Assembly (NCBI GenBank): GCA_903927615.1
Contig: CAIYNU010000081.1
Coordinates: forward strand, 1-64,000
DNA length: 64,000 bases
Reading direction: 5' to 3'
From: an uncultured Rhodospirillales bacterium
GTDB lineage: Bacteria; Pseudomonadota; Alphaproteobacteria; Azospirillales; Azospirillaceae
Shown here: positions 1 through 64,000 of the stretch, in pieces
Layout of the letters: each line of letters starts with the position of its first letter
Numbering within the stretch: the stretch's first letter is position 1
Made by a program: the position numbers and the translations under genes
The notes under the pieces: generated by a model
What the model was told of the DNA's origin: nothing
Database searches by the model: none
The model's input: the letters and a program-made list of their open reading frames with translations, nothing else

Positions 1-303
1 ATGGGGATGTTGCCCGGGGTCGGCAAGATCAAGAACCAATTGAAAGAGGCCAATGTCGACGAGCGGATGCTGAAGCGCCAGGAGGCGATCATCAGCTCCA
101 TGACCAAGGCCGAACGCCGGGACATCCGTTTGCTCAACGGCTCGCGGCGGCGACGGATTGCGCTCGGCTCGGGCAGTACCGTTCAGGACGTGAATCGCCT
201 GCTGAAGCAGTATCAGGAGATGCAGGCCATGATGAAGAAGGTCAAGAAACTCGGCCAGAAGGGGCTGATGCGCCACGGCATCCAAGGCTTGCTGCCGCGC
301 TAG
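1..303 (+). CDS. ffh: Signal recognition particle protein Ffh, C-terminal end (partial)
   Basis: This is the last 100 residues of the M domain of Ffh, the SRP GTPase that binds 4.5S RNA and signal peptides at the ribosome. The opening residues (GMLPG then KIKNQL) are the M-domain start, and the basic stretch SRRRRIALGSG is the RNA-binding helix-turn-helix. A Met-rich tail (EMQAMMKKV) follows. The NG GTPase domain lies upstream of the window, so the first ATG here is internal and not the true start. In many alphaproteobacteria rpsP follows directly; here a VOC gene intervenes. Confidence 0.93.
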   Translation: MGMLPGVGKIKNQLKEANVDERMLKRQEAIISSMTKAERRDIRLLNGSRRRRIALGSGSTVQDVNRLLKQYQEMQAMMKKVKKLGQKGLMRHGIQGLLPR

Positions 304-328
304 CGAAGACCGGGGGAGGAGGAACGCG

Positions 329-715
329 ATGATCGACCATATTTCCATCGGCGTCAGGGATATCGGGCGGGCACGGGCGTTCTACGACGCTTGTCTGGCG
401 CCGCTGGGCTATCGGCGGGTGATGGATTTCGGTCAGGTTGCCGGTTACGGCAACGGCCATCCGGGCTTTTGGGTTGGCGTCCCCGAGCCGTCGGCCGACG
501 GTTTTTCTGCGGTGCAGCCGGGCTCTCATGTGGCCTTCGTTGCGCCGGACCGGGCCGCCGTTGACAGCTTCTACCGGGCGGCTATGGCCACCGGCGGCGT
601 CGACAATGGTTACCCGGGATTGCGGACACACTACCATCCCGATTACTACGCCGCCTTTGTTCTGGACCCCGATGGCAATCGGATCGAGGCGGTGTGCCAT
701 CAACCGGCGATCTGA
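329..715 (+). CDS. VOC (glyoxalase/bleomycin-resistance) family protein
   Basis: A 128-residue single VOC module. It opens with the usual MIDHISIGVRDIGRARAFYD strand-helix unit and ends with the second half-module YHPDYYAAFVLDPDGNRIE. The His near residue 3 and the Glu near the C terminus are the usual metal-ligand positions of the fold, which is typical of small cytosolic dimeric metalloenzymes. GGAGGAGG stands just before the ATG. The substrate cannot be read from sequence. Its place between ffh and rpsP is probably an insertion into the ancestral block. Confidence 0.85.
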   Translation: MIDHISIGVRDIGRARAFYDACLAPLGYRRVMDFGQVAGYGNGHPGFWVGVPEPSADGFSAVQPGSHVAFVAPDRAAVDSFYRAAMATGGVDNGYPGLRTHYHPDYYAAFVLDPDGNRIEAVCHQPAI

Positions 716-796
716 CAGGGATCGTGACGCCGGGTCCCATTCACTAACTGTCACCGTTCGCTTACATTCACCGTTATCAAGGAAAGCAGATCAAGA

Positions 797-1153
797 ATGT
801 CTTTGAAGATTCGGTTGGCCCGAGGCGGCGCCAAGAAGCGCCCGTTTTATGGCATCGTCGTGACCGACGCCCGTTCGCCCCGCGATGGTCGGTTCATCGA
901 GAAGATCGGCACCTACAACCCGATGCTGGAGAAAGATCATCCCCAGCGGGTGCAGATCAACGCCGAACGCGCCCGGCATTGGCTTTCGGTGGGCGCGCAG
1001 CCGACCGATCGTGTCGCCCTGTTCCTGGGCCGCGCCGAGCTGATACCGCTGCCGGTCCGCAAGGAGACTCCGGCCAAGTCGGCCCCCAAGGCCAAGGCGC
1101 AGGAGCGGGCCAAGCAGGAAGAAGCCCTGCGCGCCAAGGCGGCGGGCGGCTGA
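797..1153 (+). CDS. rpsP: 30S ribosomal protein S16
   Basis: The N terminus [42 protein letters not shown] is the signature of bS16, a small-subunit assembly protein. The protein is 118 residues long; the extra length over the roughly 80-residue minimum is an Ala/Lys-rich tail common in alphaproteobacteria. It is the first gene of the rpsP-rimM-trmD-rplS unit, with rimM starting 24 bp after its stop. AAGGAAAGCAG precedes the ATG. Confidence 0.97.
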
Positions 1154-1176
1154 CCCCCGGGGGCCGTTGACCGCCC

Positions 1177-1785
1177 ATGGCCGGAGAGCCCGAAAACGAT
1201 GCCGGCCGACGGGTCTGTGTCGGCGAGATTGCCGGTGCCCATGGGGTCCGGGGTCTGGTGCGGCTGCGCAGCTTCACCGAGGATCCGGCGGCCGTGGTCG
1301 CCTATGGGACCCTGACGGATGAAGAGGGGCGGCGACGGTTCGTGGTGCGGCTTCAGTCGCCGGGGAAGGATGGCTGGCTGGCCCGGATCGACGGCGTGAC
1401 CGACCGGACCGCGGCGGAAGCACTGCGGGGAACCCGGCTTTACGTCGAACGGGCGGCTTTGCCGGCCACCGACGAGGACGAGTTCTATCACGCCGATCTG
1501 TTGGGCCTGCGGGCCGAGCGGGTCGGGGGGAGAGAGCTTGGGACGGTGATTGCGGTCCACGACTTCGGGGGCGGCACCATGTTGGAGCTGCGCCTGGCCG
1601 ATGGCCGGACCGCGGCCGTGCCGTTCACCCGGGCGGCGGTGCCGGTGGTCGATGTCCCGAACGGTCGGGTGGTGGTGGATGCGCCGGCCGCATTGCTGGA
1701 ACCGGCCCGGCCCCCGGCCGGGGCCGGCGAAGGGGGCGGTGACGACGACCGCCCGGAACCGGGCCGGACGGAGTCGGAACGGTGA
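1177..1785 (+). CDS. rimM: Ribosome maturation factor RimM
   Basis: RimM binds S19 and helps mature the 30S head. The N-terminal domain begins [25 protein letters not shown], the classic RimM start. The PRC-barrel half follows from about residue 100 ([33 protein letters not shown]). A Pro/Gly/Glu-rich tail of about 30 residues extends past the usual end. Its stop overlaps the GTG start of trmD by 4 bp (GTGA), so the two are likely translationally coupled. Confidence 0.96.
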
Positions 1786-2645
1786 CGGAGGCCGGCGGTC
1801 GCCAGCCTTTGTGGTCGGTGCGGGTGTTGACCCTGTTCCCGGAGATGTTTCCCGGGCCGCTTTCGGTCAGTCTGGCTGGAAAGGCCCTGGAAAGCCGGGT
1901 TTGGACGTTGGAAACGGTGGACATCCGCGGGTTTGCGCGCGATAAACACCGCTCCGTCGACGATACGCCCTTTGGGGGCGGACCGGGGATGGTCATGCGT
2001 CCGGATGTGTTGGATGGGGCACTGGCGGCAGAGACGGGCGACGCCGCACAAGCCGGGCAGGGGCGGGCACTCTATCTGTCGCCGCGCGGCCGGGTGTTGG
2101 ATCAGGCTCTGGTGCGGGAGTTGGCGGCGGTGCCGCGGCTCACCCTGTTGTGTGGCCGGTACGAAGGTGTCGACGAGCGGGTGTTGGAAGCTCGTGCCTT
2201 GGAGGAGGTCAGTCTTGGCGACTTCGTCCTTTCGGGTGGCGAGCCGGCGGCGCTGGCGTTGATTGATGCCTGCGTCCGGTTGTTGCCCGGGGTGATGGGC
2301 AATGTCGAGACCGCTGGCGAGGAAAGTTTCGAGAGGGGATTGCTGGAGTATCCGCACTATACCCGGCCGGCCGTCTGGACCGATTCCCGGGGGGTGATCC
2401 GGGCGGTGCCGGAGGTGTTGTTGTCCGGACATCACGAGAAGGTCAGGGCCTGGCGCCTGGCCGAGGCGGAACGGATCACGCAGGCCCGCCGACCCGATCT
2501 GTGGCACCGGTACGCCGCGGCGGTTCAAGAAAAGCGGCAACGGCAGGCGGCGTCCAGACGCAGTCGCCAGCGCCAGGAGGAACAGGAGGACCGGCCGGCG
2601 GATGCCGCCCGGTCCATGGGGAAGTTTGAGGGATCCGAGGGATAG
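1782..2645 (+). CDS. trmD: tRNA (guanine-N1)-methyltransferase TrmD
   Basis: TrmD makes m1G37 in tRNAs with G at 36, which prevents +1 frameshifting. It is a trefoil-knot (SPOUT) enzyme. Visible signatures are [13 protein letters not shown] near the N terminus, the GGGPGMVM loop, and the knot segments [13 protein letters not shown] and [15 protein letters not shown]. The GTG start overlaps rimM. The C terminus carries a charged Arg/Gln tail beyond the usual 230-250 residues. rplS begins 5 bp downstream. Confidence 0.96.
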
Positions 2646-2650
2646 GTGTC

Positions 2651-3037
2651 ATGAATCTGTTGCAGAAGTTCAATCAGGCCCAAGTCGAGAAGCTCACCGC
2701 CAACACCACCATTCCCGAGTTTTCCCCGGGCGACACGGTGCGGGTGAACGTCAAGGTGATCGAAGGCACCCGCGAGCGGGTCCAGGCTTACGAAGGCGTG
2801 TGCATCGGCCGTAAGAATGCCGGGATCAATTCGTCGTTTACCGTGCGCAAGATCAGCTACGGCGAGGGCGTCGAACGGGTGTTTCCGCTGTACAGCCCGC
2901 GCATCGACAGCATCGAACTGGTACGCAAGGGTGAAGTGCGTCGGGCGAAGCTGTATTATCTACGCGAGTTGCGCGGCAAGTCGGCCCGGATCGTCGAGCG
3001 GACCACCGGCCGTGGCATGAAGCGCGACGTTCAGTAA
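2651..3037 (+). CDS. rplS: 50S ribosomal protein L19
   Basis: bL19 sits at the 30S-50S interface. The sequence has the family hallmarks: [16 protein letters not shown] near residue 24, [14 protein letters not shown], and the C-terminal [18 protein letters not shown]. Its 128 residues are slightly over the usual 115-125. It is the last gene of the operon. A cluster of four hairpins follows before the convergent purK gene. Confidence 0.97.
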
Positions 3038-3086
3038 ATGAGGGGGGCGTGGCGTCCTCGGACCGACATTGCTTAGGTCATGGTTT

Positions 3087-3233
3087 CCAAAGGCCTTCGG
3101 CCTTTGGTCGGTCCAGGGTAAAACCCTGGGGGCGGCTCGGGGGCAAAGCCCCCATGACGGCTCGCATGTTGGGTGTCGGACCATGAGGGTGGGGTCTCAA
3201 GGCCCCGGTCGGTGCCAGGGGCAAGGCCCCTGG
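3087..3233. repeat. Cluster of four perfect hairpins between rplS and purK
   Basis: Four perfect short inverted repeats lie in 147 bp: CCAAAGGC/GCCTTTGG (3087-3107, CTTCG loop), CCAGGGT/ACCCTGG (3113-3129), GGGGGC/GCCCCC (3139-3153, AAA loop) and CCAGGGGC/GCCCCTGG (3215-3233). The last abuts the purK stop codon. The cluster sits between convergent genes, so bidirectional transcription termination is the simplest role. No T-run follows, and a REP-like extragenic palindrome family is the alternative. Confidence 0.6.
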
Positions 3234-4340
3234 TCAACCGAGGGCTTCAACCCCGAAGCCTTTCAACCACGTCACATGGCCCAATTTGCGCCCGGCCCGA
3301 ACCTCGCGCTTGCCATAGAGGTGTAGTCGGGCGCCCGGTGCCGCCACCAGCTCCGGCCAGCGTCCGACCTGATCACCGATCAGGTTCTCCATCACGGCGT
3401 CGCACGGCCGGTCGGTCGGCCCCAACGGCAGACCGCAGACGGCCCGGACCAACTGCTCAAACTGGCTGGTGGCGCAGGCATCCAGCGTCCAGTGGCCGGA
3501 ATTGTGCGGGCGCGGGGCCATCTCATTGACCAGGACCTGGCCGTCGCGGGTGACGAACATCTCCACCGCCAGCAAACCGACCACCCCCAGCGCCTCGGCG
3601 ATTCGGGCCGCGATATTTTCGGCTTCGGCGGCGATGGCCGGGGCGATTCGGGCCGGGACGATGGTGCGGGCCAGAATATGGTGCTCGTGTTGATTTTCGA
3701 CGGTGGGATAGCCGCGTTGGCTGCCGTCGGGGCTGCGGGCGACGATCACCGAAATCTCGCAGGCGTAATCCACGAAGCCTTCGACCACCGCATCCAGCGG
3801 GTTGCCGCCGCCGAGGTGATGCCAGGCCGCGGTGGGGTCGCTATCCGCTCTTAATAGAACCTGACCCTTGCCGTCGTAGCCGAGGCGTGCCGCTTTCAGC
3901 ACGGCCGGACGGCCCAGCGCGCCGACGGCGCGGTCCACGTCGGCGGCGGAATGGACCGGACGCCAGGGCGCGGTCTTGATCCCCAGGCGGTTGACAAAAG
4001 CCTTCTCGTGGATGCGGTCCCGCGTCACCGTCAGAACGCCGGCTCCGGGCCGGACCGGGACGTGTTCGGCCAGCATGACCAGGGCCTCGGGGGGGACGTT
4101 TTCCCATTCCAAGGTGACGACATCCACCGCGGCGGCGAATGCGGCCAGCGCGGCGTGGTCGGTGAATTCGGCGACGGTGGCCTCGGCACAGACTTGAGCG
4201 CAGGGGCTGTCGGGTTCGGGCGTGAAGACATGGGTGCGGTAGCCGAGTCGGGCTGCGGCCAGTGCGGTCATGCGGCCAAGCTGGCCACCGCCGAGCATCC
4301 CCAGGGTGGCGCCTGGGGGAATCATCGTTGCCTTGGTCAT
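3234..4340 (-). CDS. purK: 5-(carboxyamino)imidazole ribonucleotide synthase
   Basis: PurK is the ATP-grasp enzyme that carboxylates AIR with bicarbonate to N5-CAIR in purine synthesis. The start MIPPGATLGMLGGGQLGRMTALAAARLGY is the family N terminus. ATP-grasp elements follow (KAARLGYDGKGQ, then NEMAPRPHNSGHWTLDACATSQFEQLVRA). The 368-residue length is normal. Its ATG lies 4 bp after the purE stop, so purE-purK form an operon on this strand. Confidence 0.96.
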   Translation of the reverse strand: MTKATMIPPGATLGMLGGGQLGRMTALAAARLGYRTHVFTPEPDSPCAQVCAEATVAEFTDHAALAAFAAAVDVVTLEWENVPPEALVMLAEHVPVRPGAGVLTVTRDRIHEKAFVNRLGIKTAPWRPVHSAADVDRAVGALGRPAVLKAARLGYDGKGQVLLRADSDPTAAWHHLGGGNPLDAVVEGFVDYACEISVIVARSPDGSQRGYPTVENQHEHHILARTIVPARIAPAIAAEAENIAARIAEALGVVGLLAVEMFVTRDGQVLVNEMAPRPHNSGHWTLDACATSQFEQLVRAVCGLPLGPTDRPCDAVMENLIGDQVGRWPELVAAPGARLHLYGKREVRAGRKLGHVTWLKGFGVEALG

Positions 4341-4344
4341 GGGT

Positions 4345-4908
4345 TCAGGCGGCGCTTTCGGGAATCATGCCGACCGCTTCGGTCTGCCGCGTCCGCCACG
4401 CTTCCAGGGCACCGGCGACGGTCGGGTCGGTGAGGGCCATCACCGCCGCCCCCAGAAGGGCGGCGTTGATGGCTCCGGCCTTGCCGATGGCGAGGGTACC
4501 GACCGGGATCCCCGCCGGCATCTGGACGATGGACAGCAGGCTGTCCATGCCCTTCAGGGCGTGGCTCTCGATGGGAACGCCAAAAACCGGCAACGGTGTC
4601 ATGGCCGCGGTCATGCCCGGCAGATGGGCGGCGCCGCCGGCACCGGCGATGATGACCTGCAATCCGCGCGCGCGAGCAGTGGTCGCGTATTCGCATAGCC
4701 TTTGCGGAGTGCGGTGCGCCGAGACGATTCGGGCTTCGAAGGGAACGCCGAGCGCCTTGAGCGTGTCGGCAGCGTGGCTCATGGTCGCCCAGTCGGACTG
4801 GCTGCCCATGATGATGCCGATCCGGGGCGGGGTGTCGGCCGGCGTTTCGGAGGAGGCCAAGGGTTTCTCGCGTTCAGGCAATGATGTCGGGAAGGAGTTG
4901 GTTTTCAA
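4345..4908 (-). CDS. purE: N5-CAIR mutase PurE
   Basis: PurE (class I) converts N5-CAIR to CAIR. The core begins at [20 protein letters not shown] and includes [15 protein letters not shown] and the glycine-rich [12 protein letters not shown] loop. About 29 residues precede the core. The only upstream start in frame is TTG at 4908, which overlaps the end of the preceding DUF465 gene by 35 bp and has no clear ribosome-binding site, so the exact start is uncertain. It is transcribed together with purK. Confidence 0.93.
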
Positions 4909-5074
4909 GGCACGAAATCTCGTCTTTCAGCAACAGCTTGCGTTTCTTCAGGCGCTGGAGCTGGAGCTGATCGAAAGGGGCTTCGTCGGCCAAGCGGGAG
5001 ATCACGTCGTCGAGATTGCGGTGCTCCTGTCTCAAGCCCGCCAGCTTTTGTTTGATCATCTGTTGCTCGTTCAT
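4874..5074 (-). CDS. DUF465 (YdcH-like) small coiled-coil protein
   Basis: A 66-residue helical protein, starting [20 protein letters not shown] and continuing [32 protein letters not shown]. The central [13 protein letters not shown] motif is the hallmark of the DUF465/YdcH family, whose function is not well established. Such genes often stand beside purE in alphaproteobacteria. Here its 3' end overlaps the predicted purE start, suggesting a shared transcript. Confidence 0.85.
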
Positions 5075-5162
5075 CGTTGCCGAATCCCGATTTGCCGCCG
5101 CTTCGCCAGCATACCAGAATGCCCTCAAACCGTCAGCGGTCAAGCCCGACGGGTGGCCGGTG

Positions 5163-6899
5163 TCAAAGTTGTCGGAGCGGTGGCAGGGGCTCGGTGCCGC
5201 GGAAAGTTGCTGCCACGGTGGCAAGATACGGCAGTGCCAACACCATTTGTAGCAGACCCCACAGGTCGGCCTCGTGGTTGACCGCCCCCTCGGACAGGAC
5301 GATGCCGACGGCACCCAGCGGCAGCAGCACCGCCAGCGCGGTTGCGGTGGGCACGGTTCGCGCGGTCGCGGCCATGGACCGGCGCTGCGAGTCGGGGCCG
5401 CGGGTGGTTTGGGCGAAGGTTCCCAGCAGATGGGAGGCGGAGAGCGCCGCCGCAAGATCGCAGCCGGAAGGCCGGCGTCCGGCCCGGCACAGCACCAGCC
5501 CCAACAAGCCGACGGCGGAAACCAGATACGGCGCCACCGGGAAGTCGCGGTAGCGGCCGTCGAAGATCAGCAGCAAGGACCATAGGACGGCCAATGTTGC
5601 CAGTACCGTCATGGCCTTGCCGCCCCAAAAGGCGAGACTGGCACCCTCGGCGGGTTCTGGCGCCGCGGCGTCGTACAGCGGCATGGGCGCCCGCCACAGT
5701 CGGACCGTCTCAACCAGGATGGCATAGGCCAGCATGGCTTCCAGGCCCAGAAGGCCGGCGGCGAGCAACCGGTCATGAAGATAATAGTGCCAGGCAAAGC
5801 CGATGTCGGCGGCATGAACCAGTGCCACGGCCAGGGCCTGGGCCAGGACCGCGGTGACGGTAAAGCCGGCGACCGGCAGGGGCGGGCGTCGTCGCAGCAG
5901 GGCGGCCAATAGCCCCAACCCCAGGACCACCGAAAGCCCCGCCTTGAACGGCCAGGCGGCGTCTTCCATCACCGGTCCGGCGATGGCGTATTTCGGTTGC
6001 CGGTCGGCGGTATAAAGGCCCCACTTGCCGCCGACGGTGCCTTCCAGCTTGATCTTCCAACTTTGATCGAACGCCTCGATCAGGTTGTAGTCAAAGCCAT
6101 AGGCCGCCGCGACCCGCATGAAGCTGTTGTAGAACAAGGCCTTGTTGACCACCCCGGGCACCGCCGGACCGCGCGTGCGCCCGGCGGTGGGCCAACCGGC
6201 TTCCCCCACCAGAATCGGCTTGCCGGGGAAGCGCGCCGCGACCTCGCGGTAGGCCGACAGGATGCGGTCGGCCGCGGTATCGACGCCCGCCGGGTCGTTT
6301 TCCCAATAGGGCAGAAGGTGGATGGTGACGTAATCCACCGACGCCGCCATCTCCGGGTGCTGGATCCAAAGCTCCCAGACGTCGGCGGTGCTGACGGGCT
6401 GCCTGATCGCCCGACGGACCCGGTTCAGGTAAGAGGCCAGTTGTCCGGGGGTGAGGTCGTTACGCAACATCACCTCGTTACCCACCACCACGCGCTTGAT
6501 CACGTCGGGGTAAGTGTTGGCGAGGCGGATCAGGGAGGCAATTTCGAGTTCATTGGTGCTGAGCTTGCTGCCGAGCCAGGCGCCCATGATCACCGTCAGC
6601 CCGTACTTGCGGGCCAACTCCGGCACGTCCTCCATCCCCTCGAGGCTGGTATAGGTGCGGATGCCCGCCACCTGATCGCTGATGGTGCGCAGGTCCTGGT
6701 CGATCTGGTCCAGGGTCGGATAGGTTTTGGTCAGCGGACTTTGGCCGTCGTGGTAGGGCGCAAAGGATACGCTCATCAGTTTGCCGGCCGGCGGCGGCGC
6801 AAGCATCACCGGCCGGTTGGGCAGTGCCCAAACCGCGACGGTGGCGAAGGCGATCCCAATCAGGATCAGGAGGAGGGCGAAGCGGCGCATGGTCCGCAT
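5163..6899 (-). CDS. Membrane-anchored GH17-type beta-1,3-glucanase-like protein
   Basis: 578 residues. An N-terminal signal anchor (about 7-26) is followed by a GH17-like TIM barrel (about 40-310): MSVSFAPYHDGQSPL at the start, GIRTYTSLEG, VVVGNEVMLR carrying the likely acid/base Glu, and PILVGEAGWPTAGR carrying the likely nucleophile Glu. The C-terminal 250 residues form a multi-pass membrane domain (about 7-8 segments). Bacterial GH17 enzymes act on beta-1,3-glucans in the periplasm and are often linked to cyclic or surface glucan synthesis. No glycosyltransferase domain is fused here. It is transcribed alone. Confidence 0.85.
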   Translation of the reverse strand: MRTMRRFALLLILIGIAFATVAVWALPNRPVMLAPPPAGKLMSVSFAPYHDGQSPLTKTYPTLDQIDQDLRTISDQVAGIRTYTSLEGMEDVPELARKYGLTVIMGAWLGSKLSTNELEIASLIRLANTYPDVIKRVVVGNEVMLRNDLTPGQLASYLNRVRRAIRQPVSTADVWELWIQHPEMAASVDYVTIHLLPYWENDPAGVDTAADRILSAYREVAARFPGKPILVGEAGWPTAGRTRGPAVPGVVNKALFYNSFMRVAAAYGFDYNLIEAFDQSWKIKLEGTVGGKWGLYTADRQPKYAIAGPVMEDAAWPFKAGLSVVLGLGLLAALLRRRPPLPVAGFTVTAVLAQALAVALVHAADIGFAWHYYLHDRLLAAGLLGLEAMLAYAILVETVRLWRAPMPLYDAAAPEPAEGASLAFWGGKAMTVLATLAVLWSLLLIFDGRYRDFPVAPYLVSAVGLLGLVLCRAGRRPSGCDLAAALSASHLLGTFAQTTRGPDSQRRSMAATARTVPTATALAVLLPLGAVGIVLSEGAVNHEADLWGLLQMVLALPYLATVAATFRGTEPLPPLRQL

Positions 6900-7025
6900 C
6901 TCTTACACCAAACCGCCGTCAGCCCCAAACGCCAAAGTGGGGGCGGGTTCACTCTGGCCTTGACCGGGCGGGGTGACCTGACCGCGCCCGACCTGATGGG
7001 GGGGGGGCGGAGAGGGAGTCCGATT

Positions 7026-8165
7026 TCAGGCGGGATTCGCGACCGCCTTAAGCAAAACGGGTGCCGGACTGACCTCAGCATCTCCGGTTGGGTCACGGAA
7101 TTCGGTCTGAATGGCCAGAATCTCGGGCAGAATCTCCTGAAACCGGGCGACCAGTTCGGGATCAAAATGGCTGCCGGTGTTTTCGATCATGAACGCGATC
7201 GCCTTGTCCAGCGGCCAGCTCTTTTTGTAGGGCCGTTCGGACATCAGGGCGTCGAACACGTCGCAGATGGCCGAGATGCGGCCCTCAATCGGGATTTCGG
7301 GGCCTTTCAGGCCGTTGGGGTAGCCGCTGCCGTCCCATTTTTCGTGATGGGTGAGGGCGATGCTGCGGGCCATGAGCAACAGGTCGTCGTCGGTGTCGTC
7401 GAACACCGAGGCGCCGATGGTCGAATGGGTCCGCATGATCACCATCTCGTCGGGGTCCAACCGGCCCGGCTTGAGCAGGATACGATCGGGAATGCCGATT
7501 TTGCCCAGATCGTGCATCTGGCTGGCATGAAGGATGCGTTCGGCGGTGGCGACCCCGATCCCGGCGGCGAGTGCCAGGCGGTAGCAGCTTCGGCTCATGC
7601 GCAACACATGAAAACCCGTTTCGTTATCGCGGTATTCACCGACTCGGGCTAAACGACGAATGACTTCAATCCGAGCATGCGTCAACTGTTGATTGCGTTC
7701 TTCAAGTGCCAGCGTCCGTTCCTGGACCTTGGCTTCAAGAATTTCGTTCTGAGACTGCCGCTCGTTATAAAGCTTGCGGACTTCGAGCATATTGCGGACG
7801 CGCAGCAGCACGTCGGCGGCCTCGAACGGTTTGGTCACAAAATCCTTGGCGCCATGTTCGAGCGCCCGGCGTTGGGTGGCGCCGTCGGTCTGGGCGGTCA
7901 GCACCAGAATCGGCAGATAGTCGTCCGGGTAAACCTCGGCCAGGCGGGCCATCACCTGGAAGCCGTCGAGGAACGGCATGCGGATGTCCAGCAGGATCAG
8001 GTCGAACCGGCAGGTTCGGTGCATAGTCTCCACCGTTCGTGGATCGGCGGTGGTTCGCAGGTTGGTGTAACCGGCGGCACCCAATACCGCTTCCAGCAGG
8101 TCAAGGTTGGCCTTGTGGTCATCAACGATCAGAATGCGGGCATCGGCAAAGGCTGGTGCCTTCAT
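7026..8165 (-). CDS. Response regulator with HD-GYP c-di-GMP phosphodiesterase domain
   Basis: 379 residues. A receiver domain (about 9-125) has the phospho-acceptor Asp60 in LILLDIRMP and the acidic pair VDD near residue 14. A short coiled coil follows, then an HD-GYP domain with MHDLGKIGIPD (the HD pair) and HHEKWDGSGYPNGL (the GYP loop), the RpfG-like arrangement that hydrolyses c-di-GMP. The ATG overlaps the stop of the upstream sensor kinase by 4 bp, so the two almost certainly form a signalling pair. A 10-G run lies just downstream near 7000. Confidence 0.95.
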   Translation of the reverse strand: MKAPAFADARILIVDDHKANLDLLEAVLGAAGYTNLRTTADPRTVETMHRTCRFDLILLDIRMPFLDGFQVMARLAEVYPDDYLPILVLTAQTDGATQRRALEHGAKDFVTKPFEAADVLLRVRNMLEVRKLYNERQSQNEILEAKVQERTLALEERNQQLTHARIEVIRRLARVGEYRDNETGFHVLRMSRSCYRLALAAGIGVATAERILHASQMHDLGKIGIPDRILLKPGRLDPDEMVIMRTHSTIGASVFDDTDDDLLLMARSIALTHHEKWDGSGYPNGLKGPEIPIEGRISAICDVFDALMSERPYKKSWPLDKAIAFMIENTGSHFDPELVARFQEILPEILAIQTEFRDPTGDAEVSPAPVLLKAVANPA

Positions 8166-9913
8166 GGCCGGTCTCCGGCGAAACGGGCGGGCATCGCCCG
8201 GGCCTGGGTTGGATCGGCAGGGTAGCCGACGGGTTGGGTGATCCTATCCAGATCCGGACCGGATGCGGTAGGCTTTGAGGCTTCGTCGACCTGCGGCAGT
8301 TCGATCCAGAAGGCGCAGCCTTTGCCGGGTGGGCAGGTCACGCCAATCTCGCCGTCCATCATCTCCAACAACCGGCGGGTGATGACCAGACCGATGCCGC
8401 TGCCTTCAATGCCGCGGCTCTCGGCGCCCAACCGGTCGAACGGCCGGAACAGGCGGCCGACATGCTCCAGCGACAGACCCGGACCGGTGTCGGTGACGGT
8501 CAGCCGCAACCGGTGGTTCGTCGCCAGGCTTTCGGTGACGGTCACTTGGCCGCCCGGTCGGTTGTACTTGATGGCGTTGGACAATAGGTTGAAGAGGACC
8601 TGGGTCAACCGGAGGCTATCGGCCCGCACCATCGGCGCTGCGACCGGCAACTCTTCGAACCGGATCGTGACGGCGTTGGACTTGGCGGTGTGTTGCACCA
8701 GGGGCAACGTTTCCCGGAGCAGGTGGCGGACATCCACCGCCCGGATGGTCAGGGTGAACTGGCCCGACTCGATTTTCGCGAGGTCAAGAATGTCGTTGAC
8801 CAGTTCCAACAGATGTTGACCCGCCCGCTGGATATGGCCGACGCAGGTTTTTTGGGCCGGCGTCAGCGGGTCCCGGCCGCCGAGGTCCAGGATCTGGCTG
8901 AAGCCGATGACGGCATTGAGCGGGTTTCGCAGTTCGTGACTCATGGCCCGGAGAAATTCCGATTTGGCCTGGCTGGCCTGACAGGCGTCTTCCTTGGCCT
9001 TCAAGAGAGCGCGCTCGATCCGCTTTCGGGCGGTGATGTCCCGGGCGATGCCGAACACACCGGTCAGCAGGCCGTGGGTGTCGAGCAACGGCAGCTTGGT
9101 GGACAGGTAGGTTTTCGGGCCATCGGGGCCGGGCAACAGTTCCTCAAGGGTGACGCACTGCCCGGAGCTGGCCACTTTGAGGTCGGTGGCGCGCAGAACC
9201 GATACGACGTCGGGCGGCAGCACGTCGAGATCGGTTTGCCCGAGGATGGCGTCGGCCGGATGGCCGATGGCCTGGGCGGCGGCCGAATTGACCAGCAGGT
9301 AACGGCCGTCGAGGTCCTTGACGAAGATCGGGTCCTGGGAGTCCTCGACCATCGCGTGGATCAGCATGGACGTCTTGTGGCGTTCGGCCTGGGCGCAAGC
9401 TTCGCTGGCAGCCAGGGTGTTGCGGGCTGCCCGCAATTCCAGGACCTCGATCACCAGCATCGCAAGATCGGCGAGGCGGGAGGCGGTCGCCGCATCCAGG
9501 CCGCGAGGATGGCGGTCCATCACCCAAAGGGCGCCCAGCCAGTGGCCGGATGGCGCGCGCAACGGTACCCCAGCGAAAAAGCGCAGATTATCAGGGGCGG
9601 ACGCCAGCGGGTTATCGCTGAACCGCGCATCCCGGTGGGCGTCCTCGACGACCTGTATGCCTTCGTCGGCCACGGTCCCAACGTGGAAGGATAGCGTCGC
9701 CGGGATTTGGGGGACGGCAAGACCGATCGCCGCCTTGAACCAGTGACGCCCGCGGTCGGCCAGGGAAATCGCCGCGACCGGTGTTGCGGCCAAGGTTGCG
9801 GCCAGACGCACGATGCGGTCGAACGCCTCTTCCGGGGGCGTGTCGAGAACGTCGTAATGCTTGAGAACGGCAAGGCGTTCGGCTTCCCGGACCGAATAGG
9901 CGGCAACATTCAT
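8162..9913 (-). CDS. Cytosolic GAF-PAS sensor histidine kinase
   Basis: About 583 residues with no membrane segment. The GAF domain (about 20-165) includes WFKAAIGL and FFAGVPLRAPSGHWLG. A PAS domain (about 190-305) includes PIFVKDLDGRYLLVNSAAA. HisKA has the H-box SEFLRAMSHELRNPLNAVIG, and HATPase ends with the G2 box GIEGSGIGLVITRRLLEMM. The second ATG is chosen because AGG lies 6 bp before it; 9928 is the alternative. It overlaps the HD-GYP regulator by 4 bp, so a signal sensed in the cytosol probably sets c-di-GMP turnover. Confidence 0.93.
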   Translation of the reverse strand: MNVAAYSVREAERLAVLKHYDVLDTPPEEAFDRIVRLAATLAATPVAAISLADRGRHWFKAAIGLAVPQIPATLSFHVGTVADEGIQVVEDAHRDARFSDNPLASAPDNLRFFAGVPLRAPSGHWLGALWVMDRHPRGLDAATASRLADLAMLVIEVLELRAARNTLAASEACAQAERHKTSMLIHAMVEDSQDPIFVKDLDGRYLLVNSAAAQAIGHPADAILGQTDLDVLPPDVVSVLRATDLKVASSGQCVTLEELLPGPDGPKTYLSTKLPLLDTHGLLTGVFGIARDITARKRIERALLKAKEDACQASQAKSEFLRAMSHELRNPLNAVIGFSQILDLGGRDPLTPAQKTCVGHIQRAGQHLLELVNDILDLAKIESGQFTLTIRAVDVRHLLRETLPLVQHTAKSNAVTIRFEELPVAAPMVRADSLRLTQVLFNLLSNAIKYNRPGGQVTVTESLATNHRLRLTVTDTGPGLSLEHVGRLFRPFDRLGAESRGIEGSGIGLVITRRLLEMMDGEIGVTCPPGKGCAFWIELPQVDEASKPTASGPDLDRITQPVGYPADPTQARAMPARFAGDRP

Positions 9914-10181
9914 CTGACACCTGATCATACCGTCTTCTTGAAGTCCGGACTGCTCAGGACTTCCGCGCCATGGGGTGAGCGATCCTGTCCGGATTCTGGC
10001 GCTCGCGACCTGTCAAAAACACGTCACGCCGATCTCTGACGGCTTCGCCCGTCACCACAGCTCTCTCCATGACCAAGACCCTCGTCGATTACCAGAGCAT
10101 TGTACGCCTCGCAATTCCATTGCGTTGGCCCGAAGTCAAGCTATCTTAGTCATGTTGGCGACAGTGCGAGAGGAACAAATC

Positions 10182-10634
10182 GTGGCGACGGTGATTTTTT
10201 ACGGTAAGCCGGGATGCAAAGGCAATGCCCGCCAGCGGGCGATCCTGGAAGCGGCAGGGCATGTGGTCGATGCGCGCAGTCTGGTGGCCGAAACCTGGAC
10301 CGGCGAGCGCCTGCGCGCCTTCTTCGGCGACCTGCCGGTGGCGGACTGGTTCAATCCCTCGGCACCGGCGGTCGCCAGGGGTGAGATTCGGCCCGAGACC
10401 CTGGGCGCCGATGCCGCACTGGCGTTACTGGCCGCCGAACCGTTGCTGGTCCGTCGTCCGCTGTTGGAAGCCGAAGGCCAGCGCATGGCCGGGTGGGATC
10501 CCGATCGCATCACCGCCTGGATCGGCCTCAATCCCGCCATCGACCCGACCGTGACGTGTGGCCATCACGGCCACCCTCATCATGGGGATCACCACCACCA
10601 TCATGATCACGACGGCTCGTGCCGGTCCCGCTGA
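10182..10634 (+). CDS. ArsC/Spx-like nitrogenase-associated protein with His-rich tail
   Basis: A 150-residue thioredoxin-fold protein of the ArsC family. VIFYGKPGCKGNARQRAILEAAGH carries the single active-site-type Cys at about residue 11, and the rest follows the nitrogenase-associated subfamily (NifO-like; WFNPSAPAVARGEI, then LLVRRPLLEAEG). GTG is taken as start because GAGAGG lies 8 bp upstream; no ATG in frame fits better. The last 20 residues are a His/Asp/Gly cluster with about ten His, a likely metal-binding tail. No nif gene is visible nearby. Confidence 0.8.
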   Translation: MATVIFYGKPGCKGNARQRAILEAAGHVVDARSLVAETWTGERLRAFFGDLPVADWFNPSAPAVARGEIRPETLGADAALALLAAEPLLVRRPLLEAEGQRMAGWDPDRITAWIGLNPAIDPTVTCGHHGHPHHGDHHHHHDHDGSCRSR

Positions 10635-10816
10635 GTTGGCCTGCTGATTGGAGATGACGGTGGGAATCGGGCGGAGTCTCCAAACGGCTAGATCCCGGGT
10701 GATTGGGTCGCATCCCGCCGGCTCATACGATAATATGGGGATCTTCGGTGAGGTCAGGGGCCCGCGCGCCTGACCCGTCACACCGTTCGGTCAACCGCCA
10801 AGGGATGTCGTCCGCC

Positions 10817-11659
10817 ATGACCAGCGCCCCCCCAACGTCAAATCCCCCATCGTCTTCGGTGCCGTCATCGTCCCGCCCGTTGGCCGGCCGTAACGCCGTC
10901 GTTACCGGTTCGACCAGCGGCATCGGCCTGGGGGTTGCCCGGGCGCTGGCCGCCGCCGGGGCCTCCGTCACCTTGAACGGCTTGGGCGATGCGGCCGGGA
11001 TCGAGGCCATCCGGGCAGGGCTTGCCGCGGAAACCGGGGTGGCGGTCCGTCACTCGGCCGCCGACATGCGTCGGCCCGAGGACATTGCGGCGATGATTGC
11101 GGACGCCGAGGGTGCGTTGGGGCCGGTGGATATTCTGGTCAACAATGCCGGTATTCAGTTCGTGGCGCCGGTGGAGTCCTTTCCCCTGGATCGGTGGGAC
11201 GACATCATGGCCATCAATCTGAGTGCGACGTTCCATGCCACCCGGGCGGTGTTCGGCGGCATGAAAGCGCGCGGTTGGGGCCGGATCATCAACACCGGTT
11301 CGGCCCACGCCCTGGCGGCGTCGCCGTTCAAAGTGGCCTACGTCGCCGCCAAGCACGGGGTCATGGGCCTGACCAAAGTGGTGGCGTTGGAGGGCGCCGA
11401 ATTCGGCGTCACCTGCAACACCATCTGCCCCGGCTATGTCTGGACGCCCCTGGTGGAACAGCAGATCGACGATCAGTGCAAGGTCCACAACAAGTCGCGG
11501 GACGAGGTGATCCGCGATATTTTGCTGGCCCCCCAACCGACCAAACGCTTCGTCACCGTCGACGAGATCGGGGCCCTGGCGGTGTTCCTGGCCGGCGACG
11601 CGGCCCGCTCGATCACCGGGACCGCGCTTTCGGTGGACGGCGGCTGGATTGCCCGTTAG
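10817..11659 (+). CDS. bdhA: 3-hydroxybutyrate dehydrogenase (SDR)
   Basis: BdhA oxidises D-3-hydroxybutyrate to acetoacetate with NAD in PHB and ketone-body metabolism. A Ser/Pro-rich leader of about 20 residues precedes the Rossmann motif TGSTSGIG. NNAG, the catalytic Ser in NTGSAHALAAS and the YVAAK pair are present. The C-terminal part (NTICPGYVWTPLVEQQI, then VHNKSRDEVI) is specific to this group. The ATG at 10817 is preferred for its spacing from AAGGGA; 10805 is also possible. It converges on the caspase-like gene, overlapping it by 4 bp. Confidence 0.92.
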   Translation: MTSAPPTSNPPSSSVPSSSRPLAGRNAVVTGSTSGIGLGVARALAAAGASVTLNGLGDAAGIEAIRAGLAAETGVAVRHSAADMRRPEDIAAMIADAEGALGPVDILVNNAGIQFVAPVESFPLDRWDDIMAINLSATFHATRAVFGGMKARGWGRIINTGSAHALAASPFKVAYVAAKHGVMGLTKVVALEGAEFGVTCNTICPGYVWTPLVEQQIDDQCKVHNKSRDEVIRDILLAPQPTKRFVTVDEIGALAVFLAGDAARSITGTALSVDGGWIAR

Positions 11660-12648
11660 GGGGCAAGCGCAATGCCGCCGGGTTGGGGGACGTCGGGTCC
11701 CGACCTGCCGGGTTCGCCGAGCAGCAAGGTCGACACGTACCCCACCTGATCCGGGGGTAGGGTGCCCCGATACCAGTCGGCATCGACGACTTTCCCGGTC
11801 ACCTGAACCGATGTTCCCGCCCGCAGGATCGCCAACCGATCGCTGTCGGCGTTGGGGGCGACCCGGACATTGACCTTGTGCCGGGCGGTTAGTCGGCGGT
11901 CGAGGGGGGCGATGGTTGGTCCGGGTGCAGTGGCCATTGGCACTGGTGGGGCCAATGTCGGCGAGGGTGCTGTCGGGGCCACCGGCGGAACCGAGGCCAC
12001 GGTCAGCGAGCGATCGAGGTCATCGACGCGCCGTTGGGCCAGGGAGATGAAACGGCCGCCGGGAAACTGGCGCAGGTAATCCCGGAAATCGGCGGGATTG
12101 CTGCTGGTCTCGATGGTGCGCCAGAATAGCAGGTCTGCCTCCTGATCGACGGCCGGACGCTCGGGGGCCGGGGCTTCCGGTTGTGTCGTCACTGCCGGCA
12201 AGCCGGGAGCCTCCGGTGCAAGGTAAACGTCGGCGATCAGCGACGAATTGTCCCAGGGTACCTGTGCGCCGCGGCTGGCGATGCGGACCGCTTGCCGGAC
12301 CCGCGACAGCATTTGGCGCACTTCCAGCGCCGCACCGTCGGCGCGTTCGGCCAGCCGATGGACCACCTGTTCCAGGTCGGCCTTGTTGACGTCCACCGCC
12401 AGATCGACGTCGAATCCAAGCCGTTTCAGGACGTCAGCGAAGGCCCGGGCATCGTTGACCGGATTGGCCAGGGCCGGTGCCGCCTGATAGCCGCTCATGC
12501 CGACCACCAGTGCCACCCGTCGATCGGCAGCGGCGGCAGGGGCCCATGGGGTGCCGATGGTGATCGCCGTCAGCACTATCCCCAGCATCATTCCCCGAAG
12601 CAGGAGCCGCCAGCGCCCGGGGGAAGTCTTGAAGTTTAGCGAGGCCAT
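11656..12648 (-). CDS. Caspase-like (C14) protein lacking its catalytic core, with SH3b domain
   Basis: 330 residues with a signal peptide or anchor (about 17-41, AAAADRR). The N-terminal part RRVALVVGMSGYQAAPALANPVNDARAFADVLKRLGFDVDLAVD is the classic opening of bacterial caspase-like peptidases. The sequence then jumps from HRLAERADGA straight to LEVRQMLSRVRQAVR and GAQVPWDNSSLIADVYLAP, the C-terminal end of the same domain. The intervening part with the catalytic His-Gly and Cys motifs is absent, with no frameshift. A linker and an SH3b domain (about 258-315) follow. It is likely secreted and proteolytically inactive. Confidence 0.8.
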   Translation of the reverse strand: MASLNFKTSPGRWRLLLRGMMLGIVLTAITIGTPWAPAAAADRRVALVVGMSGYQAAPALANPVNDARAFADVLKRLGFDVDLAVDVNKADLEQVVHRLAERADGAALEVRQMLSRVRQAVRIASRGAQVPWDNSSLIADVYLAPEAPGLPAVTTQPEAPAPERPAVDQEADLLFWRTIETSSNPADFRDYLRQFPGGRFISLAQRRVDDLDRSLTVASVPPVAPTAPSPTLAPPVPMATAPGPTIAPLDRRLTARHKVNVRVAPNADSDRLAILRAGTSVQVTGKVVDADWYRGTLPPDQVGYVSTLLLGEPGRSGPDVPQPGGIALAP

Positions 12649-12824
12649 AAATGCACGTTCCTATGGTGAACCCTGTCCGTGAGCGTTGGTGTCGCCCGTC
12701 ACAGTCAAAGGGATCGGGAAGGCAGATGGGATTGGTGGGTTTCGATATCCAACACCTGTTCATGGCGCTATGTCGCTATCTAAGCAATCAAAAGGTGTTT
12801 CATGAACAGGTTGCGCCTGATGAA

Positions 12825-13355
12825 TCAACCAAGCCACTCGATCTCGAGATCAATCGGCTGTCTATCTGGGCGGTTGCGCTCGACAAAGGGGTGGAATGTC
12901 GACGCTAACGCAGCAGTCCGCTTCTGGCTGTCGCACGACATGATGAACGCAGCGAAAGTCCGATCCATGGTCATCATGTGTTTGCGATACCACTTATCGC
13001 AGACGTAATGGAATTGAACCACTACTGCCATCATATCATGACGATATAATCTAGTGAATCTGGATAGTTGATTGATAAATTTGGCATGTTCATGGCGGTG
13101 CTGGTCGATACCAATGTACCCGACCATGGTCATTATCTCGTCTTCATGGGCAAAATGGTACTCAGACCATTCTTTGATGGCTTTTGATATTTTGTAAAAA
13201 TCATCCTGTGGCTGTTCGTCGTCAACGATTTTCATTAATAATTCAAATTGCCGGAACATTTCCTGGTGATCATGATCCAATTGAGGCATGCCAATCGTCA
13301 TGCCAATAGTATTGGATAATGTTTGATGCTGCGTGGACTGGCTTTGTATTGACAT
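12825..13355 (-). CDS. Bacteriohemerythrin
   Basis: About 176 residues with the diiron ligands of hemerythrin: LDHDHQEMF, the YHFAHEDE helix (HxxxE), HRHEHAKF and WYRKHMMTMD (HxxxxD). These proteins bind O2 reversibly in the cytosol and serve in oxygen delivery or sensing. The third ATG in the frame is chosen because GAGG sits 6 bp before it. GC content is clearly below that of the neighbours, which suggests acquisition. A second, unrelated-looking hemerythrin lies at 62.3 kb. Confidence 0.85.
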   Translation of the reverse strand: MSIQSQSTQHQTLSNTIGMTIGMPQLDHDHQEMFRQFELLMKIVDDEQPQDDFYKISKAIKEWSEYHFAHEDEIMTMVGYIGIDQHRHEHAKFINQLSRFTRLYRHDMMAVVVQFHYVCDKWYRKHMMTMDRTFAAFIMSCDSQKRTAALASTFHPFVERNRPDRQPIDLEIEWLG

Positions 13356-13469
13356 CTTATGCCTCATGATTGCTGTCATCGCGTGGCGGACGGCCGCCTG
13401 GCGCGATTAGCCGAGACTTGTCTTGTCATCTGCACGCGGAAAAAACAGACGGCCGTTCCTATCTCTCCG

Positions 13470-13907
13470 CTAATCTTTCCGCGTATGGTTTTCCGACCAG
13501 CGACCTTTGTCGCCCCCCCGGCGAAGCGGCGGCAAGGCGTCGATCAGGTCTCGCGCGCCGTTGACGCCGTCGGTCCAGCGATCAACGGCGGCGATCCTGA
13601 CCGATGGAATCTGGTGTCCCCAGCCGCGATCCAGTAGTCGCCGGTCGATGCGTTCCGAAACGTAGGCGCGCAGGGCTTGGGTGCCGCTTTCATCCGCGCC
13701 GTGCGGTCCTAAATAGACCAAGCCGATCCGGCCGTCGGGCAGACGGCCGACGTTGCCGAGCGGAGCGAGGGCCGCGCCGATCACCGCTTCAATCTCGGCC
13801 GAAACGAACATGGGCGGTTCGATGGCGAACAGCGTCATCCGGGTATGGCTGTCCCGCAACAGATCCAGGTACCGGCCAAGCGTTGTTTCAAAACAGGAGA
13901 ACGGCAT
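13470..13907 (-). CDS. Hypothetical protein
   Basis: 145 residues with no family I can name. It starts MPFSCFETTLGRYLDLLRDSHTRMTLFAIEPPMF, has a central strand pattern GRLPDGRIGLVYLGPHGADESG, and a polar C terminus. No signal peptide or membrane segment is seen. The GRLPDGRIGLVYLG stretch faintly recalls the core strands of GGDEF-type cyclase folds, but no signature residues are present. GC and codon use match the host. Confidence 0.6.
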   Translation of the reverse strand: MPFSCFETTLGRYLDLLRDSHTRMTLFAIEPPMFVSAEIEAVIGAALAPLGNVGRLPDGRIGLVYLGPHGADESGTQALRAYVSERIDRRLLDRGWGHQIPSVRIAAVDRWTDGVNGARDLIDALPPLRRGGDKGRWSENHTRKD

Positions 13908-13997
13908 CGGACCACGATCCTTCGGCGAACACGGACCTCTCGGTCCTGGGTCTTGACTGATCAGCCGGATGTGGCTTGAGGCCGGATGGATCGGACC

Positions 13998-14210
13998 TCA
14001 GCGTGCCACCGCGCCGACCACGGTGCCGGCAGCACCGCCGAGCACCGCTCCAAGAACCGGGCTGCCCCCGGTCAGGGCGCCAAGCAAGGCGCCGCCGCCG
14101 GCCCCGATGGCGCCGCCGCTGAGCATGCGTTGTTCCCGCGGCGACATGCCGGCGCATGCCGAGGTCAGGAGGAGACTGGCAAGAGTGGCTCCGAGAATCA
14201 GGGTCCGCAT
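13998..14210 (-). CDS. Small glycine-zipper lipoprotein
   Basis: 70 residues. A lipoprotein signal peptide ends in the lipobox LLTSAC near residue 19. A short linker (AGMSPREQRMLSG) precedes two Gly-rich transmembrane zipper helices (GAIGAGGGALLGALTGG and GAVLGGAAGTVVGAV). Such YMGG/glycine-zipper lipoproteins are envelope proteins of largely unknown function. GGAGATCACC precedes the ATG. Confidence 0.8.
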   Translation of the reverse strand: MRTLILGATLASLLLTSACAGMSPREQRMLSGGAIGAGGGALLGALTGGSPVLGAVLGGAAGTVVGAVAR

Positions 14211-14367
14211 GGTGATCTCCTCTGCATGGCGGGGGAACCGATGGCTCCCATCCGGCGCCTTGATCCTGTGATCAGGGTGGCGGGACTTTGCTTACGGTCA
14301 AGAATGCCCCCGGCAAGCTCGGGATGGGTGGGACAAGATCGGGATATTTTTGGTGCCAGGGATACGG

Positions 14368-15897
14368 TCACGGCGCCAGCGGTAGTGCTACCACCACTCG
14401 AAAGCCGCCGTCGGCGCGGTTCTCGGCGGCGACCACGCCGCCCATGACCTCGACATTGCGGCGGACGATCCACAGTCCGAGGCCAAGGTTGGCGGCCCCC
14501 CTCAGGCCTTTGCTGCCCGAGGATGAGGACCCCGGCGGCTCGGGCGTTCCTTGGCCCTCGCGGAGCGACACGAAACGGTCGAAGATACGCTCCAGGGTGT
14601 CGGGCGCGACGCCGGGACCGTGGTCGGCGACGCTCAGTTCCGCGACGGTGCGGCGGGCGCACAGTCCGATCTCGACGGTACTGCCGACTGGGCTGAAGCT
14701 GACGGCGTTGTCCAGAAGATTCTCGACGATGGTTTCGATCAGGGACGCGGCCCCCATGGTGACGCAATTCGGTTCGATGGCGCTGATGAAGCGGGTGTGG
14801 GCGGGGTCATAGGCCTCCTGATACTCGGCGGCGATGTCGGCGACCATGGTGGACAGGGCGACGCGCTCGCAGGACGGATTGATGGTGTCGGCCAGGGTCT
14901 CGTCGAGCGCCCGGGCCGCTGACACCAAACCGTCCAGGCGGTCAAGCGCCCGGTCGATCAATTCCAGCGACCGCCGGCTCCGCGGGTCGTCGCCGACCCG
15001 GAGACGCAAGGGCTCCAGACTTTGGGCGAGAATCCCGAGCGGGGTCTTGAAGGCGTGAGCCGTTTCCTGGGCGGTGAAGCGCAACGCTTCGGCCGAGGCC
15101 CGGAGACCATCCACCAGGCGATCGAACTCGACGGCAACGCCGGCAAGTTCGGGAATGCGATTGGCCGCGGCGAAACTGCCGCTGCCGGGATTTCGGGTGC
15201 GCAACGCCCGCGCCAACCGGCCGAAACGGCGCAGCGCCCGCCAGAGTTGGACCAGCACCGCCAGCACACCCAGCACCATCGCGATGTAGATGGCGGCGGC
15301 GGTGCCGACCGCCGCGGTTTTCCAATAGGGCTGGCCAAGGGCGGTGGCCAGCGCGGTGGCGGACCGGTCGGCGGTGATCACCACCCAACAGCCGACCCCG
15401 GTGCGCAGGGCCGTGATCGAAGTCAGCAATTCGACTTCGCCGTCGGGATTCGTGGTTCGGAAGCCGACGGTGCCGGCTTGCTCGCACGACGAGGTCAAGC
15501 GATCGAGAATGCCGAGGCGAACCAACTCCTGCCGCTCTTGTTCTAAAGAGGCGGCCGAAACCACCGGCGACGACGCCACGAAAAAAAAACCTTCCCCCGT
15601 CGCCGCGGGGCGGAACAACACTTTGATGTCGGGGCCGGCGGTGCCCAGGCGTTGAATCGTCCGGGCCGCCATCGCCAGGGTCGCGCCGTCGCTTTTATCC
15701 AGGTCCGGCCGCAGCGCCTCGGCGATCAACCGGCCCTGGGCTTCGGCGCTGCCGACCAGCAGGCGGTTGGTGTCGTCGTTGGCAGCACGAAACTGGTTGT
15801 AGACCAGCGCCGGCACGGTTGCGATCATGACCAGAATCAAGCCGATCTTGACCGAAACGGCATGCCGCAAACGCCAGCTCAGCGAGGCGCCGCCCAA
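14368..15897 (-). CDS. Membrane sensor histidine kinase (HAFKTPL H-box)
   Basis: About 510 residues. TM1 is IGLILVMIATVPALVYNQF, a periplasmic sensor of about 165 residues follows, and TM2 is AAVGTAAAIYIAMVLGVLAVLVQLW. After a HAMP-like linker the H-box reads ETAHAFKTPLGILAQ in place of the usual SHELKNPL. The N-box (ENLLDNAVSFSP) and G boxes (DHGPGVAP, LGLGLWIVRRNVEVMGG) are intact. It lies directly downstream of a response regulator. The reading frame extends far into that gene; no good ATG exists near the true start, so TTG at 15897 is a placeholder (range 15890-15930). Confidence 0.85.
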   Translation of the reverse strand: MGGASLSWRLRHAVSVKIGLILVMIATVPALVYNQFRAANDDTNRLLVGSAEAQGRLIAEALRPDLDKSDGATLAMAARTIQRLGTAGPDIKVLFRPAATGEGFFFVASSPVVSAASLEQERQELVRLGILDRLTSSCEQAGTVGFRTTNPDGEVELLTSITALRTGVGCWVVITADRSATALATALGQPYWKTAAVGTAAAIYIAMVLGVLAVLVQLWRALRRFGRLARALRTRNPGSGSFAAANRIPELAGVAVEFDRLVDGLRASAEALRFTAQETAHAFKTPLGILAQSLEPLRLRVGDDPRSRRSLELIDRALDRLDGLVSAARALDETLADTINPSCERVALSTMVADIAAEYQEAYDPAHTRFISAIEPNCVTMGAASLIETIVENLLDNAVSFSPVGSTVEIGLCARRTVAELSVADHGPGVAPDTLERIFDRFVSLREGQGTPEPPGSSSSGSKGLRGAANLGLGLWIVRRNVEVMGGVVAAENRADGGFRVVVALPLAP

Positions 15898-15922
15898 CCA
15901 GGGCCGACGGTGCCGGATGGGT

Positions 15923-16690
15923 CTAGGAATCGCGGTTCTCCCGATCGCGCCAGCGATAGCCGAACCCGGAATAGCTTTCGATCTCGTCGAAACTGTCGTC
16001 GACCTCGCGGAACTTGCGGCGGATACGCTTGACGAAGGCCCGAACGTTCGAGCGATAACCCTCCTCACCGTACCCGGCGGTGAAGCCCGAGCCGTGGACA
16101 ATGTCGTAAAGATCGCGATAGCCCACGTCCTGGCCGGTCCGGGAGGCCAGAAGGTCGACCATGCGGAATTCGGTGATGGTCAGCAGCACCGCGGTGTCGG
16201 CCCAAAACGCCCGGCAACAGTCCCGGTGCAGTTCGAGTGCCCCGCGGCGAACCACCGTGTCCGTGGACGGTTGGGTTGTAACCGCCGCCGGTTCACCCTT
16301 TTGGCCACCCAGGATCAAGATGATCCGCTTTAAAAGGATCGAGAAGCTGCGCGACTTCTCGACGAAGTCCACCGCGCCGCCCTGGAGCGCCGCCTCCTCA
16401 TAGATCTGGCTGCCGAGCACGGTCAGGAAGATCACCGGAATCGCGAGGCCGCTCTGGCGTATGCGGCGCAGCACCTCAATCCCGGTCATGCCCGGCATTT
16501 TCCAGTCGAGTACCACCAGGGCGAAGTCCTGTTCGTTCAGCCGCTCCAGGGCTGCCGGCCCCGACGTCACGTCGACCACCGAGAACCCGGCATCGATCAG
16601 GTTGTTGCCGACCGACTCCCGGAACAGGTCATCGTCATCGACCAGTAACACCCTGGCTCTGGTCGTGTTCAGCGGCATCAGGGCGGTCAT
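15923..16690 (-). CDS. Response regulator, receiver plus winged-helix-like output
   Basis: 255 residues. The receiver domain (about 12-125) has VDDDD, the phospho-acceptor Asp in VVLDWKMPGMTG, and a Lys in FVEKSRS. The C-terminal domain (about 150-250) resembles the OmpR/ChvI DNA-binding fold: LTITEFRMVDLLASRTG, then YRSNVRAFVKRIRRKFREVD and the terminal GFGYRW. It overlaps the lipoprotein gene after it on one side of the pair and is followed by the kinase, so a lipoprotein-regulator-kinase operon is likely. Target genes cannot be read. Confidence 0.9.
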   Translation of the reverse strand: MTALMPLNTTRARVLLVDDDDLFRESVGNNLIDAGFSVVDVTSGPAALERLNEQDFALVVLDWKMPGMTGIEVLRRIRQSGLAIPVIFLTVLGSQIYEEAALQGGAVDFVEKSRSFSILLKRIILILGGQKGEPAAVTTQPSTDTVVRRGALELHRDCCRAFWADTAVLLTITEFRMVDLLASRTGQDVGYRDLYDIVHGSGFTAGYGEEGYRSNVRAFVKRIRRKFREVDDSFDEIESYSGFGYRWRDRENRDS

Positions 16691-17166
16691 CGCGCGGCCG
16701 TCCGGAACAGGCGGGCACAGGCGTCGCCGGCCGGACCGTCCCGGCCCTTGGGCGTCGTTTGGCTGGTTAGAACCTTGAAGGCCTCGCTCGCTACATCCAT
16801 GTAAAACGACAGTTCAAGACGACACTCGACCGAGTCATAGGCCCAAACCACCGCCGGTGGTTGGTCCTTGACTTCGGTGGGGGCGCCGAGTAGACGCCGC
16901 ACCTCGTCTTCTCCCAGCCCGGTCAGCCGTTCGACCGGCAGCGAAGCCGCCGGTGGGGTCGGCACCACGGGACGATCCGGCGGCTTGCGCGCGGTGACCA
17001 GCGGGGGGGCCGACTGGGAATGAGCCACTCGGGGCGTCGGCGGCTTGTGCGGCGGCCGGATCGCCATCATGTCGTCGGCCGGCGCCGGCCCAAGGACGGC
17101 ACAACCGCCCCCTCCCAGGGCCAGAGCCGCGGCCATGAGGACAACGGGTATCCGAAACGCCGACAC
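16687..17166 (-). CDS. Lipoprotein with SmpA/OmlA-like domain
   Basis: 159 residues. The signal peptide ends in LALGGGGC (lipobox-like, Cys near residue 22). A Pro-rich linker (about 30-75) is followed by a compact domain LTGLGEDEVRRLLGAPTEVKDQPPAVVWAYDSVECRLELSFYMDV, the strand-helix pattern of SmpA/OmlA-like periplasmic domains. Its stop overlaps the regulator ATG by 4 bp (ATGA), so this gene heads the lipoprotein-regulator-kinase unit. A sensing or envelope-assembly role is inference. Confidence 0.75.
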   Translation of the reverse strand: MSAFRIPVVLMAAALALGGGGCAVLGPAPADDMMAIRPPHKPPTPRVAHSQSAPPLVTARKPPDRPVVPTPPAASLPVERLTGLGEDEVRRLLGAPTEVKDQPPAVVWAYDSVECRLELSFYMDVASEAFKVLTSQTTPKGRDGPAGDACARLFRTAAR

Positions 17167-17236
17167 GATGGCAGCTCTCTCTGATTGCTCTTGACAAGTT
17201 AGTGTCCTCGCGGTTCAGAGCAACCCCCAGCCATCC

Positions 17237-17521
17237 TTACCAGGGTTTGACCCAGGGCTGGAGCAAGGACTGAAACCGGATGCGCTCGCAGGCCACCGGA
17301 TTGCCTTCGTCGCACTCCCGGTACAGATGCTGCGTTTCGCAGGCTCCGCGGTCGCCGTCCTCACACTCCCGATGCAGATGCACCAGCCGGCAGGCCTGAT
17401 GGTCGCCCTCTTCACACCTCCAGTGCAAATGCCCCATATAGCCGTCTCTATCGTCGGCGTGTGCCGGATCTGACGTGAAGATCAGCAGAGATACGGCCGA
17501 CCCCATCAGCAACGCGCGCAT
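17237..17521 (-). CDS. Small secreted Cys-rich triplicate-repeat protein
   Basis: 94 residues with a signal peptide (cleavage near AHA-DDR, residue 22). The mature part is three back-to-back 17-residue repeats of the form H-L-x-x-x-C-x-x-G-x-x-x-A-C, starting at GHLHWRCEEGD, VHLHRECEDGD and QHLYRECDEGN. The pattern resembles one helix hairpin of the Sel1/Hcp cysteine-rich repeat, with the paired Cys likely forming disulfides in the periplasm. GGAG lies 8 bp before the ATG. Function unknown. Confidence 0.72.
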   Translation of the reverse strand: MRALLMGSAVSLLIFTSDPAHADDRDGYMGHLHWRCEEGDHQACRLVHLHRECEDGDRGACETQHLYRECDEGNPVACERIRFQSLLQPWVKPW

Positions 17522-17562
17522 GACATCACTCCAAGTTACCGTGGTGTTGGCATTGGCAAGGT

Positions 17563-17853
17563 TTACTCAACCCGCTCCCAGCACTCCTGACGAAGGACCG
17601 GGTTCCCGATCCGCGCGCACCAATGCTGTTCATAGCCGTACACGGCGCCACAGAAGGTGGTCTGGTCATGGTTGCGCGGACTGGCACAGGAAATCAGGCC
17701 ATAGCCCGGCAACATTTGGTCTTCCTGTTGACAGACATTGTTCTTGATCGGGGGCACCATCAGGCTACAGGCGGCGCGGGCGTCGGACGCGCCGCCGAGA
17801 ACCAGCGCGGCCATCAGGCTTGCCAGCGTGAAGGTTCGGGCGTTGTCGATCAT
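17563..17853 (-). CDS. Small secreted Cys-containing hypothetical protein
   Basis: 96 residues. The start MIDNARTFTLASLMAALVLGGASDARAACSLM is a signal peptide with likely cleavage after ARA. The mature chain has six Cys (CSLM, CQQED, SCASP, FCGAVYG, WCARIG, ECWER), suggesting disulfides. AAAGGAAA lies about 10 bp before the ATG. The gene 41 bp downstream also encodes a small secreted Cys-rich protein, so the two may be cotranscribed. No family recognised. Confidence 0.65.
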   Translation of the reverse strand: MIDNARTFTLASLMAALVLGGASDARAACSLMVPPIKNNVCQQEDQMLPGYGLISCASPRNHDQTTFCGAVYGYEQHWCARIGNPVLRQECWERVE

Positions 17854-18363
17854 GGGGCGGTTTCCTTTGCGATGGGGTTTTTCTTGCGATGCCGCCATTG
17901 TCGTCAATAACCGAGCGCCGGGTTGTGACCAGATCGAAGTCTTTTGGGTCGTATTTTGGTGCCACTGAACCTGCCGAAGCGGCGTTGTGACAAAAATGGG
18001 GATGTGGCCAAGTCCCGATGCCGGCATCGCTCGGGTGCGGGGGCTCGGGGCCTAACTTGGCTTGATCGGCGACGATCCCTGATTGCTCTGCCAGCAAATC
18101 GTTCGCGCCGTCTCCAGCCAAGGCGACCGCACCGCTTGGGAATGGCCGATCAACCGCAAGATCATGTTGCTGAAGGGGTTCGGACCCCAGGCCAAAAACA
18201 TCCAGACCTTACATATGCAAGTATGCCTGAAAAATTTTGGTGCGGGCTAGGCATTGAGCACCGAATTGTGGTTTTTTGTCGGCACAGGCCATGTTACGGT
18301 CGCCCTCCCGTTGGCGAGAGGTCATGACTTCGGACTCGAAGTTTTTCGTAAAAGGACTGGGTC
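17854..18363. other. Intergenic region without a supported gene
   Basis: 510 bp between the divergent genes at 17853 and 18364. A frame from a TTG at 18083 to 18250 reads as a Gln/Lys-rich 55-residue peptide with coding-like composition but no family match, and could be a remnant. The last 100 bp before 18364 are AT-richer (a T6 run near 18270) and probably hold the promoter for the downstream lipoprotein gene. No RNA gene is seen. Confidence 0.4.
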
Positions 18364-18759
18364 ATGCCTCTGCTGAAATTTCTTGTCCTGATTTTTGTGG
18401 TGATTGGGATCGGTGGATGCCATCGGTCCGAACCCGTTTATACCGTCACTGACGAAAAAATTCCCGCCGTGGCACAACAAGGATCCGTTGAGACGGTCAA
18501 GGCAACCATCATTCAGGCCGCCATCGACAAGGGGTGGCGCATCCAGGAGATCGGCCCGGGTGAGTTGCAGGCCACGGTGGCCTGGAAAGACCATTCCGCG
18601 ACCTCTAACATTTTTTATAGCCTGAAAAATTACAGCATAACGCTCGACTCATCAAAAAATTTAAAAGAACAGAATGGAACTATACACCGAAAATACAATC
18701 AGGCGGTTCAAGCCCTGGAGAACGAGATCGACAAGCGGCTTTATCAGATCGCGCGCTGA
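18364..18759 (+). CDS. Putative lipoprotein
   Basis: 131 residues. The signal peptide MPLLKFLVLIFVVIGIGGC ends in a lipobox (IGGC, Cys19). The mature domain has one alpha/beta unit (TVKATIIQAAIDKGWRIQEIGPGELQATVAW) followed by a polar strand and a C-terminal helix. The shape is that of small envelope lipoproteins whose function is unknown. GC is lower in the second half. It stands 9 bp before the first ape gene, so it may be read with that operon. GGACTGGGTC precedes the ATG. Confidence 0.7.
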   Translation: MPLLKFLVLIFVVIGIGGCHRSEPVYTVTDEKIPAVAQQGSVETVKATIIQAAIDKGWRIQEIGPGELQATVAWKDHSATSNIFYSLKNYSITLDSSKNLKEQNGTIHRKYNQAVQALENEIDKRLYQIAR

Positions 18760-18768
18760 GCGCCCGAG

Positions 18769-19512
18769 ATGAGGAACGTGTCGTTTTCGGTAACGGATTG
18801 GGTGGCGTGGTCGCCGACACGCCCGAACCGGAGCGACTGGTTGCAATGGGCCGGCGGCGCAGGGCCCGGGTCAGCGAACGGGGGCGACACGGTCGGCGCG
18901 GGGCTTCCCTCGAGTCTGAGACGCCGCATTACGCCCTTGGGCCAGAAGGCGCTGGAGGCGGCGTTCGGTCTGCCGGCCGTCAACACCTCCCGTTTCGTGC
19001 TGTCGTCGCGGCACGGTGAGTTCACCCGGACCATAAGGTTGCTGTCGTCCCTGGCCGACGCCGAACCTGTGTCGCCGGCGGATTTCAGTTTGGCGGTTCA
19101 TCACGCTTTGGTTGGCCTGCTGTCGATTGCGACCGGGAACCGCCTTGGGCACAGCGCCATCGCCGGCGGCCGGGAGAGCTTCGGTTACGGTCTGCTGGAA
19201 GCGGTCACCGCAACCACGGAACACCCGGAACGCCCCGTTCTCCTGCTGCACTACGACGACCCCTTGCCGGTATCCCATCAACCGGTGGCTGGGCCCCAGG
19301 AGGAGTCGCTGGCGCTGATCCTGGGCTTGGCGGGACCGACCGGGACCCCGGGCGATGTCACCCTTGGGCTTGAACCGGCTGGCCGGGACGCGGCGGTCAG
19401 CGAAAGCTTGGCGCTGGATTTTCTGTTGTTCCTGCTCAACGGGTCACGGCGCGGCGGTGCCGTGGGCGAGCGGATGCACTGGCGTTGGGGACGGGTCGAT
19501 GTCCCTGGTTAA
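18769..19512 (+). CDS. apeC: Aryl-polyene ketosynthase-like chain-length factor
   Basis: 247 residues resembling the short N-terminal-only ketosynthase relatives (Ketoacyl-synt_2) of aryl-polyene clusters. It opens FSVTDWVAWSPT and holds SSRHGEFTRT, LAVHHALVG and IAGGRESFGYGLLEA. The active-site Cys context (ACSSG) and the HGT/KxxxGH motifs of real ketosynthases are missing. In the characterised E. coli system the equivalent protein pairs with the ApeO ketosynthase as chain-length factor; that role here is by homology. It starts the run of overlapping ape genes. Confidence 0.82.
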   Translation: MRNVSFSVTDWVAWSPTRPNRSDWLQWAGGAGPGSANGGDTVGAGLPSSLRRRITPLGQKALEAAFGLPAVNTSRFVLSSRHGEFTRTIRLLSSLADAEPVSPADFSLAVHHALVGLLSIATGNRLGHSAIAGGRESFGYGLLEAVTATTEHPERPVLLLHYDDPLPVSHQPVAGPQEESLALILGLAGPTGTPGDVTLGLEPAGRDAAVSESLALDFLLFLLNGSRRGGAVGERMHWRWGRVDVPG

Positions 19513-20275
19513 TCGGGCCTGGCGACTGGCCGGAACCGGCCTGGCCTTTGCCTCTCTCGGCCTTGGCGGACTGTTTTTGGCGGGCACGGTTTTTCCTCTG
19601 ATCGCCGCGGTCACCGCGGATCGGGACGTTCGGATCCGACGGACCCAATACGTCGTTCATGCAAGTTTCCGGCTGTATATCGTCCTCCTTCGTCGGAGCG
19701 GTATCATCGACCTGGATCTCTCGGCACTTGCCGACTTCAAGGCTTGTCGCCGTCGCCTGATCGTTGCCAATCATCCGACTCTTCTGGACGTCGTGCTGTT
19801 GATGTCGTTAAATCCGCGCATTGGGTGCATCGTCAAGCACCAGTTGTGGGAAAATTGGTTTCTGCGCGGCGTGGTCCGATCGGCAGGTTATATTCGCAAT
19901 GATCTGCCTTCGGAACAGATGATCATGGCCTGTTCTCAAGCCCTTGCCAGCGGTCAGAACCTTTTGGTCTTCCCTGAAGGCACCCGCTCCCGACCGGGCG
20001 AGGCTCGCCGCTTCCAGCGCGGTTTCGCCAACATTGCCATGGTGACCGGATATTCCATCCAACTGGTGATGATCACCTGCCAGCCGTTGACCTTGACCAA
20101 GGGACAACCGTGGTGGCGCATTCCGGACCGCCGCCCGATCTTCCGGGTGGCGGCCATGGGCACCGTCGATGCCAAGGAATACTTGGGCGTTGGCCACCGC
20201 GCGATCGCCGCACGCAGGTTGGTGCAACACGTTGAGAAGTGTTATCTGGACGCATTGGAAGGTACCGATGACTGA
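19499..20275 (+). CDS. apeD: Lysophospholipid-type acyltransferase of the APE cluster
   Basis: About 258 residues. An N-terminal membrane segment (LAFASLGLGGLFLAGTVFPLIAAV) is followed by the PlsC-type acyltransferase motifs: block I NHPTLLD (H-x4-D form) and block III VFPEGTRSRPGE. The start at 19499 overlaps the previous gene by 14 bp. Membrane acyltransferases of this kind are thought to attach the polyene or a fatty acyl group to the lipid anchor. The next gene (ACP) starts 8 bp before its stop. Confidence 0.88.
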   Translation: MSLVNRAWRLAGTGLAFASLGLGGLFLAGTVFPLIAAVTADRDVRIRRTQYVVHASFRLYIVLLRRSGIIDLDLSALADFKACRRRLIVANHPTLLDVVLLMSLNPRIGCIVKHQLWENWFLRGVVRSAGYIRNDLPSEQMIMACSQALASGQNLLVFPEGTRSRPGEARRFQRGFANIAMVTGYSIQLVMITCQPLTLTKGQPWWRIPDRRPIFRVAAMGTVDAKEYLGVGHRAIAARRLVQHVEKCYLDALEGTDD

Positions 20276-20528
20276 TCTTGAGCTAAGTCTAAAGCGTCTG
20301 ATCGTTGACGCCTTAAAACTGGAAGATGTCAATCCCGAGGAAATCGATGCAGAGGAGCCCTTGTTCGGCGTCGGGCTCGGTCTCGATTCCATTGATGCCC
20401 TGGAATTGGGTGTGGCTCTGCGCAAGGCCTATGGCATCAAGATCGAGTCGGTGACCGACGAGATCAAGGTGCATTTTTTCAGCGTCCGTAGCCTGGCGCG
20501 ATTCATTGCAGAACAGAAAAGAGGGTGA
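20268..20528 (+). CDS. apeE: Acyl carrier protein 1
   Basis: 86 residues, an acidic four-helix ACP. The phosphopantetheine Ser is in GLGLDSIDALELGVAL (about residue 39). GTACCG precedes the ATG; the start overlaps apeD by 8 bp. Aryl-polyene systems use two ACPs that differ in sequence, as seen here with the next gene. A 4'-phosphopantetheinyl transferase gene at the end of the cluster would supply the prosthetic group. Confidence 0.9.
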   Translation: MTDLELSLKRLIVDALKLEDVNPEEIDAEEPLFGVGLGLDSIDALELGVALRKAYGIKIESVTDEIKVHFFSVRSLARFIAEQKRG

Positions 20529-20532
20529 TGTT

Positions 20533-20781
20533 ATGCTCTCAACAAATGAAATTTATGATAAACTTCGCGGTTATCTTGAGGAAATGTTTGAGGTGGCGCC
20601 AGAAAAAATAAATCTGGAAGCGCGGCTTTTTGAGGACCTTGATCTTGACAGTATCGATGCGATTGACCTGATTGCCAAGATTCAAGAAATCTCGGGGAAG
20701 AAAATCAGGCCGGAGCAATTCAAGACTGTTAGAACCGTCGGCGACGTGGTTGAGCGCGTTCATGAGCTTATCAACGAATAG
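20533..20781 (+). CDS. apeF: Acyl carrier protein 2
   Basis: 82 residues, a second ACP with the modified Ser in EDLDLDSIDAIDLIAKI (about residue 38). GAGGG lies 7 bp before the ATG at 20533. The 5' half is noticeably lower in GC than the flanking ape genes. The gene overlaps the start of apeG by 20 bp. Having two ACPs is typical of aryl-polyene loci, where one may carry the aromatic starter and the other the growing chain; which is which cannot be told from sequence. Confidence 0.9.
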   Translation: MLSTNEIYDKLRGYLEEMFEVAPEKINLEARLFEDLDLDSIDAIDLIAKIQEISGKKIRPEQFKTVRTVGDVVERVHELINE

Positions 20782-21343
20782 ATCCGCTCGCGGGGTCGCC
20801 ATCGTCACCATGGTGGCCAGCGTGTCCTATCCCGCTGTTGTGTACAGCGGGCTGGACAGGGTGCCGCCTTTGGCCCTGGTCGGTCTGGCCCTGGCCTTGA
20901 TCGGCGCCCGGGTCCTGACCTTGCGGCCCGAGGAGTCCCGGCTTTGGCGCGGCCCGCTGGCGGCGGCGGCGGTCGGTCTGGTGGCCCTGGCCCTGGTGGA
21001 TGGGCGGCTGGCGGCGTTGGCCTACCCGGTCTTGCTCAGTCTGGGCCTGGCCGTGCTGTTCGGCCGTTCACTCGTGTTCCCCCCGAGTGTGGTCGAGCGT
21101 TTTGCCCGTCTCGCCGACCCCGGGTTTCCGCCGGAAGGCGTGAGCTACTGCCGAACGGTGACGGTGGTCTGGACACTCTTTCTCTCCCTCAACGGGGCGA
21201 TTGCGGCAGGCCTGGCGGTGTGGGGAACGCCGGCCTGGTGGACGCTGTGGACCGGTCTGGTGGCCTACCTCCTGATGGGTGCTCTGTTTGCCGGCGAGTA
21301 TGCGGTGCGCCAGGTGGTTCTCCGCCGACGGTGGTCGCCATGA
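20762..21343 (+). CDS. apeG: APE cluster membrane protein (COG4648-like)
   Basis: About 193 residues, almost all hydrophobic, with 5-6 membrane segments (for example VPPLALVGLALALIGARVL, GPLAAAAVGLVALALV, VTVVWTLFLSLNGAIAAGLAVWG). The PGFPPEGVSYCRTVTVVWTLF segment is characteristic of the membrane proteins found in aryl-polyene clusters, whose exact role is unproven. Its stop overlaps the AMP-ligase ATG (ATGA). Confidence 0.78.
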   Translation: MSLSTNRSARGVAIVTMVASVSYPAVVYSGLDRVPPLALVGLALALIGARVLTLRPEESRLWRGPLAAAAVGLVALALVDGRLAALAYPVLLSLGLAVLFGRSLVFPPSVVERFARLADPGFPPEGVSYCRTVTVVWTLFLSLNGAIAAGLAVWGTPAWWTLWTGLVAYLLMGALFAGEYAVRQVVLRRRWSP

Positions 21344-22695
21344 CCGTCGTCCCGCTGTCGCGTCTTCTTGCCGAAACGCTTCCACCCGACCGGCCGGTGG
21401 CATGGGATCAGGCGGGTGACGTTCCCTTTGCGCGCTTCCGCGCCGACGTGGCCCACAACGCGGCCCGACTGACCGCCGCCGGCTGCCGGCGGGGGGCTCT
21501 GGTGGTCCGCGACAGCTACCGGCTGGCGGTGGGGCTGTTCGCCCTGCTGCACGCCGGCGCCCGTCCGGTCCTTCCGGGCACGGTCCAGCCCGGCAGGCTC
21601 GAGTCACTCTCCGGCGCGTTCGACTGGGTGGTCGGTGACGACGGCCCCGGATTTCGGCTGGAGACCACCGATGCGCCATCGCTGCCGCTGCCGCCGCTGG
21701 ATTGCCAACAGGCCGTGATCGAGTTCTTTACGTCCGGATCGACGGGCGCGCCCAAGCGGGTGGCCAAGCCGCTGCTGATGCTGGAACGCGAAGTCGATGT
21801 CCTTGACCGGTTGTGGGGGGCCGGGCTCGGGAATGCGCGGGTCCTGGCAACGGTCTCGCACCAGCATGTCTATGGCCTGACGTTCAAGATTCTCTGGCCG
21901 TTAGCCGCTGGCCGGGCGTTTGCCCGGGGCACCCATGACCTCTGGGAAGCGGTGGCGGCGGACCTGCCGCCCGGCGCCGTGCTGGTGACGGGGCCGTCCC
22001 ATCTGTCCCGGATGGCCGGGATGCCGCAGTTTCCGCCACACCGCCGGCCCCGGATGGTGGTGTCGGCCGGCGCCCCGTTGCCGTTGGTGGCGGGCCACGA
22101 GGCTGCGGCTCTGCTCGGCGTCCCCGTCACCGAAGTGTTCGGCAGTTCGGAAACCGGGGTGATCGCCTGGCGCTCCCGGGCAAGCGCGGAACCGCCGTGG
22201 CAGACCTTCCCAGGCGTTTCGGTCCTGGTCGCCGACGGCGGCGCGTTGCTGGTCCGGTCACCCTTCCTGGGCGACGATGGCTGGTACCAGACCGGTGACG
22301 TGGCCGAGACCACGCCCGGCGGGTTCCGGCTGTGCGGACGGTCTGACCGCATCGTCAAGATCGAGGGCAAACGCGTCAGCCTGCCCGAGATCGAACGCTA
22401 TCTGACCGGGTTGCCCGAGGTCGCCGCCGCCGCGGTCGCCGTTTTGCCCGGCGACCCGCCGGTGCTTGGTGCCGCCGTGGTGCTCACGGCCGGCGGGCGG
22501 GCGATGCTGGCAGAACTGGGGGGCTTCCGGTTCGGCCGTCTGCTGCGACGGGGGGTCTCGGCAACCGGCGACCCGGCGGCCATGCCGCGCCGCTGGCGCT
22601 TTTTGGAACAGCTCCCGGCCAACGCCATGGGCAAGCGGCGGGACGGCGACATCACACGCCTGTTTCACCGGTTCGGAACGGCCGGCGCCCCATGA
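21340..22695 (+). CDS. apeH: AMP-dependent acyl/aryl ligase of the APE cluster
   Basis: 451 residues of the ANL superfamily. The P-loop motif FFTSGSTGAPKRVAKP (about 129-144) binds ATP; EVFGSSETGV is the A5-type motif, GWYQTGDVAE the A7 motif and KIEGKRVSLPEIE the hinge A8 motif. The final Lys lies in LPANAMGKRRDGDI. In APE synthesis this enzyme activates the aromatic starter acid and loads an ACP. The ATG overlaps apeG, and the stop overlaps the dehydratase ATG (ATGA). Confidence 0.9.
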   Translation: MTVVPLSRLLAETLPPDRPVAWDQAGDVPFARFRADVAHNAARLTAAGCRRGALVVRDSYRLAVGLFALLHAGARPVLPGTVQPGRLESLSGAFDWVVGDDGPGFRLETTDAPSLPLPPLDCQQAVIEFFTSGSTGAPKRVAKPLLMLEREVDVLDRLWGAGLGNARVLATVSHQHVYGLTFKILWPLAAGRAFARGTHDLWEAVAADLPPGAVLVTGPSHLSRMAGMPQFPPHRRPRMVVSAGAPLPLVAGHEAAALLGVPVTEVFGSSETGVIAWRSRASAEPPWQTFPGVSVLVADGGALLVRSPFLGDDGWYQTGDVAETTPGGFRLCGRSDRIVKIEGKRVSLPEIERYLTGLPEVAAAAVAVLPGDPPVLGAAVVLTAGGRAMLAELGGFRFGRLLRRGVSATGDPAAMPRRWRFLEQLPANAMGKRRDGDITRLFHRFGTAGAP

Positions 22696-23051
22696 CCGAC
22701 CAAGCGCCCCGGGAACCGGAAATCCGCGCCGTCCGCCCCCTGGGGGACGGCGTCGCCCTGGACCTTTTTCTGACCGCGGACCTGCTGCCGTTCCAGGGCC
22801 ATTTCCCCGGGGTCAAGGTCCTGCCGGGGGTCGCTCAGATTCATTGGGCGGTGATGTTCGCGGACCGTTATCTTGCCGTCACCGGTGCGGTGGCGACGAC
22901 GTTTCAGGTCAAGTTCCGCCGGATCATCGGCCCGGACTGTGCCGTCACGCTCATTTTGCGTCACGATCGGGTCCGCGGACGGCTTCTCTTCGAGTACCGG
23001 ACCGGCGAACAGGTGATGTCGTCGGGCGCCGTGGCAACGGAGTCTCCATGA
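22692..23051 (+). CDS. apeI: Hotdog-fold dehydratase subunit (ApeI-like)
   Basis: 119 residues of the FabA/FabZ hotdog fold. The helix motif LPFQGHFPGVKVLPGVAQIHWAV carries the His of the FabZ-type active site (GHFPG). In characterised APE systems ApeI acts as a heterodimer with ApeP, which is also encoded here (29960-30424). Both ends overlap their neighbours by 4 bp. Confidence 0.88.
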   Translation: MTDQAPREPEIRAVRPLGDGVALDLFLTADLLPFQGHFPGVKVLPGVAQIHWAVMFADRYLAVTGAVATTFQVKFRRIIGPDCAVTLILRHDRVRGRLLFEYRTGEQVMSSGAVATESP

Positions 23052-24712
23052 CCTTTCGTCCCTGTGCCATCGTCCCCAGCCACAACCATTGGACCGCGGC
23101 CGGCCAGGTCGTTGCCGGTCTCCGGGCCGCCGGACTTCCGGTGTTCGTCATCGACGACGGCAGCCCGGAGCCGGCCCGGGCGGTCCTTGGCGCGCTTCAT
23201 GATCCCGAACACGGGGTGACGGTGTTTCGGCTGGACGTCAATCAGGGCAAGGGCGGGGCCGTCAAACAGGGCTTTCGGCTGGCCGCCGGGCAAGGGTTCA
23301 GCCATGCGGTTCAAGTGGACGCCGATGGCCAGCACGACATGGCGGCGTTGCCCCGGTTGCTGGAGGCGGCCGGCCAACACCCCGAGGCGCTGATCAGCGG
23401 CCAACCGCTGTTTGACGGCAGTATCCCCACGGGACGGAAGATCGGGCGCTGGATTACCCATGTCTGGGTGTGGGTGGAAACGCTGTCCCTGGCGCTTCCC
23501 GACAGCATGTGCGGCTTCCGGGTTTATCCTCTGGCCGCCACCACCGGGCTGCTGACCACCGAACGGGTTGGGCAGCGCATGGATTTCGACACCGAGATCA
23601 TGGTCCGCCTGTTCTGGCGGGGCACGCCGGTGGTCATGATTCCGGTCCGGGTCACCTATCCGCCGGGAAACACCTCGAACTTCGCGATGATGCGCGACAA
23701 CTGGCGCATCACCTGCATGCACACCCGCCTGGTTCTGACCATGCTGGTGCGGTTTCCCTCCATCCTGGGCCGTCGGCGGCCGTCGCTGGCGCCGTCCCGC
23801 CATTGGGCGTCGATGTCCGAGCGGGGCCTGTATTGGGGGCTGCGCTTTTGCGCGGAAGCCTATCGACGCCTGGGCCGGCGGGGTTGCCTCGCGATCATGG
23901 CGCCGATCGTCCTATATTTCTTCGCCACGGGCAGGGATCAGCGACGGGCGTCGGCGGCCTTTCTGGCACGGGCCTTCGCGGCCGGAGGCGCCCCGCGACG
24001 ACCAAGTTTGCTTGATGGTTTTCGACACTTCCACTCCTTCTCGGCACGTGCGCTGGATACGTTCATTACCTGGGTCAGCGGTCGTCCTCCTGGCGGCATG
24101 ATCCGGGCCGACGGCGGCATTCTGGATGTCGCCACCGCCGATCCGCGGGGCGCCCTGTTCATCGTTTCGCATCTCGGCAATGCGGAGTTGATCCGGGCAC
24201 AACTTGACCCCGAGGTCCGGGACCGTCTGACGGTGCTGGTCCACACCCGGCACGCCGAACACTACAACCGGGTGTTGTGCGAGTTCCGGCCCGAAGCCGC
24301 GGTCAACACGCTCCAGGTGACCGAGGTTGGCCCTGAGACCGCCATCATGCTGAAGGAACAGGTTGACCGTGGCCGCTGGGTGGTCATCGCCGGGGATCGA
24401 ACCCCGGTGGGCGGCGGACAGCGGGTCTCGCGTGTTCCATTCCTGGGGTCCGAAGCCTCTTTCTCCCAGGGGCCGTACATTCTGGCGGCGCTGCTTGACT
24501 GCCCGGTCTACCTGCTGTTCTGCCTGCGCGACGGTAAAGACCATCGCCTCTACGCGGAAAAGTTCGCCGATCGGATCGTCCTGCCCCGGCGCGACCGGGA
24601 GGGGGCGCTCCAGGATTGGGCCGAACGATATGCCCGGCGCCTTGAGCATCACGCGCTCAAGGCGCCGCTGCAATGGTACAACTTTTTCGATTTCTGGGCC
24701 GCTCCATGCTGA
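23048..24712 (+). CDS. apeJ: Glycosyltransferase 2 / LpxL-like acyltransferase fusion
   Basis: 554 residues with two domains. The first (1-240) is a GT2 family transferase: CAIVPSHNH, FVIDDGSPE, NQGKGGAVKQGF and the VDADGQHD divalent-metal motif. The second (about 265-550) is an HtrB/LpxL-like membrane acyltransferase with HLGNAELIR and GDRTPVGGG. This domain order is typical of ApeJ in aryl-polyene loci, which is thought to build the lipid carrier that anchors the polyene in the outer membrane. No ammonia-lyase is fused or adjacent. Confidence 0.88.
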   Translation: MTFRPCAIVPSHNHWTAAGQVVAGLRAAGLPVFVIDDGSPEPARAVLGALHDPEHGVTVFRLDVNQGKGGAVKQGFRLAAGQGFSHAVQVDADGQHDMAALPRLLEAAGQHPEALISGQPLFDGSIPTGRKIGRWITHVWVWVETLSLALPDSMCGFRVYPLAATTGLLTTERVGQRMDFDTEIMVRLFWRGTPVVMIPVRVTYPPGNTSNFAMMRDNWRITCMHTRLVLTMLVRFPSILGRRRPSLAPSRHWASMSERGLYWGLRFCAEAYRRLGRRGCLAIMAPIVLYFFATGRDQRRASAAFLARAFAAGGAPRRPSLLDGFRHFHSFSARALDTFITWVSGRPPGGMIRADGGILDVATADPRGALFIVSHLGNAELIRAQLDPEVRDRLTVLVHTRHAEHYNRVLCEFRPEAAVNTLQVTEVGPETAIMLKEQVDRGRWVVIAGDRTPVGGGQRVSRVPFLGSEASFSQGPYILAALLDCPVYLLFCLRDGKDHRLYAEKFADRIVLPRRDREGALQDWAERYARRLEHHALKAPLQWYNFFDFWAAPC

Positions 24713-25122
24713 CCATCGACACGCTGATCAAGGCACAGTTCTACGATCTCGACCCGATGCAGGTGGTCTGGCACGGTAACTATGTTCGTTTTCTGGAACA
24801 GGCGCGGTGTGCCCTGCTTGATCGCATCGGGTTTAACTATCCCGAGATGGGGCGCTCCGGCTTCGTCTGGCCGATCGTGGATTTGCGGATCAAATACGTC
24901 CGGCCGATCCGTTTCGGGCAGGAGGTCATGGTCTCGGCCACCCTGTCCGAATACGAGAACCGGCTCAAGATCGACTACCGCATCCGGGATGCCGGCAGCG
25001 GCGAGGTTCTGACCAAAGCTCACACCATCCAGGTTGCGGTCAATATCGCGAGCGGCGAGATGTGCCTCGAATCGCCGGCGGCGCTGACCGATCGGGTAAA
25101 GGAATGGCTATGCTCCGTTTGA
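24706..25122 (+). CDS. apeK: Hotdog thioesterase
   Basis: 138 residues of the 4-hydroxybenzoyl-CoA/YbgC thioesterase type. The opening IKAQFYDLDPMQVVWHGNYVRFLEQAR contains the catalytic Asp (YDLDPMQVVWHGNY). It overlaps apeJ by 7 bp and the next gene by about 13 bp. In the pathway it may release the polyene or clear stalled acyl-ACP. Confidence 0.9.
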   Translation: MLTIDTLIKAQFYDLDPMQVVWHGNYVRFLEQARCALLDRIGFNYPEMGRSGFVWPIVDLRIKYVRPIRFGQEVMVSATLSEYENRLKIDYRIRDAGSGEVLTKAHTIQVAVNIASGEMCLESPAALTDRVKEWLCSV

Positions 25123-25832
25123 TTTCATCGAGCCTTGAGATTGCCCCTTCAAGGCCGCCCTCAGACGGCGGACGCCCGCATCCGCGGGCTGGTCTTCGCG
25201 CCGGTATGATCCTTGTGGTGCTGATGGTTGCGGTGGTGACGGCGCAGGCGCACCTCGTCCGGGCTGACGCCGTCGGGACCGGTCCGACCGGTGCGATCAC
25301 CGGGAGCAGCACCCTGCGCGGCAAGTTCGTCCAGGAGCGACGGTTGCAGGGCTTCCAGGCGCCGTTGCGGTCAGAAGGCCGTTTCATGCTGGCGCCGGGA
25401 CGTGGCCTGATCTGGCAAACGCTGACGCCCTTCGCGGTCACGACGGTGATCACGGCGGCCGGGTTGGTTCAGGACTCGGACGGCGCCGAGACCATGCGTC
25501 TGCCTGCCGCCCGCCTGCCGTTCCTGGCCAAGCTGTACGACATGCTGGGGGGCGCGCTGGCCGGCGACTGGCAGGCCCTGGGACGCGAATTCACGGTGGT
25601 GCGCTCCGGCGATGCCGCGGCGTGGCAGGTCGACTTGCAGCCGCGGACGCCCCCCGATGCCGCGTCGATGCCGATCCGCGCCATCCGGATTGCCGGCGGG
25701 CGCTTCGTCGAACAGGTGGACCTTATGAAGGAGGGCGGCGACAGCGACTCCCTGCGCTTCACCGGGCAGACGTTGAGCACTGCGCCGCCGGATGCGGCGG
25801 AAATCGCGCAACTTGCCGGTGTCGGCCGATGA
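25110..25832 (+). CDS. apeL: LolA-like outer-membrane lipoprotein carrier of the APE cluster
   Basis: About 240 residues. After a polar leader there is a signal/anchor segment (GMILVVLMVAVVTAQAHLV), then a LolA-type half-barrel: GKFVQERRLQGFQAPLRSEGRFMLAPGRGLIWQT. LolA relatives bind lipid in a hydrophobic cavity and carry it across the periplasm. AAAGGA lies 6 bp before the ATG at 25110; 25104 is the alternative. With apeM and apeN it forms the export set. Confidence 0.83.
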   Translation: MLRLISSSLEIAPSRPPSDGGRPHPRAGLRAGMILVVLMVAVVTAQAHLVRADAVGTGPTGAITGSSTLRGKFVQERRLQGFQAPLRSEGRFMLAPGRGLIWQTLTPFAVTTVITAAGLVQDSDGAETMRLPAARLPFLAKLYDMLGGALAGDWQALGREFTVVRSGDAAAWQVDLQPRTPPDAASMPIRAIRIAGGRFVEQVDLMKEGGDSDSLRFTGQTLSTAPPDAAEIAQLAGVGR

Positions 25833-28144
25833 GACGATCGGCCGCCGCGATCCTGCTGCTGCTGGTGGCGCTGGCCGCGGGTTATCTGGGCCTGCGCGTC
25901 GCCCATGGCCTGAGCTTCCGCACGGACCTGCTGGCACTGCTGCCCGAGATGCCGGGCGACGCGGCGCTACAGCGCGCCCACGACACGGTGACGCACGCGC
26001 TCGGCCAACGGATCATGATCCTGGTCGGCCATCCCGATCGCGACCGGGCCCGGGCCGCCGCCGTTCGCCTGACGGCGGCGCTGTTGGACCAGGGGCTGAT
26101 TGCCGGGGTCGATAGCGTACCCGATGGCGATCGCCTGCGCCGGATCGGCGCCTTGTATTATCCCTACCGTGGCGGTTTGCTGGCCGATGCCGACCGGCAG
26201 AGCTTGTTACACGGCCAGGGCGCCGGGCTGGCGGCCCGGGCGCTCTCCCAGGTGTTCGGGTTGGTCGGGATGGCGGATGCCCGTCTGCTCCATGGCGACC
26301 CGTTCCTGCTGATGCCGGCCTTCCTGTCCAAGCTGCCGGTGCCGCTGTCCCGGTTGACGCCCGACGACGGCCTGCTGACGGTCCGCGACGACGGGATGAC
26401 CTGGGTTCTGGTCTCGGCGCGTCTGAATGGCGAGCCTTTCGCCCTCGACGTCCAGAAGCGGTTCATCGGCGGCTTCCAACGGGCGATGGCCGATTTGGGG
26501 GCCGATGTCCGGGTGCTCAAACTGGGCGCGGTCTTTTTCGCCGACGCCGGGGCCCGGCAGGCGATGGCCGAGACGTCACAACTGGGCACGGCCGCGACGG
26601 TGGGCTCGGTGCTCCTGGTGCTGGTGGTGTTCCGGCGGTTGGCACCGCTCTGGCAAAGCCTGATGTCGATCGCCACCGGTATCCTGTGTGGCCTGTCGTT
26701 CAGCCTGTGGTGGTTTGGCGCATTGCATGTGGTGTCGCTTCTGTTCGGCATGAGCCTGATCGGCATTGCGGTGGACTATAGCCTCTATTACTTTACCGAT
26801 CTTTTTATCTGCGATGGCGCGGCGCCACCGCGTCGCTTGCGCCGGGTGATGCCTGGCCTGGCACTTGGCGTGCTGACCACCCTGGTCGGCTATGGCGCTT
26901 TACTGCTCGCCCCCTTTCCCGGTTTGCATCAGATTGCCGTATTCTCGGCGGTCGGCTTGTCGGCCGCTTTTGCCTCGGTGGTGCTCTGGGTTCCGTTCCT
27001 GGATCGCGGACAGGACCTACCGCACGGCCGGCCGCTGGTCGCCACGGCCACCGCTGTCTGGGGATTTTGGGAGCGGCCGGACGTCCGTCCCCTGCGCCTG
27101 ATCCTGGCGGCCGCACTGGTGCTCGCGGGGATCGTCGGTGGTTTGCGCCTGACCGTGGACGACGACGTCCGGCGGTTGCAATCGCCCGACGCGGGCTTGC
27201 TGGCCGACCAGCATCGCATCCAGGCGCTGACCGGCATCAGTTGGAGCGGACAGTTCTTTCTGGTTCAGGCGGCCGACGACGAAACCGCCCTGGAACGCGA
27301 GGAGGCGCTGGCCGGTCGGCTCGCGGGTCTGGCCGGCAGCGGGGTCCTGGCCGGTTTCCAGGCGCCGGCCGGTTTCATTCCCTCGGCAGCCCGACAACGG
27401 GAAAGCCGCCGCTTGATCCACGACGGCCTCCTGGAGCCTCTGCTCGCCGCCCACGTCGCGCGTCTTGGCCTTTCGGTCCCGCCCCAACCGCCACCGACCG
27501 GAGATGACGCCCCCGTGCTCACCCTGTCGGCAGCATTGGCCGACGGCGCGCTGCCCGTCCTGGAGAATCTTGTGCTCAAGGGTGGTCCCGGCGGTGTCAC
27601 CCACGCGGTGAGGCTTGACGGCATCGGCGACGTCCAAGTCGTGCGCGCCGCCGCCGCAGGCCTGGAGGGGGTCCGTTTCATTGACCCCACGGCGGACTTC
27701 AGTCGGCTGTTCGGTGCCTACCGCGACCGGGCCGTGGGGCTGCTGGCGGTCTCGGCGATCCTGATGGTCCCGCTGCTGGCGGTTCGCTACCGATGGCGCG
27801 GTGCGCTGGCGGTGATGGCGCCGCCGGTTGCCGCCCTGCTGCTGACCCCGGCCCTGGCGGCCCTGGTTGGGGAACCGTTCACGTTCTTCAGCGCGATGGC
27901 GCTGATCCTGGTGCTATCGATCGGGGTTGATTACGCGATCTTTTGTGCCGAAGCGCGGGGGCCGAGAAAATCCGTCACCTTACTGGCGGTCTGTTTGGCG
28001 TCCCTGACCACGCTTCTGTCGTTCGGCCTGCTGGCGTTCAGCCAGGTTTTTGCCGTTCACACCTTTGGATTGACCATGCTCATCGGCATCTCTTTGTCCG
28101 TCCTGCTGGCGCCGATCGGGGGGCTTGCATGGCGCGCTCGATGA
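25829..28144 (+). CDS. apeM: MMPL/RND-type lipid exporter of the APE cluster
   Basis: 771 residues with the RND-like plan: TM1 (AAAILLLLVALAAGYLGL), a large periplasmic loop, a 5-TM block (LGTAATVGSVLLVLVVF to VVLWVPFLD), TM7 (LILAAALVLAGIVGGL), a second loop and a second block (RAVGLLAVSAILMVPLLAV to LSVLLAPIGGLAWRA). GIAVDYSLYYF and SIGVDYAIFCAE are the MMPL Asp-Tyr motifs of TM4/TM10. It should move the polyene lipid out of the inner membrane toward ApeL. Starts overlap by 4 bp. Confidence 0.9.
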   Translation: MRRSAAAILLLLVALAAGYLGLRVAHGLSFRTDLLALLPEMPGDAALQRAHDTVTHALGQRIMILVGHPDRDRARAAAVRLTAALLDQGLIAGVDSVPDGDRLRRIGALYYPYRGGLLADADRQSLLHGQGAGLAARALSQVFGLVGMADARLLHGDPFLLMPAFLSKLPVPLSRLTPDDGLLTVRDDGMTWVLVSARLNGEPFALDVQKRFIGGFQRAMADLGADVRVLKLGAVFFADAGARQAMAETSQLGTAATVGSVLLVLVVFRRLAPLWQSLMSIATGILCGLSFSLWWFGALHVVSLLFGMSLIGIAVDYSLYYFTDLFICDGAAPPRRLRRVMPGLALGVLTTLVGYGALLLAPFPGLHQIAVFSAVGLSAAFASVVLWVPFLDRGQDLPHGRPLVATATAVWGFWERPDVRPLRLILAAALVLAGIVGGLRLTVDDDVRRLQSPDAGLLADQHRIQALTGISWSGQFFLVQAADDETALEREEALAGRLAGLAGSGVLAGFQAPAGFIPSAARQRESRRLIHDGLLEPLLAAHVARLGLSVPPQPPPTGDDAPVLTLSAALADGALPVLENLVLKGGPGGVTHAVRLDGIGDVQVVRAAAAGLEGVRFIDPTADFSRLFGAYRDRAVGLLAVSAILMVPLLAVRYRWRGALAVMAPPVAALLLTPALAALVGEPFTFFSAMALILVLSIGVDYAIFCAEARGPRKSVTLLAVCLASLTTLLSFGLLAFSQVFAVHTFGLTMLIGISLSVLLAPIGGLAWRAR

Positions 28145-28764
28145 CCCGGTGTCTTGGAACTTGGTGTCTTGGAACACGCGGCCTGTTGCTGGCTTTGGTG
28201 GTGTCTGGGTGTGTTTCGGCAACCGACCCGATGCAATCGCCGGGGCCGGTCACCATTGCTCCGGGCGTGACCATGGACCTGCCGTTCACCAGGGTGCCGG
28301 GGCGCGCGGTGGACGCGGTGCAACGGGTCACGGCCCATTATCAGGATCGGACCGTGGTCTTCGAAGGGCGCATCAGTGCCACGCCCGAGCGTTTCCTGCT
28401 GGTCAGTCTGGATACCCTGGGCCGGCGCGCCATGACCGTGACCTGGACCGCCGCCGGAGTCCATGCCGAGGCGGCGCCGTGGCTGCCCGCCTCGGTCCGG
28501 GCGGAAAACATGCTTGCCGATATCGTCCTGATCTATTGGCCGGAGGCGGCGGTCCGGGCGGCGCTGACCGGGGCCAGTCTCGAGGTGACGGCCGGCCGGC
28601 GCAGCGTGCGTAGCCGGAGCGGCGGCGAGGTCGTGCGGATCGACTACGGTACGGGGGTGTCCGGCCCCTGGTCGGGTCTGCTGCATCTGCACAATCTGGC
28701 CTGGGGCTACGGGCTGGATATTCAATCCCAGGAGACCCGGGCGTCCGAGGAGACACGGCCATGA
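28129..28764 (+). CDS. apeN: DUF3261-type outer-membrane lipoprotein
   Basis: About 211 residues. The signal peptide GLLLALVVSGC ends in a lipobox, so the protein is lipid-anchored. The mature domain (QRVTAHYQDRTVVFEGRISATPERFLLVSLDTLGRRAMTVTW) matches the DUF3261 lipoprotein of aryl-polyene loci and pairs with the LolA-like and MMPL genes. The ATG at 28129 has a G-run 5 bp upstream; 28141 (ATGA overlap) is the alternative. Confidence 0.82.
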   Translation: MARSMTRCLGTWCLGTRGLLLALVVSGCVSATDPMQSPGPVTIAPGVTMDLPFTRVPGRAVDAVQRVTAHYQDRTVVFEGRISATPERFLLVSLDTLGRRAMTVTWTAAGVHAEAAPWLPASVRAENMLADIVLIYWPEAAVRAALTGASLEVTAGRRSVRSRSGGEVVRIDYGTGVSGPWSGLLHLHNLAWGYGLDIQSQETRASEETRP

Positions 28765-29963
28765 GCCTGCGTCTCGGTCTCGCCGCCATGGGCCTGGTGA
28801 CGCCCCTGGGTCGCGGCAAGGAGGCGACGGTCGGCCCGCTGTTTGACGGCAGCCGCCATGGTCTGGTGTCCGATAGCTCGTTGATCCCGGGCCGGACGGT
28901 GCCGGTCGGACGGGTGGCCTGCGAACTTCCCCAAATTCCGCGGGCCTTGGCCGATTACCACTGCCGCAACAACCGACTGATGCTGGCTGCCCTGGACGAG
29001 ATCGCCGACGACATTGCCGCAACGGCCCGCAGAGTGGGTCCCGAGCGGGTGGCGGTCGTTCTGGGCACCAGCACCGCCGGTATCGCGGAGGGGGAGGCCG
29101 CCTATACCGCCTTCCGCCGGGACGGGGGCTGGCCGCCAGAGTTCCGCTATCGCCAACAGGAGAACGGGAACCTCGCCGACTTTGCCGCCCGCGCCCTGGG
29201 TCTGACCGGACCGGCCTATACCGTGGCCACCGCCTGCTCGTCCGGGGGCAAGTCGTTCGCGTCCGCCCGGCGCCTGATCGCGACCGGCCTCTGCGAGGCG
29301 GCGGTGGTCGGCGGCGCCGACAGCCTGTGCCGCTTGACGCTCAACGGCTTCCACGCCCTGGAAGCGGTGTCGTCGCGGCCGTGCAACCCGTTCAGCGCCA
29401 ACCGCGACGGCATCAATATTGGCGAGGGTGCGGCGGCGTTTCTGCTGGTTCGCGATCCGGCGCCCGTGATGCTGCTTGGAATCGGCGAAGGCTCCGACGC
29501 CCACCACGTCAGCGCGCCCGACCCGACCGGCGCGGGTGCCGCCGCGGCGATGCGCCTGGCCCTGGACGATGCCGGCCTCACGCCGGCCGATATCGCCTAC
29601 GTCAATCTGCACGGCACCGCGACCGCCCTGAACGACGCCATGGAGAGCCGGGCCATGGCAACGGTGTTCCCGCGCGGGGTCCCATGCAGTTCGACCAAGG
29701 CCATGACCGGCCACCTGTTGGGGGCTGCCGGGGCCTGCGAGGCGGCCTTCCTTTGGCTGGCCCTTCATCCCGGCTTCAACGCCGGCCGTCTGCCGCCGCA
29801 TCTGTGGGACGGCGTTGCGGACGCCGGGTTGCCGCCGCTGGCGTTGGTGGCCGCGGGAACCGCGTGGCCGGATGTCGACCGGCAGGCGATGCTCTCCAAT
29901 TCCTTCGCCTTTGGCGGCAACAATCTCGCGCTGGTCCTGGGCCGCGGTCGGGAGGCGCCGTGA
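28761..29963 (+). CDS. apeO: Beta-ketoacyl-ACP synthase (elongating)
   Basis: 400 residues, a FabB/FabF-type ketosynthase with intact catalytic residues: Cys159 in TVATACSSGGKS, His in NLHGTATALND, and Lys/His in STKAMTGHLLGAAG. Decarboxylative condensation with malonyl-ACP extends the polyene. In E. coli ApeO needs the chain-length factor ApeC, encoded at the head of this operon. The ATG overlaps apeN by 4 bp. Confidence 0.9.
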   Translation: MSLRLGLAAMGLVTPLGRGKEATVGPLFDGSRHGLVSDSSLIPGRTVPVGRVACELPQIPRALADYHCRNNRLMLAALDEIADDIAATARRVGPERVAVVLGTSTAGIAEGEAAYTAFRRDGGWPPEFRYRQQENGNLADFAARALGLTGPAYTVATACSSGGKSFASARRLIATGLCEAAVVGGADSLCRLTLNGFHALEAVSSRPCNPFSANRDGINIGEGAAAFLLVRDPAPVMLLGIGEGSDAHHVSAPDPTGAGAAAAMRLALDDAGLTPADIAYVNLHGTATALNDAMESRAMATVFPRGVPCSSTKAMTGHLLGAAGACEAAFLWLALHPGFNAGRLPPHLWDGVADAGLPPLALVAAGTAWPDVDRQAMLSNSFAFGGNNLALVLGRGREAP

Positions 29964-30424
29964 CAGCCGACTCCCCGGCCATCGCGGCCCTGCTTCCCCA
30001 TGGGCCACCGATGCGGCTGCTGGACGAGGTGCTGGAATACGACGGAACCTCGGTGACGGTTGCGGCGACCATTCGCGCCGATCACCCGTTCTTCGATGCC
30101 GGCGCGTCGGGGATTCCCTGCCATGTGGGCATCGAACTGATGGCCCAGGCCTGCGGCACCTTCGCGGGCTTGCGCGCCGCCGGGACGGGGCACCCCCCGG
30201 CGCTGGGATTCCTGTTGGGCACACGGCACTTCCAGGCCGCGGTTCGGTGGTTCGGCGTCGGCCAGCGGTTGGTGGTGTCCGCCACCGTGGCTTATCTGGA
30301 CGGCGAGATGGGGGTGTTCGACTGTCGGATCAGCGTCGGACTTACAGAACGCGCATCGGCCCAACTGACCGTCTACCAGCCTGTGGACGCGGCGGCGGTG
30401 CTGGCCGGCGGCGTTGGCTCATGA
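29960..30424 (+). CDS. apeP: Hotdog-fold 3-hydroxyacyl-ACP dehydratase subunit
   Basis: 154 residues. LLPHGPPMRLLDEVLEYDG is the usual opening of FabZ-like ApeP proteins. The next core segment is FFDAGASGIPCHVGIELMAQACGTFAGL, with the helix that lines the active site. The GTG start at 29960 has GGGAGG 5 bp upstream and overlaps the ketosynthase stop by 4 bp (GTGA). It likely pairs with ApeI. Confidence 0.87.
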   Translation: MTADSPAIAALLPHGPPMRLLDEVLEYDGTSVTVAATIRADHPFFDAGASGIPCHVGIELMAQACGTFAGLRAAGTGHPPALGFLLGTRHFQAAVRWFGVGQRLVVSATVAYLDGEMGVFDCRISVGLTERASAQLTVYQPVDAAAVLAGGVGS

Positions 30425-30470
30425 CGAGAGGATTTACCCTGGACCAGACCAACCAAAGGACCTTGTCAGA

Positions 30471-30812
30471 ATGATCATTGTGCTGAAGATGTCACGTGTT
30501 GTGGCGTGTATGCTGCTTTTGGTAACCATGGGGGCCTGCGCGACGCCGATGTCGGATCGGGCTGCCAAGGTCCGGATCGTCCATGCCGCCAGCGACGTCA
30601 GGGGATACACGTTCCTGGGCCAGGTGGTCGGTTCCTCGGTCCTGACCGGCGTCATGCGGCATCAGGGCGTTGAAAATGCCGTCAATGAGGTGCTCGAGAA
30701 GGCGGCGGCGATGGGCGCTACCCACGTCCTGATGCCCGAGACCAAGGCGTCGTATTGGACGGCTTCGGAAAATGTCCGCGCCGAAGCCTACCAGGCCCCG
30801 AATACGCCGTGA
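30471..30812 (+). CDS. DUF4156-like small lipoprotein inside the APE operon
   Basis: About 113 residues. The signal peptide ends in VTMGAC (lipobox). The mature part (KVRIVHAASDVRGYTFLGQVVGSS, then VLEKAAAMGATHVL) has the pattern of DUF4156/RcsF-like envelope lipoproteins. AAAGGA lies about 11 bp before the ATG. It is separated by 46 and 54 bp from its neighbours, unlike the overlapping ape genes, so it looks like an insertion into the operon. A function in pigment export is possible but unsupported. Confidence 0.7.
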   Translation: MIIVLKMSRVVACMLLLVTMGACATPMSDRAAKVRIVHAASDVRGYTFLGQVVGSSVLTGVMRHQGVENAVNEVLEKAAAMGATHVLMPETKASYWTASENVRAEAYQAPNTP

Positions 30813-30866
30813 CCTTCACCACCGGACCGATCGGGAATCGCCGCAAGGCATTGACGGGAGCGATCC

Positions 30867-31595
30867 ATGGCAGATAGGACCATTTTGGTGACGGGCGCCA
30901 GCAAGGGCATCGGACGGGCCGTCGCCGGGCGCCTGGCGCGCGACGGCTTCCATGTCGCCGTCCATTACGGCAGCGACCGCGGCGGGGCCGAAGAGACTTT
31001 GGGCGGCATCGTCGCGGCCGGCGGAACCGGCCGGTTGCTGTCGTTCGACATTGCCGACCGTGCTCTTTGCCGCGCGACGATCGAGGCCGACATGGTGACG
31101 CATGGGGTCTATTACGGCGTCGTGCTCAATGCCGGGATCGCCCGGGACGCGGCCTTTCCGGCCATGGCAGACGACGACTGGGACGCGGTGCTGGGTACCA
31201 ATCTGGATGGCTTCTACAACGTGCTGCGGCCCATCGTGATGCCCATGGTCTCGGCCCGGCGGGGCGGACGGATCGTGACCCTGTCGTCGGTGTCGGGACT
31301 GGTCGGCAACCGCGGTCAGGTCAACTACAGCGCGGCAAAGGCCGGCATCATCGGCGCCACCAAATCATTGGCCATCGAACTGGCCAAACGCGCCATCACC
31401 GTCAACTGCGTGGCGCCCGGGATCATCGAAACCCGGATGACCACCGATCTGCCCATGGACGAGGTTGTCAAGATCGTCCCGATGAGACGGCCGGGACGCC
31501 CTGACGAGGTCGCGGCCGCGGTCGCTTTTCTGTGTTCGGACGAGGCTTCGTACATCACCCGTCAGGTGATTTCCGTCAACGGGGGCATGGTCTGA
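30867..31595 (+). CDS. apeQ: 3-oxoacyl-ACP reductase (FabG-like)
   Basis: 242 residues of the SDR family. TGASKGIGRAVAG is the NADPH motif, LNAGIARD replaces NNAG, and the catalytic triad is Ser in TLSSVSGLVGN with YSAAKAG (Tyr/Lys). The C-terminal NCVAPGIIETRMTTDL is FabG-like. It reduces the beta-keto group in each elongation cycle. The stop overlaps the next ATG by 1 bp (TGATG). Confidence 0.91.
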   Translation: MADRTILVTGASKGIGRAVAGRLARDGFHVAVHYGSDRGGAEETLGGIVAAGGTGRLLSFDIADRALCRATIEADMVTHGVYYGVVLNAGIARDAAFPAMADDDWDAVLGTNLDGFYNVLRPIVMPMVSARRGGRIVTLSSVSGLVGNRGQVNYSAAKAGIIGATKSLAIELAKRAITVNCVAPGIIETRMTTDLPMDEVVKIVPMRRPGRPDEVAAAVAFLCSDEASYITRQVISVNGGMV

Positions 31596-32821
31596 TGCGC
31601 CGGGTGGTGGTGACCGGGATGGGTGGCGTGACCGCCCTTGGCGAGGACTGGCCGACCATCCGCGCCGCCTTGGCGGCCGGGCGGACCGCTATCCGCATGA
31701 TGCCCGAATGGGAGTGCTTTACGGGCGTCAACACCCGGCTTGGCGCCCCGGTACCGGGCTTCTCGGTGGAGGACCGCTATCCGCGCAAGAAATTGCGCAG
31801 CATGGGTCTGGTCTCCAAGCTGGCGGTCTATGCCACCGAACGCGCCCTTGCCGATGCCGGCCTGCTCGACGATCCGGTGGTTCGCAACGGGCGGACCGGT
31901 GTCGCCTATGGCTCGTCGTTCGGAAGTCCCGATGCGGTGCTTGGGTTCTATGAGCTGAAGATGACCGGAGCCTCGAAAAATCTCAATGCGACCAATTACA
32001 TCCGCATGATGGGGCATACCGCGCCGGTCAACATCGCCCTGTTCTTCGGCGTCACCGGCCGCGTCATTCCGACCTCCAGCGCCTGCACCTCGGGAAGCCA
32101 GGGCATCGGCTATGCCAGCGAGGCCATCCGCTGGAATCGGGCCGACGTGATGATCGCGGGCGGCGCCGAGGAGTTGGACATCACGGATTCCGCCGTCTTC
32201 GACACCCTTTATGCCACCAGCCAGCGCAATGACCGGCCGGGAACGACGCCCCGGCCTTTCGACCGCGATCGCGACGGTCTGGTGATCGGCGAGGGCGCGG
32301 GAACCCTGGTTCTGGAGGAGTTGGAGCACGCCAGACGGCGAGGGGCCCGCATTCATGCCGAGGTGGTCGGCTTCGGCACCAATTCGGATGGCAGTCACGT
32401 CACCCAACCCCAGGCGGCCACCATGGAGCGGGCGCTGCACCTGGCGTTGGACGACGCAACGCTGGCGCCGGAGGCGATCGGCTTCGTCTCCGGCCACGGA
32501 ACCGCGACCGAATGGGGAGATATCGCCGAAACCAAGGCGACCCAGGCCGTGCTGGGCCGGCACGCACCGATCCATTCCCTCAAGAGCTACTTCGGCCACT
32601 CGCTCGGGGCTTGCGGCGCCATTGAGGCGTGGCTGGGCATTGAAATGATGAAGGATCAATGGTTCGCGCCCACGGCGAACCTGGACGTGGTCGATGATCG
32701 TTGCGGTGACCTGGATTATGTGATGGGGGAGGGGCGTCACCTGGATGTCCGGTACCTGATGTCCAACAATTTTGCCTTCGGCGGCATCAATACGTCGCTG
32801 GTCTTTCGGAAATGGGAATGA
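31595..32821 (+). CDS. apeR: Beta-ketoacyl-ACP synthase (second, ApeR-like)
   Basis: 408 residues, FabF/FabB-like, with Cys in IPTSSACTSGSQG, His in SGHGTATEWGD and Lys/His in SLKSYFGHSLGACG. In the E. coli system ApeR is a separate homodimeric ketosynthase distinct from the ApeO:ApeC pair, probably for early condensation. The MRRVVVTGMGGVTALGEDW start is standard. This is the last clear biosynthetic gene of the operon before the broken oxidoreductase. Confidence 0.88.
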   Translation: MRRVVVTGMGGVTALGEDWPTIRAALAAGRTAIRMMPEWECFTGVNTRLGAPVPGFSVEDRYPRKKLRSMGLVSKLAVYATERALADAGLLDDPVVRNGRTGVAYGSSFGSPDAVLGFYELKMTGASKNLNATNYIRMMGHTAPVNIALFFGVTGRVIPTSSACTSGSQGIGYASEAIRWNRADVMIAGGAEELDITDSAVFDTLYATSQRNDRPGTTPRPFDRDRDGLVIGEGAGTLVLEELEHARRRGARIHAEVVGFGTNSDGSHVTQPQAATMERALHLALDDATLAPEAIGFVSGHGTATEWGDIAETKATQAVLGRHAPIHSLKSYFGHSLGACGAIEAWLGIEMMKDQWFAPTANLDVVDDRCGDLDYVMGEGRHLDVRYLMSNNFAFGGINTSLVFRKWE

Positions 32822-33039
32822 CGGCGCCGCGCCGCGCCGCGACTGCCGCCGGGGCTCTGTTGGCAAAGCGCGGACTCAAGGTTGCGGTTTTCGAAGCCCA
32901 CGACCGCCCGGGGGGGGACTGTTCGTCGTGGGTCCGCAAGGTCAAGGTCCGACAGGGCGTTCAAAAATTCATCTTTGATGCGGGTGTCCAGGATTTCAGT
33001 GGATTGGGTCCCCGCGGGCCATTGCGGTGGCGGGATTGA
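32812..33039 (+). pseudogene. Remnant of an NAD(P)/FAD-dependent oxidoreductase
   Basis: 75 codons that read as the N-terminal Rossmann part of a phytoene-desaturase-like flavoprotein: GALLAKRGLKVAVFEAHDRPGGDCSSWVRK followed by FIFDAGVQDFSGLGPRGPL. The usual first GxGxxG turn is degraded (GMTAPRRAATAAG), and the frame stops where about 400 further residues would be expected. The start overlaps the ketosynthase stop. A full-length ancestor probably belonged to the operon and has been lost. Confidence 0.7.
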
Positions 33040-33129
33040 AGCCGTGGTGGTCTCGGGGACCATCGCGGCAGACTACATTATGCCGTCCCGAGACGCCGTT
33101 GGGCCATCTCAAGAATGGGCGGGACGCGG

Positions 33130-33759
33130 ATGATTCTATATTCGGTCAGTTATCTCGGGGATGCCATGGACCATCCTCAGAATGGTCCGCTGACGGGTGT
33201 CGGTTCCCGAACGACAAAATGCCAGATGCCTTCGCGATCTCAACTATCGGCGGGTGCGTATGACTTGCTCTCTTGTCTTTTGCAGGAGACGACAGGAATC
33301 CTTAATAGCGAGTGGCAATTTTCAAAGGACCAGATGGGTAAGCCACACGCCTTCACCAAACACAGTGACTGTCTTCCCGAGGTTTCTGTTTCCCACAGCG
33401 GATGTTGGGTCGGCGCGGCGGTGAGTCGGATCGGCGCGGTCGGCATCGACATCGAGCGCATTCGGCCGGGCCGCGATGTGCGCGGCCTTGCCGACCTGGC
33501 CTTCGGCAAGGCCGAACGCGTGGCGGTGGAGCGAAGCGGCGACGACGCCTTCTATCGCATATGGACACTGCGGGAGGCCATGGCAAAGGCCATCGGAGCG
33601 GGCCTGTCGATGGTCGCCGACCGACAGGACCGGGTGCCCGTCATCCCGACCACCGGACCCTGGATGACGGTCATGGATGGCCGACGCTGGCTGCTCATGC
33701 ACCGCAGACCGGCAGATGCACTCCATCTGGCGGTGGCGGTCGCGGTGGCTGCCGCATGA
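33130..33759 (+). CDS. 4'-phosphopantetheinyl transferase
   Basis: About 209 residues of the Sfp/AcpS-like superfamily. VSVSHSGCWVGAAVSRIGAVGIDIERIRPGRD holds the Mg-binding Asp/Glu pair (GIDIE), and FYRIWTLREAMAKAIGAGL is the W-x-x-KEA-like helix, with REA in place of KEA. The N-terminal third is poorly conserved and lower in GC. It should convert apo-ApeE and apo-ApeF to the holo form. The start is uncertain (33115 or 33130). Confidence 0.84.
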   Translation: MILYSVSYLGDAMDHPQNGPLTGVGSRTTKCQMPSRSQLSAGAYDLLSCLLQETTGILNSEWQFSKDQMGKPHAFTKHSDCLPEVSVSHSGCWVGAAVSRIGAVGIDIERIRPGRDVRGLADLAFGKAERVAVERSGDDAFYRIWTLREAMAKAIGAGLSMVADRQDRVPVIPTTGPWMTVMDGRRWLLMHRRPADALHLAVAVAVAAA

Positions 33760-33837
33760 CGTCAGTCTCGTCAGTGATCAAAACCCTGGGGGTTTCAGAA
33801 CTGTCGGGCGCCACATCGGCTCGCACCGGTCGGCCCT

Positions 33838-33969
33838 TGGACCTATCATGATATCCGACGGACGGCGACCGCTGGGCTCGCGCCCATGGGCATTCCGCCT
33901 CACGTCGTGGACCGGATACTGAATCCTGTTCAAGGCAGCATCCGCGGTGTTGCCGCTGCCTACAACCAG
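33838..33969 (+). pseudogene. Decayed tyrosine integrase C-terminal fragment
   Basis: 132 bp that align without a gap to 39158-39289 of the intact integrase gene downstream. The reading frame stays open for 44 codons: WTYHDIRRT, then GIPPHVVDRILNPVQGSIRGVAAAYN. The HxxR box is kept, but the second catalytic-site His (NHVQG in the intact copy) has become Pro. Nothing upstream in the fragment encodes the rest of an integrase. It marks a previous insertion by a related element. Confidence 0.85.
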
Positions 33970-34021
33970 GGATGCGGGGTGATGATGGCCCGGGCGGGGG
34001 CGTAATGCGTGCTTTGTCCCT

Positions 34022-34294
34022 TCACGCCTCCAGTCCCGCCGCCTTGCGCAACGTCTCATTGATCCGTGTCTGCCAGCCTGGGCCGTCCGCCTGGACATAA
34101 GCCAGCACATCGGGATCAAGCCGCAGATGATTGACCATTTTCTTTGGGGCCAGCGACTTCGGACGACCGCCCCGTCGTAGGGGGCTTCCATCGATCACTA
34201 TTTCGCCGCGAGCGAACATCGCCTCGCTCCCGAAGGCCGGGATAAGATCGTGACACGGTGACTTGCGTCCGAACCGTCTTGTTCTGACACCCAT
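34022..34294 (-). CDS. BrnA-like antitoxin (orphan)
   Basis: 90 residues. The C-terminal segment HLRLDPDVLAYVQADGPGWQTRINETLRKAAGLEA is the ribbon-helix-helix signature of BrnA-type antitoxins, and GSPLRRGGRPK before it is the usual linker. No BrnT toxin gene adjoins it: the next gene, 19 bp away, is divergent mqsR. It may be a solitary regulator or the survivor of a lost pair. The start could also be an internal ATG at 34219. Confidence 0.75.
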   Translation of the reverse strand: MGVRTRRFGRKSPCHDLIPAFGSEAMFARGEIVIDGSPLRRGGRPKSLAPKKMVNHLRLDPDVLAYVQADGPGWQTRINETLRKAAGLEA

Positions 34295-34296
34295 AT

Positions 34297-34310
34297 GGTA
34301 GCAAAATACC
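34297..34310. promoter_or_regulatory. Possible operator in the BrnA/mqsR divergent gap
   Basis: The inverted repeat GGTA-GCAAAA-TACC fills most of the 19 bp between the BrnA-like start and the mqsR start. MqsA in E. coli binds short palindromes in its own promoter, so autoregulation through this site is plausible, but the half-sites are only 4 bp. Confidence 0.3.
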
Positions 34311-34313
34311 CTA

Positions 34314-34619
34314 ATGGAGAAACGGCGGCCAACCTATGACCTGGATGCTGTCAAGGCGGTGCTGGGCGTGGTCGAGACCCTGGCCATCACCCGGACGGCA
34401 CTGACCGGAGCCTATGCGCTGGGCTTCGACCGGGCCGGTATCGCGATGGTGATTGCGGGCATTCAGCGCCAGATGTTCGTGAAGTCGATGACCTCGCTGT
34501 CGGATCACCGCGCTTGGCAGGACGTTTACCATGTCCCCGTGGAAGACCTGACCCTCTACGTCAAAGTCCAAGCCGACGTGGTTACCGAGTTTCGAGTCGT
34601 ATCGTTCAAGGAGAAATGA
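34314..34619 (+). CDS. mqsR: MqsR family toxin (mRNA interferase)
   Basis: 101 residues matching MqsR across its length: MEKRRPTYDLDAVKAVL at the start and QRQMFVKSMTSLSDHRAWQDVYHVPV near the end, closing with VVSFKEK. The KSMT-x-SDH-x-WQDVY stretch is the family signature and includes the residues implicated in cleavage of mRNA at GCU sites in E. coli. The gene precedes its antitoxin, as in the E. coli mqsRA operon. Confidence 0.9.
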   Translation: MEKRRPTYDLDAVKAVLGVVETLAITRTALTGAYALGFDRAGIAMVIAGIQRQMFVKSMTSLSDHRAWQDVYHVPVEDLTLYVKVQADVVTEFRVVSFKEK

Positions 34620-34621
34620 CC

Positions 34622-35059
34622 ATGGCGCGCATGACCTCCCCACTGCCGGAAATGATGCCGTGCCCCGAGACCGGGGCGCCGCTCCGTCGTGATACCCGTC
34701 CGTTTACGATCCGGTACAAAGGTTTGGAAGCAACGGTCGACCTTCCCGGTTACTATCCGGAGAGCGAGGCCGAGTCGGTCCATGTCGGTGATGACATGGC
34801 GGTTGCCGATGAGGCCCTGCGCTTTCTCAAGGAGCGCGCCGATGGCGTCCCCTCGCCGGCGACCATCCGGCGGATTCGCACCAAGCTCAGCCTGAGCCAG
34901 CGCGAGGCCGGCGCGCTGTTCAAGGTCGGTCCCGCCGCCTTCGACAAGTACGAGCGCAGCCTGGTCGAGCCCAGCGGCCCGACCAGCCAATTGCTCAAGC
35001 TACTCGACCGCCACCCCGAGTTGGTGGCGGACCTGCGAAGCGGGGATAGCCAGTCGTGA
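34622..35059 (+). CDS. mqsA: MqsA family antitoxin
   Basis: About 145 residues. The N-terminal domain starts with CPETGAPLRRDTRPFTIRYKGL, and the C-terminal HTH_3-like domain is TKLSLSQREAGALFKVGPAAFDKYERSLVEP. E. coli MqsA has two CxxC pairs that bind zinc; only one Cys is visible here, so the zinc site is degenerate. The ATG at 34622 has AAGGAG about 8 bp upstream; 34616 would overlap the mqsR stop. It should neutralise MqsR and repress the operon. Confidence 0.88.
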   Translation: MARMTSPLPEMMPCPETGAPLRRDTRPFTIRYKGLEATVDLPGYYPESEAESVHVGDDMAVADEALRFLKERADGVPSPATIRRIRTKLSLSQREAGALFKVGPAAFDKYERSLVEPSGPTSQLLKLLDRHPELVADLRSGDSQS

Positions 35060-35274
35060 CTCCTGACGGTCATTTTCATTGCCAGTTGCGAGGCGCTCCC
35101 TCTCGGACGCAGCACCCATCCCGTGTCCTCACCATCCACCGAACCCACCGTGAACAGCCCGACGTGAACGGTCCTAGCGAATCGCATGAACGCTGGTGTT
35201 GATAACGAGGTGCGATCTGTGCCTCACTACCCCTTTACCCGGACAAACCAAATTAGTCTTCAAGGAATGCCGAT

Positions 35275-37245
35275 ATGAGTTTCATGCCGTTTGACCCACT
35301 CGAATTCAAGAACACTAAAGTCAATGACGCAGCCTTGGGAGCTCTCAAGCGCGAGATCGAAAATATTTTGAGTTCGTATGTCGGTTGGTACGATCCTTTT
35401 TGCGAACTTATTCAAAACGCCCTCGATGCTGTTGAGGCAAGGGTTCAGATTGAGAAATCGGCAGGCACGGATTCATCGTATCAGCCTAGAATCGATATTC
35501 GAGTTGATCTTGACAATAATTCATTAACCGTTACTGACAACGGAATTGGGCTGGATAAAGATAAATTCGAGCAATTTCTTGCTCCGAATTTTTCTTTCAA
35601 GACTGGAAATACACGCGGCCACAAGGGAGTTGGGGCAACTTACGTTGCGTATGGATTTAATTATATGCGAATATCGACAAAGGCACCGGGATTTGAGGAG
35701 TCAGGGAGGATAATTGGCGCCCGCGATTGGTTAAAAAGCAATGTTGCCGGTGCCAATCCAAAGGTTGAGCCGGATGACTCTCCTTTGGCGGATGCTACAT
35801 TTACCGAGCATGATCGAGGTGTTTCGATTACGGTTAGGTTTGATAGCCGAACACATCCCAAACGCTTGGATTGGATACAGGCCAACACGGCAGACACTTG
35901 GTCCAAAATATTTTCCATAAAGACCGGATTGGGATCAGTCGTCAAGGATAGTTCTGTTAAGATTACGATAGTAGTTCGAAAAAATGGAAAAGAGACTCGG
36001 AGCGAGAGAATTGGCACGTCCTATTTTTGGCTTCATGAAATGGCATCAAAGAAGGCGACAACTCGTGAAATCGTCAAGATGCAGGATGATTTGTATAAGA
36101 AATATGGATCCGGTAGAAAAATGCCCGATAGATATTCTAATCTTGACTTTGTATACGATACGTGGGGTCCTGATGAACTGAAAGATCTTCTCGGATCGGC
36201 GCTGGATGATGAAGAGCTCTCGGTTATTGCTAACTATAGCCCGTCTATCAGCGTCGAATTCGGTTATACGGCGAAATTATGGACTAAATTTAATGAAGAT
36301 CTGGCAGTACGCTCTGGACAACGCATCCTAACGGGCGGTATTCAGCTTGCGGCTAACAACATGCCACAGGGCGAGACGATACAGGTTCCATTGACTCGCA
36401 GTATTGGTAGACAGAACCAAGTTCACTTTCTTATACATTTTAACAATTATACCCCGGATTTAGGAAGGAAGGGATTTAATCGTGAGTTGAGTGATTTTGC
36501 GAAGAGTGTCGCGCGAAAAATAACTGAAAATTATTTGTCGAAGATTCGCAACAGACTCAAAACGAATACTGGAGTTGCTCCAGATTTGGTAAGGGAGATT
36601 GAAATTGCAGATTGGAAGGCTCAGATGGTGGCGCACGAGAAACAAGAGCCTCTCACTCTACAAAGTCATCACTTTTTTATTCCGATTGAACGCATATCTA
36701 TTACCTCAGTGCCGACGCGTGAGCAGGACGTGATTGCGTTATTTCATCAATTGGTCGCAGGAGGAGTTATTAGGGGCATCAACGTGATGTCTACGAACGA
36801 AAGATTTACCTATGATGGTCTCTTCCGAATTTCATTCGATTTAGAGGCCAAAAAGTACGTTTATGATGCCGAAACAAATCCCCTTGGAGTGCCAATTGAA
36901 TTAGCAAACGGCCTTCATGGGAAAGTCACAGAGCCTCGGGTTCTTGAATATAAGTTTTCACTAGATGGCCTCGTTGAGGACATTGACAGTCAGGACAAGA
37001 ATATCAAGGATATTGACCTTTGTGCTGTCTGGAGTACTGGAGACTTGTATAAGGCGCGTTATGGAATAATTTCACTATTGCCAAGCGAGGATGCTGATCA
37101 ACGTCAATATCATGGCGTCACTCATGTGCTCACAGATTTAGAATCTGGGGCGAAGCTTTGTGATCTCATTGTGCTCAGCGAGCTAATAGAACATTTGAAC
37201 GATTCAGAGGCATCGTCAACGAAACAGCGGGAGAAATACGAGTAG
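35275..37245 (+). CDS. GHKL-ATPase (MORC/Hsp90-like), putative defence protein
   Basis: 656 residues. The Bergerat ATP-binding fold occupies about 25-200: N-box PFCELIQNALDAVE (Glu44, Asn48, Asp51), DNGIGL (88-93) and the lid RGHKGVGATY (114-123). This KGVG form is seen in MORC-like and Hsp90-related prokaryotic ATPases. A transducer-like segment follows (IQVPLTRSIGRQNQVHF), then a C-terminal region of about 200 residues I cannot assign. GC is far below the host's. AAGGA precedes the ATG. It stands alone in a mobile-DNA region; anti-phage activity is inference. Confidence 0.8.
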   Translation: MSFMPFDPLEFKNTKVNDAALGALKREIENILSSYVGWYDPFCELIQNALDAVEARVQIEKSAGTDSSYQPRIDIRVDLDNNSLTVTDNGIGLDKDKFEQFLAPNFSFKTGNTRGHKGVGATYVAYGFNYMRISTKAPGFEESGRIIGARDWLKSNVAGANPKVEPDDSPLADATFTEHDRGVSITVRFDSRTHPKRLDWIQANTADTWSKIFSIKTGLGSVVKDSSVKITIVVRKNGKETRSERIGTSYFWLHEMASKKATTREIVKMQDDLYKKYGSGRKMPDRYSNLDFVYDTWGPDELKDLLGSALDDEELSVIANYSPSISVEFGYTAKLWTKFNEDLAVRSGQRILTGGIQLAANNMPQGETIQVPLTRSIGRQNQVHFLIHFNNYTPDLGRKGFNRELSDFAKSVARKITENYLSKIRNRLKTNTGVAPDLVREIEIADWKAQMVAHEKQEPLTLQSHHFFIPIERISITSVPTREQDVIALFHQLVAGGVIRGINVMSTNERFTYDGLFRISFDLEAKKYVYDAETNPLGVPIELANGLHGKVTEPRVLEYKFSLDGLVEDIDSQDKNIKDIDLCAVWSTGDLYKARYGIISLLPSEDADQRQYHGVTHVLTDLESGAKLCDLIVLSELIEHLNDSEASSTKQREKYE

Positions 37246-37917
37246 TGAAATCCCGTTTCCCAACCCGTTAACTTAGCTGCTGTTGAGATGCTTCCTGCAC
37301 CTCGCCAACGGCCGCTTAGAAATCGGCATGTACATTTCTAACAGGGCAAAACATCGTAATAGTCACAGAATACAATAGGTCTTTAGTTATGGTGGTGCCG
37401 CCCAACCCCAGGCAACCCGCCAGTTTCCGCCGAATCGCGACACCACGGCAGGCTGACAGCACCATCAAAAACTCCTGTGCAGACAATCTGTTGGCGCATT
37501 ATCGCCGGGACGATGCGGCGGGCCTCAAGCCCTGCCCTGGCGGGCGTCCGCCTGCGGCGGCGCTCCGCGGGCTTGACCCCCGCCACCCGCCCGGCGTGGG
37601 AGCTGCCAGGGATCGACGGTGCAAAACGGCGTGCGGAACAGGGCGACGGCCTTCGAATTCGCCGGGGAAGCACCCGTGGGTACTTCTCGGAGGCGGGCGA
37701 CCGCGCGGGAGAGGGGGCGAGGGCCGGCCCGGCGGGGCTACGCGCCCGCGGGCGGCCTTGCCGGGCGGAGAGGCGGCCCTCATGGGGGGAGAGGGCCAAG
37801 CCCTCTCCCCCCTTTCCAGGTCCGCGCAGCAAGGGGCGCTGCGTATTTTCGCGGTTCCGGTGATTGCCCGGTGATTGTCCGGGCCATTTTCCGACACCTC
37901 CGCAACCCTTCAAGTAT
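37246..37917. other. Gene-free region left of the integrative element
   Basis: About 670 bp. The first 140 bp are AT-rich and continue the composition of the GHKL gene. The rest is very GC-rich, and its open frames on both strands are low-complexity Arg/Pro/Gly peptides, so no gene is called. It holds a strong hairpin at 37784-37812. Confidence 0.6.
37784..37812. terminator. Perfect 13-bp hairpin
   Basis: GGGGGGAGAGGGC, CAA loop, then its exact reverse complement. It is followed on the + strand by TTTCC, too short for a classic intrinsic terminator, but the stem is very stable. It lies 105 bp left of the att core of the 12-kb element. It may terminate or block transcription between the host flank and the element. 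Confidence 0.45.
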
Positions 37918-37962
37918 TGGCGACCCCAGCAGGGCTCGAACCTGCGACCCCGCGCTTAGAAG
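37918..37962. repeat. Left att core (45-bp tRNA-Arg 3' duplicate)
   Basis: 45 bp identical to 49960-50004, which is the 3' half of the tRNA-Arg gene on the minus strand (CCA end through the anticodon stem). The sequence after position 37962 diverges at once from tRNA. It is the duplicated crossover region left by integrase-mediated insertion. Confidence 0.9.
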
Positions 37963-38070
37963 TCGTGTGCTATCAGCTTCATGGCGTTGCACAGCGTATC
38001 CGGTAGCCACACATACCCCTTGAAGATAAACGCATTCTGTATCATTTTGTCGCGTGGTCTTGCCGCGCGC

Positions 38071-38111
38071 GTGGCTACCCGGTGGCTACCGGTGGCTACC
38101 CGGTGGCTACC
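38071..38111 (+). repeat. Left arm repeats GTGGCTACC x4
   Basis: Four exact copies of GTGGCTACC start at 38071, 38082, 38092 and 38103, that is every 10-11 bp, one helical turn. They lie between the att core and the integrase start. Matching repeats occur near the right att site. This is what arm-type integrase or excisionase sites look like. Confidence 0.7.
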
Positions 38112-38158
38112 AGACAAAGGCGGAAGCCACCAGCGGACGGCGGTTTTGGGGGTGTGGG

Positions 38159-39418
38159 ATGCAGGCGAAGATCAGCAAGCGGGTTGTGGACTCTGCGGCA
38201 GCCACTGGCGCCGATCTGTGGGTCTGGGATACCGAACTGAAGGGCTTTGGTCTTCGTGTCCGACCGAATGGGCATAAAGCTTACGTCCTCGAATACCGGG
38301 CAGGGGCGGGGGGCCGGAACGCACAGAAGCGGCGTGTCACCATCGGGCAACATGGCTCGCCGTGGGCGCCCGACACCGCGCGGGACGAAGCGAAGCGGTT
38401 GCTCGGCCTAGTGACGACCGGGGCCGACCCCGCGGCCGAACTCAAGGCAGCGCGGGAGCCGAAGGCAGGAGAGACGGTCAGGGAAGCTGTTGATCTCTTT
38501 CTGGCTCGGTATGGCAGCCGGCTTCGCAGCGTCGATGCGGTGCGCGGCTTATTCGAGCGGGATGTGCTGCCCCGGTGGGGAACCCGGAAAACCGCGGACA
38601 TTGCCAAGCGCGACGTGATCGAACTGATTGACCAGATCGTTGACAGCGGCCGGCCGGTACAGGCGAACCGGATATTCTCCGCAGTGCGCCGCTTTTTCAA
38701 CTGGGCTGTGGAGCGGGATATCATCACGACTTCCCCGTGTGCCGGGGTGAAGGCGCCAACCGCCGAAGAGTCGCGCGATCGGGTTCTTGAGGACGATGAG
38801 TTGCGGCGCGTATGGGCGGCGGCGGCGGAGATGGCTTACCCGTTCGGCCCGTGGGTCCAGCTCCTGGTGCTGACCGCGCAACGGCGCGATGAGGTTGCCG
38901 GGATGCGCTGGCGCGAACTCGACCTTGACGCTGGCCTTTGGGTGATCCCGAAAGAGCGAGCCAAGAACGACAAGGCGCATGAGGTGCCGTTGTCGCCCGG
39001 GGCCGTCGAGATACTCCAGGGGCTCCCGCGGCTCGGCCCCGATGATTTCGTCTTCACCACCACCGGCCGGGCGCCGATCAGTGGCTACAGCAAGGCCAAG
39101 GCGGCACTAGACCGTCGTATCGTCGACGTTGACCCCGAAGGCGAACGGTTGGCGCCGTGGACCTATCACGACATCCGGCGGACGGTGACCACTGGGCTGG
39201 CTCGCATGGGCATACCGCCTCACGTCGTCGATCGCATCCTCAATCATGTTCAGGGCAGCATTCGCGGTGTGGCCGCTGTCTACAACCGGCACGATTACAT
39301 CGAAGAGCGGCGCCGGGCACTCGAAGCCTGGGAGCGGCATGTGCTGGCCGTGATCAAGGGCGGGACGGCTGCCGGCAACGTTGTGAAACTGCCGGTGAAT
39401 GGACGAAAGGCCGGGTGA
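38159..39418 (+). CDS. int: Tyrosine integrase of the tRNA-Arg element
   Basis: 419 residues of the P4/DUF4102 type. The N-terminal arm-binding domain (ATGADLWVWDTELKGFGLRVRPNGHKAYVLEYRAG) is followed by a core-binding SAM-like domain (about 100-185) and the catalytic domain with Arg in LTAQRRDEVAGMRW, HDIRR (His337, Arg340), His363 in ILNHVQG and the likely nucleophile Tyr375 in AAVYNRHDY. The frame is open upstream to 38054, but that part only translates the arm repeats; ATG at 38159 follows a G-rich stretch and gives the normal start. Confidence 0.93.
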   Translation: MQAKISKRVVDSAAATGADLWVWDTELKGFGLRVRPNGHKAYVLEYRAGAGGRNAQKRRVTIGQHGSPWAPDTARDEAKRLLGLVTTGADPAAELKAAREPKAGETVREAVDLFLARYGSRLRSVDAVRGLFERDVLPRWGTRKTADIAKRDVIELIDQIVDSGRPVQANRIFSAVRRFFNWAVERDIITTSPCAGVKAPTAEESRDRVLEDDELRRVWAAAAEMAYPFGPWVQLLVLTAQRRDEVAGMRWRELDLDAGLWVIPKERAKNDKAHEVPLSPGAVEILQGLPRLGPDDFVFTTTGRAPISGYSKAKAALDRRIVDVDPEGERLAPWTYHDIRRTVTTGLARMGIPPHVVDRILNHVQGSIRGVAAVYNRHDYIEERRRALEAWERHVLAVIKGGTAAGNVVKLPVNGRKAG

Positions 39419-39522
39419 CCGGGTACAATCGATCGGTGGGGATAGGCCGGCCAGCCGACAAGCCCGGAACTCCGACCGGGTTTCCCCGCCGAACCCATCG
39501 GAGAGCACCATCGGAGGGTGCT

Positions 39523-40524
39523 GTGAGCAATCCCGTAGATCTGTGCGCGACCCACGCGTCGCAAGATGAGATCATTGCGACCCACTTGGACATGCCTGGC
39601 TATTCGACCCTCAGTGATGAAGAAGCCGCGCAAGCCATCAAAGTAAGTGTTGAAGATGTTCGACGGGTTCGGAATGATCCAAGCATCCTGGCAAATTATA
39701 GGGCATGGCAAGACAATGAGGTTAGAAAATCTGATGACTACTTACACGATGAATTAATGCGAAAGGAAGCCGCAAGACACTTACTTCGTGAAAGTATCGA
39801 TCGTAATATTACGACATGGCTACCGATCTATAAAGCAATTGGCTTAGTTGCTCAGACGGGAATGTCTCTGGATGAAGCATGGGAACAAATCAAGGAATGC
39901 ATCCGTTTGGACGACGTGAATCCAAAATGTAAGATTCCGACAAAGGAAAAGCCATATTCCAAAACCACCGCATTTGATGCCAAATGGATTGATCGCATTG
40001 ACCGCATCGGCAATGCCGGCGATTTTGGCGAAGACTACAGCATTCTGATTGGTACCGGAGTGGTTAATATAAACACAAGCGAATGCGAAGTCGCAACCCC
40101 GGTTCAAGCATTCTTTGTGCGCGATATTGTTGTCCAGGAAAGCGAAATTAAGGCAATCATTGCGCGTGCGGGCAAAGCATCCGGAGATTTTTCTGGCGAG
40201 ACATCCCATGCCGCGGTAGCCCCGACAGTAACAACGAGCATGTCATCGGATGCCGACGAACAGCCAACCGCGAAAAAGAAGCGTGGGGGTGGCCCATCCA
40301 AGACCTATCCGAACGCGAAGCGGCTCATTCGATCGCGGTGCGAGAGAATCACCTACGCAAGGCTCAAGTCGATGAAGCCGGTTGACCGACGCAAGGCCAT
40401 GGAAAGGGACCTTGCCTTGGACAAAAACGGAAATCGCCAACTACCGCAGCGAACGGAATTCGATAGGCTAATCAATGAGTGGCTGGCTGATCAAGAGGCT
40501 GTCGCGGCGGCACGCACCGAGTGA
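39523..40524 (+). CDS. Hypothetical protein of the element
   Basis: 333 residues of no family I recognise. GTG at 39523 is chosen because GGAGG lies about 6 bp upstream. The N terminus has a helical, possibly HTH-like segment (LSDEEAAQAIKVSVEDVRRVRNDP). A long helical middle (RKSDDYLHDELMRKEAARHLLRESIDRN) and a basic, Lys-rich linker (TAKKKRGGGPSKTYPNAKRLI) follow, and the end is again basic and helical. GC is about 50 percent, lower than the host. Its place between int and the iterons suggests DNA binding, in replication or control; this is inference. Confidence 0.7.
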   Translation: MSNPVDLCATHASQDEIIATHLDMPGYSTLSDEEAAQAIKVSVEDVRRVRNDPSILANYRAWQDNEVRKSDDYLHDELMRKEAARHLLRESIDRNITTWLPIYKAIGLVAQTGMSLDEAWEQIKECIRLDDVNPKCKIPTKEKPYSKTTAFDAKWIDRIDRIGNAGDFGEDYSILIGTGVVNINTSECEVATPVQAFFVRDIVVQESEIKAIIARAGKASGDFSGETSHAAVAPTVTTSMSSDADEQPTAKKKRGGGPSKTYPNAKRLIRSRCERITYARLKSMKPVDRRKAMERDLALDKNGNRQLPQRTEFDRLINEWLADQEAVAAARTE

Positions 40525-40536
40525 CCGGCAGCGGGT

Positions 40537-40638
40537 TGTCGGTAACTCGACTGCCTGTCGGTAACTGTCGGTAACTCGACGGAATCTTTCCGCGAAATCA
40601 ACCTGATAGGGACACGGTTGTCGGCAACTGTCGGCAAA
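40537..40638 (+). repeat. Iterons TGTCGGTAAC/TGTCGGCAAC
   Basis: Five copies of a 10-bp unit: TGTCGGTAAC at 40537, 40556 and 40566, TGTCGGCAAC at 40619 and TGTCGGCAAA at 40629. Two pairs are directly abutting. TCGAC follows copies one and three. The array sits in a non-coding gap before the regulator and replication genes, so it is a candidate replication origin or operator. Confidence 0.6.
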
Positions 40639-40733
40639 TCAGGTTGTGCTGTACTAAGCATTTTCTCCGTTACATAAGCTTCGCTGTTACCGCCGCCAAC
40701 TTGATGCGGCGCTGTCAAACAGCGAGGTCAAGT

Positions 40734-40991
40734 ATGCCCAAGATCGCGCGGACGAGGGAGGCGGTATATTACGACCCGCCGGATCGCCCCCAGAGTAACG
40801 AGTACCTCCGCCAGCCCGCCGCAGCGAAACTTCTTGGGTTGTCGGAAAGCTGGCTTGAAAAAGCGAGACTCACCGGCAAGGGGCCGACGTTTTCTCGGCT
40901 TCCGGGCAGCAAAGTTATCGTCTATCGGCGTAGCGACATCGATGCCTGGGTCGCGGCCGGTGTCCGCCAAAGCACGTCGGAGGCCGCGTGA
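40734..40991 (+). CDS. AlpA/MerR-like helix-turn-helix regulator (putative excisionase)
   Basis: 85 residues. SNEYLRQPAAAKLLGLSESWLEKARLTGKGPTFSRLPGSKVIVYRRSDIDAWVAAG is the winged HTH of the AlpA/excisionase group (helix-turn-helix, then the short Y-R-x-x-D-I-D-A-W end). GAGG lies 7 bp before the ATG. In P4-like elements such proteins control int expression or act directly as excisionases. It is followed by a gene overlapping by 1 bp. Confidence 0.83.
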   Translation: MPKIARTREAVYYDPPDRPQSNEYLRQPAAAKLLGLSESWLEKARLTGKGPTFSRLPGSKVIVYRRSDIDAWVAAGVRQSTSEAA

Positions 40992-41338
40992 TGGCCGCCC
41001 TGCCGATCATCTCGCTCGGGCGGGCGGTTGCGGCGGTGGTCGCCGATCTCGACATCCGTCGGCGCTGCCAGTGCCCCGGAGCACGATACGGGCTCTGGTC
41101 CGATACGACCGACCCCTGCGAGCGGGTCGCCCGTTTGCGGTCGCTGCGGACCCTCGTCCGGGTGTTTGCCGGCCCGGCCGGTACGACCGCAGAGGCGGCA
41201 CTTGCAGCCGCCGAGATCGATCCGGCGATGGTCGGAACCGCAGTCGATGCTCTTGACCGCCTGCCGGCCCTGACCCTGCGACGCGTGCTTTCGACCTACG
41301 CTGGAATACACCGGCCGAGTGGGGGGGGCCGGTCATGA
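40991..41338 (+). CDS. Hypothetical protein of the element
   Basis: 115 residues, Ala/Arg-rich, with three Cys near the N terminus region (RRCQCPGARYGLW, then DPCERV). The ATG overlaps the AlpA-like stop (TGATG); GTG at 40988 is an alternative. Its stop overlaps the next small frame. No family recognised; the overlaps on both sides support it as a real member of the operon. Confidence 0.55.
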   Translation: MAALPIISLGRAVAAVVADLDIRRRCQCPGARYGLWSDTTDPCERVARLRSLRTLVRVFAGPAGTTAEAALAAAEIDPAMVGTAVDALDRLPALTLRRVLSTYAGIHRPSGGGRS

Positions 41339-41445
41339 CCCGAGCCGACCTGAAGCTGTCCTTGATCGCCTGGGGATGTTGCGGGGGCTGGGTTCGGCGC
41401 TGGCTCGTGACCGCGATCGTGTCGGGAGCGCTCCGGCATGACTGA
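41335..41445 (+). CDS. Possible 36-residue protein
   Basis: A short frame that starts in the stop of the previous gene (ATGA) and ends 8 bp into the primase gene. The product is MTRADLKLSLIAWGCCGGWV followed by a short basic tail, with a hydrophobic, Gly/Cys-rich middle that might be a membrane helix. The tight overlaps on both sides are the only support. Confidence 0.4.
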   Translation: MTRADLKLSLIAWGCCGGWVRRWLVTAIVSGALRHD

Positions 41446-42433
41446 TGATGAACTCGCGGAACTGCGCCGCCGCCTCACCGACCGCACCGAAACGTTGGCA
41501 GAAGCCTTGTTGGGCAAACCGAACCGCCCCTTGTCCGGGCCGCGCGAAATCAGGTTCGGGCGCAAGGGCGCTATTGCGGTCGAGTTGGCGCCGCCCAAGC
41601 GCGGCCTATGGCATGACCACTCGGCCGACGAAGGTGGCGATCTGCTCGCGCTGATCCAGCGGGAAAACCGCCTCGATTTCCCCGGCGCTTTGGCGTGGGC
41701 TCGAACCTGGCTCGGGGATCCGGAGCGGGTTGCCGTGCCATCGCGTCCGGCGCCCGCCCATGTCCCTGATGAACGGGCATGGGACACCCTGTCGCCCTGG
41801 GGTCGGGACCTATGGGCATCGGCGCAACCTATTTCCGCCGATTGCCCGGCCGGTCGATACCTCACCGGCCGGGGCTGCGCCATCCCCGAGGCGCACTGTG
41901 TGCGCTGGGTACCGTCCCTCAAGTATGGCCCGAGCGGCACGGAGTATCCGGCGCTGCTCTCGCTTGTCACGGACGCGGTTACCGGCGAACCGATCAACCT
42001 GCACCGCACCTGGCTCGCCGCAGATGGCTCCGGCAAAGCGCCGGTTGACCGGCCCCGTCTTCTGCTCAAGGGGCACCGCAAGGCCGGGGGCGCGATCCGA
42101 CTGTCGGCCGATGACGAGGTGACTTTCGGACTCGGCATCGGTGAGGGGCTGGAAACCTGCTTGACCATCGTGGCCAGCGGCTGGTGCCCGGTCTGGTGTG
42201 CAATCGACTCCGGCAATCTCGGATCGCTGCCGGTGCTCAACGGCATCGAAGCCCTGACCGTGTTCGCCGACCACGACTTCCCCAATCCGAAGACCGGCAA
42301 GCGTGCCGGAATCGAGGCCGCGCAGAAGTGCGCCCGCCGCTGGTCTGATGCCGGCCGCGAGGCGCGCGTGATCGTGCCACCGACGGAAGGCCATGACTGC
42401 AATGATTGGCTTCGGAGCGCCGACCATGCCTGA
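41438..42433 (+). CDS. Toprim-domain primase-like replication protein
   Basis: 331 residues. The N-terminal part (WHDHSADEGGDLLALIQREN) resembles the zinc-less primase/helicase N domain of plasmid and phage proteins. The C-terminal half is a Toprim_3 domain: FGLGIGEGLETCLTIVASGW holds the conserved Glu, and LTVFADHD, then GIEAAQKCARRWSDAGREARVIVPP, gives the DxD and following helix. Such proteins prime DNA synthesis. It overlaps the ATPase gene by 8 bp. Confidence 0.86.
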   Translation: MTDDELAELRRRLTDRTETLAEALLGKPNRPLSGPREIRFGRKGAIAVELAPPKRGLWHDHSADEGGDLLALIQRENRLDFPGALAWARTWLGDPERVAVPSRPAPAHVPDERAWDTLSPWGRDLWASAQPISADCPAGRYLTGRGCAIPEAHCVRWVPSLKYGPSGTEYPALLSLVTDAVTGEPINLHRTWLAADGSGKAPVDRPRLLLKGHRKAGGAIRLSADDEVTFGLGIGEGLETCLTIVASGWCPVWCAIDSGNLGSLPVLNGIEALTVFADHDFPNPKTGKRAGIEAAQKCARRWSDAGREARVIVPPTEGHDCNDWLRSADHA

Positions 42434-43652
42434 TGCCCGAGATCAGATCATGGCCGCGGCCGATGCCGCTCCGCGTTGGGCAGCCGGGCCGGAGGGTCGG
42501 GAACCGCCGCCTTCTCACGATGACGAGGCCGCCACTTCGCTGTCGGCGCGCGACAGCCTTACCGACCTCGTTGACCCCACCACCCTGTTCGGCATCGATC
42601 CGCCGCAACGCGAGTATGTCATTGAAGAAATGCTCCCGAAGGGTGCCGTAACGACGTTAATTGGCCCCGGGGGTGCCGGCAAGTCATTGGTGGCGCTACA
42701 GGCGCAAATATCAACGGCAATTGGGGGCGATTTTCTTGGGTTTCGTGTCAAGAAGTGTAAATCATTGGCCTTTTATTGTGAGGATGACGCTCACGAGGTT
42801 CATCGTCGCGCCAAGGCAATCTGCATTCATTATGGGATATGGCTCAAAGATATTGGTCTCGCACGCTGGCAAGGCCGGTTCGGAAAGCAAAATGTCATCG
42901 CCACGTTCCGAGATGGGATGCTTTGCCCCACGGAATTCTTCGATTTCATTCTTGAGGCGATGCGCCATACGGGCGCGGAGTTGTTGATCCTCGATAATAT
43001 TGCTCAATTGTTTGCAGGAAATGAAAATGATCGAAGCATGGTGACGCAATTCGTTAATCGGCTCGGGCAGATTGCGATTGAGTTTGACGCCGCGGTGCTG
43101 TTGCTCGGCCATCCCGGCAAGTCGTCGGTGGGTTTGACCGCCGAATTCAGCGGATCGACCGCCTGGGATGCCGCTGCGAGACTTCGGTGGTTGCTGTCGC
43201 GGCCGGAACAGGAGAAAGATGGTCCCGAGATTGATCCAGACCTGCGGGTACTGACCAAAAAGAAAAGCAACTATTCCAGTATCGGCGACGAAATCATGTT
43301 GCGGTGGGACAACGGCGCTTTCCAGGCCCTGAATACTGCCGGGCCGGATATGGTCGATCGAATTGACCAGAACACCAAAGCGAGTGCCTGCCAGGATGCC
43401 TTTCTTCTTGCGCTTGCCAAGTTGGAAACCGAGGGCCGGAAGGTGACCTCGAAAAGCCGGGCCGGGAACTACGCGCCCAACGAAATGATCCGAATGCCGA
43501 TGATGCAGGCGTGGCGGAAGCGCCAGATCGAAGCCGCGATGCAAGACCTTTTCGATGGCGGCCACATCGTTGAACTGCCCTACGGCTCGCCATCAAGGGG
43601 GTGGACGTACCTTGCCCCAACGTCAGAAAAAGCGACCAATGGGGGAATGTAA
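42426..43652 (+). CDS. RecA-fold ATPase (RepA/DnaB-like helicase)
   Basis: 408 residues. Walker A is LIGPGGAGKSLVALQ (about 80-94), Walker B is LLILDNIAQLF, and the sensor region reads AVLLLGHPGKSS. The layout matches the hexameric RepA helicases of plasmids such as RSF1010 and AAA_25 proteins of phage satellites. GC falls in the central part. With the Toprim gene before it, this forms a two-gene replication module. AlpA, iterons and these two genes together suggest autonomous replication after excision. Confidence 0.87.
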   Translation: MPDARDQIMAAADAAPRWAAGPEGREPPPSHDDEAATSLSARDSLTDLVDPTTLFGIDPPQREYVIEEMLPKGAVTTLIGPGGAGKSLVALQAQISTAIGGDFLGFRVKKCKSLAFYCEDDAHEVHRRAKAICIHYGIWLKDIGLARWQGRFGKQNVIATFRDGMLCPTEFFDFILEAMRHTGAELLILDNIAQLFAGNENDRSMVTQFVNRLGQIAIEFDAAVLLLGHPGKSSVGLTAEFSGSTAWDAAARLRWLLSRPEQEKDGPEIDPDLRVLTKKKSNYSSIGDEIMLRWDNGAFQALNTAGPDMVDRIDQNTKASACQDAFLLALAKLETEGRKVTSKSRAGNYAPNEMIRMPMMQAWRKRQIEAAMQDLFDGGHIVELPYGSPSRGWTYLAPTSEKATNGGM

Positions 43653-43704
43653 TGCTGTATCGCTCAACCTTTAATACTGTGTGTCCGGTTCAGATTTGGG
43701 AGCC

Positions 43705-43769
43705 TACACCGGTTACACCGGTTCCTTGCAGCCCATTGAAAAACAATAATATTTCTACCTACACCGGTT
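43705..43769 (+). repeat. Three TACACCGGTT repeats
   Basis: TACACCGGTT occurs at 43705, 43714 (overlapping by one base) and 43760. The 6-bp core ACCGGT is itself palindromic. They lie in the 200-bp gap between the helicase and the small-gene train; the frame across this gap (from 43652) looks non-coding. A regulator binding site or second set of iterons is likely. Confidence 0.5.
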
Positions 43770-43851
43770 GTGTGTGTCCGTTCCCCCATACCCCCTACGC
43801 TCTGCGGCGCCATGGAGCGCGCCGCGGGCGTCGATGAGAAGGGTGTCGTCC

Positions 43852-44193
43852 ATGAATCGACATCACCGCCGAGCCGCTGCCAGGCAGTCTCGCTTCGCCC
43901 TTCCGGACATCGGATTTGCGCCCGCCGCCCATGTGGTGCTCTCGCACGATGGCCGCAGCCTGTCCGAGGCCATGGCGTCTGGACGGGTGGCCGCGCTCGT
44001 CCCCATCCACTGCGGCAACCTGGCAGCAACCGAACCAACCGCGATGCTTGAGGCAGTCATCGAAGCGGGGGGTGCCATCGTGATGGCGTTCGAGAGTGCC
44101 CGTGACGCGCGCGAATTCCAGTCACGCATGGCCGCTCGAACCTGCCCACCGCCGCCAGTCCCCACACATCGGGCGCCGGAGGCTGTCCAATGA
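43852..44193 (+). CDS. Hypothetical protein of the element
   Basis: 113 residues, Ala-rich. It starts MNRHHRRAAARQSRFALPDIGF and has alternating strands and helices (AHVVLSHDGRSLSEAMASG, EAVIEAGGAIVMAFESARDAREF) and a Pro-rich tail. AAGGG lies about 9 bp before the ATG. The stop overlaps the next ATG (ATGA). No family recognised; it heads a train of small overlapping genes typical of phage-like elements. Confidence 0.6.
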   Translation: MNRHHRRAAARQSRFALPDIGFAPAAHVVLSHDGRSLSEAMASGRVAALVPIHCGNLAATEPTAMLEAVIEAGGAIVMAFESARDAREFQSRMAARTCPPPPVPTHRAPEAVQ

Positions 44194-44354
44194 CCGCTGC
44201 TCTCCGCGCCCGCCTGGAAGCCGACCGCTCCAACCTGCTCAGGACGCCGGCCGACCGGCCCCTCGAATTCGCCTTTGTCAGGATGCTCGCCGACATTCAA
44301 ACCGCAATTGCTGCCGTAGAGGCAGTCGCCATAACCAAGGAGAACTCCCCATGA
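44190..44354 (+). CDS. Small hypothetical protein (54 residues)
   Basis: A helical 54-residue protein, MTAALRARLEADRSNLLRTP at the start. Both start and stop overlap their neighbours by 4 bp (ATGA), and codon use matches them, which supports it. It has no recognisable family. Confidence 0.55.
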   Translation: MTAALRARLEADRSNLLRTPADRPLEFAFVRMLADIQTAIAAVEAVAITKENSP

Positions 44355-44641
44355 TCACAGTCAAATTCCCGCCGGTGCGCGGCAAAAGCGTTGACGACAT
44401 CGCGCCAATCGACAAGCTCGGCCCCGATATGGCGATCCTTTGGCGCGCCAGTGACTTCGCCGTCGATGACCACTTCGTCGAGATGTTCAGGAGTAATATC
44501 ATTCGTCGCCTCACAGATTTCGGATGGTCCCTTGAGATGGCGAAGGAATGGCTCTGTTTTATCGAATATCGTGCAATCTGCGTCGGCCATGATCTTGAGG
44601 CCGCCGAAGGCGACGCCGCGCAGACCTGGGGGCGGGCGTGA
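44351..44641 (+). CDS. Hypothetical protein of the element
   Basis: 96 residues. It starts MITVKFPPVRGKSVDDIAPI and has a helix rich in Phe/Arg (DDHFVEMFRSNIIRRLTDFGWSLEMAKEWL). AAGGAG lies about 8 bp before the ATG. It overlaps both neighbours. Unknown function. Confidence 0.6.
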   Translation: MITVKFPPVRGKSVDDIAPIDKLGPDMAILWRASDFAVDDHFVEMFRSNIIRRLTDFGWSLEMAKEWLCFIEYRAICVGHDLEAAEGDAAQTWGRA

Positions 44642-45045
44642 TGGCGATTAATCTGCATTGCCCCGCCCGCACCAAGGCCGAGCCATGGCGCTGCGAATGC
44701 CCGTCTCATGCTCTGCGGTCGGATAGCCCAAAGGGGCCGGCTCTCGACCTGTGCCGGCAGTTGGTCGACCTCGGTATCGAGGATGGTCCGGCGACCGTCT
44801 ATCGGGACGGCAAGCCGGCGCTGCTGATCGGCGCCATCCACCAAGCTGCCAGACTGACCGTTGCTGAGGGGCCCGCAACGCGGTTCGTGAAGTGGCAACC
44901 CCACCCCGGTTCCTGGGATAGCGATTCCCGCGAGAGCGGTTCGGCGCCCATGCGTCAAACCAAGGTGGCCGCTACCCTGGTAGCCCCCAACCCTTTCGTC
45001 GATCCTGGCGCGTCACCGCACCCAGTCACGAGGATCGCAGCATGA
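44641..45045 (+). CDS. Hypothetical protein of the element
   Basis: 134 residues. The first 40 hold Cys and His (INLHCPARTKAEPWRCECPSHALR), possibly a zinc site. The middle (LVDLGIEDGPATVYRDGKPALLIGAIHQAARLTVAEG) looks like a small folded domain and the tail is disordered. The start overlaps the previous stop (TGATG) and the stop overlaps the next ATG (ATGA). No family recognised. Confidence 0.55.
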   Translation: MAINLHCPARTKAEPWRCECPSHALRSDSPKGPALDLCRQLVDLGIEDGPATVYRDGKPALLIGAIHQAARLTVAEGPATRFVKWQPHPGSWDSDSRESGSAPMRQTKVAATLVAPNPFVDPGASPHPVTRIAA

Positions 45046-45218
45046 GCGCCCGGCTGGTCGTGGTCGATGTGCCGGGGACGCCTGTCTTGGTTCAGGTGTA
45101 CCGCGGCGCCGAGTGCATCTCGGTCCCGGTGTCCCCGCTCCGGGCGCTGCGGCTCGCCAGTGACCTGATCGAAGCGGCCGAAGCCCGGCTGAAGGCTGAA
45201 GGGGAGATCAATGCCTGA
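45042..45218 (+). CDS. Small hypothetical protein (58 residues)
   Basis: 58 residues, starting MSARLVVVDVPGTPVLVQVY, an all-beta opening followed by a helix (ALRLASDLIEAAEARLKAEG). It starts in the previous stop and ends 8 bp into the next gene. GC and third-position bias agree with coding. Confidence 0.55.
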   Translation: MSARLVVVDVPGTPVLVQVYRGAECISVPVSPLRALRLASDLIEAAEARLKAEGEINA

Positions 45219-45654
45219 CGACCGCAACAACGGCACGAAAACGGGTAGAGATGCCCGCGGCAGGTTCGCTCCCGGTAACACCGGCCGCCCGCCCGGAGCG
45301 CGCCACGCCGCAACGCTGGCCGCGGAAGCCTTGCTTGACGGTGAAGCCGAGGCATTGACCCGGAAGGCCGTCGAGATGGCGCTAGAGGGCGATCCCGTGG
45401 CCCTGCGGCTTTGCATGGAGCGCGTGCTGTCACCGAGACGAGACCGGCCTGTGCGGTTCGCCCTGCCCGCGATGGCAACCGTAGCCGACGCGCCGAAAGC
45501 CTTGGCAGCCATTACCGCCGCTGTCGCTGACGGCAGTCTGACAGCAAGTGAAGCCGGGGACCTGGCTGGCTTGGTCGAAAAGTTTGTCAAAGCAATCGAA
45601 GTCACCGACCACGAAGCCCGTATCAAAGCGATCGAAGAAAGGAACACAACATGA
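45211..45654 (+). CDS. DUF5681-like phage protein
   Basis: 147 residues. GRDARGRFAPGNTGRPPGARHAATLAAEALLDGEAEALTRKAVEMALEGD is the N-terminal segment of DUF5681 proteins, common in alphaproteobacterial prophages. Some members lie next to terminase genes, so a packaging-related role has been suspected, but none is proven and no large terminase is present here. The stop overlaps the next ATG (ATGA). Confidence 0.72.
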   Translation: MPDDRNNGTKTGRDARGRFAPGNTGRPPGARHAATLAAEALLDGEAEALTRKAVEMALEGDPVALRLCMERVLSPRRDRPVRFALPAMATVADAPKALAAITAAVADGSLTASEAGDLAGLVEKFVKAIEVTDHEARIKAIEERNTT

Positions 45655-45869
45655 GCAATATCTCGCGTCGATTGGCGAAGCTGGAAAAGACCGCCGCACC
45701 CAAGGGCCGGCTGATCACAATCTCCGTTCCCTTCGGGCAGGAGAACGACAATTTCGATCACTTGCTGGTGCCCCTGAACGTCACCGCGGCCGACAGCGTG
45801 GTTGCCGTGATCAACTATGCCCCGGATGCCGAGCCGCCGGCAGTGTCGGTCGCGCCGATGGCGGCTTGA
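45651..45869 (+). CDS. Small hypothetical protein after DUF5681
   Basis: 72 residues with a basic helical start (MSNISRRLAKLEKTAAPKGR) and a beta-rich middle. The start overlaps the DUF5681 stop by 4 bp. Short proteins of this kind often follow DUF5681 in prophages. It ends about 100 bp before the deleted IS630 copy. Confidence 0.6.
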   Translation: MSNISRRLAKLEKTAAPKGRLITISVPFGQENDNFDHLLVPLNVTAADSVVAVINYAPDAEPPAVSVAPMAA

Positions 45870-45966
45870 TCGGGGTGCAACAGTCTGTTGAAATGGCGAA
45901 GGGTGTCGATAGGACCGACACCCCTTCGTCTCTTCGAACGTCGGTTACTCGGCGGAATCGACGCTA

Positions 45967-46371
45967 GTGTTCTGACCGCAACGAACGATTCCCCGAGGGA
46001 CTCGTTCGTGCGATTCTGGGGGGCATGAGAACCGGCGTTACGGTTCAGCTTTCGCCTGAGGATCGGGTTCGGCTGAACAAACTGGTCGCGGACCGAAACA
46101 CCCCGAAGAAGCATGCCTGGCGTGCCGAGATCGTCCTGCTGACGGCGGATGGCGTTGGTACGATGGAGATCACGAGGAAACGCATCCGACGCGGCGTCTT
46201 CAAGAGTGTCACCGACCTGGAGGTGGCCATCTACCAATATCTTGCCGAACACAACGACCACCCCAAACCATTCATTTGGACGGCCACCACCAAGGATATT
46301 CTCGAAAGGGTTGCGCGGGCGCGCGTCGCCCTGAAGGCTGCCATCGGTACCAAGTGACAGAGTCGGAACAC
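45967..46371 (+). mobile_element. Deleted IS630-family element (405 bp)
   Basis: The unit is flanked by TA on both sides (45965-45966 and 46372-46373), the IS630/Tc1 target. Its ends are inverted: GTGTTCTGAC on the left and GTCGGAACAC on the right, differing at one position. Inside is a fused transposase remnant. With termini intact but the catalytic domain gone, it is a non-autonomous, MITE-like derivative. Confidence 0.72.
46025..46357 (+). pseudogene. IS630 transposase, internal deletion
   Basis: 110 codons. The first 50 (VQLSPEDRVRLNKLVADRNTPKKHAWRAEIVLLTADG) are the HTH end of an IS630 transposase, and the last 50 (SVTDLEVAIYQYLAEHNDHPKPFIWTATTKDILERV) are its C terminus. The DDE catalytic centre, which would lie between, is missing, yet the two parts are joined in frame. 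Confidence 0.8.
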
Positions 46372-46373
46372 TA

Positions 46374-46635
46374 GGGCCGGTAGGTTGGCCGCTGGTGAGT
46401 TTTAGGGCGATCGCCGCAGCAAAGGCCGGCGGAAATCAGGACTCACCTGCGACTCGCTGGCGGGCTTCGGCGGCTATCGAGGGTGGGGCGAGCGCTAAAC
46501 GAAGCGCCTAATCAAGCGGATACAAAGCAACACAGGGGAAAATGACGGCGACGTGCGTGATCTAGGTCTTTTCTGTGGGCCCTTCATGAACGATGATGCG
46601 GCAGCCCCATCTATCGGTTGGGGGTAGGAGGAACC
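46374..46635. other. Gap before the PIN gene pair
   Basis: About 260 bp with no gene. It should carry the promoter of the PIN pair; no convincing -35/-10 pair is seen. Confidence 0.4.
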
Positions 46636-47382
46636 GTGGACACGCTGACGTTCAGGATCGGCGGCTTTCGACCGGACACCATCCCGATGGCACGTCTGGC
46701 TCAATACATGGCCGAACTGGCTGCTCTTCTCGGCTATGAGAAGAGCGTCCATTTTGTGCGCATGGATGAGGGCAGCGTCGATCTGGTTCATCGGGTTGAT
46801 GTGGAAGACCAGCCCAAGGTTGGCGCCCGGCTGGACGCCCTTTGCCGGGGGGAGGCGGACGGCGACGCTATCAAGGCGTATCGCAAGCTAGACGAAATGC
46901 TTGCCAACGATAACACCATCGGAGAGTTGACTACGGATCACAAGACTATCGTCATCCAGTTTCCTGGAAGAGACCGGCCCAAGCCGGTTCACTACGGAGC
47001 ATTTACGCAATTCGGCAGCCTGGATGGTGTTCCTGTGAAGGTGGGCGGCCTCGCTGAATTGGTGACTATTCATCTCCAGGAAGTCGGTCCCACCGGGACG
47101 GTGCATCACTGCTACGCCAGTAGAGATATTGCCCGCGCCATTGCTGGGCATTTGTTCGACACCCCCGTTCGGGTGCATGGAAATGGTCGTTGGCAGCGTG
47201 AGGCAAGTAGGGCCTGGAAGCTGCATCGCTTCGTCATCAGCGAATTTGAGGTATTGGACGACAGCCCTCTTGAAACCGTTGTTGCTCAATTGCGGGCGAT
47301 CACCGGCAGCGAATGGCGAACAGTGGAGCGCCCTCTAGTGTTTCTACGTGACCTTCGCGGAAACGGGGATGGTGTTCACTGA
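46636..47382 (+). CDS. Uncharacterised partner of PIN nuclease
   Basis: 248 residues. GTG at 46636 is chosen because AGGAGG lies 4 bp upstream. The N-terminal part (VDTLTFRIGGFRPDTIPMARLAQYMAELAALLGYEKSVHFVRMDEGSVDL) is a well-formed alpha/beta module, and the C-terminal half is strand-rich. No nuclease, kinase or HTH motif is seen. The stop overlaps the PIN-domain ATG by 1 bp, so the two proteins are probably made together. Antitoxin, sensor or targeting subunit are all possible. Confidence 0.7.
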   Translation: MDTLTFRIGGFRPDTIPMARLAQYMAELAALLGYEKSVHFVRMDEGSVDLVHRVDVEDQPKVGARLDALCRGEADGDAIKAYRKLDEMLANDNTIGELTTDHKTIVIQFPGRDRPKPVHYGAFTQFGSLDGVPVKVGGLAELVTIHLQEVGPTGTVHHCYASRDIARAIAGHLFDTPVRVHGNGRWQREASRAWKLHRFVISEFEVLDDSPLETVVAQLRAITGSEWRTVERPLVFLRDLRGNGDGVH

Positions 47383-47918
47383 TGGTGATCTTCGACGCCA
47401 ATTTTTTGCTGTTGCTTCTCGATCCCGAAGTGGACGTTCCTCCTGACCCGTCAACAGGACTTCCACTTACGTGGGCCAAAGAGCGCGTTGCGCAGCTTAT
47501 TGCCGGTCTGTCCAAGCAGCGAGAAACGATTGGCATTCCAACCCCTGTGATTTCCGAAGTGCTCGTTTACGCTGGCGAAGCCGGGCCTCGTTATCTGGGC
47601 GTCATCTGCAATAGCAACCATTTCCGCATTCTGCCGTTCGACCTTCGAGCCGCTATCGAAGCCGCAGCGAAGACCAAAGAGGCTATTGTCGCTGGGGACA
47701 AGCGCGAAGGAAGCGCTGCGCCATGGCAAAAAGTCAAAATCGACAGGCAGATTATTGCCATATCTCTCGTTGAGAACGTTTCAGCAATTTACACGGACGA
47801 TCAAGGCCTTGTTCGTCTGGCAAAGAATACGGGTCTGGCCGCCGTTAGTAGTTGGGAATTGCCATTGCCTCCTGAAGAGGCTCAGAGAGACCTATTCCTT
47901 CAACCAGAAGGCGCCTGA
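47382..47918 (+). CDS. PIN-domain nuclease
   Basis: 178 residues with the PIN metal site: Asp5 in MVIFDANFLL, Glu59 in VISEVLVY, Asp121 in KIDRQIIAI and Asp139/140 in IYTDDQGL. The length is that of VapC-like RNases, but no VapB or Phd-like partner adjoins; instead a 248-residue unknown protein is translated ahead of it. As cargo of a mobile element it may be an addiction or anti-phage nuclease; RNA target unknown. Confidence 0.85.
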   Translation: MVIFDANFLLLLLDPEVDVPPDPSTGLPLTWAKERVAQLIAGLSKQRETIGIPTPVISEVLVYAGEAGPRYLGVICNSNHFRILPFDLRAAIEAAAKTKEAIVAGDKREGSAAPWQKVKIDRQIIAISLVENVSAIYTDDQGLVRLAKNTGLAAVSSWELPLPPEEAQRDLFLQPEGA

Positions 47919-47930
47919 ACACTTTTGTTC

Positions 47931-48098
47931 TTATATTTGACCTGCCGCGTCATATTTTGGCCCGCCGTTGAAACCATCGGCCAGTTCCTCACTTCCCCGA
48001 GGCTGCCGCTTCTGCCCCACCGCTTCACCCACTTTGCGCTGGCCGTCGAACGTCACCGCCATGACGAGCTTCTGCGGGCCGGTCTCGTCAACCAGCAT
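47931..48098 (-). CDS. Possible 55-residue protein
   Basis: A short frame MLVDETGPQKLVMAVTFDGQ followed by a polar tail, with host-like codon use. It follows, in a different frame, the Cys-rich small protein on the same strand. There is no clear ribosome-binding site, and it may be the frameshifted end of its neighbour. Confidence 0.35.
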   Translation of the reverse strand: MLVDETGPQKLVMAVTFDGQRKVGEAVGQKRQPRGSEELADGFNGGPKYDAAGQI

Positions 48099-48115
48099 GG
48101 CGGCAGCCGCGGGCT

Positions 48116-48322
48116 TTATTGGGCAGGAACCACGTCGGTATCTTTCCTCAACCTCACCCCCGGCCCGCCGCCGTTCTCGGCGACGCTATCCGACGTTCCG
48201 GCCGAACGGATGGGAGCAGCCTCCTTACGCTGCGGCTCGGACACCACCCGCCCGCAACTGGCGCAGACCCCGTTTTCTGGGATGCAGAAATTTAGGCACC
48301 CGTCCTCGTCCAGTTTGATCAT
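48116..48322 (-). CDS. Small Cys-containing protein downstream of XRE regulator
   Basis: 68 residues. MIKLDEDGCLNFCIPENGVCASCGRVV carries four Cys, with CxxC, that could bind zinc. The tail VAENGGGPGVRLRKD is nearly the same as the tail of the upstream XRE protein (IAENGDGPGVRLRKE), so a short duplication has occurred. The ATG overlaps the XRE stop by 4 bp. Confidence 0.55.
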   Translation of the reverse strand: MIKLDEDGCLNFCIPENGVCASCGRVVSEPQRKEAAPIRSAGTSDSVAENGGGPGVRLRKDTDVVPAQ

Positions 48323-48552
48323 GCGTCTCCCTCCTTGCGCAGCCGCACGCCGGGGCCATCCCCATTCTCAGCAATGAAGATCACGCCGGCCGACTCCAGG
48401 GCGGTGCGGATGGCGTCAACGGTTCTCTCGTACAATGCTTCACCCCGCTCAAGGCGTGTAACGGTACCGGGAGCGACATTCGCCAGGGCGGCAAGTTCCC
48501 TGACCCCAAGGCCAAGGCCCGCTCGGGCCATCTTGCATTGCTCAGGCGTCAT
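48319..48552 (-). CDS. XRE-family repressor of the element
   Basis: 77 residues. TPEQCKMARAGLGLGVRELAALANVAPGTVTRLERGEALYERTVDAIRTALE is a lambda-Cro/C1-type HTH. The ATG at 48552 is preferred over 48564, because the latter lies inside a perfect inverted repeat that is probably its operator. It is the only regulator read against the main gene direction and the natural candidate for master repressor of the element. Confidence 0.84.
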   Translation of the reverse strand: MTPEQCKMARAGLGLGVRELAALANVAPGTVTRLERGEALYERTVDAIRTALESAGVIFIAENGDGPGVRLRKEGDA

Positions 48553-48563
48553 TGTTGATACCA

Positions 48564-48607
48564 TGTGTCAAAGTTTTGGTTGACGTACCGAGGCGGTCTT
48601 TGACACA
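48564..48607. promoter_or_regulatory. Inverted repeat between XRE gene and divergent gene
   Basis: TGTGTCAAAG at 48564-48573 and its exact reverse complement CTTTGACACA at 48598-48607, separated by 24 bp. TTGACA-like -35 boxes occur in both arms. It lies in the divergent gap of the XRE regulator and the gene at 48702, so it is the likely repressor operator. Confidence 0.55.
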
Positions 48608-48701
48608 GTGTATCTACCTTGGCGCAAACGCGCAAGCGGCCGGACCGGATGCAGCAACACCCCGCCCGGCCTAACCATCACCCGAACAGGAGCTTCGGAT
48701 C

Positions 48702-49502
48702 ATGGCTGATTCCGAGAATACCCGAACTGTGCCCGCGGGCACCACCGCCCCGGCCGGTGCCGACACCAACGACATCACCCTCAATACCGACGCCGACTTC
48801 GCCGCGGCCGAGACGGAATTGCTCCGGCTGCTGGCCGTCGGCATTCCGAAGGGAACCCCCGATGACGAGTGGCACGTTTACCAGGAAGCATGGTGGCGTC
48901 TCCACGAGGCCCTGATCACGGCCGAGCCGCGCACGGCGTTTCAGGCGGCCGTCATCCTGCGGCGGGCGACATGCCGGGATTGTGGCATCCCCTGCGGGTC
49001 GAACGACATCACCCTCCCGGCCATCGAGAGGGTGGCGGAGTTCCTGGCAACACCCCCGGCCGACATCGGCAGCGTCACAGGCCGTGCCTGCCAGTTGGCC
49101 GATGACCTGAATGACGTGAAACGGGGCGTGACGGCCATTGTGGACTTCGCTGCCACCTCCGATGACGGCGACGCCCCTTCCATTGCCTGGATCGCTCGCC
49201 GCCTCGAAGAGAACGTGGCCGCCGCAATCGAAACGCTTGATGGGATCCGCACCACGTTGGCGGCGCCCGCGATGGCTACCAACCTTGCCCGCCTGGCAGA
49301 GACCGAGGCGACCGTTGCCCGGTTCAAGGCCGCAGCCGAAGGGCTGGCGCCCGATCATGCCATCCATGTGCAGACGCAGGATGTCATCGACGGCGCCGTC
49401 GCGGACGCCGTGTTCGTGCTGGCCCGCGCGCTTCGGTGGGGGCAGTTTGAACCCATGGTGGCCGGCCTTCGTCGGGCCGGCATCGTCGGTGGGGAGGCAT
49501 GA
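48702..49502 (+). CDS. Hypothetical protein of the element
   Basis: 266 residues, acidic N terminus (MADSENTRTVPAGTT) and mostly helical. There are Cys pairs in ATCRDCGIPCG (about residue 90). Long amphipathic helices follow (IARRLEENVAAAIETLDGIRTTL). GGAG lies 9 bp before the ATG. The stop overlaps the next ATG. No family recognised. It is read divergently from the XRE repressor, so it is probably an early, regulated gene. Confidence 0.6.
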   Translation: MADSENTRTVPAGTTAPAGADTNDITLNTDADFAAAETELLRLLAVGIPKGTPDDEWHVYQEAWWRLHEALITAEPRTAFQAAVILRRATCRDCGIPCGSNDITLPAIERVAEFLATPPADIGSVTGRACQLADDLNDVKRGVTAIVDFAATSDDGDAPSIAWIARRLEENVAAAIETLDGIRTTLAAPAMATNLARLAETEATVARFKAAAEGLAPDHAIHVQTQDVIDGAVADAVFVLARALRWGQFEPMVAGLRRAGIVGGEA

Positions 49503-49729
49503 CCATGACCTACCTGCGAGAGAACCCCCTCGACACCAGCGCCACGCCGGACCCGAAGATGCGCGCAGACCGGATGTTGCATGCCCTGGAGCACGGCATC
49601 GACGTTGCCCGGCGGCTGGCGGATTCCGGCATCGACGGTGACGGAGCGGAAGACCGGGAAACGCTCTTGCATCGCCTGATCTGGACGCTTGATCGCGTGT
49701 CGGAAGCCGAGCCGCCACCGACACCCTAA
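49499..49729 (+). CDS. Small hypothetical protein at right end of element
   Basis: 76 residues, helical, starting MTMTYLRENPLDTSATPDPK. The ATG overlaps the previous stop by 4 bp (49505 is an alternative). It is the last gene of the element and is followed by a good intrinsic terminator. Confidence 0.6.
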   Translation: MTMTYLRENPLDTSATPDPKMRADRMLHALEHGIDVARRLADSGIDGDGAEDRETLLHRLIWTLDRVSEAEPPPTP

Positions 49730-49762
49730 CCCGCCCCACCGTGGGGCAGTGCCCACTACCAG

Positions 49763-49792
49763 CCCCGCCCGGGAAACCGCGGCGGGGTTTTT
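49763..49792 (+). terminator. Intrinsic terminator at right end of element
   Basis: CCCCGCC (49763-49769), an 11-nt loop that can itself pair (CGG/CCG), GGCGGGG (49781-49787), then TTTTT. It closes the last operon of the element. Confidence 0.8.
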
Positions 49793-49892
49793 GGTGTCGG
49801 CGCGGTGGGTGCGATCGGGCGAGTTTCGGGGCGCGGCTGGCAGTCGCGGTCAGAAGCTCGGAGAAGGCCCGCGAGAGGCGACTTTCGTCCGC

Positions 49893-49930
49893 GTGGCCAC
49901 CCGGTGGCTACCGGTGACGTGGTGGCTACT
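49893..49930 (+). repeat. Right arm repeats GTGGCTACC-like
   Basis: GTGGCCACC at 49893, GTGGCTACC at 49904, a degenerate GTGACGTGG at 49914 and GTGGCTACT at 49922. They match the array near the left end (38071-38111), lie in the same orientation, and end 29 bp before the right att core. Confidence 0.65.
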
Positions 49931-49959
49931 GGCCCGGTGTTACTAACCCATTGAAAAGA

Positions 49960-50004
49960 TGGCGACCCCAGCAGGGCTCGAACCTGCGACCCCGCGCTTA
50001 GAAG
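49960..50004. repeat. Right att core inside tRNA-Arg
   Basis: The second copy of the 45-bp direct repeat found at 37918-37962. It runs from the CCA end to the anticodon arm of the tRNA on the minus strand. Confidence 0.9.
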
Positions 50005-50036
50005 GCGCGTGCTCTATCCAGCTGAGCTATGGGGCC
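49960..50036 (-). tRNA. tRNA-Arg (anticodon UCU)
   Basis: Read on the minus strand it is a full 77-nt cloverleaf: acceptor GGCCCCA/TGGGGTC, D arm GCTC/GAGC, anticodon stem CGCGC/GCGCG with loop CTTCTAA (anticodon TCT), T arm GCAGG-TTCGAGC-CCTGC, and an encoded CCA. Its 3' 45 bp (49960-50004) form the right att core of the 12-kb element, so the integration preserved a functional tRNA gene on this side. Confidence 0.95.
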
Positions 50037-50137
50037 TTAGCGCCGTCGGACGGTCAAGCCGGAACAACTCACACCCTCACCACACCGGATGAGGATAGCG
50101 TCGGTGTGGCAGGGGCGCAAGGAATCGCCGGTTGTGC

Positions 50138-50431
50138 TTAGTTGGGACGTCCGAGGCGAAACCGATCCGTATAGCTTTTGGGGCGAATGCGTCGTATTGC
50201 CGTCTCTTGAACGTTGTACTCCACCCCATGACGCTCGGCATAGGCAATCGCTTCCTCGCGAGTCGGGAAATGGATGCGAATCTGGTTCAGGGTGTCCGCG
50301 GAACTGGTCCACCCCATTAACGATTCGGGCCGGCGGGCCGTGGCGGGTTCGTATTCGAGAATCCACTCGCGGGTTTTGCCCAGCGCGGATTGAGTGGTGG
50401 CGCGGCTCGGCTGGAAAATGCGGGCGTGCAT
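50138..50431 (-). CDS. Complex I accessory subunit (NDUFS4-like)
   Basis: 97 residues. MHARIFQPSRATTQSALGKTREWILEYEP at the start, LMGWTSSADTLNQIRIHFPTREEAIAYAERHG in the middle and the terminal RRIRPKSYTDRF are the NDUFS4/ETC_C1 family pattern. In alphaproteobacteria and mitochondria this subunit belongs to the NADH:quinone oxidoreductase. The frame is open further upstream, but the ATG at 50431 gives the family N terminus. It lies just beyond the tRNA-Arg gene. Confidence 0.93.
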   Translation of the reverse strand: MHARIFQPSRATTQSALGKTREWILEYEPATARRPESLMGWTSSADTLNQIRIHFPTREEAIAYAERHGVEYNVQETAIRRIRPKSYTDRFRLGRPN

Positions 50432-50756
50432 CTCTGATACAGTCTCCGATGATGGCGGGACGGCGGCACCGGCCGCGCAGACGGCGTCCGGGCGTAGGCG
50501 CCCCAAAACCAGACTCCATTCGAAATCAGGGACTTGTGAGCAATCCCCCAAGACCGGGATCACACCTCGTCCACCACCGCGGTCATAGCCGAAAAAACTG
50601 TGCAAAGCAACGATTGCCCGGGACATCCGGGCGGTTTTTGCCACAGGTGGCGGTGAACCCGATCACCGGCGGCTGAAATGCTTGCCTGCCGCCCTTGCGC
50701 CGTCGTCGTCCGCCTCGATAAGGTGTCGCACAAACGTCACCACCATCGGCAAGGCA

Positions 50757-52190
50757 GTGCGATACATCAGTACACGGGGCGCCGCACCGATCCTGGGCTT
50801 CGAAGAGACCCTTCTCACCGGTCTGGCCCGCGACGGCGGCTTGTATGTGCCCGAAAGTTGGCCGACATTCACCTCGGAGGAAGTCCGTGCGCTGGCCGGG
50901 CTGCCCTATTCCGAATTGGCGGCTCGAGTCATGTTGCCGTTCCTGGGCGGCGCCATCGACCCCGATGAATTTCGGAGATTGGTCGATGACGCCTACAAAG
51001 GATTCAATCATGCGGCGGTGACGCCCCTGGTGCAGCTCGATCATGATTTATGGTTGATGGAGCTGTTTCATGGGCCGACTTTGGCCTTTAAGGATGTCGC
51101 GCTGCAACTTTTGGGGCGGCTGTTCGATCTTCTGCTGGCCCGCCGGGATCAGCGGGTGACGGTGGTTGGCGCGACCTCGGGCGATACCGGTTCGGCGGCG
51201 ATCGAAGCCTGTCGCGATCGCAGCCATCTCGACATCTTCATGCTGCACCCGTTGGACCGGACCTCGGCGATTCAGCGCCGGCAGATGACGACGGTGATGG
51301 CCGACAACGTCTATAATATCGCTGTCCAGGGCACGTTTGACGACTGCCAGGATATGGTCAAGGCGATGTTCGGCGATGCCGGGTTCCGCGACCGCCTGCG
51401 GTTGTCGGCGGTCAACTCCATCAACTGGGCCAGGATCATGGCCCAGATCGTGTATTATGTCGGAGCCGCGGTGGCCTTGGGCGCGCCCGACCGGGCGGTG
51501 GCTTTCACCGTGCCCACCGGCAATTTCGGGAACATCTATGCCGCCTATGGCGCCCGGGCGATGGGGATTCCCATCGACCGTCTGGTGGTCGGTTCCAACA
51601 GCAATGACATTCTGACGCGCTTTTTCCGCTCCGGGGTCATGGCGACCGCGCCGGTGACACCTACTCTTAGTCCCAGCATGGACATTCAAATCTCCAGTAA
51701 TTTCGAACGCCTGTTGTTCGATCTGCACCAGCGCGACAGCGGGGCCTTGGCTGACGGCATGCGTCGGTTCCGGGCCTCCGGCAGTTACAGCGTGGCGCCG
51801 AACCAATTGGAAACCGCGGGCGCGCTGTTTGCCGCCTATCGGGCCGATGACGACCAGACTCGGGCCATCATCGCCGACGTTTGGCGGCAGAGCGGGCAAT
51901 TGGTCGACCCGCACACCGCGGTTGGCCTGCATGCCGCCCGGGCCGCCCGGTCCGAACACGCCGTGGCCGAGACGGTGCCGATGGTGGCGTTGGCCTGCGC
52001 GCACCCGGCGAAGTTTCCCGAGGCGGTCGCCGCCGCGACCGGCGTACATCCGGCCCTGCCGGATCGGCTTGCCGATCTGCTGGCGCGGCCGGAACGGCTG
52101 ACTGTGCTACCCAACTCATTGGACGCTGTGCAAGCGTACATCCTGCGCCATGCCCGTCTGGGCGAAGCCAAACCCCGGGGGAGCGTGTGA
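50757..52190 (+). CDS. thrC: Threonine synthase
   Basis: 477 residues. ThrC converts O-phosphohomoserine to threonine with PLP. VRYISTRGAAPILGFEETLLTGLARDGGLYVPE is the family start, so the GTG at 50757 is used rather than the ATG at 50682. The PLP lysine is Lys112 in GPTLAFKDVALQ. ATSGDTGSAA is the phosphate loop and PTGNFGN the cofactor-binding loop. The stop overlaps the next start by 4 bp (GTGA). Confidence 0.95.
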   Translation: MRYISTRGAAPILGFEETLLTGLARDGGLYVPESWPTFTSEEVRALAGLPYSELAARVMLPFLGGAIDPDEFRRLVDDAYKGFNHAAVTPLVQLDHDLWLMELFHGPTLAFKDVALQLLGRLFDLLLARRDQRVTVVGATSGDTGSAAIEACRDRSHLDIFMLHPLDRTSAIQRRQMTTVMADNVYNIAVQGTFDDCQDMVKAMFGDAGFRDRLRLSAVNSINWARIMAQIVYYVGAAVALGAPDRAVAFTVPTGNFGNIYAAYGARAMGIPIDRLVVGSNSNDILTRFFRSGVMATAPVTPTLSPSMDIQISSNFERLLFDLHQRDSGALADGMRRFRASGSYSVAPNQLETAGALFAAYRADDDQTRAIIADVWRQSGQLVDPHTAVGLHAARAARSEHAVAETVPMVALACAHPAKFPEAVAAATGVHPALPDRLADLLARPERLTVLPNSLDAVQAYILRHARLGEAKPRGSV

Positions 52191-53446
52191 GCAGCGTCAA
52201 GGTTACTACTCTTGCCAACGGACTACGGATTGCCTCGGACACCATGGACGGGGTTGAAACGGTGTCGCTGGGCTGCTGGGTCGGCGTCGGGACCCGCAAC
52301 GAGCGGGCCGAGGTCAACGGCGTCGCCCATTTGTGCGAACACATGATGTTCAAGGGTACCGCACGCCGTAGCGCGTTCGCCATTTCCGAACAGATTGAAA
52401 ACGTCGGCGGTCACCTGAACGCCTACACCACCCGTGAGCATACCGCGTATTACGCCAAGGTGTTGGCCGAGGACGCGCCGCTGGCCCTCGACATCATCGC
52501 CGACATGCTCCAGAATTCGCTGCTGGACGAGGATGAACTGGTCCGCGAGCGGGCCGTGGTGCTTCAGGAGATCGGGCAGGCCATCGACACCCCTGACGAC
52601 ATCGTCTTCGACCATTTCCAGTCCACCGCCTATCCCAGTCAGGCGCTGGGGCGGCCGGTGTTGGGTTCGGCCAGAACCGTGGGCTCGTTGGAGCGGCCGG
52701 CCCTGATCGAGTATCTTAGCCGCCACTACGGCGCCACCAGCATTGTGGTGTCGGCGGCGGGGCGAATCGACCATGACCGCCTGGTCGCCATGAGCGAGCA
52801 GGCGTTTCGCAACCTGCCGTCCCAAGCCGAAACGCTGCTGGAGCCGGCCCGTTATCGGGGCGGCGATTACCGGGAACAGCGCGACCTGGAGCAATTGCAT
52901 CTGATCGTCGGATTCAACGGCATCAGCGTCTATCACCCCGATTATTACGCCAATTCCGTGCTGTCGACCCTGCTTGGCGGCGGCATGTCCTCGCGCCTGT
53001 TTCAAGAGGTTCGCGAAAAGCGCGGCCTTGTCTACAGCATCTATAGCTTTGCCGGGACCTATCGGGATGGCGGTTTGTTCGGCGTCTATGCCGGCACCAG
53101 CCCCAGCCAGGCCCGGGAGTTGGTCCCGATCCTGTGCCACGAGATCAAACGCGTCACCCAGGACGTGACGGAAGACGAGGTGATGCGGGCGCGGGCGCAG
53201 CTTAAGGCCGGAACGCTGATGGCTCTCGAAAGCACCATGTCCCGGTGCGAACATTTGGGCCAACAATTGCTGGCCTACGGCCGGCCGGTGCCGACCGACG
53301 AGGTTGTTCGCAAAATCAATGCCGTGGACTTGGAGACGGTTCGCCGGGTGGCCGGACAGTTGTGTCAGAACCCGCCGACCGTGACGGCGCTGGGGCCACT
53401 CGACGACCTTGAGTCTTATGACCGGATTGCCGCGCGACTGGCCTGA
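52187..53446 (+). CDS. M16 zinc peptidase (mitochondrial-processing-peptidase-like)
   Basis: 419 residues. The inverted zinc motif HxxEH is HLCEH (His48, Glu51, His52), with the third ligand region at ELVRERAVVLQEIG. The second half-domain carries LGGGMSSRLFQEVREKRGLVYSIYS, the R/Y motif of M16 enzymes. It starts with GTG overlapping thrC by 4 bp, a neighbour order conserved in many alphaproteobacteria. Substrate unknown. Confidence 0.93.
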   Translation: MSSVKVTTLANGLRIASDTMDGVETVSLGCWVGVGTRNERAEVNGVAHLCEHMMFKGTARRSAFAISEQIENVGGHLNAYTTREHTAYYAKVLAEDAPLALDIIADMLQNSLLDEDELVRERAVVLQEIGQAIDTPDDIVFDHFQSTAYPSQALGRPVLGSARTVGSLERPALIEYLSRHYGATSIVVSAAGRIDHDRLVAMSEQAFRNLPSQAETLLEPARYRGGDYREQRDLEQLHLIVGFNGISVYHPDYYANSVLSTLLGGGMSSRLFQEVREKRGLVYSIYSFAGTYRDGGLFGVYAGTSPSQARELVPILCHEIKRVTQDVTEDEVMRARAQLKAGTLMALESTMSRCEHLGQQLLAYGRPVPTDEVVRKINAVDLETVRRVAGQLCQNPPTVTALGPLDDLESYDRIAARLA

Positions 53447-53503
53447 CCCACCGGGACCGGGCGGCGTCCGGCGCACCGGTCGGCCGGTGAACGTCCCGGG
53501 CCA

Positions 53504-54100
53504 GTGGCCATGATGCGTTTTCTCGGCGGCGGCCTGCTCAATCTGCCCTCGGTCCGCCTGGAGGGGGAGGGGGTGGTGGTGCGGCCGCCGACCCTGCGCG
53601 ATTGGGCGGCGTGGGCCGAGTTGCGCGGAGTCAGCCGCGACTTTCTGACCCCGTGGGAGCCGGCCTGGCCGGCCGACTGCCTGTCCCGGGCCACGTTTAC
53701 CCGCCGCCTGCGCCGGCAGGTCAGCGAGTGGCGGGATGACCTGGGCTACAGCTTCGTCACCTGCGAACAGGACACCGACCGGTTGGTCGGCGGCCTGGGC
53801 CTGGGCAACATCCGGCGCGGCGTGGCCCAGGTGGCCACGCTCGGCTACTGGGTCGGTCAGCCCTATGCCCGACGCGGTTATACCAGCGTGGCGGTGCGGT
53901 TAGCCCTTGACTTCGCCTTCGATCATCTTAGCCTGCACCGGGTCGAGGCCTCGTGTCTGCCCGGCAATCAGGCCAGCCGCGGCCTGCTCCAGAAGCTTGG
54001 GTTCACCTGCGAAGGCTTGGCCCGCGGCTATCTGCGCATCAACGGCGCCTGGCGCGATCATCTGCTGTTCGCGCTGCTGAAGGAGGACTGGCGGGGATAA
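53504..54100 (+). CDS. GNAT acetyltransferase (RimJ-like)
   Basis: 198 residues. LRDWAAWAELRGVSRDFLTPWEP is the RimJ/RimL-type N-terminal arm. YWVGQPYARRGYTSVAVRLALDFAFDHLSLHRVEASCLPGNQASRGLLQKLGF contains the acetyl-CoA loop (RRGYTS) and the N-x-x-S-x-x-L-x-x-K-L-G-F helix. These enzymes acetylate N-terminal amines, often of ribosomal proteins. The second or third Met may be the true start. Confidence 0.88.
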   Translation: MAMMRFLGGGLLNLPSVRLEGEGVVVRPPTLRDWAAWAELRGVSRDFLTPWEPAWPADCLSRATFTRRLRRQVSEWRDDLGYSFVTCEQDTDRLVGGLGLGNIRRGVAQVATLGYWVGQPYARRGYTSVAVRLALDFAFDHLSLHRVEASCLPGNQASRGLLQKLGFTCEGLARGYLRINGAWRDHLLFALLKEDWRG

Positions 54101-54150
54101 ACGCCCGCCTTCGGTGTCGCGCCCCCCTCTTTTTTCCGGAGACAGAGACC

Positions 54151-54993
54151 ATGGGTTCCGATTCCGCTGTTTGGCTGATTACCGGGTGTTCCACCGGCCT
54201 TGGTCGCGATCTGGCCCGGGCGGTGCTTCGCCAGGGTCGGCGCCTGGTGGCCACCGCGCGCAAGCCCGAGACCCTGGCCGAGTTCGCCGCCCGCGACGAT
54301 GCCCTGGTGGCGGCGTTGGACGTGACCCAGCCGGACCAGATCGCCGAGGTCGTGCAACAGGCCGAGGCCCGATTCGGCGCCATCGACGTGGTGGTCAACA
54401 ACGCCGGTTATGGTTACCTGTCGGCGGTCGAAGAGGGCGAGGATGCGGAAATCCGGGCGATGTTCGAAACCAATGTCTTCGGCCTGGCCGCCGTCACCCG
54501 GGCGGTGCTGCCGGGCATGCGCGCCCGCCGCCGTGGCCATGTGGTCAACATCTCGTCCATGGGCGGGCTGATCGGGTTTCCCGGCATCGGTTATTACAAT
54601 GCCACCAAATTTGCGGTGGAAGGCCTGTCCGAGGCCCTGGCCAAGGAATGCGCGCCCCTGGGCATTCGGGTGACGGTGGTCGAACCGGGACCGTTCCGGA
54701 CCGACTGGGCCGGCCGCTCGTTGCGCACGCCCGCCGTCGCCATCGATGACTACGCCGCCACCGCCGGCGCCCGGCGGGCCGCCATCCAGGGGTACAGCGG
54801 GTCCCAGCCCGGCGACCCGGTCCGGGCCGCCGAGGCCATCCTCCAGGCGGTCGAAGCGCCGGAGCCGCCCTTGCATCTGCTGCTGGGTCGCCCCGCCTAT
54901 GATCAGGTGACGGCCAACCTGAAGGCGTTTTCCGCCGGCTTGGAGCAATGGCGGGAGGTGACGCTGGCTGCCGATTATCCCGCCGCCGGTTAA
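54151..54993 (+). CDS. Short-chain dehydrogenase/reductase
   Basis: 280 residues, classical SDR with oxidoreductase-type extension. The cofactor motif is [14 protein letters not shown] is present, catalytic Ser lies in [10 protein letters not shown] and Tyr/Lys in [11 protein letters not shown]. The C-terminal region ([13 protein letters not shown], then a helix near [14 protein letters not shown]) is as in the DUF-like SDR5 group. GGAGACAGAGACC precedes the ATG. Substrate not predictable. Confidence 0.87.
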
Positions 54994-55030
54994 TTCACCG
55001 GTTCCGAACATCCCGGGGGGCGGGGACCGC

Positions 55031-55912
55031 ATGATCAATCTGTTCAAGACCGGCGTGTTGTTGGCCGTTCTGACGGCGCTGTTCGTCGGTGCGGGATTTC
55101 TGATCGGCGGCAAGGTCGGCATGATCGTGGCCTTGGTGGTGGCGTTGGGACTGAATGCCTTCGCCTATTGGAACTCGGGAAACCACCTGCTCCAGACCTA
55201 TGGCGCCCGGGAGGTGACCCGGGCCAGTCATCCCGAGCTGTATGGTCTGGTCGCAGAACTCGCCACCGGGGCGGGGTTGCCGATGCCCCGGATCTACCTG
55301 ATCGACAGCGACCAGCCCAACGCCTTCGCCACCGGCCGCAACCCCGAGAACGCCGCCATCGCGGTCAACACCGGATTGCTCCGCATGCTGACCCGGGAGG
55401 AGGTGGCCGGCGTGATCAGCCACGAACTGGCCCATATCCGGAACTACGACACCCTGATCATGACGGTGGCGGCGACGCTGGCCGGTGCCCTGGCGGTGCT
55501 CACCCAGTTTGGCGGCGAGAGCCATGACGCCCAGGGCCAGCCCACCGGCCCCGGCCTGATCGGCGGGCTGCTGTTGCTGATTCTGGCGCCGTTGGCCGCG
55601 GCGCTGGTTCAGATGGCCATCAGCCGCACCCGGGAATATGAAGCCGACCGGATCGGCGCCAGCATCGCCGGCCAACCGGTCGGGCTGGCCGACGCCCTGG
55701 TCAAAATCCACCAGGGCGTCCGGCATTTGGTCAATCCCGCGGCCGAGGCCAATCCGGCCACGGCGCACCTGTTCATCATCAACCCGTTGCAGGACGGCTG
55801 GGTGGCCGGGCTGTTCGCCACCCATCCCCCTACCGCCGAGCGGGTGCGCCGGCTGCGGGCGATGTCGGGCGGTGCCGGTGCCGCCATCGGCCGGGTGGCG
55901 CGGGTCTTGTGA
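55031..55912 (+). CDS. htpX: HtpX-type membrane zinc protease
   Basis: 293 residues. Two N-terminal membrane segments ([39 protein letters not shown]) precede the M48 catalytic part with HELAH (His131, Glu132, His135) and the third ligand Glu in [13 protein letters not shown]. HtpX degrades misfolded inner-membrane proteins. The opening [17 protein letters not shown] is standard for the family. Confidence 0.95.
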
Positions 55913-56020
55913 TCGCCGTCAGCGGAACGGCTGAGACATTGGGATTACGGAGGGATCGCGGGCATCTGGCCCGCCGGTGCAGCCGGAACATTCATTTCAG
56001 GGTGACAATTGCACCTTTTA

Positions 56021-56323
56021 CTACGCAATATACTCTTGGAAGATTCGCGTGAGAACCACGAGCATTTCTGGGCCTTTGTCCCTTGCGTAATCAAACATGG
56101 ATATCCAGAAAGCATTGAGTGTACCCGTTCCGCCCAAGGTTGTACTATCATATCTCTTGCCAGACGCTACAATATTTTTGTTCATATGTTTTGATTCAGT
56201 TGAATTATTTTTAAATAGTCCAACTCTCGAGATCTCAGAGAAAATAGCGGCAAATTCTTGTGAGCTTTGTTCAGTGCTTTTAGTGAACCAGCTTCCCTCG
56301 ATGAATGATATCATATTTGCCAT
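56021..56323 (-). pseudogene. Low-GC fragment of an unknown gene
   Basis: The frame from MANMISFIEGSWFTKSTEQS to a stop at 56021 codes for 100 residues. It is also open upstream, without any start codon, for another 36 codons (to about 56431) of clearly coding-like, Asp/Glu/Asn-rich sequence that ends next to the chvG stop. GC is near 40 percent, unlike everything around it. Most likely it is the 3' part of an acquired gene that lost its start. No family recognised. Confidence 0.5.
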
Positions 56324-56442
56324 TTCAGTAGCTAGGCATCGCCCGCATTCTTGAAGAAAACGATTATCTTGTTCATTATTATACCATTGTTCATCCTCAT
56401 AGCTGTCAGGAAACTCTACCTTAAGAGCGCCCTCTCATCTCC

Positions 56443-58014
56443 TCACGCCCGTAACGGCAGGCGGACCGTGAACACCGCGCCGGCGATGCTGCCATCGGGG
56501 GCCAGCCGGTTGCGGGCGACGATGGTGCCGTGGTGGGCCTCGACGATTTGCTTGCTGATGCTGAGGCCGAGACCGGAGTGGGTGCCGAATTTTTCGGTGG
56601 GGGGGCGTTCGCTGTAGAAGCGGTCGAAGATCGCTTCGAGTTTGCCCTCGGGGATGCCCGGCCCGTGATCGGTGACGGTGATTTCCACCGCCTGGCCGTC
56701 GCGGCGGGCGGCCAGGGTCACGACCCCGCCCGGGGCCGAGAACGACAGGGCGTTGGCGATCAGATTCTGGAAGACCTGGACCAGCCGCCCCTCGAATCCC
56801 CGGACCGTCAGATCGACGCCGGTGGGCAACCGGGCTTCCAGCCGCGGCGCTTGATCAGCCTCGCCGGCGGTGGTGGCGGTGTGGATATCGGCCAGCATGC
56901 GCAGGATGGCGCCGACATCCACCGCCTCGGTTTCGGCCCGGCTGAGTTCGGCGTCAATCCGCGAGGCGTGGGAGATGTCCGAGATCAGGCGGTCGAGCCG
57001 GCGCACATCATCCTCGATGATGGCCATTAACGGCCGCTGTCGCTCGATGTCGTGAATCCGCGCCGCCGTTTCCACCGCGCTCCGTAGCGACGACAGCGGA
57101 TTCTTCAGTTCGTGGGAGACGTCGGCGGCAAAATGCTCGATGGCGTCCATGCGCGCCCACAGCGCCGAGGTCATTTCGCGCAACGCCAGCGACAACTCGC
57201 CGATCTCGTCGTGGCGGTTGGTGAAGTCGGGAATCTCCTGGTGCCGGCCATGGCCACGGCGAACCTGATCGGCCGCTTGGGCCAGCAGGCGAATCGGCCG
57301 GACGATGGAGCTGGCCAGATAGAGCGACAGCGCAACCGTTACGGTCAGGGTGACGGCAAAAACGTGCAGGATGTCGAGCCGGACCGACTGAACCGCCGCT
57401 TCGATCCGGTTGCCGTTTTGGGTCAGCAGCAGCGCACCCAGGACGGTATCGTGTTTGACCGGCACCGCGGCGGTCAGGGTGAGGCCGCCTTCCGGGGTGG
57501 TCCAGGCGATGGCGCTGGCCTCTCCGGCCAGGGCCTGCTGAAGGTCGGTGGCCAGATTGGCCTGGAGCAGGGGGGACTCCCTGAACACCGGCAACTGGTC
57601 GCGGCTGGGAAAGGCGTGGGCGATGGTATCGTAAAACCGGCCCAGCCGGTCCACCAGCCAGCCCGGCGACGGGTCGGGCGGCAGCGGCGCGACGCCGGGG
57701 GCTTCCGGCCCCTGACTGTCGCCGATCAGGGTCCCCGCGGCGTCGAACAACCGGGTGCGGGTCTCGGTGGGTTCGGCCAGGCCCCGAACCATCAGTCGCG
57801 CCAAGTCCGGAGCCAGACGCAACCCGGCCCCGGGCACATCCACCACCGCCCCGACTCCCAAGGCGCCGCCGAAAATGCGGGCCTCGGTGTTCAAGGCTTC
57901 CAGTTCGTCCTGAATCAGGCGGTCCTGGTAGCGGCCCAAATACATGACGCCGCCAACCAGGATGGCCAGCGCCAGCACATTGAGGGCCAGAATCCGCCGG
58001 GTCAGCGGCGACAG
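56443..58014 (-). CDS. chvG: ChvG-type stimulus-sensing histidine kinase
   Basis: About 524 residues. TM1 is ILALNVLALAILVGGVMYLG, a periplasmic domain of about 200 residues follows, and TM2 is LDILHVFAVTLTVTVALSLYLASSIV. HAMP, the H-box HFAADVSHELKNPLSSLRSAVET, N-box QNLIANALSFSAPGG and G boxes (DHGPGIPEGK, HSGLGLSISKQIVEAHHG) are intact. In rhizobia ChvG senses acid or envelope stress together with ChvI. The frame overlaps chvI upstream; no ATG fits, so CTG at 58014 is a placeholder. Confidence 0.88.
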   Translation of the reverse strand: MSPLTRRILALNVLALAILVGGVMYLGRYQDRLIQDELEALNTEARIFGGALGVGAVVDVPGAGLRLAPDLARLMVRGLAEPTETRTRLFDAAGTLIGDSQGPEAPGVAPLPPDPSPGWLVDRLGRFYDTIAHAFPSRDQLPVFRESPLLQANLATDLQQALAGEASAIAWTTPEGGLTLTAAVPVKHDTVLGALLLTQNGNRIEAAVQSVRLDILHVFAVTLTVTVALSLYLASSIVRPIRLLAQAADQVRRGHGRHQEIPDFTNRHDEIGELSLALREMTSALWARMDAIEHFAADVSHELKNPLSSLRSAVETAARIHDIERQRPLMAIIEDDVRRLDRLISDISHASRIDAELSRAETEAVDVGAILRMLADIHTATTAGEADQAPRLEARLPTGVDLTVRGFEGRLVQVFQNLIANALSFSAPGGVVTLAARRDGQAVEITVTDHGPGIPEGKLEAIFDRFYSERPPTEKFGTHSGLGLSISKQIVEAHHGTIVARNRLAPDGSIAGAVFTVRLPLRA

Positions 58015-58039
58015 ACGTCGCCGCTGCCTCTGATTGCAA

Positions 58040-58738
58040 TCAAGTGTCCTTGTAGCGATAGCCGACACCATAGAGCGTTTCAATCTGGTTGAATTCGGGA
58101 TCCGCGGCGCGGAACTTCTTCCGGACACGCTTGATATGGCTGTCGATGGTCCGGTCATCGACATAAATGCACTCACCGTAGGCGGCGTCCATCAACTGGT
58201 CACGGTTTTTGACGTGGCCAGGCCGCACCGCCAGCGCCTTGACCAGCAGGAACTCGGTGACGGTGAGATCAATGGCCGCGCCCTTCCAGGTGCAGGCGTG
58301 GCGGCTGCTGTCGAGCAGCAGGTCACCCCGGGCCACCACCGCCCCCGGTTCGCTGACCAGCCGGCCGCGGCCGATGGCCTCTCGCCGCAGCAGCGCCCGG
58401 ATGCGTTCGATCAGCAGCCGTTGGGAGAAGGGTTTGCGGATGTAGTCGTCGGCCCCCATGCGCAGACCCAAAACCTCGTCCTGTTCGTCATCCTTGGAGG
58501 TCAGGAAGATGACCGGCAGGCTGGAGACCTGGCGGAGCCGGGCGAGCAGTTCCATCCCGTCCAGCCGCGGCATTTTAATGTCGAGCACCGCGAGGTCGGC
58601 CGGCCGTTGGGTGAGACCGCGCAGGGCCTCGGTGCCGTCGGTGTAGGTACGGACCTCGAAGCCCTCGGCCTCCAGGGCGATGGAAACCGAGGCCAGGATG
58701 TTACGATCGTCGTCAACCAGCGCAATGGTCTGGGGCAT
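58040..58738 (-). CDS. chvI: ChvI-type response regulator
   Basis: About 232 residues of the OmpR family. The receiver ([29 protein letters not shown]) has the phospho-acceptor Asp in [16 protein letters not shown] and Lys in [10 protein letters not shown]. The winged helix ([42 protein letters not shown]) ends GVGYRYKDT. The ATG at 58738 gives the family start; 58783 adds 15 residues. It is followed by the kinase gene. Confidence 0.93.
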
Positions 58739-58894
58739 ATCTGAACCACTCCCTCTGGCCGGGATGTGTCCGGCCGGTGGCATTCCTCATACCGCCGCTT
58801 TGTGCTGAAATTTTGGCGGCGTTTCACCTTCTCTTTTTCCCGGCCTCTCGCCAAAATATGGGGTCCATCGCTCCTCATCCCATGAGCCCGGCCC

Positions 58895-59674
58895 ATGACG
58901 GTTAACCAAGGTTCGGAATTAACCCCCAAGACCGGCGTTGCCGCGGACCCGCCGGGCCTGATGGCCCGCCGGATTCTGCGGCGGGCCGACCGGGCGACGC
59001 TGGCGACCGCCCGACGCGACGGGTCCGGTTGGCCCTACCCGACACTGGCGATGGTCGCCCTGGATCGTGACGCCAGCCCGCTGCTGTTGGTCTCGACGCT
59101 GGCCGAGCATACCCGGAACCTGTTGGTGGACGCTCGGGTCGGGTTGCTGTTCGACGCCACCGCCGGTCTGGCCAATCCTTTGGCCGGCGCCCGGGTGACC
59201 GTGCTGGGGCGGGCACACCCGACCGCAGAGCCCCGGCACCGGCACCGCTATCTGGCGCGGCATCCCGAGGCGGCGCTCCATGATGGCTTTGGCGATTTCG
59301 GGTATTATCGGGTCGAGGTGGAACAGGCGCATCTGGTCGCCGGTTTTGGCCGCGTCCATTGGATCGATCGGGCAGAGCTGATTCTGAATTGCGAAACCGG
59401 ACTCCCGGGCGGTCTGGCCGAAGACGAAGCGGCCCTGGTCCGACAGATCGATCCCCAGTGGGTCCGGGCCCTGACGGCGACCCTGACCGACGTCGTCGGG
59501 GCGTCCGATCGGGACCTTGGGGCTGAACCGTGGGCCGTCACCGGCCTTGACCCCGAAGGTTGCGATGTTCGCCAGGGTGGCCGTGTCGTTCGCTTCGACT
59601 TCGATCAACCGGTCGGGACTGCCGCGGCCGCTCTGGCGGCCCTGGCCCGGCTGGCCGGCGATCGCCACGAATAG
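58895..59674 (+). CDS. HugZ-like heme utilisation / PNPOx-fold protein
   Basis: 259 residues. The split-barrel domain (MARRILRRADRATLATARRDGSGWPYPTLAMVALDRDASPLLLVSTLAEHTRNLL) and HLVAGFGRVHWID are hallmarks of the HugZ/pyridoxamine-oxidase-like family, and the C-terminal domain (GLDPEGCDVRQGGRVVRFDF) is the DUF2470 unit that usually follows. HugZ proteins bind or degrade heme. Read divergently from chvI. Confidence 0.86.
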   Translation: MTVNQGSELTPKTGVAADPPGLMARRILRRADRATLATARRDGSGWPYPTLAMVALDRDASPLLLVSTLAEHTRNLLVDARVGLLFDATAGLANPLAGARVTVLGRAHPTAEPRHRHRYLARHPEAALHDGFGDFGYYRVEVEQAHLVAGFGRVHWIDRAELILNCETGLPGGLAEDEAALVRQIDPQWVRALTATLTDVVGASDRDLGAEPWAVTGLDPEGCDVRQGGRVVRFDFDQPVGTAAAALAALARLAGDRHE

Positions 59675-59816
59675 GGCCGAGCCGTGGGGGCCACACCACA
59701 TTCGGAACAAGCAGGGTGGCGCCGCCCCTGGTTCCGCGGGGCACCCCCCCTATGTCATAGCCGACGCAAACACCATAAGGGCTCGCGGCGGAGCCATTCA
59801 CCGGAAGATGACAGCC

Positions 59817-60209
59817 ATGTACAGCAAAACGACCCGCATGATTACGATCACGGTGCAGCCGATCTATCTCCCTAACCAGTCCTGTCCGGATAAAAACCGC
59901 TTTGTCTGGGCCTATCAGGTGTTGATCGAGAACAACAGCAACGAGACCGTGCAGCTACGGTCCCGTTTTTGGCGTATCACGGACGGCTTTGGGCAGATTC
60001 AGGAGGTCAGTGGCCCGGGGGTGCTCGGTGTGCAGCCGGTGCTACCCCCAGGAGGCAAATACGAATATACGAGTGGCACGCCGTTGCCGACGCCCTCTGG
60101 GATTATGACGGGTACCTACCAAATGGAGACAGAGACCGGCGAGCGGTTCGATGTGGCGATTCCGGCGTTTTCGTTAGACAGTCCGCATCAGCCGATTAGC
60201 CTGCACTAA
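59817..60209 (+). CDS. apaG: ApaG protein
   Basis: 130 residues, the family length. MYSKTTRMITITVQPIYLPNQSCPDKNRFVWAYQVLIEN is the ApaG/FxxA-type immunoglobulin-like opening, and ITDGFGQIQEVSGPGVLGVQPVLPPGGKYEYTSG is the signature stretch. GGAAG lies 9 bp before the ATG at 59817; 59808 is possible. The role of ApaG is poorly defined; links to Co/Mg resistance and pyrophosphate binding are reported. Confidence 0.93.
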   Translation: MYSKTTRMITITVQPIYLPNQSCPDKNRFVWAYQVLIENNSNETVQLRSRFWRITDGFGQIQEVSGPGVLGVQPVLPPGGKYEYTSGTPLPTPSGIMTGTYQMETETGERFDVAIPAFSLDSPHQPISLH

Positions 60210-60332
60210 GGGTGTTTTTTCTTCTTGATATCGAGAGAGATTCGCCCAACATACATCTCGAACGCGAGCGGTTCTGCCCAAGCTCGGAATCATCCGCCCG
60301 AACTCGGGGTCATCAGCAAAGAAAGCCCGATT

Positions 60333-60998
60333 ATGACGCACCCTAAGATTTCCCAGGCCGAGACGATCGTGCGCGGTCCGGTGTTGCTGCGCGGCCCCGT
60401 GCCGGCGGTGGCGCGGCCCAGTCGGACCGAAGCGGAAGAGGCGGTGCGCACGCTGATTCGCTGGGCTGGCGACGACCCGGGGCGTGAAGGTCTGGTCGGC
60501 ACCCCGGAGCGCGTGGCGCGGGCCTACGAGGAGTTTTTCGCCGGCTACCGGAGCGATCCGGTTGACCTGTTGACGCGAACCTTTGAGGAAACCGACGGTT
60601 ACGACGAAATGGTGGTGCTTAAGGACATCCGCCTCGAGTCTCATTGCGAGCACCATATGGTTCCGATCATCGGAAAGGCGCATGTTGCTTATCTGCCTCG
60701 GCGCCGGGTGGTTGGGATCAGCAAGCTGGCCCGGGTGGTGGAGGTTTACGCTCGCCGTCTTCAGATTCAGGAGAAGATGACCGCACAAATCGCCAACACC
60801 ATTGATCAGGTGTTACAGCCGCAGGGCGTTGCGGTGGTGGTGGAAGCGAGCCATCAGTGCATGACGACCCGTGGTATTCACAAGACCGGGGTGGTCATGG
60901 TCACCAGCCGGATGCTTGGGGCTTTTCGCACGGACCCGTCAACCCGCCGTGAGTTCCTGAGCATGATCGGCAGTCCGACCAGCGGCCGGGCCGATTAG
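60333..60998 (+). CDS. folE: GTP cyclohydrolase I
   Basis: 221 residues. FolE makes dihydroneopterin triphosphate from GTP, the first step to tetrahydrofolate. [67 protein letters not shown] and [12 protein letters not shown] contain the zinc ligands (Cys and His in SHCEHH, Cys in HQCM) and the active-site His. The ATG at 60333 is chosen over an upstream frame extension of 36 codons without conservation. Confidence 0.95.
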
Positions 60999-61013
60999 GG
61001 TTAGGCGTTCGGA

Positions 61014-62189
61014 TTACGCGGGCGTTGCGGGTTTGTAGGGTCCGGGTTGCCGAAGGGGCGTGCGCGGTACCACCAGCTCGGCCAGGCCATCGGCGATCCG
61101 GATCGCCGGTCGGTCGACCAGTTCGGTAAACAAGGCGGCCGCGGCCACCACCAGCGGCGCCGAGACCAGGAAGGATACAGCGATCGCCACAGAATAGTCG
61201 AGAGTGGGGAGCAGGAACAACGCCAGTCCGGTGGACAGGGAACAAACCAACGGAAAGTGAATCAGGTACAGGCTATAAGAAATCCGGCCGAGGAACCGGA
61301 ACGCCGGTCGCGCCAGCAGGCGGCGTGCCCGGGTAAACTGGTTGGCCGCCTGGATCAGCAGGACTGCCCCCAAGATATGGTAGAAAACAGCCTTGTGGGC
61401 ACTGCCGACCGTGGGCAGTAGGGACCAGAGGCCCTGATCGGCACCGTAATAGGGATAAGAGCCGAATGTCAGACCCAGGATGACCGCCAGCAGCGTCAGG
61501 ACCAGGGGGGCGTCGCGGTCGCCCGAGCGGAGTTGGTGGTCGGAGAGCACGATGCCCAGGATAAAGGCCAGGTAATAGCTGTCATAGAAGATCGCCATGG
61601 CCACGAGGTACGGCCACCGGGAGCCGAAGCCACCAAACAGTGCCAGCAGGCTGAACACCAGGAACGAGCCGTATAACTAGGTCTGCATGGTCCACAGCAC
61701 CGGATCGAGACGCCAGCTGCCGTTGAAGAAGGCGCCGACCGCGCCATCCTCGACCGCGCCCCAGAACGGAATGAAGGTGGCGTAGGCGTCGGTCATTCCC
61801 GATCGGGTGATGGGCCGGATTTCGCCGTAGCTGTAACCGCCCGCGGCCAGGAGAGCCCAGGCCAGCAACACCGCGGCCAGCACCGGTAAGGCCAGCCGCA
61901 CATAGCGTTTGGCCGCCAGCCGTCGCAAACCGTCGAGTTCACCCGAGGCGATGAAGCGGTGACTGAGAACGTAACCGCTGAGCACGAAGAATAAGCACAC
62001 GGCGAAGTTGCCGTTGACGATAATGTTGAAGGGCGAGGTCGCAAACTCGTCCTCCCACAACCCATGGCCCTGGGTTCGGTCGAGATAGTAGACATGCGGC
62101 AGGAAGACCTGGATGAAATGGCAGACGAACACCGCAAAGGCGGCAATCCCGCGGATGCCGTCCAGGTGCTCCAACCGTTGCGCTGCCAT
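61014..62189 (-). pseudogene. Acyltransferase-3 family gene with one amber codon
   Basis: Two adjacent frames in the same phase (62189-61677 and 61676-61014) together make one OafA-type membrane acyltransferase of about 391 residues: RLEHLDGIRGIAAFAVFVCHF at the start (catalytic His) and the later 10-TM part. They are separated only by TAG at 61679-61677, in the sequence LWTMQT-stop-LYGSFLVFSLL. Homologues have Glu there (LWTMxxELxGSFLVF), so a single GAG to TAG change explains it. True nonsense, suppression or sequencing error cannot be told apart. Confidence 0.85.
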
Positions 62190-62287
62190 TCCCTTGCCCT
62201 CACCCCATGCCGTGGGCGGGACGCTACCACGGCCGGACGGACGGGAGGAGCCTCAAAGGAGGCTCGCGTGACCGGTGAGTGCGGGCA

Positions 62288-62758
62288 TCAGGCGTGGCAG
62301 GGCTGGCGTTGGTCGGCCGGGGGCAGGATCGCCCGCCGGCTGCGGTGAAATGTGGGAACCGTGATGCGGTTGGCCTTGAGCCAGGTCCCGAACCGGCCGT
62401 CGACCGTCACCACATGGTCAAATAGCCAGCGCCCCAGCAGCGCCCGCAGGCCGCGGGCCACGTCGTGGTTGGCGTGGGCGTCTCGGGCCAGTTCGGTGAC
62501 CTGGCGGCAAAAGCTGTCGTGGCAGGCCCTGTGGAAGTCCAACTCCGGATAACCGAATTTCACCATCAGCGACTCTTCAAAATCAAAATGGTGCTCGGAA
62601 TAACATTGTAAAGCGGCCAACACCGGTTCGACCGCCTCGCGACTGAGTTCCTCGGCCATATTGATATGCAACTGATTCAGCAGACTGACCAGGGTCAGAT
62701 GATCGGCGTCGAGTCGCGAAACGCCGATCGAATATTTTTTGCGCCAGACCAGCATCAT
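62288..62758 (-). CDS. Bacteriohemerythrin (second)
   Basis: 156 residues. MLVWRKKYSIGVSRLDADHLTLVSLLNQLH is the usual opening of stand-alone bacteriohemerythrins (W...D-x-D-H). YSEHHFDFEESLMVKFGYPELDFHRACHDSF and WLFDHVVTVDGRF supply the other diiron ligands. It differs clearly from the 12.8-kb copy in sequence and base composition. A gap of about 500 bp upstream probably carries its promoter. Confidence 0.9.
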   Translation of the reverse strand: MMLVWRKKYSIGVSRLDADHLTLVSLLNQLHINMAEELSREAVEPVLAALQCYSEHHFDFEESLMVKFGYPELDFHRACHDSFCRQVTELARDAHANHDVARGLRALLGRWLFDHVVTVDGRFGTWLKANRITVPTFHRSRRAILPPADQRQPCHA

Positions 62759-63255
62759 GCCTCCTCGCGGCGCTCCCCGCTCGCTTTCACATGCTCACGT
62801 CCGCCGGCTTGGTCGCCGCAGCACGCATCATCTCTAACAGGCTTTGATGACGGTTCCGGTGTTGTCTGGCCGGCTGGATACGATATTCACTCGATAGAAT
62901 AATGGCCGCTTTCGTAGCGCCGGGTATGATCGATGTCAATCATCTTTCCTCTAAAATGAGGATGATGATCGCTTAAGGTGCCCGCTAGATCCTGATTTGT
63001 GGCGAGCAAACGCTGTCGAGTGGCAGCGACAACGATCTGAGGTGGCGTTGAGCCGAAGAGCTTTTTTCAAATGCCCTCGGCCGTCGGAAGCCAACGTCGC
63101 CCGGTATTGAAGGCGCGCCAAAGCCGCCACAGGCAACGGAGATTCAGTGGGCGGCCGGCGGCGGTGGGGTGGTCTTTGCTTGTCTGGCATCGCCCGGGCC
63201 TGTAGGGTCCCGTCGCTGACGGCGACTCAACCGCTTGCTGGAATTTGCCTGGACG
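62759..63255. other. Intergenic region, no gene
   Basis: About 500 bp between divergent genes. It contains a small hairpin near 62945-62965 (TCCTC/GAGGA around TAAAAT) with flanking ATCAT/ATGAT, and a weak FNR-like sequence at 62926-62939. No reading frame looks coding. Confidence 0.4.
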
Positions 63256-63798
63256 ATGATGTGCGACGGGATTGTCACAAGCCGATGGGGCTGGATTCTG
63301 GGGGTGCTGGCGGTCGGCTGGTTGGGCTTGAGCCCGGCGAGCGCCGCCGCGTCGGCTCCCGGGGTTGATCATGTGCCCGGGGTTGATCATGTGGAGGTCT
63401 ACAAGGGTAAACATGAGTTGCGGTTGCTGGCCGGGGATCATCTGGTCAAGAAATACCGGGTCGCGCTGGGCCGGCAGCTTGGCAAGAAGGAACGGGCCGG
63501 GGACAACCGCACCCCCGAGGGGGCGTATGTGATTGACTATGTCAAGCGGGACAGCGGTTTTCACCGGGCGCTACACATTTCGTACCCCAACGCCACCGAC
63601 GCCCAGCAGGCGGCCCGCAAGGGCGTTTCGCCCGGCGGCGATATCATGATTCACGGCCTGCCCGGCGAAACCAAGCTGATTAAAAGCATTCATGAAGCCT
63701 TCGATTGGACCAAGGGCTGCATTGCTCTGACCAACCCGGAAATCGATGAAGTGGCGCATCTGGTCAGGCCGGGGACGCCGATTGTGATTTATCCGTAA
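63256..63798 (+). CDS. YkuD-type L,D-transpeptidase family protein
   Basis: About 180 residues with a signal peptide (WILGVLAVGWLGLSPASAAASA). The catalytic domain (VEVYKGKHELRLLAGDHLVKKYRVALG, then GDNRTPEGAYVID) ends with IMIHGLPGE and FDWTKGCIALTNPEID, giving the His and the nucleophile Cys. It should act on peptidoglycan stem peptides in the periplasm. An in-frame 18-bp tandem duplication (PGVDHV twice) stands just after the signal peptide. ATG at 63256 is preferred to the upstream TTG at 63235. Confidence 0.85.
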   Translation: MMCDGIVTSRWGWILGVLAVGWLGLSPASAAASAPGVDHVPGVDHVEVYKGKHELRLLAGDHLVKKYRVALGRQLGKKERAGDNRTPEGAYVIDYVKRDSGFHRALHISYPNATDAQQAARKGVSPGGDIMIHGLPGETKLIKSIHEAFDWTKGCIALTNPEIDEVAHLVRPGTPIVIYP

Positions 63799-64000
63799 CG
63801 AAACCTGGCGGCGCGGCCCTGGAAACTTTCAGTGACGTCTCTCAGTAGCCTGATTTTGACGGCCATCACAAACGCTCATGACTGTTTATAAAGAGTCTCC
63901 AATCTCTTATGCCATGTGATGATTGGCTGTCCGGTGGGGGGGGCGCCACCCTTCTGCGGCGCGATGATACTCTGCCGAGTCCCAACACATCAAGCTGATG

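Follow-up and report, generated by a model that had tools for sequence, protein, structure and literature searches.

A satellite-like integrative element at a tRNA-Arg(UCU) gene of an uncultured alphaproteobacterium

The window analysed here, a 64-kb stretch of DNA from an uncultured bacterium of the Azospirillaceae, holds a block of genes inserted at a tRNA-Arg(UCU) gene. The block includes an integrase and replication genes and has no recognisable virion genes, which raises the question of what kind of mobile element it is and how it would spread. Its limits are set by two attachment sites:

37918-37971: attL, a copy of the 3' part of tRNA-Arg(UCU) (52/54 identity to 49960-50013, 45 bp exact)
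49960-50036, minus strand: intact tRNA-Arg(UCU), the integration target, with attR at 49960-50013 (ARAGORN, Rfam)

The element extends from 37918 to 50013 (12.1 kb) between direct repeats of 54 bp at 96% identity. Their 45-bp exact core is the longest exact repeat of the 64-kb window, against a maximum of 19 in 30 Markov-shuffled 64-kb windows, and has no third copy elsewhere in the window. ARAGORN and Rfam agree on a complete tRNA-Arg with anticodon TCT, so the right repeat copy is the 3' part of this gene. The original prediction of 45-bp direct repeats and an intact tRNA-Arg is borne out by the repeat alignment, the shuffles and both tRNA searches; its left end at 37918 stands, whereas its right end, placed at 50004, moves to 50013. 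The block thus has what identifies a tRNA-integrated mobile element: an integrase and direct repeats, one of which restores the tRNA 3' end. Four same-genus genomes have the tRNA and, in the stretches examined, no second repeat copy beside it; synteny left of the tRNA differs between them and the window, so that no exact empty site can be drawn. Left of attL lie a scrap of a second integrase, 85% identical (33827-33967), and a gene with 44% G+C for a 656-aa HSP90/HATPase-fold protein (35275-37245), probably left behind by a previous tandem occupant that carried defence-like genes.

The left part of the element is given over mainly to integration and replication:

38068-38115, plus strand: left integrase arm-type repeats, GTGGCTACCCG, period 11/21
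38159-39418, plus strand: tyrosine integrase, in a frame open from 38054
39435-39504, plus strand: int-alpA-type RNA (Rfam RF02996), full length, directly after int
39523-40524, plus strand: orphan 333-aa accessory protein, 50% G+C
40537-40637, plus strand: five iteron-like TGTCGGYAA repeats, three in one group and two in another
40734-40991, plus strand: AlpA-type HTH_17 regulator/excisionase (Pfam 7e-7, phrog_66 3e-7)
40988-41338, plus strand: 116-aa protein that marks the element family (the 40988 protein)
41438-42433, plus strand: DUF7146-Toprim_3 primase-like protein (Pfam 4e-25 and 7e-14)
42393-43652, plus strand: AAA_25 RecA-fold helicase/Rep-like protein (Pfam 2e-32, phrog_906 5e-33)

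Pfam and PHROGs confirm the integrase, AlpA-like, primase-like and RecA-fold genes read from the sequence at the outset; int, alpA and a primase/replication module are all present, in the core order int, alpA, Toprim, AAA. The integrase matches Phage_integrase (9e-18) and Arm-DNA-bind_3 (4e-13) in Pfam and phrog_1 (7e-65) in PHROGs, and more likely starts at the ATG at 38159 than at 38054. The arm-type motif GTGGCTACCCG recurs at the right end of the element and at both ends of a sister element (C23) in the same genome. As in other int-alpA RNA-associated elements (RF02996), the RNA follows int directly and precedes alpA; unlike theirs, it falls below the curated threshold (31 bits against a gathering score of 35.8, E 0.0035) and is separated from alpA by an accessory gene. 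It can be aligned with above-threshold copies from related loci, in an alignment that shows a few compensated pairs but an unfavourable overall covariation term. The TGTCGGYAA cluster is a candidate origin or operator, with modest AT-richness between its two groups of repeats. The Toprim protein is 65-67% identical to its counterpart in another genome, G037, and found no matches when viral contigs were scanned with it alone. The 39523 protein had been proposed as part of a search set for the family, a role that it cannot fill: it has no family match in Pfam or PHROGs and no homologue in any of 81 other family genomes. It is orphan cargo and was ruled out as a hallmark; the 40988 protein and the type of integrase are suitable markers instead.

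The remainder of the element carries small genes, cargo and a repressor:

43768-45218, plus strand: cluster of small overlapping ORFs (43768, 44190, 44345, 44638, 45042)
45211-45654, plus strand: DUF5681 protein, helical model (Pfam 1e-6)
45651-45869, plus strand: small "RLxxLE" protein directly after DUF5681
45959-46379: IS630-type insertion sequence remnant with imperfect inverted ends (by inspection)
46618-47382, plus strand: cargo gene 1, phrog_19868 (PHROGs 5e-43)
47382-47918, plus strand: cargo gene 2, PIN-domain nuclease, phrog_21691 (PHROGs 1e-29; Pfam PIN 0.003, weak)
48116-48322, minus strand: small ORF echoing the repressor C-terminal motif (by inspection)
48319-48564, minus strand: HTH repressor family (weak HTH match)
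48702-49502, plus strand: protein divergent from the repressor
49499-49729, plus strand: small overlapping ORF
49751-49932, plus strand: right end, non-coding, with arm-type repeats, common to sister element C23

The ORFs of the small-gene cluster have no confident family match in Pfam or PHROGs. DUF5681 was considered as a small terminase, and its AlphaFold model (pLDDT 73, pTM 0.40) gave no significant PDB or BFVD match. The DUF5681 gene also sits 3' of primase/AAA genes in two other loci (L155 and L152), and its neighbours across other genomes are mixed, some being ParB/methylase-like; genes similar to RLxxLE follow it in L152, L111 and L155. Behind another DUF5681 gene, in L133 (about 8234-9242) and also in L126, there is a CRISPR-like short-repeat array, whose translation in L133 reads GSIPACTGEP/VYPRLHGGA. 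The apparent IS630-type transposase remnant noted by inspection at 46025-46357 has no library match; together with the possible duplicated repressor tail it suggests some decay. The cargo pair adjoins a CI repressor in Pseudomonas phage Ostro, and PADLOC matched no defence system among the cargo genes. Accessory nuclease genes, as first described, reduce to the PIN gene, with its weak Pfam match, the others not being nuclease-like. The expected repressor was recovered both by its weak HTH match and by homologues in related elements, which are 41-72% identical; DNA similarity to locus L047 spans this gene and the start of the 48702 gene.

Searches of the element with Pfam and PHROGs, and with NCBIfam for the proteins scanned, found no large terminase, portal, capsid or tail gene and no relaxase, in agreement with the initial reading. 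Neither the large terminase, portal and capsid of a prophage nor the relaxase of an ICE or IME is thus recognisable, and the largest unassigned gene product of the 12.1 kb is 333 aa. No TerS homologue was recognised in the window copy and no cos/pac site identified in it. The host draft genome yielded no complete helper prophage: there is one substantial TerL match, on C1, and a marginal one on C100. The C1 gene (12615-13853, in L132) is apparently an orphan, whose neighbourhood includes a TPR/glycosyltransferase gene and groEL but showed no capsid gene; same-genus genomes have similar matches. A helper prophage within the element's own genome was rejected on these grounds.

The host genome does hold sister elements. 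A complete 3.4-kb element at tRNA-Thr(CGU) (C23, L044 6770-10215), bounded by 70-bp repeats, consists only of an integrase 55% identical to that of the window, HicAB, an AlpA scrap and small genes; its ends carry the same arm repeats, and about 180 bp of its right end are near-identical to that of the window element. At tRNA-Ala there is a relic (C80, L043 1052-1793) that retains HicB, AlpA and the 40988 protein; an internal deletion has joined the last in frame to a C-terminal portion of AAA, and the frame continues to the tRNA. Finally, a right-end scrap lies at tRNA-Thr(UGU) (C11). Because of these three, the window element is not a chance unit.

The same holds outside this genome. Of 80 other Azospirillaceae genomes, 7 have homologues of the 40988 marker by profile search, and IMG/VR holds further ones; in five of the seven genomes a related integrase lies 4.6-15 kb from the marker (binomial p about 2e-13). 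Five marker loci are bounded by direct repeats, with lengths of 10.7-17.2 kb:

L149: direct repeats of 39 bp, 10.7 kb, TerS phrog_2538, Abi-alpha-like cargo
L148: 69-bp repeats at the same kind of site as L149, 14.2 kb, TerS phrog_2538
L150: tRNA-Thr, 98-bp repeats, 12.4 kb
L103: tRNA-Thr, 89-bp repeats, 16.7 kb including an IS66-type insertion (by inspection)
L136 (G037): tRNA-Cys, 53-bp exact repeats, 17.2 kb, TerS phrog_2538

Among the genomes compared, all of them drafts, a PHROG-2 scan found no large terminase near any of the five, while in G003, G035 and G046 it did detect one, at 2-9 kb from other Toprim genes. Since PHROG-2 misses some terminase types, the absence of TerL in the relatives leans also on their having no unassigned large frames. 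TerS without a nearby TerL occurs in four related loci, as phrog_2538 in L136, L148 and L149 and as a homologue in L151. The G037 locus was rejected as a full prophage, being the repeat-bounded L136 element without large terminase. Genes for a transglycosylase, an internal virion protein or both are present in L136 (8796-14380), L103 (9045-10055) and L160 (7725-13007), islands in which no capsid or large terminase is recognisable.

Gene order and cargo vary around a common plan. The order Int, RNA, accessory gene, iterons, AlpA, Toprim is common to the window element and L040, a Geminicoccaceae MAG contig with an integrase (44%), Toprim (52%), int-alpA RNA, accessory gene, iterons and AlpA, where arm-type repeats occur in two places 7.4 kb apart. 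In L155, from IMG/VR, the order is Toprim, AAA, 40988 protein, DUF5681 and RLxxLE gene. L148 (3872-8794) and L150 (11585-16513), which differ in backbone, integrase and site, share one cargo protein, a helicase/methylase-like (type ISP-like) product of 1640 aa. Cargo is exchangeable across the family, including this ISP-type restriction-like protein, an Abi-alpha-like protein, DUF2971 and the PIN pair.

Of the known kinds of element, Gram-negative PICIs come closest; they carry int, alpA and pri-rep in about 15 kb without structural genes (PMC6092414). Like these islands (e.g., EcCICFT073, PMC6092414), the window element and its relatives have int at one end, AlpA, replication genes with iterons nearby, and cargo, within about 10-17 kb devoid of structural genes, and several relatives have TerS without TerL. 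They differ in that the window element has separate Toprim and AAA proteins where PICIs have one Pri-Rep, has the 116-aa marker, DUF5681 and an HTH repressor, and is alphaproteobacterial. A small terminase or packaging-redirecting gene is present in many PICIs and in four of the related loci, whereas none was recognised in the window copy; and the PICI origin has two iteron sets around an AT-rich region, compared with groups of 3 and 2 and modest AT-richness here. Next come the P4-like satellites, which share a tyrosine integrase in a tRNA gene, an AlpA/Vis-type protein, primase-helicase replication and the lack of structural genes; but their genes differ throughout, and Psu, Delta, Sid and the long alpha protein were not recognised by PHROGs or Pfam. 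Within the family, L136 has the same order of AlpA, 40988 protein, Toprim (65%) and AAA and a minus-strand repressor near its right end with cargo adjoining, but its integrase is only 22% identical and it has TerS, a transglycosylase and an internal virion protein. We class the element as satellite-like rather than as a PICI, since PICIs are defined in part by phage-dependent induction and by packaging in helper particles.

On this evidence we take the element to be complete, with genes for integration and replication, and to belong to an alphaproteobacterial family; it is probably a phage satellite whose life cycle resembles that of PICIs, with satellite-type transfer. The satellite-like plan originally predicted stands in its tRNA integration, replication genes, lack of recognisable virion genes and recurrence as a unit; no TerS was recognised in the window copy and no complete helper phage found. 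A more specific proposal, plausible yet short of probable, is a distinct and undescribed satellite lineage of Alphaproteobacteria defined by a GTGGCNAC-arm-site integrase, int-alpA RNA, an AlpA-40988-Toprim/AAA core and a swappable defence slot, with mini-derivatives, which keep the ends and integrase only, parasitising larger copies.

Two other explanations are each unlikely. The element could be a decayed tRNA-Arg prophage that kept int, early replication and lysogeny control and lost packaging, head, tail and lysis genes, leaving an IS630 scar. Its early module and repressor/cargo pair do resemble prophage regions, the IS remnant is located where late genes would be expected, and L136 has internal virion and transglycosylase genes. 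The ends and core genes of the window element are nevertheless intact and, as the original prediction had anticipated in setting a recurring unit against a degraded prophage, the core recurs in other species as repeat-bounded units of 10.7-17.2 kb; independent identical decay is improbable because the five share both similar sizes and the absence of TerL. It is equally doubtful that the element is an unpackaged self-replicating one, moved by a conjugative helper through an oriT that escaped notice, or by natural uptake. Such a mode would fit the lack of a recognised TerS or packaging gene in the window copy, the frequency of Toprim relatives on conjugative plasmids, and the C23 sister, whose 3.4 kb with only int and HicAB show that mobilisation or persistence is possible with the integration system alone. 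Against it, no relaxase gene was found, and the TerS of four related loci and the phage-shared repressor/cargo genes point to phage-linked transfer.

As a satellite, then, the element may be pictured as follows. Its anatomy shows that the integrase inserts it at the 3' end of tRNA-Arg(UCU), restoring the tRNA; the integrase presumably uses the arm-type repeats at both ends. Judging from gene families and layout, the HTH repressor would keep it silent. Upon induction AlpA would drive excision and expression, and Toprim and AAA would replicate the circle from the iterons upstream of alpA, as suggested by the same families and layout and by the PICI description (PMC6092414). Since it has no recognisable capsid or large terminase, it would spread in helper-phage particles, as the TerS of its relatives suggests, none being recognisable in the window copy. 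The swappable cargo would probably guard the element and its host from other phages.

In the literature searched, which took in few subscription papers, no satellites in Alphaproteobacteria were found, and the family is provisionally, and apparently, undescribed. Enterobacteria, Vibrio, Gram-positives and a few marine groups account for most of the phage satellites described. An alphaproteobacterial family with a small marker, clear ends and swappable cargo offers a search handle for satellites of soil- and plant-associated bacteria, and would help to trace where the anti-phage genes of satellites travel.
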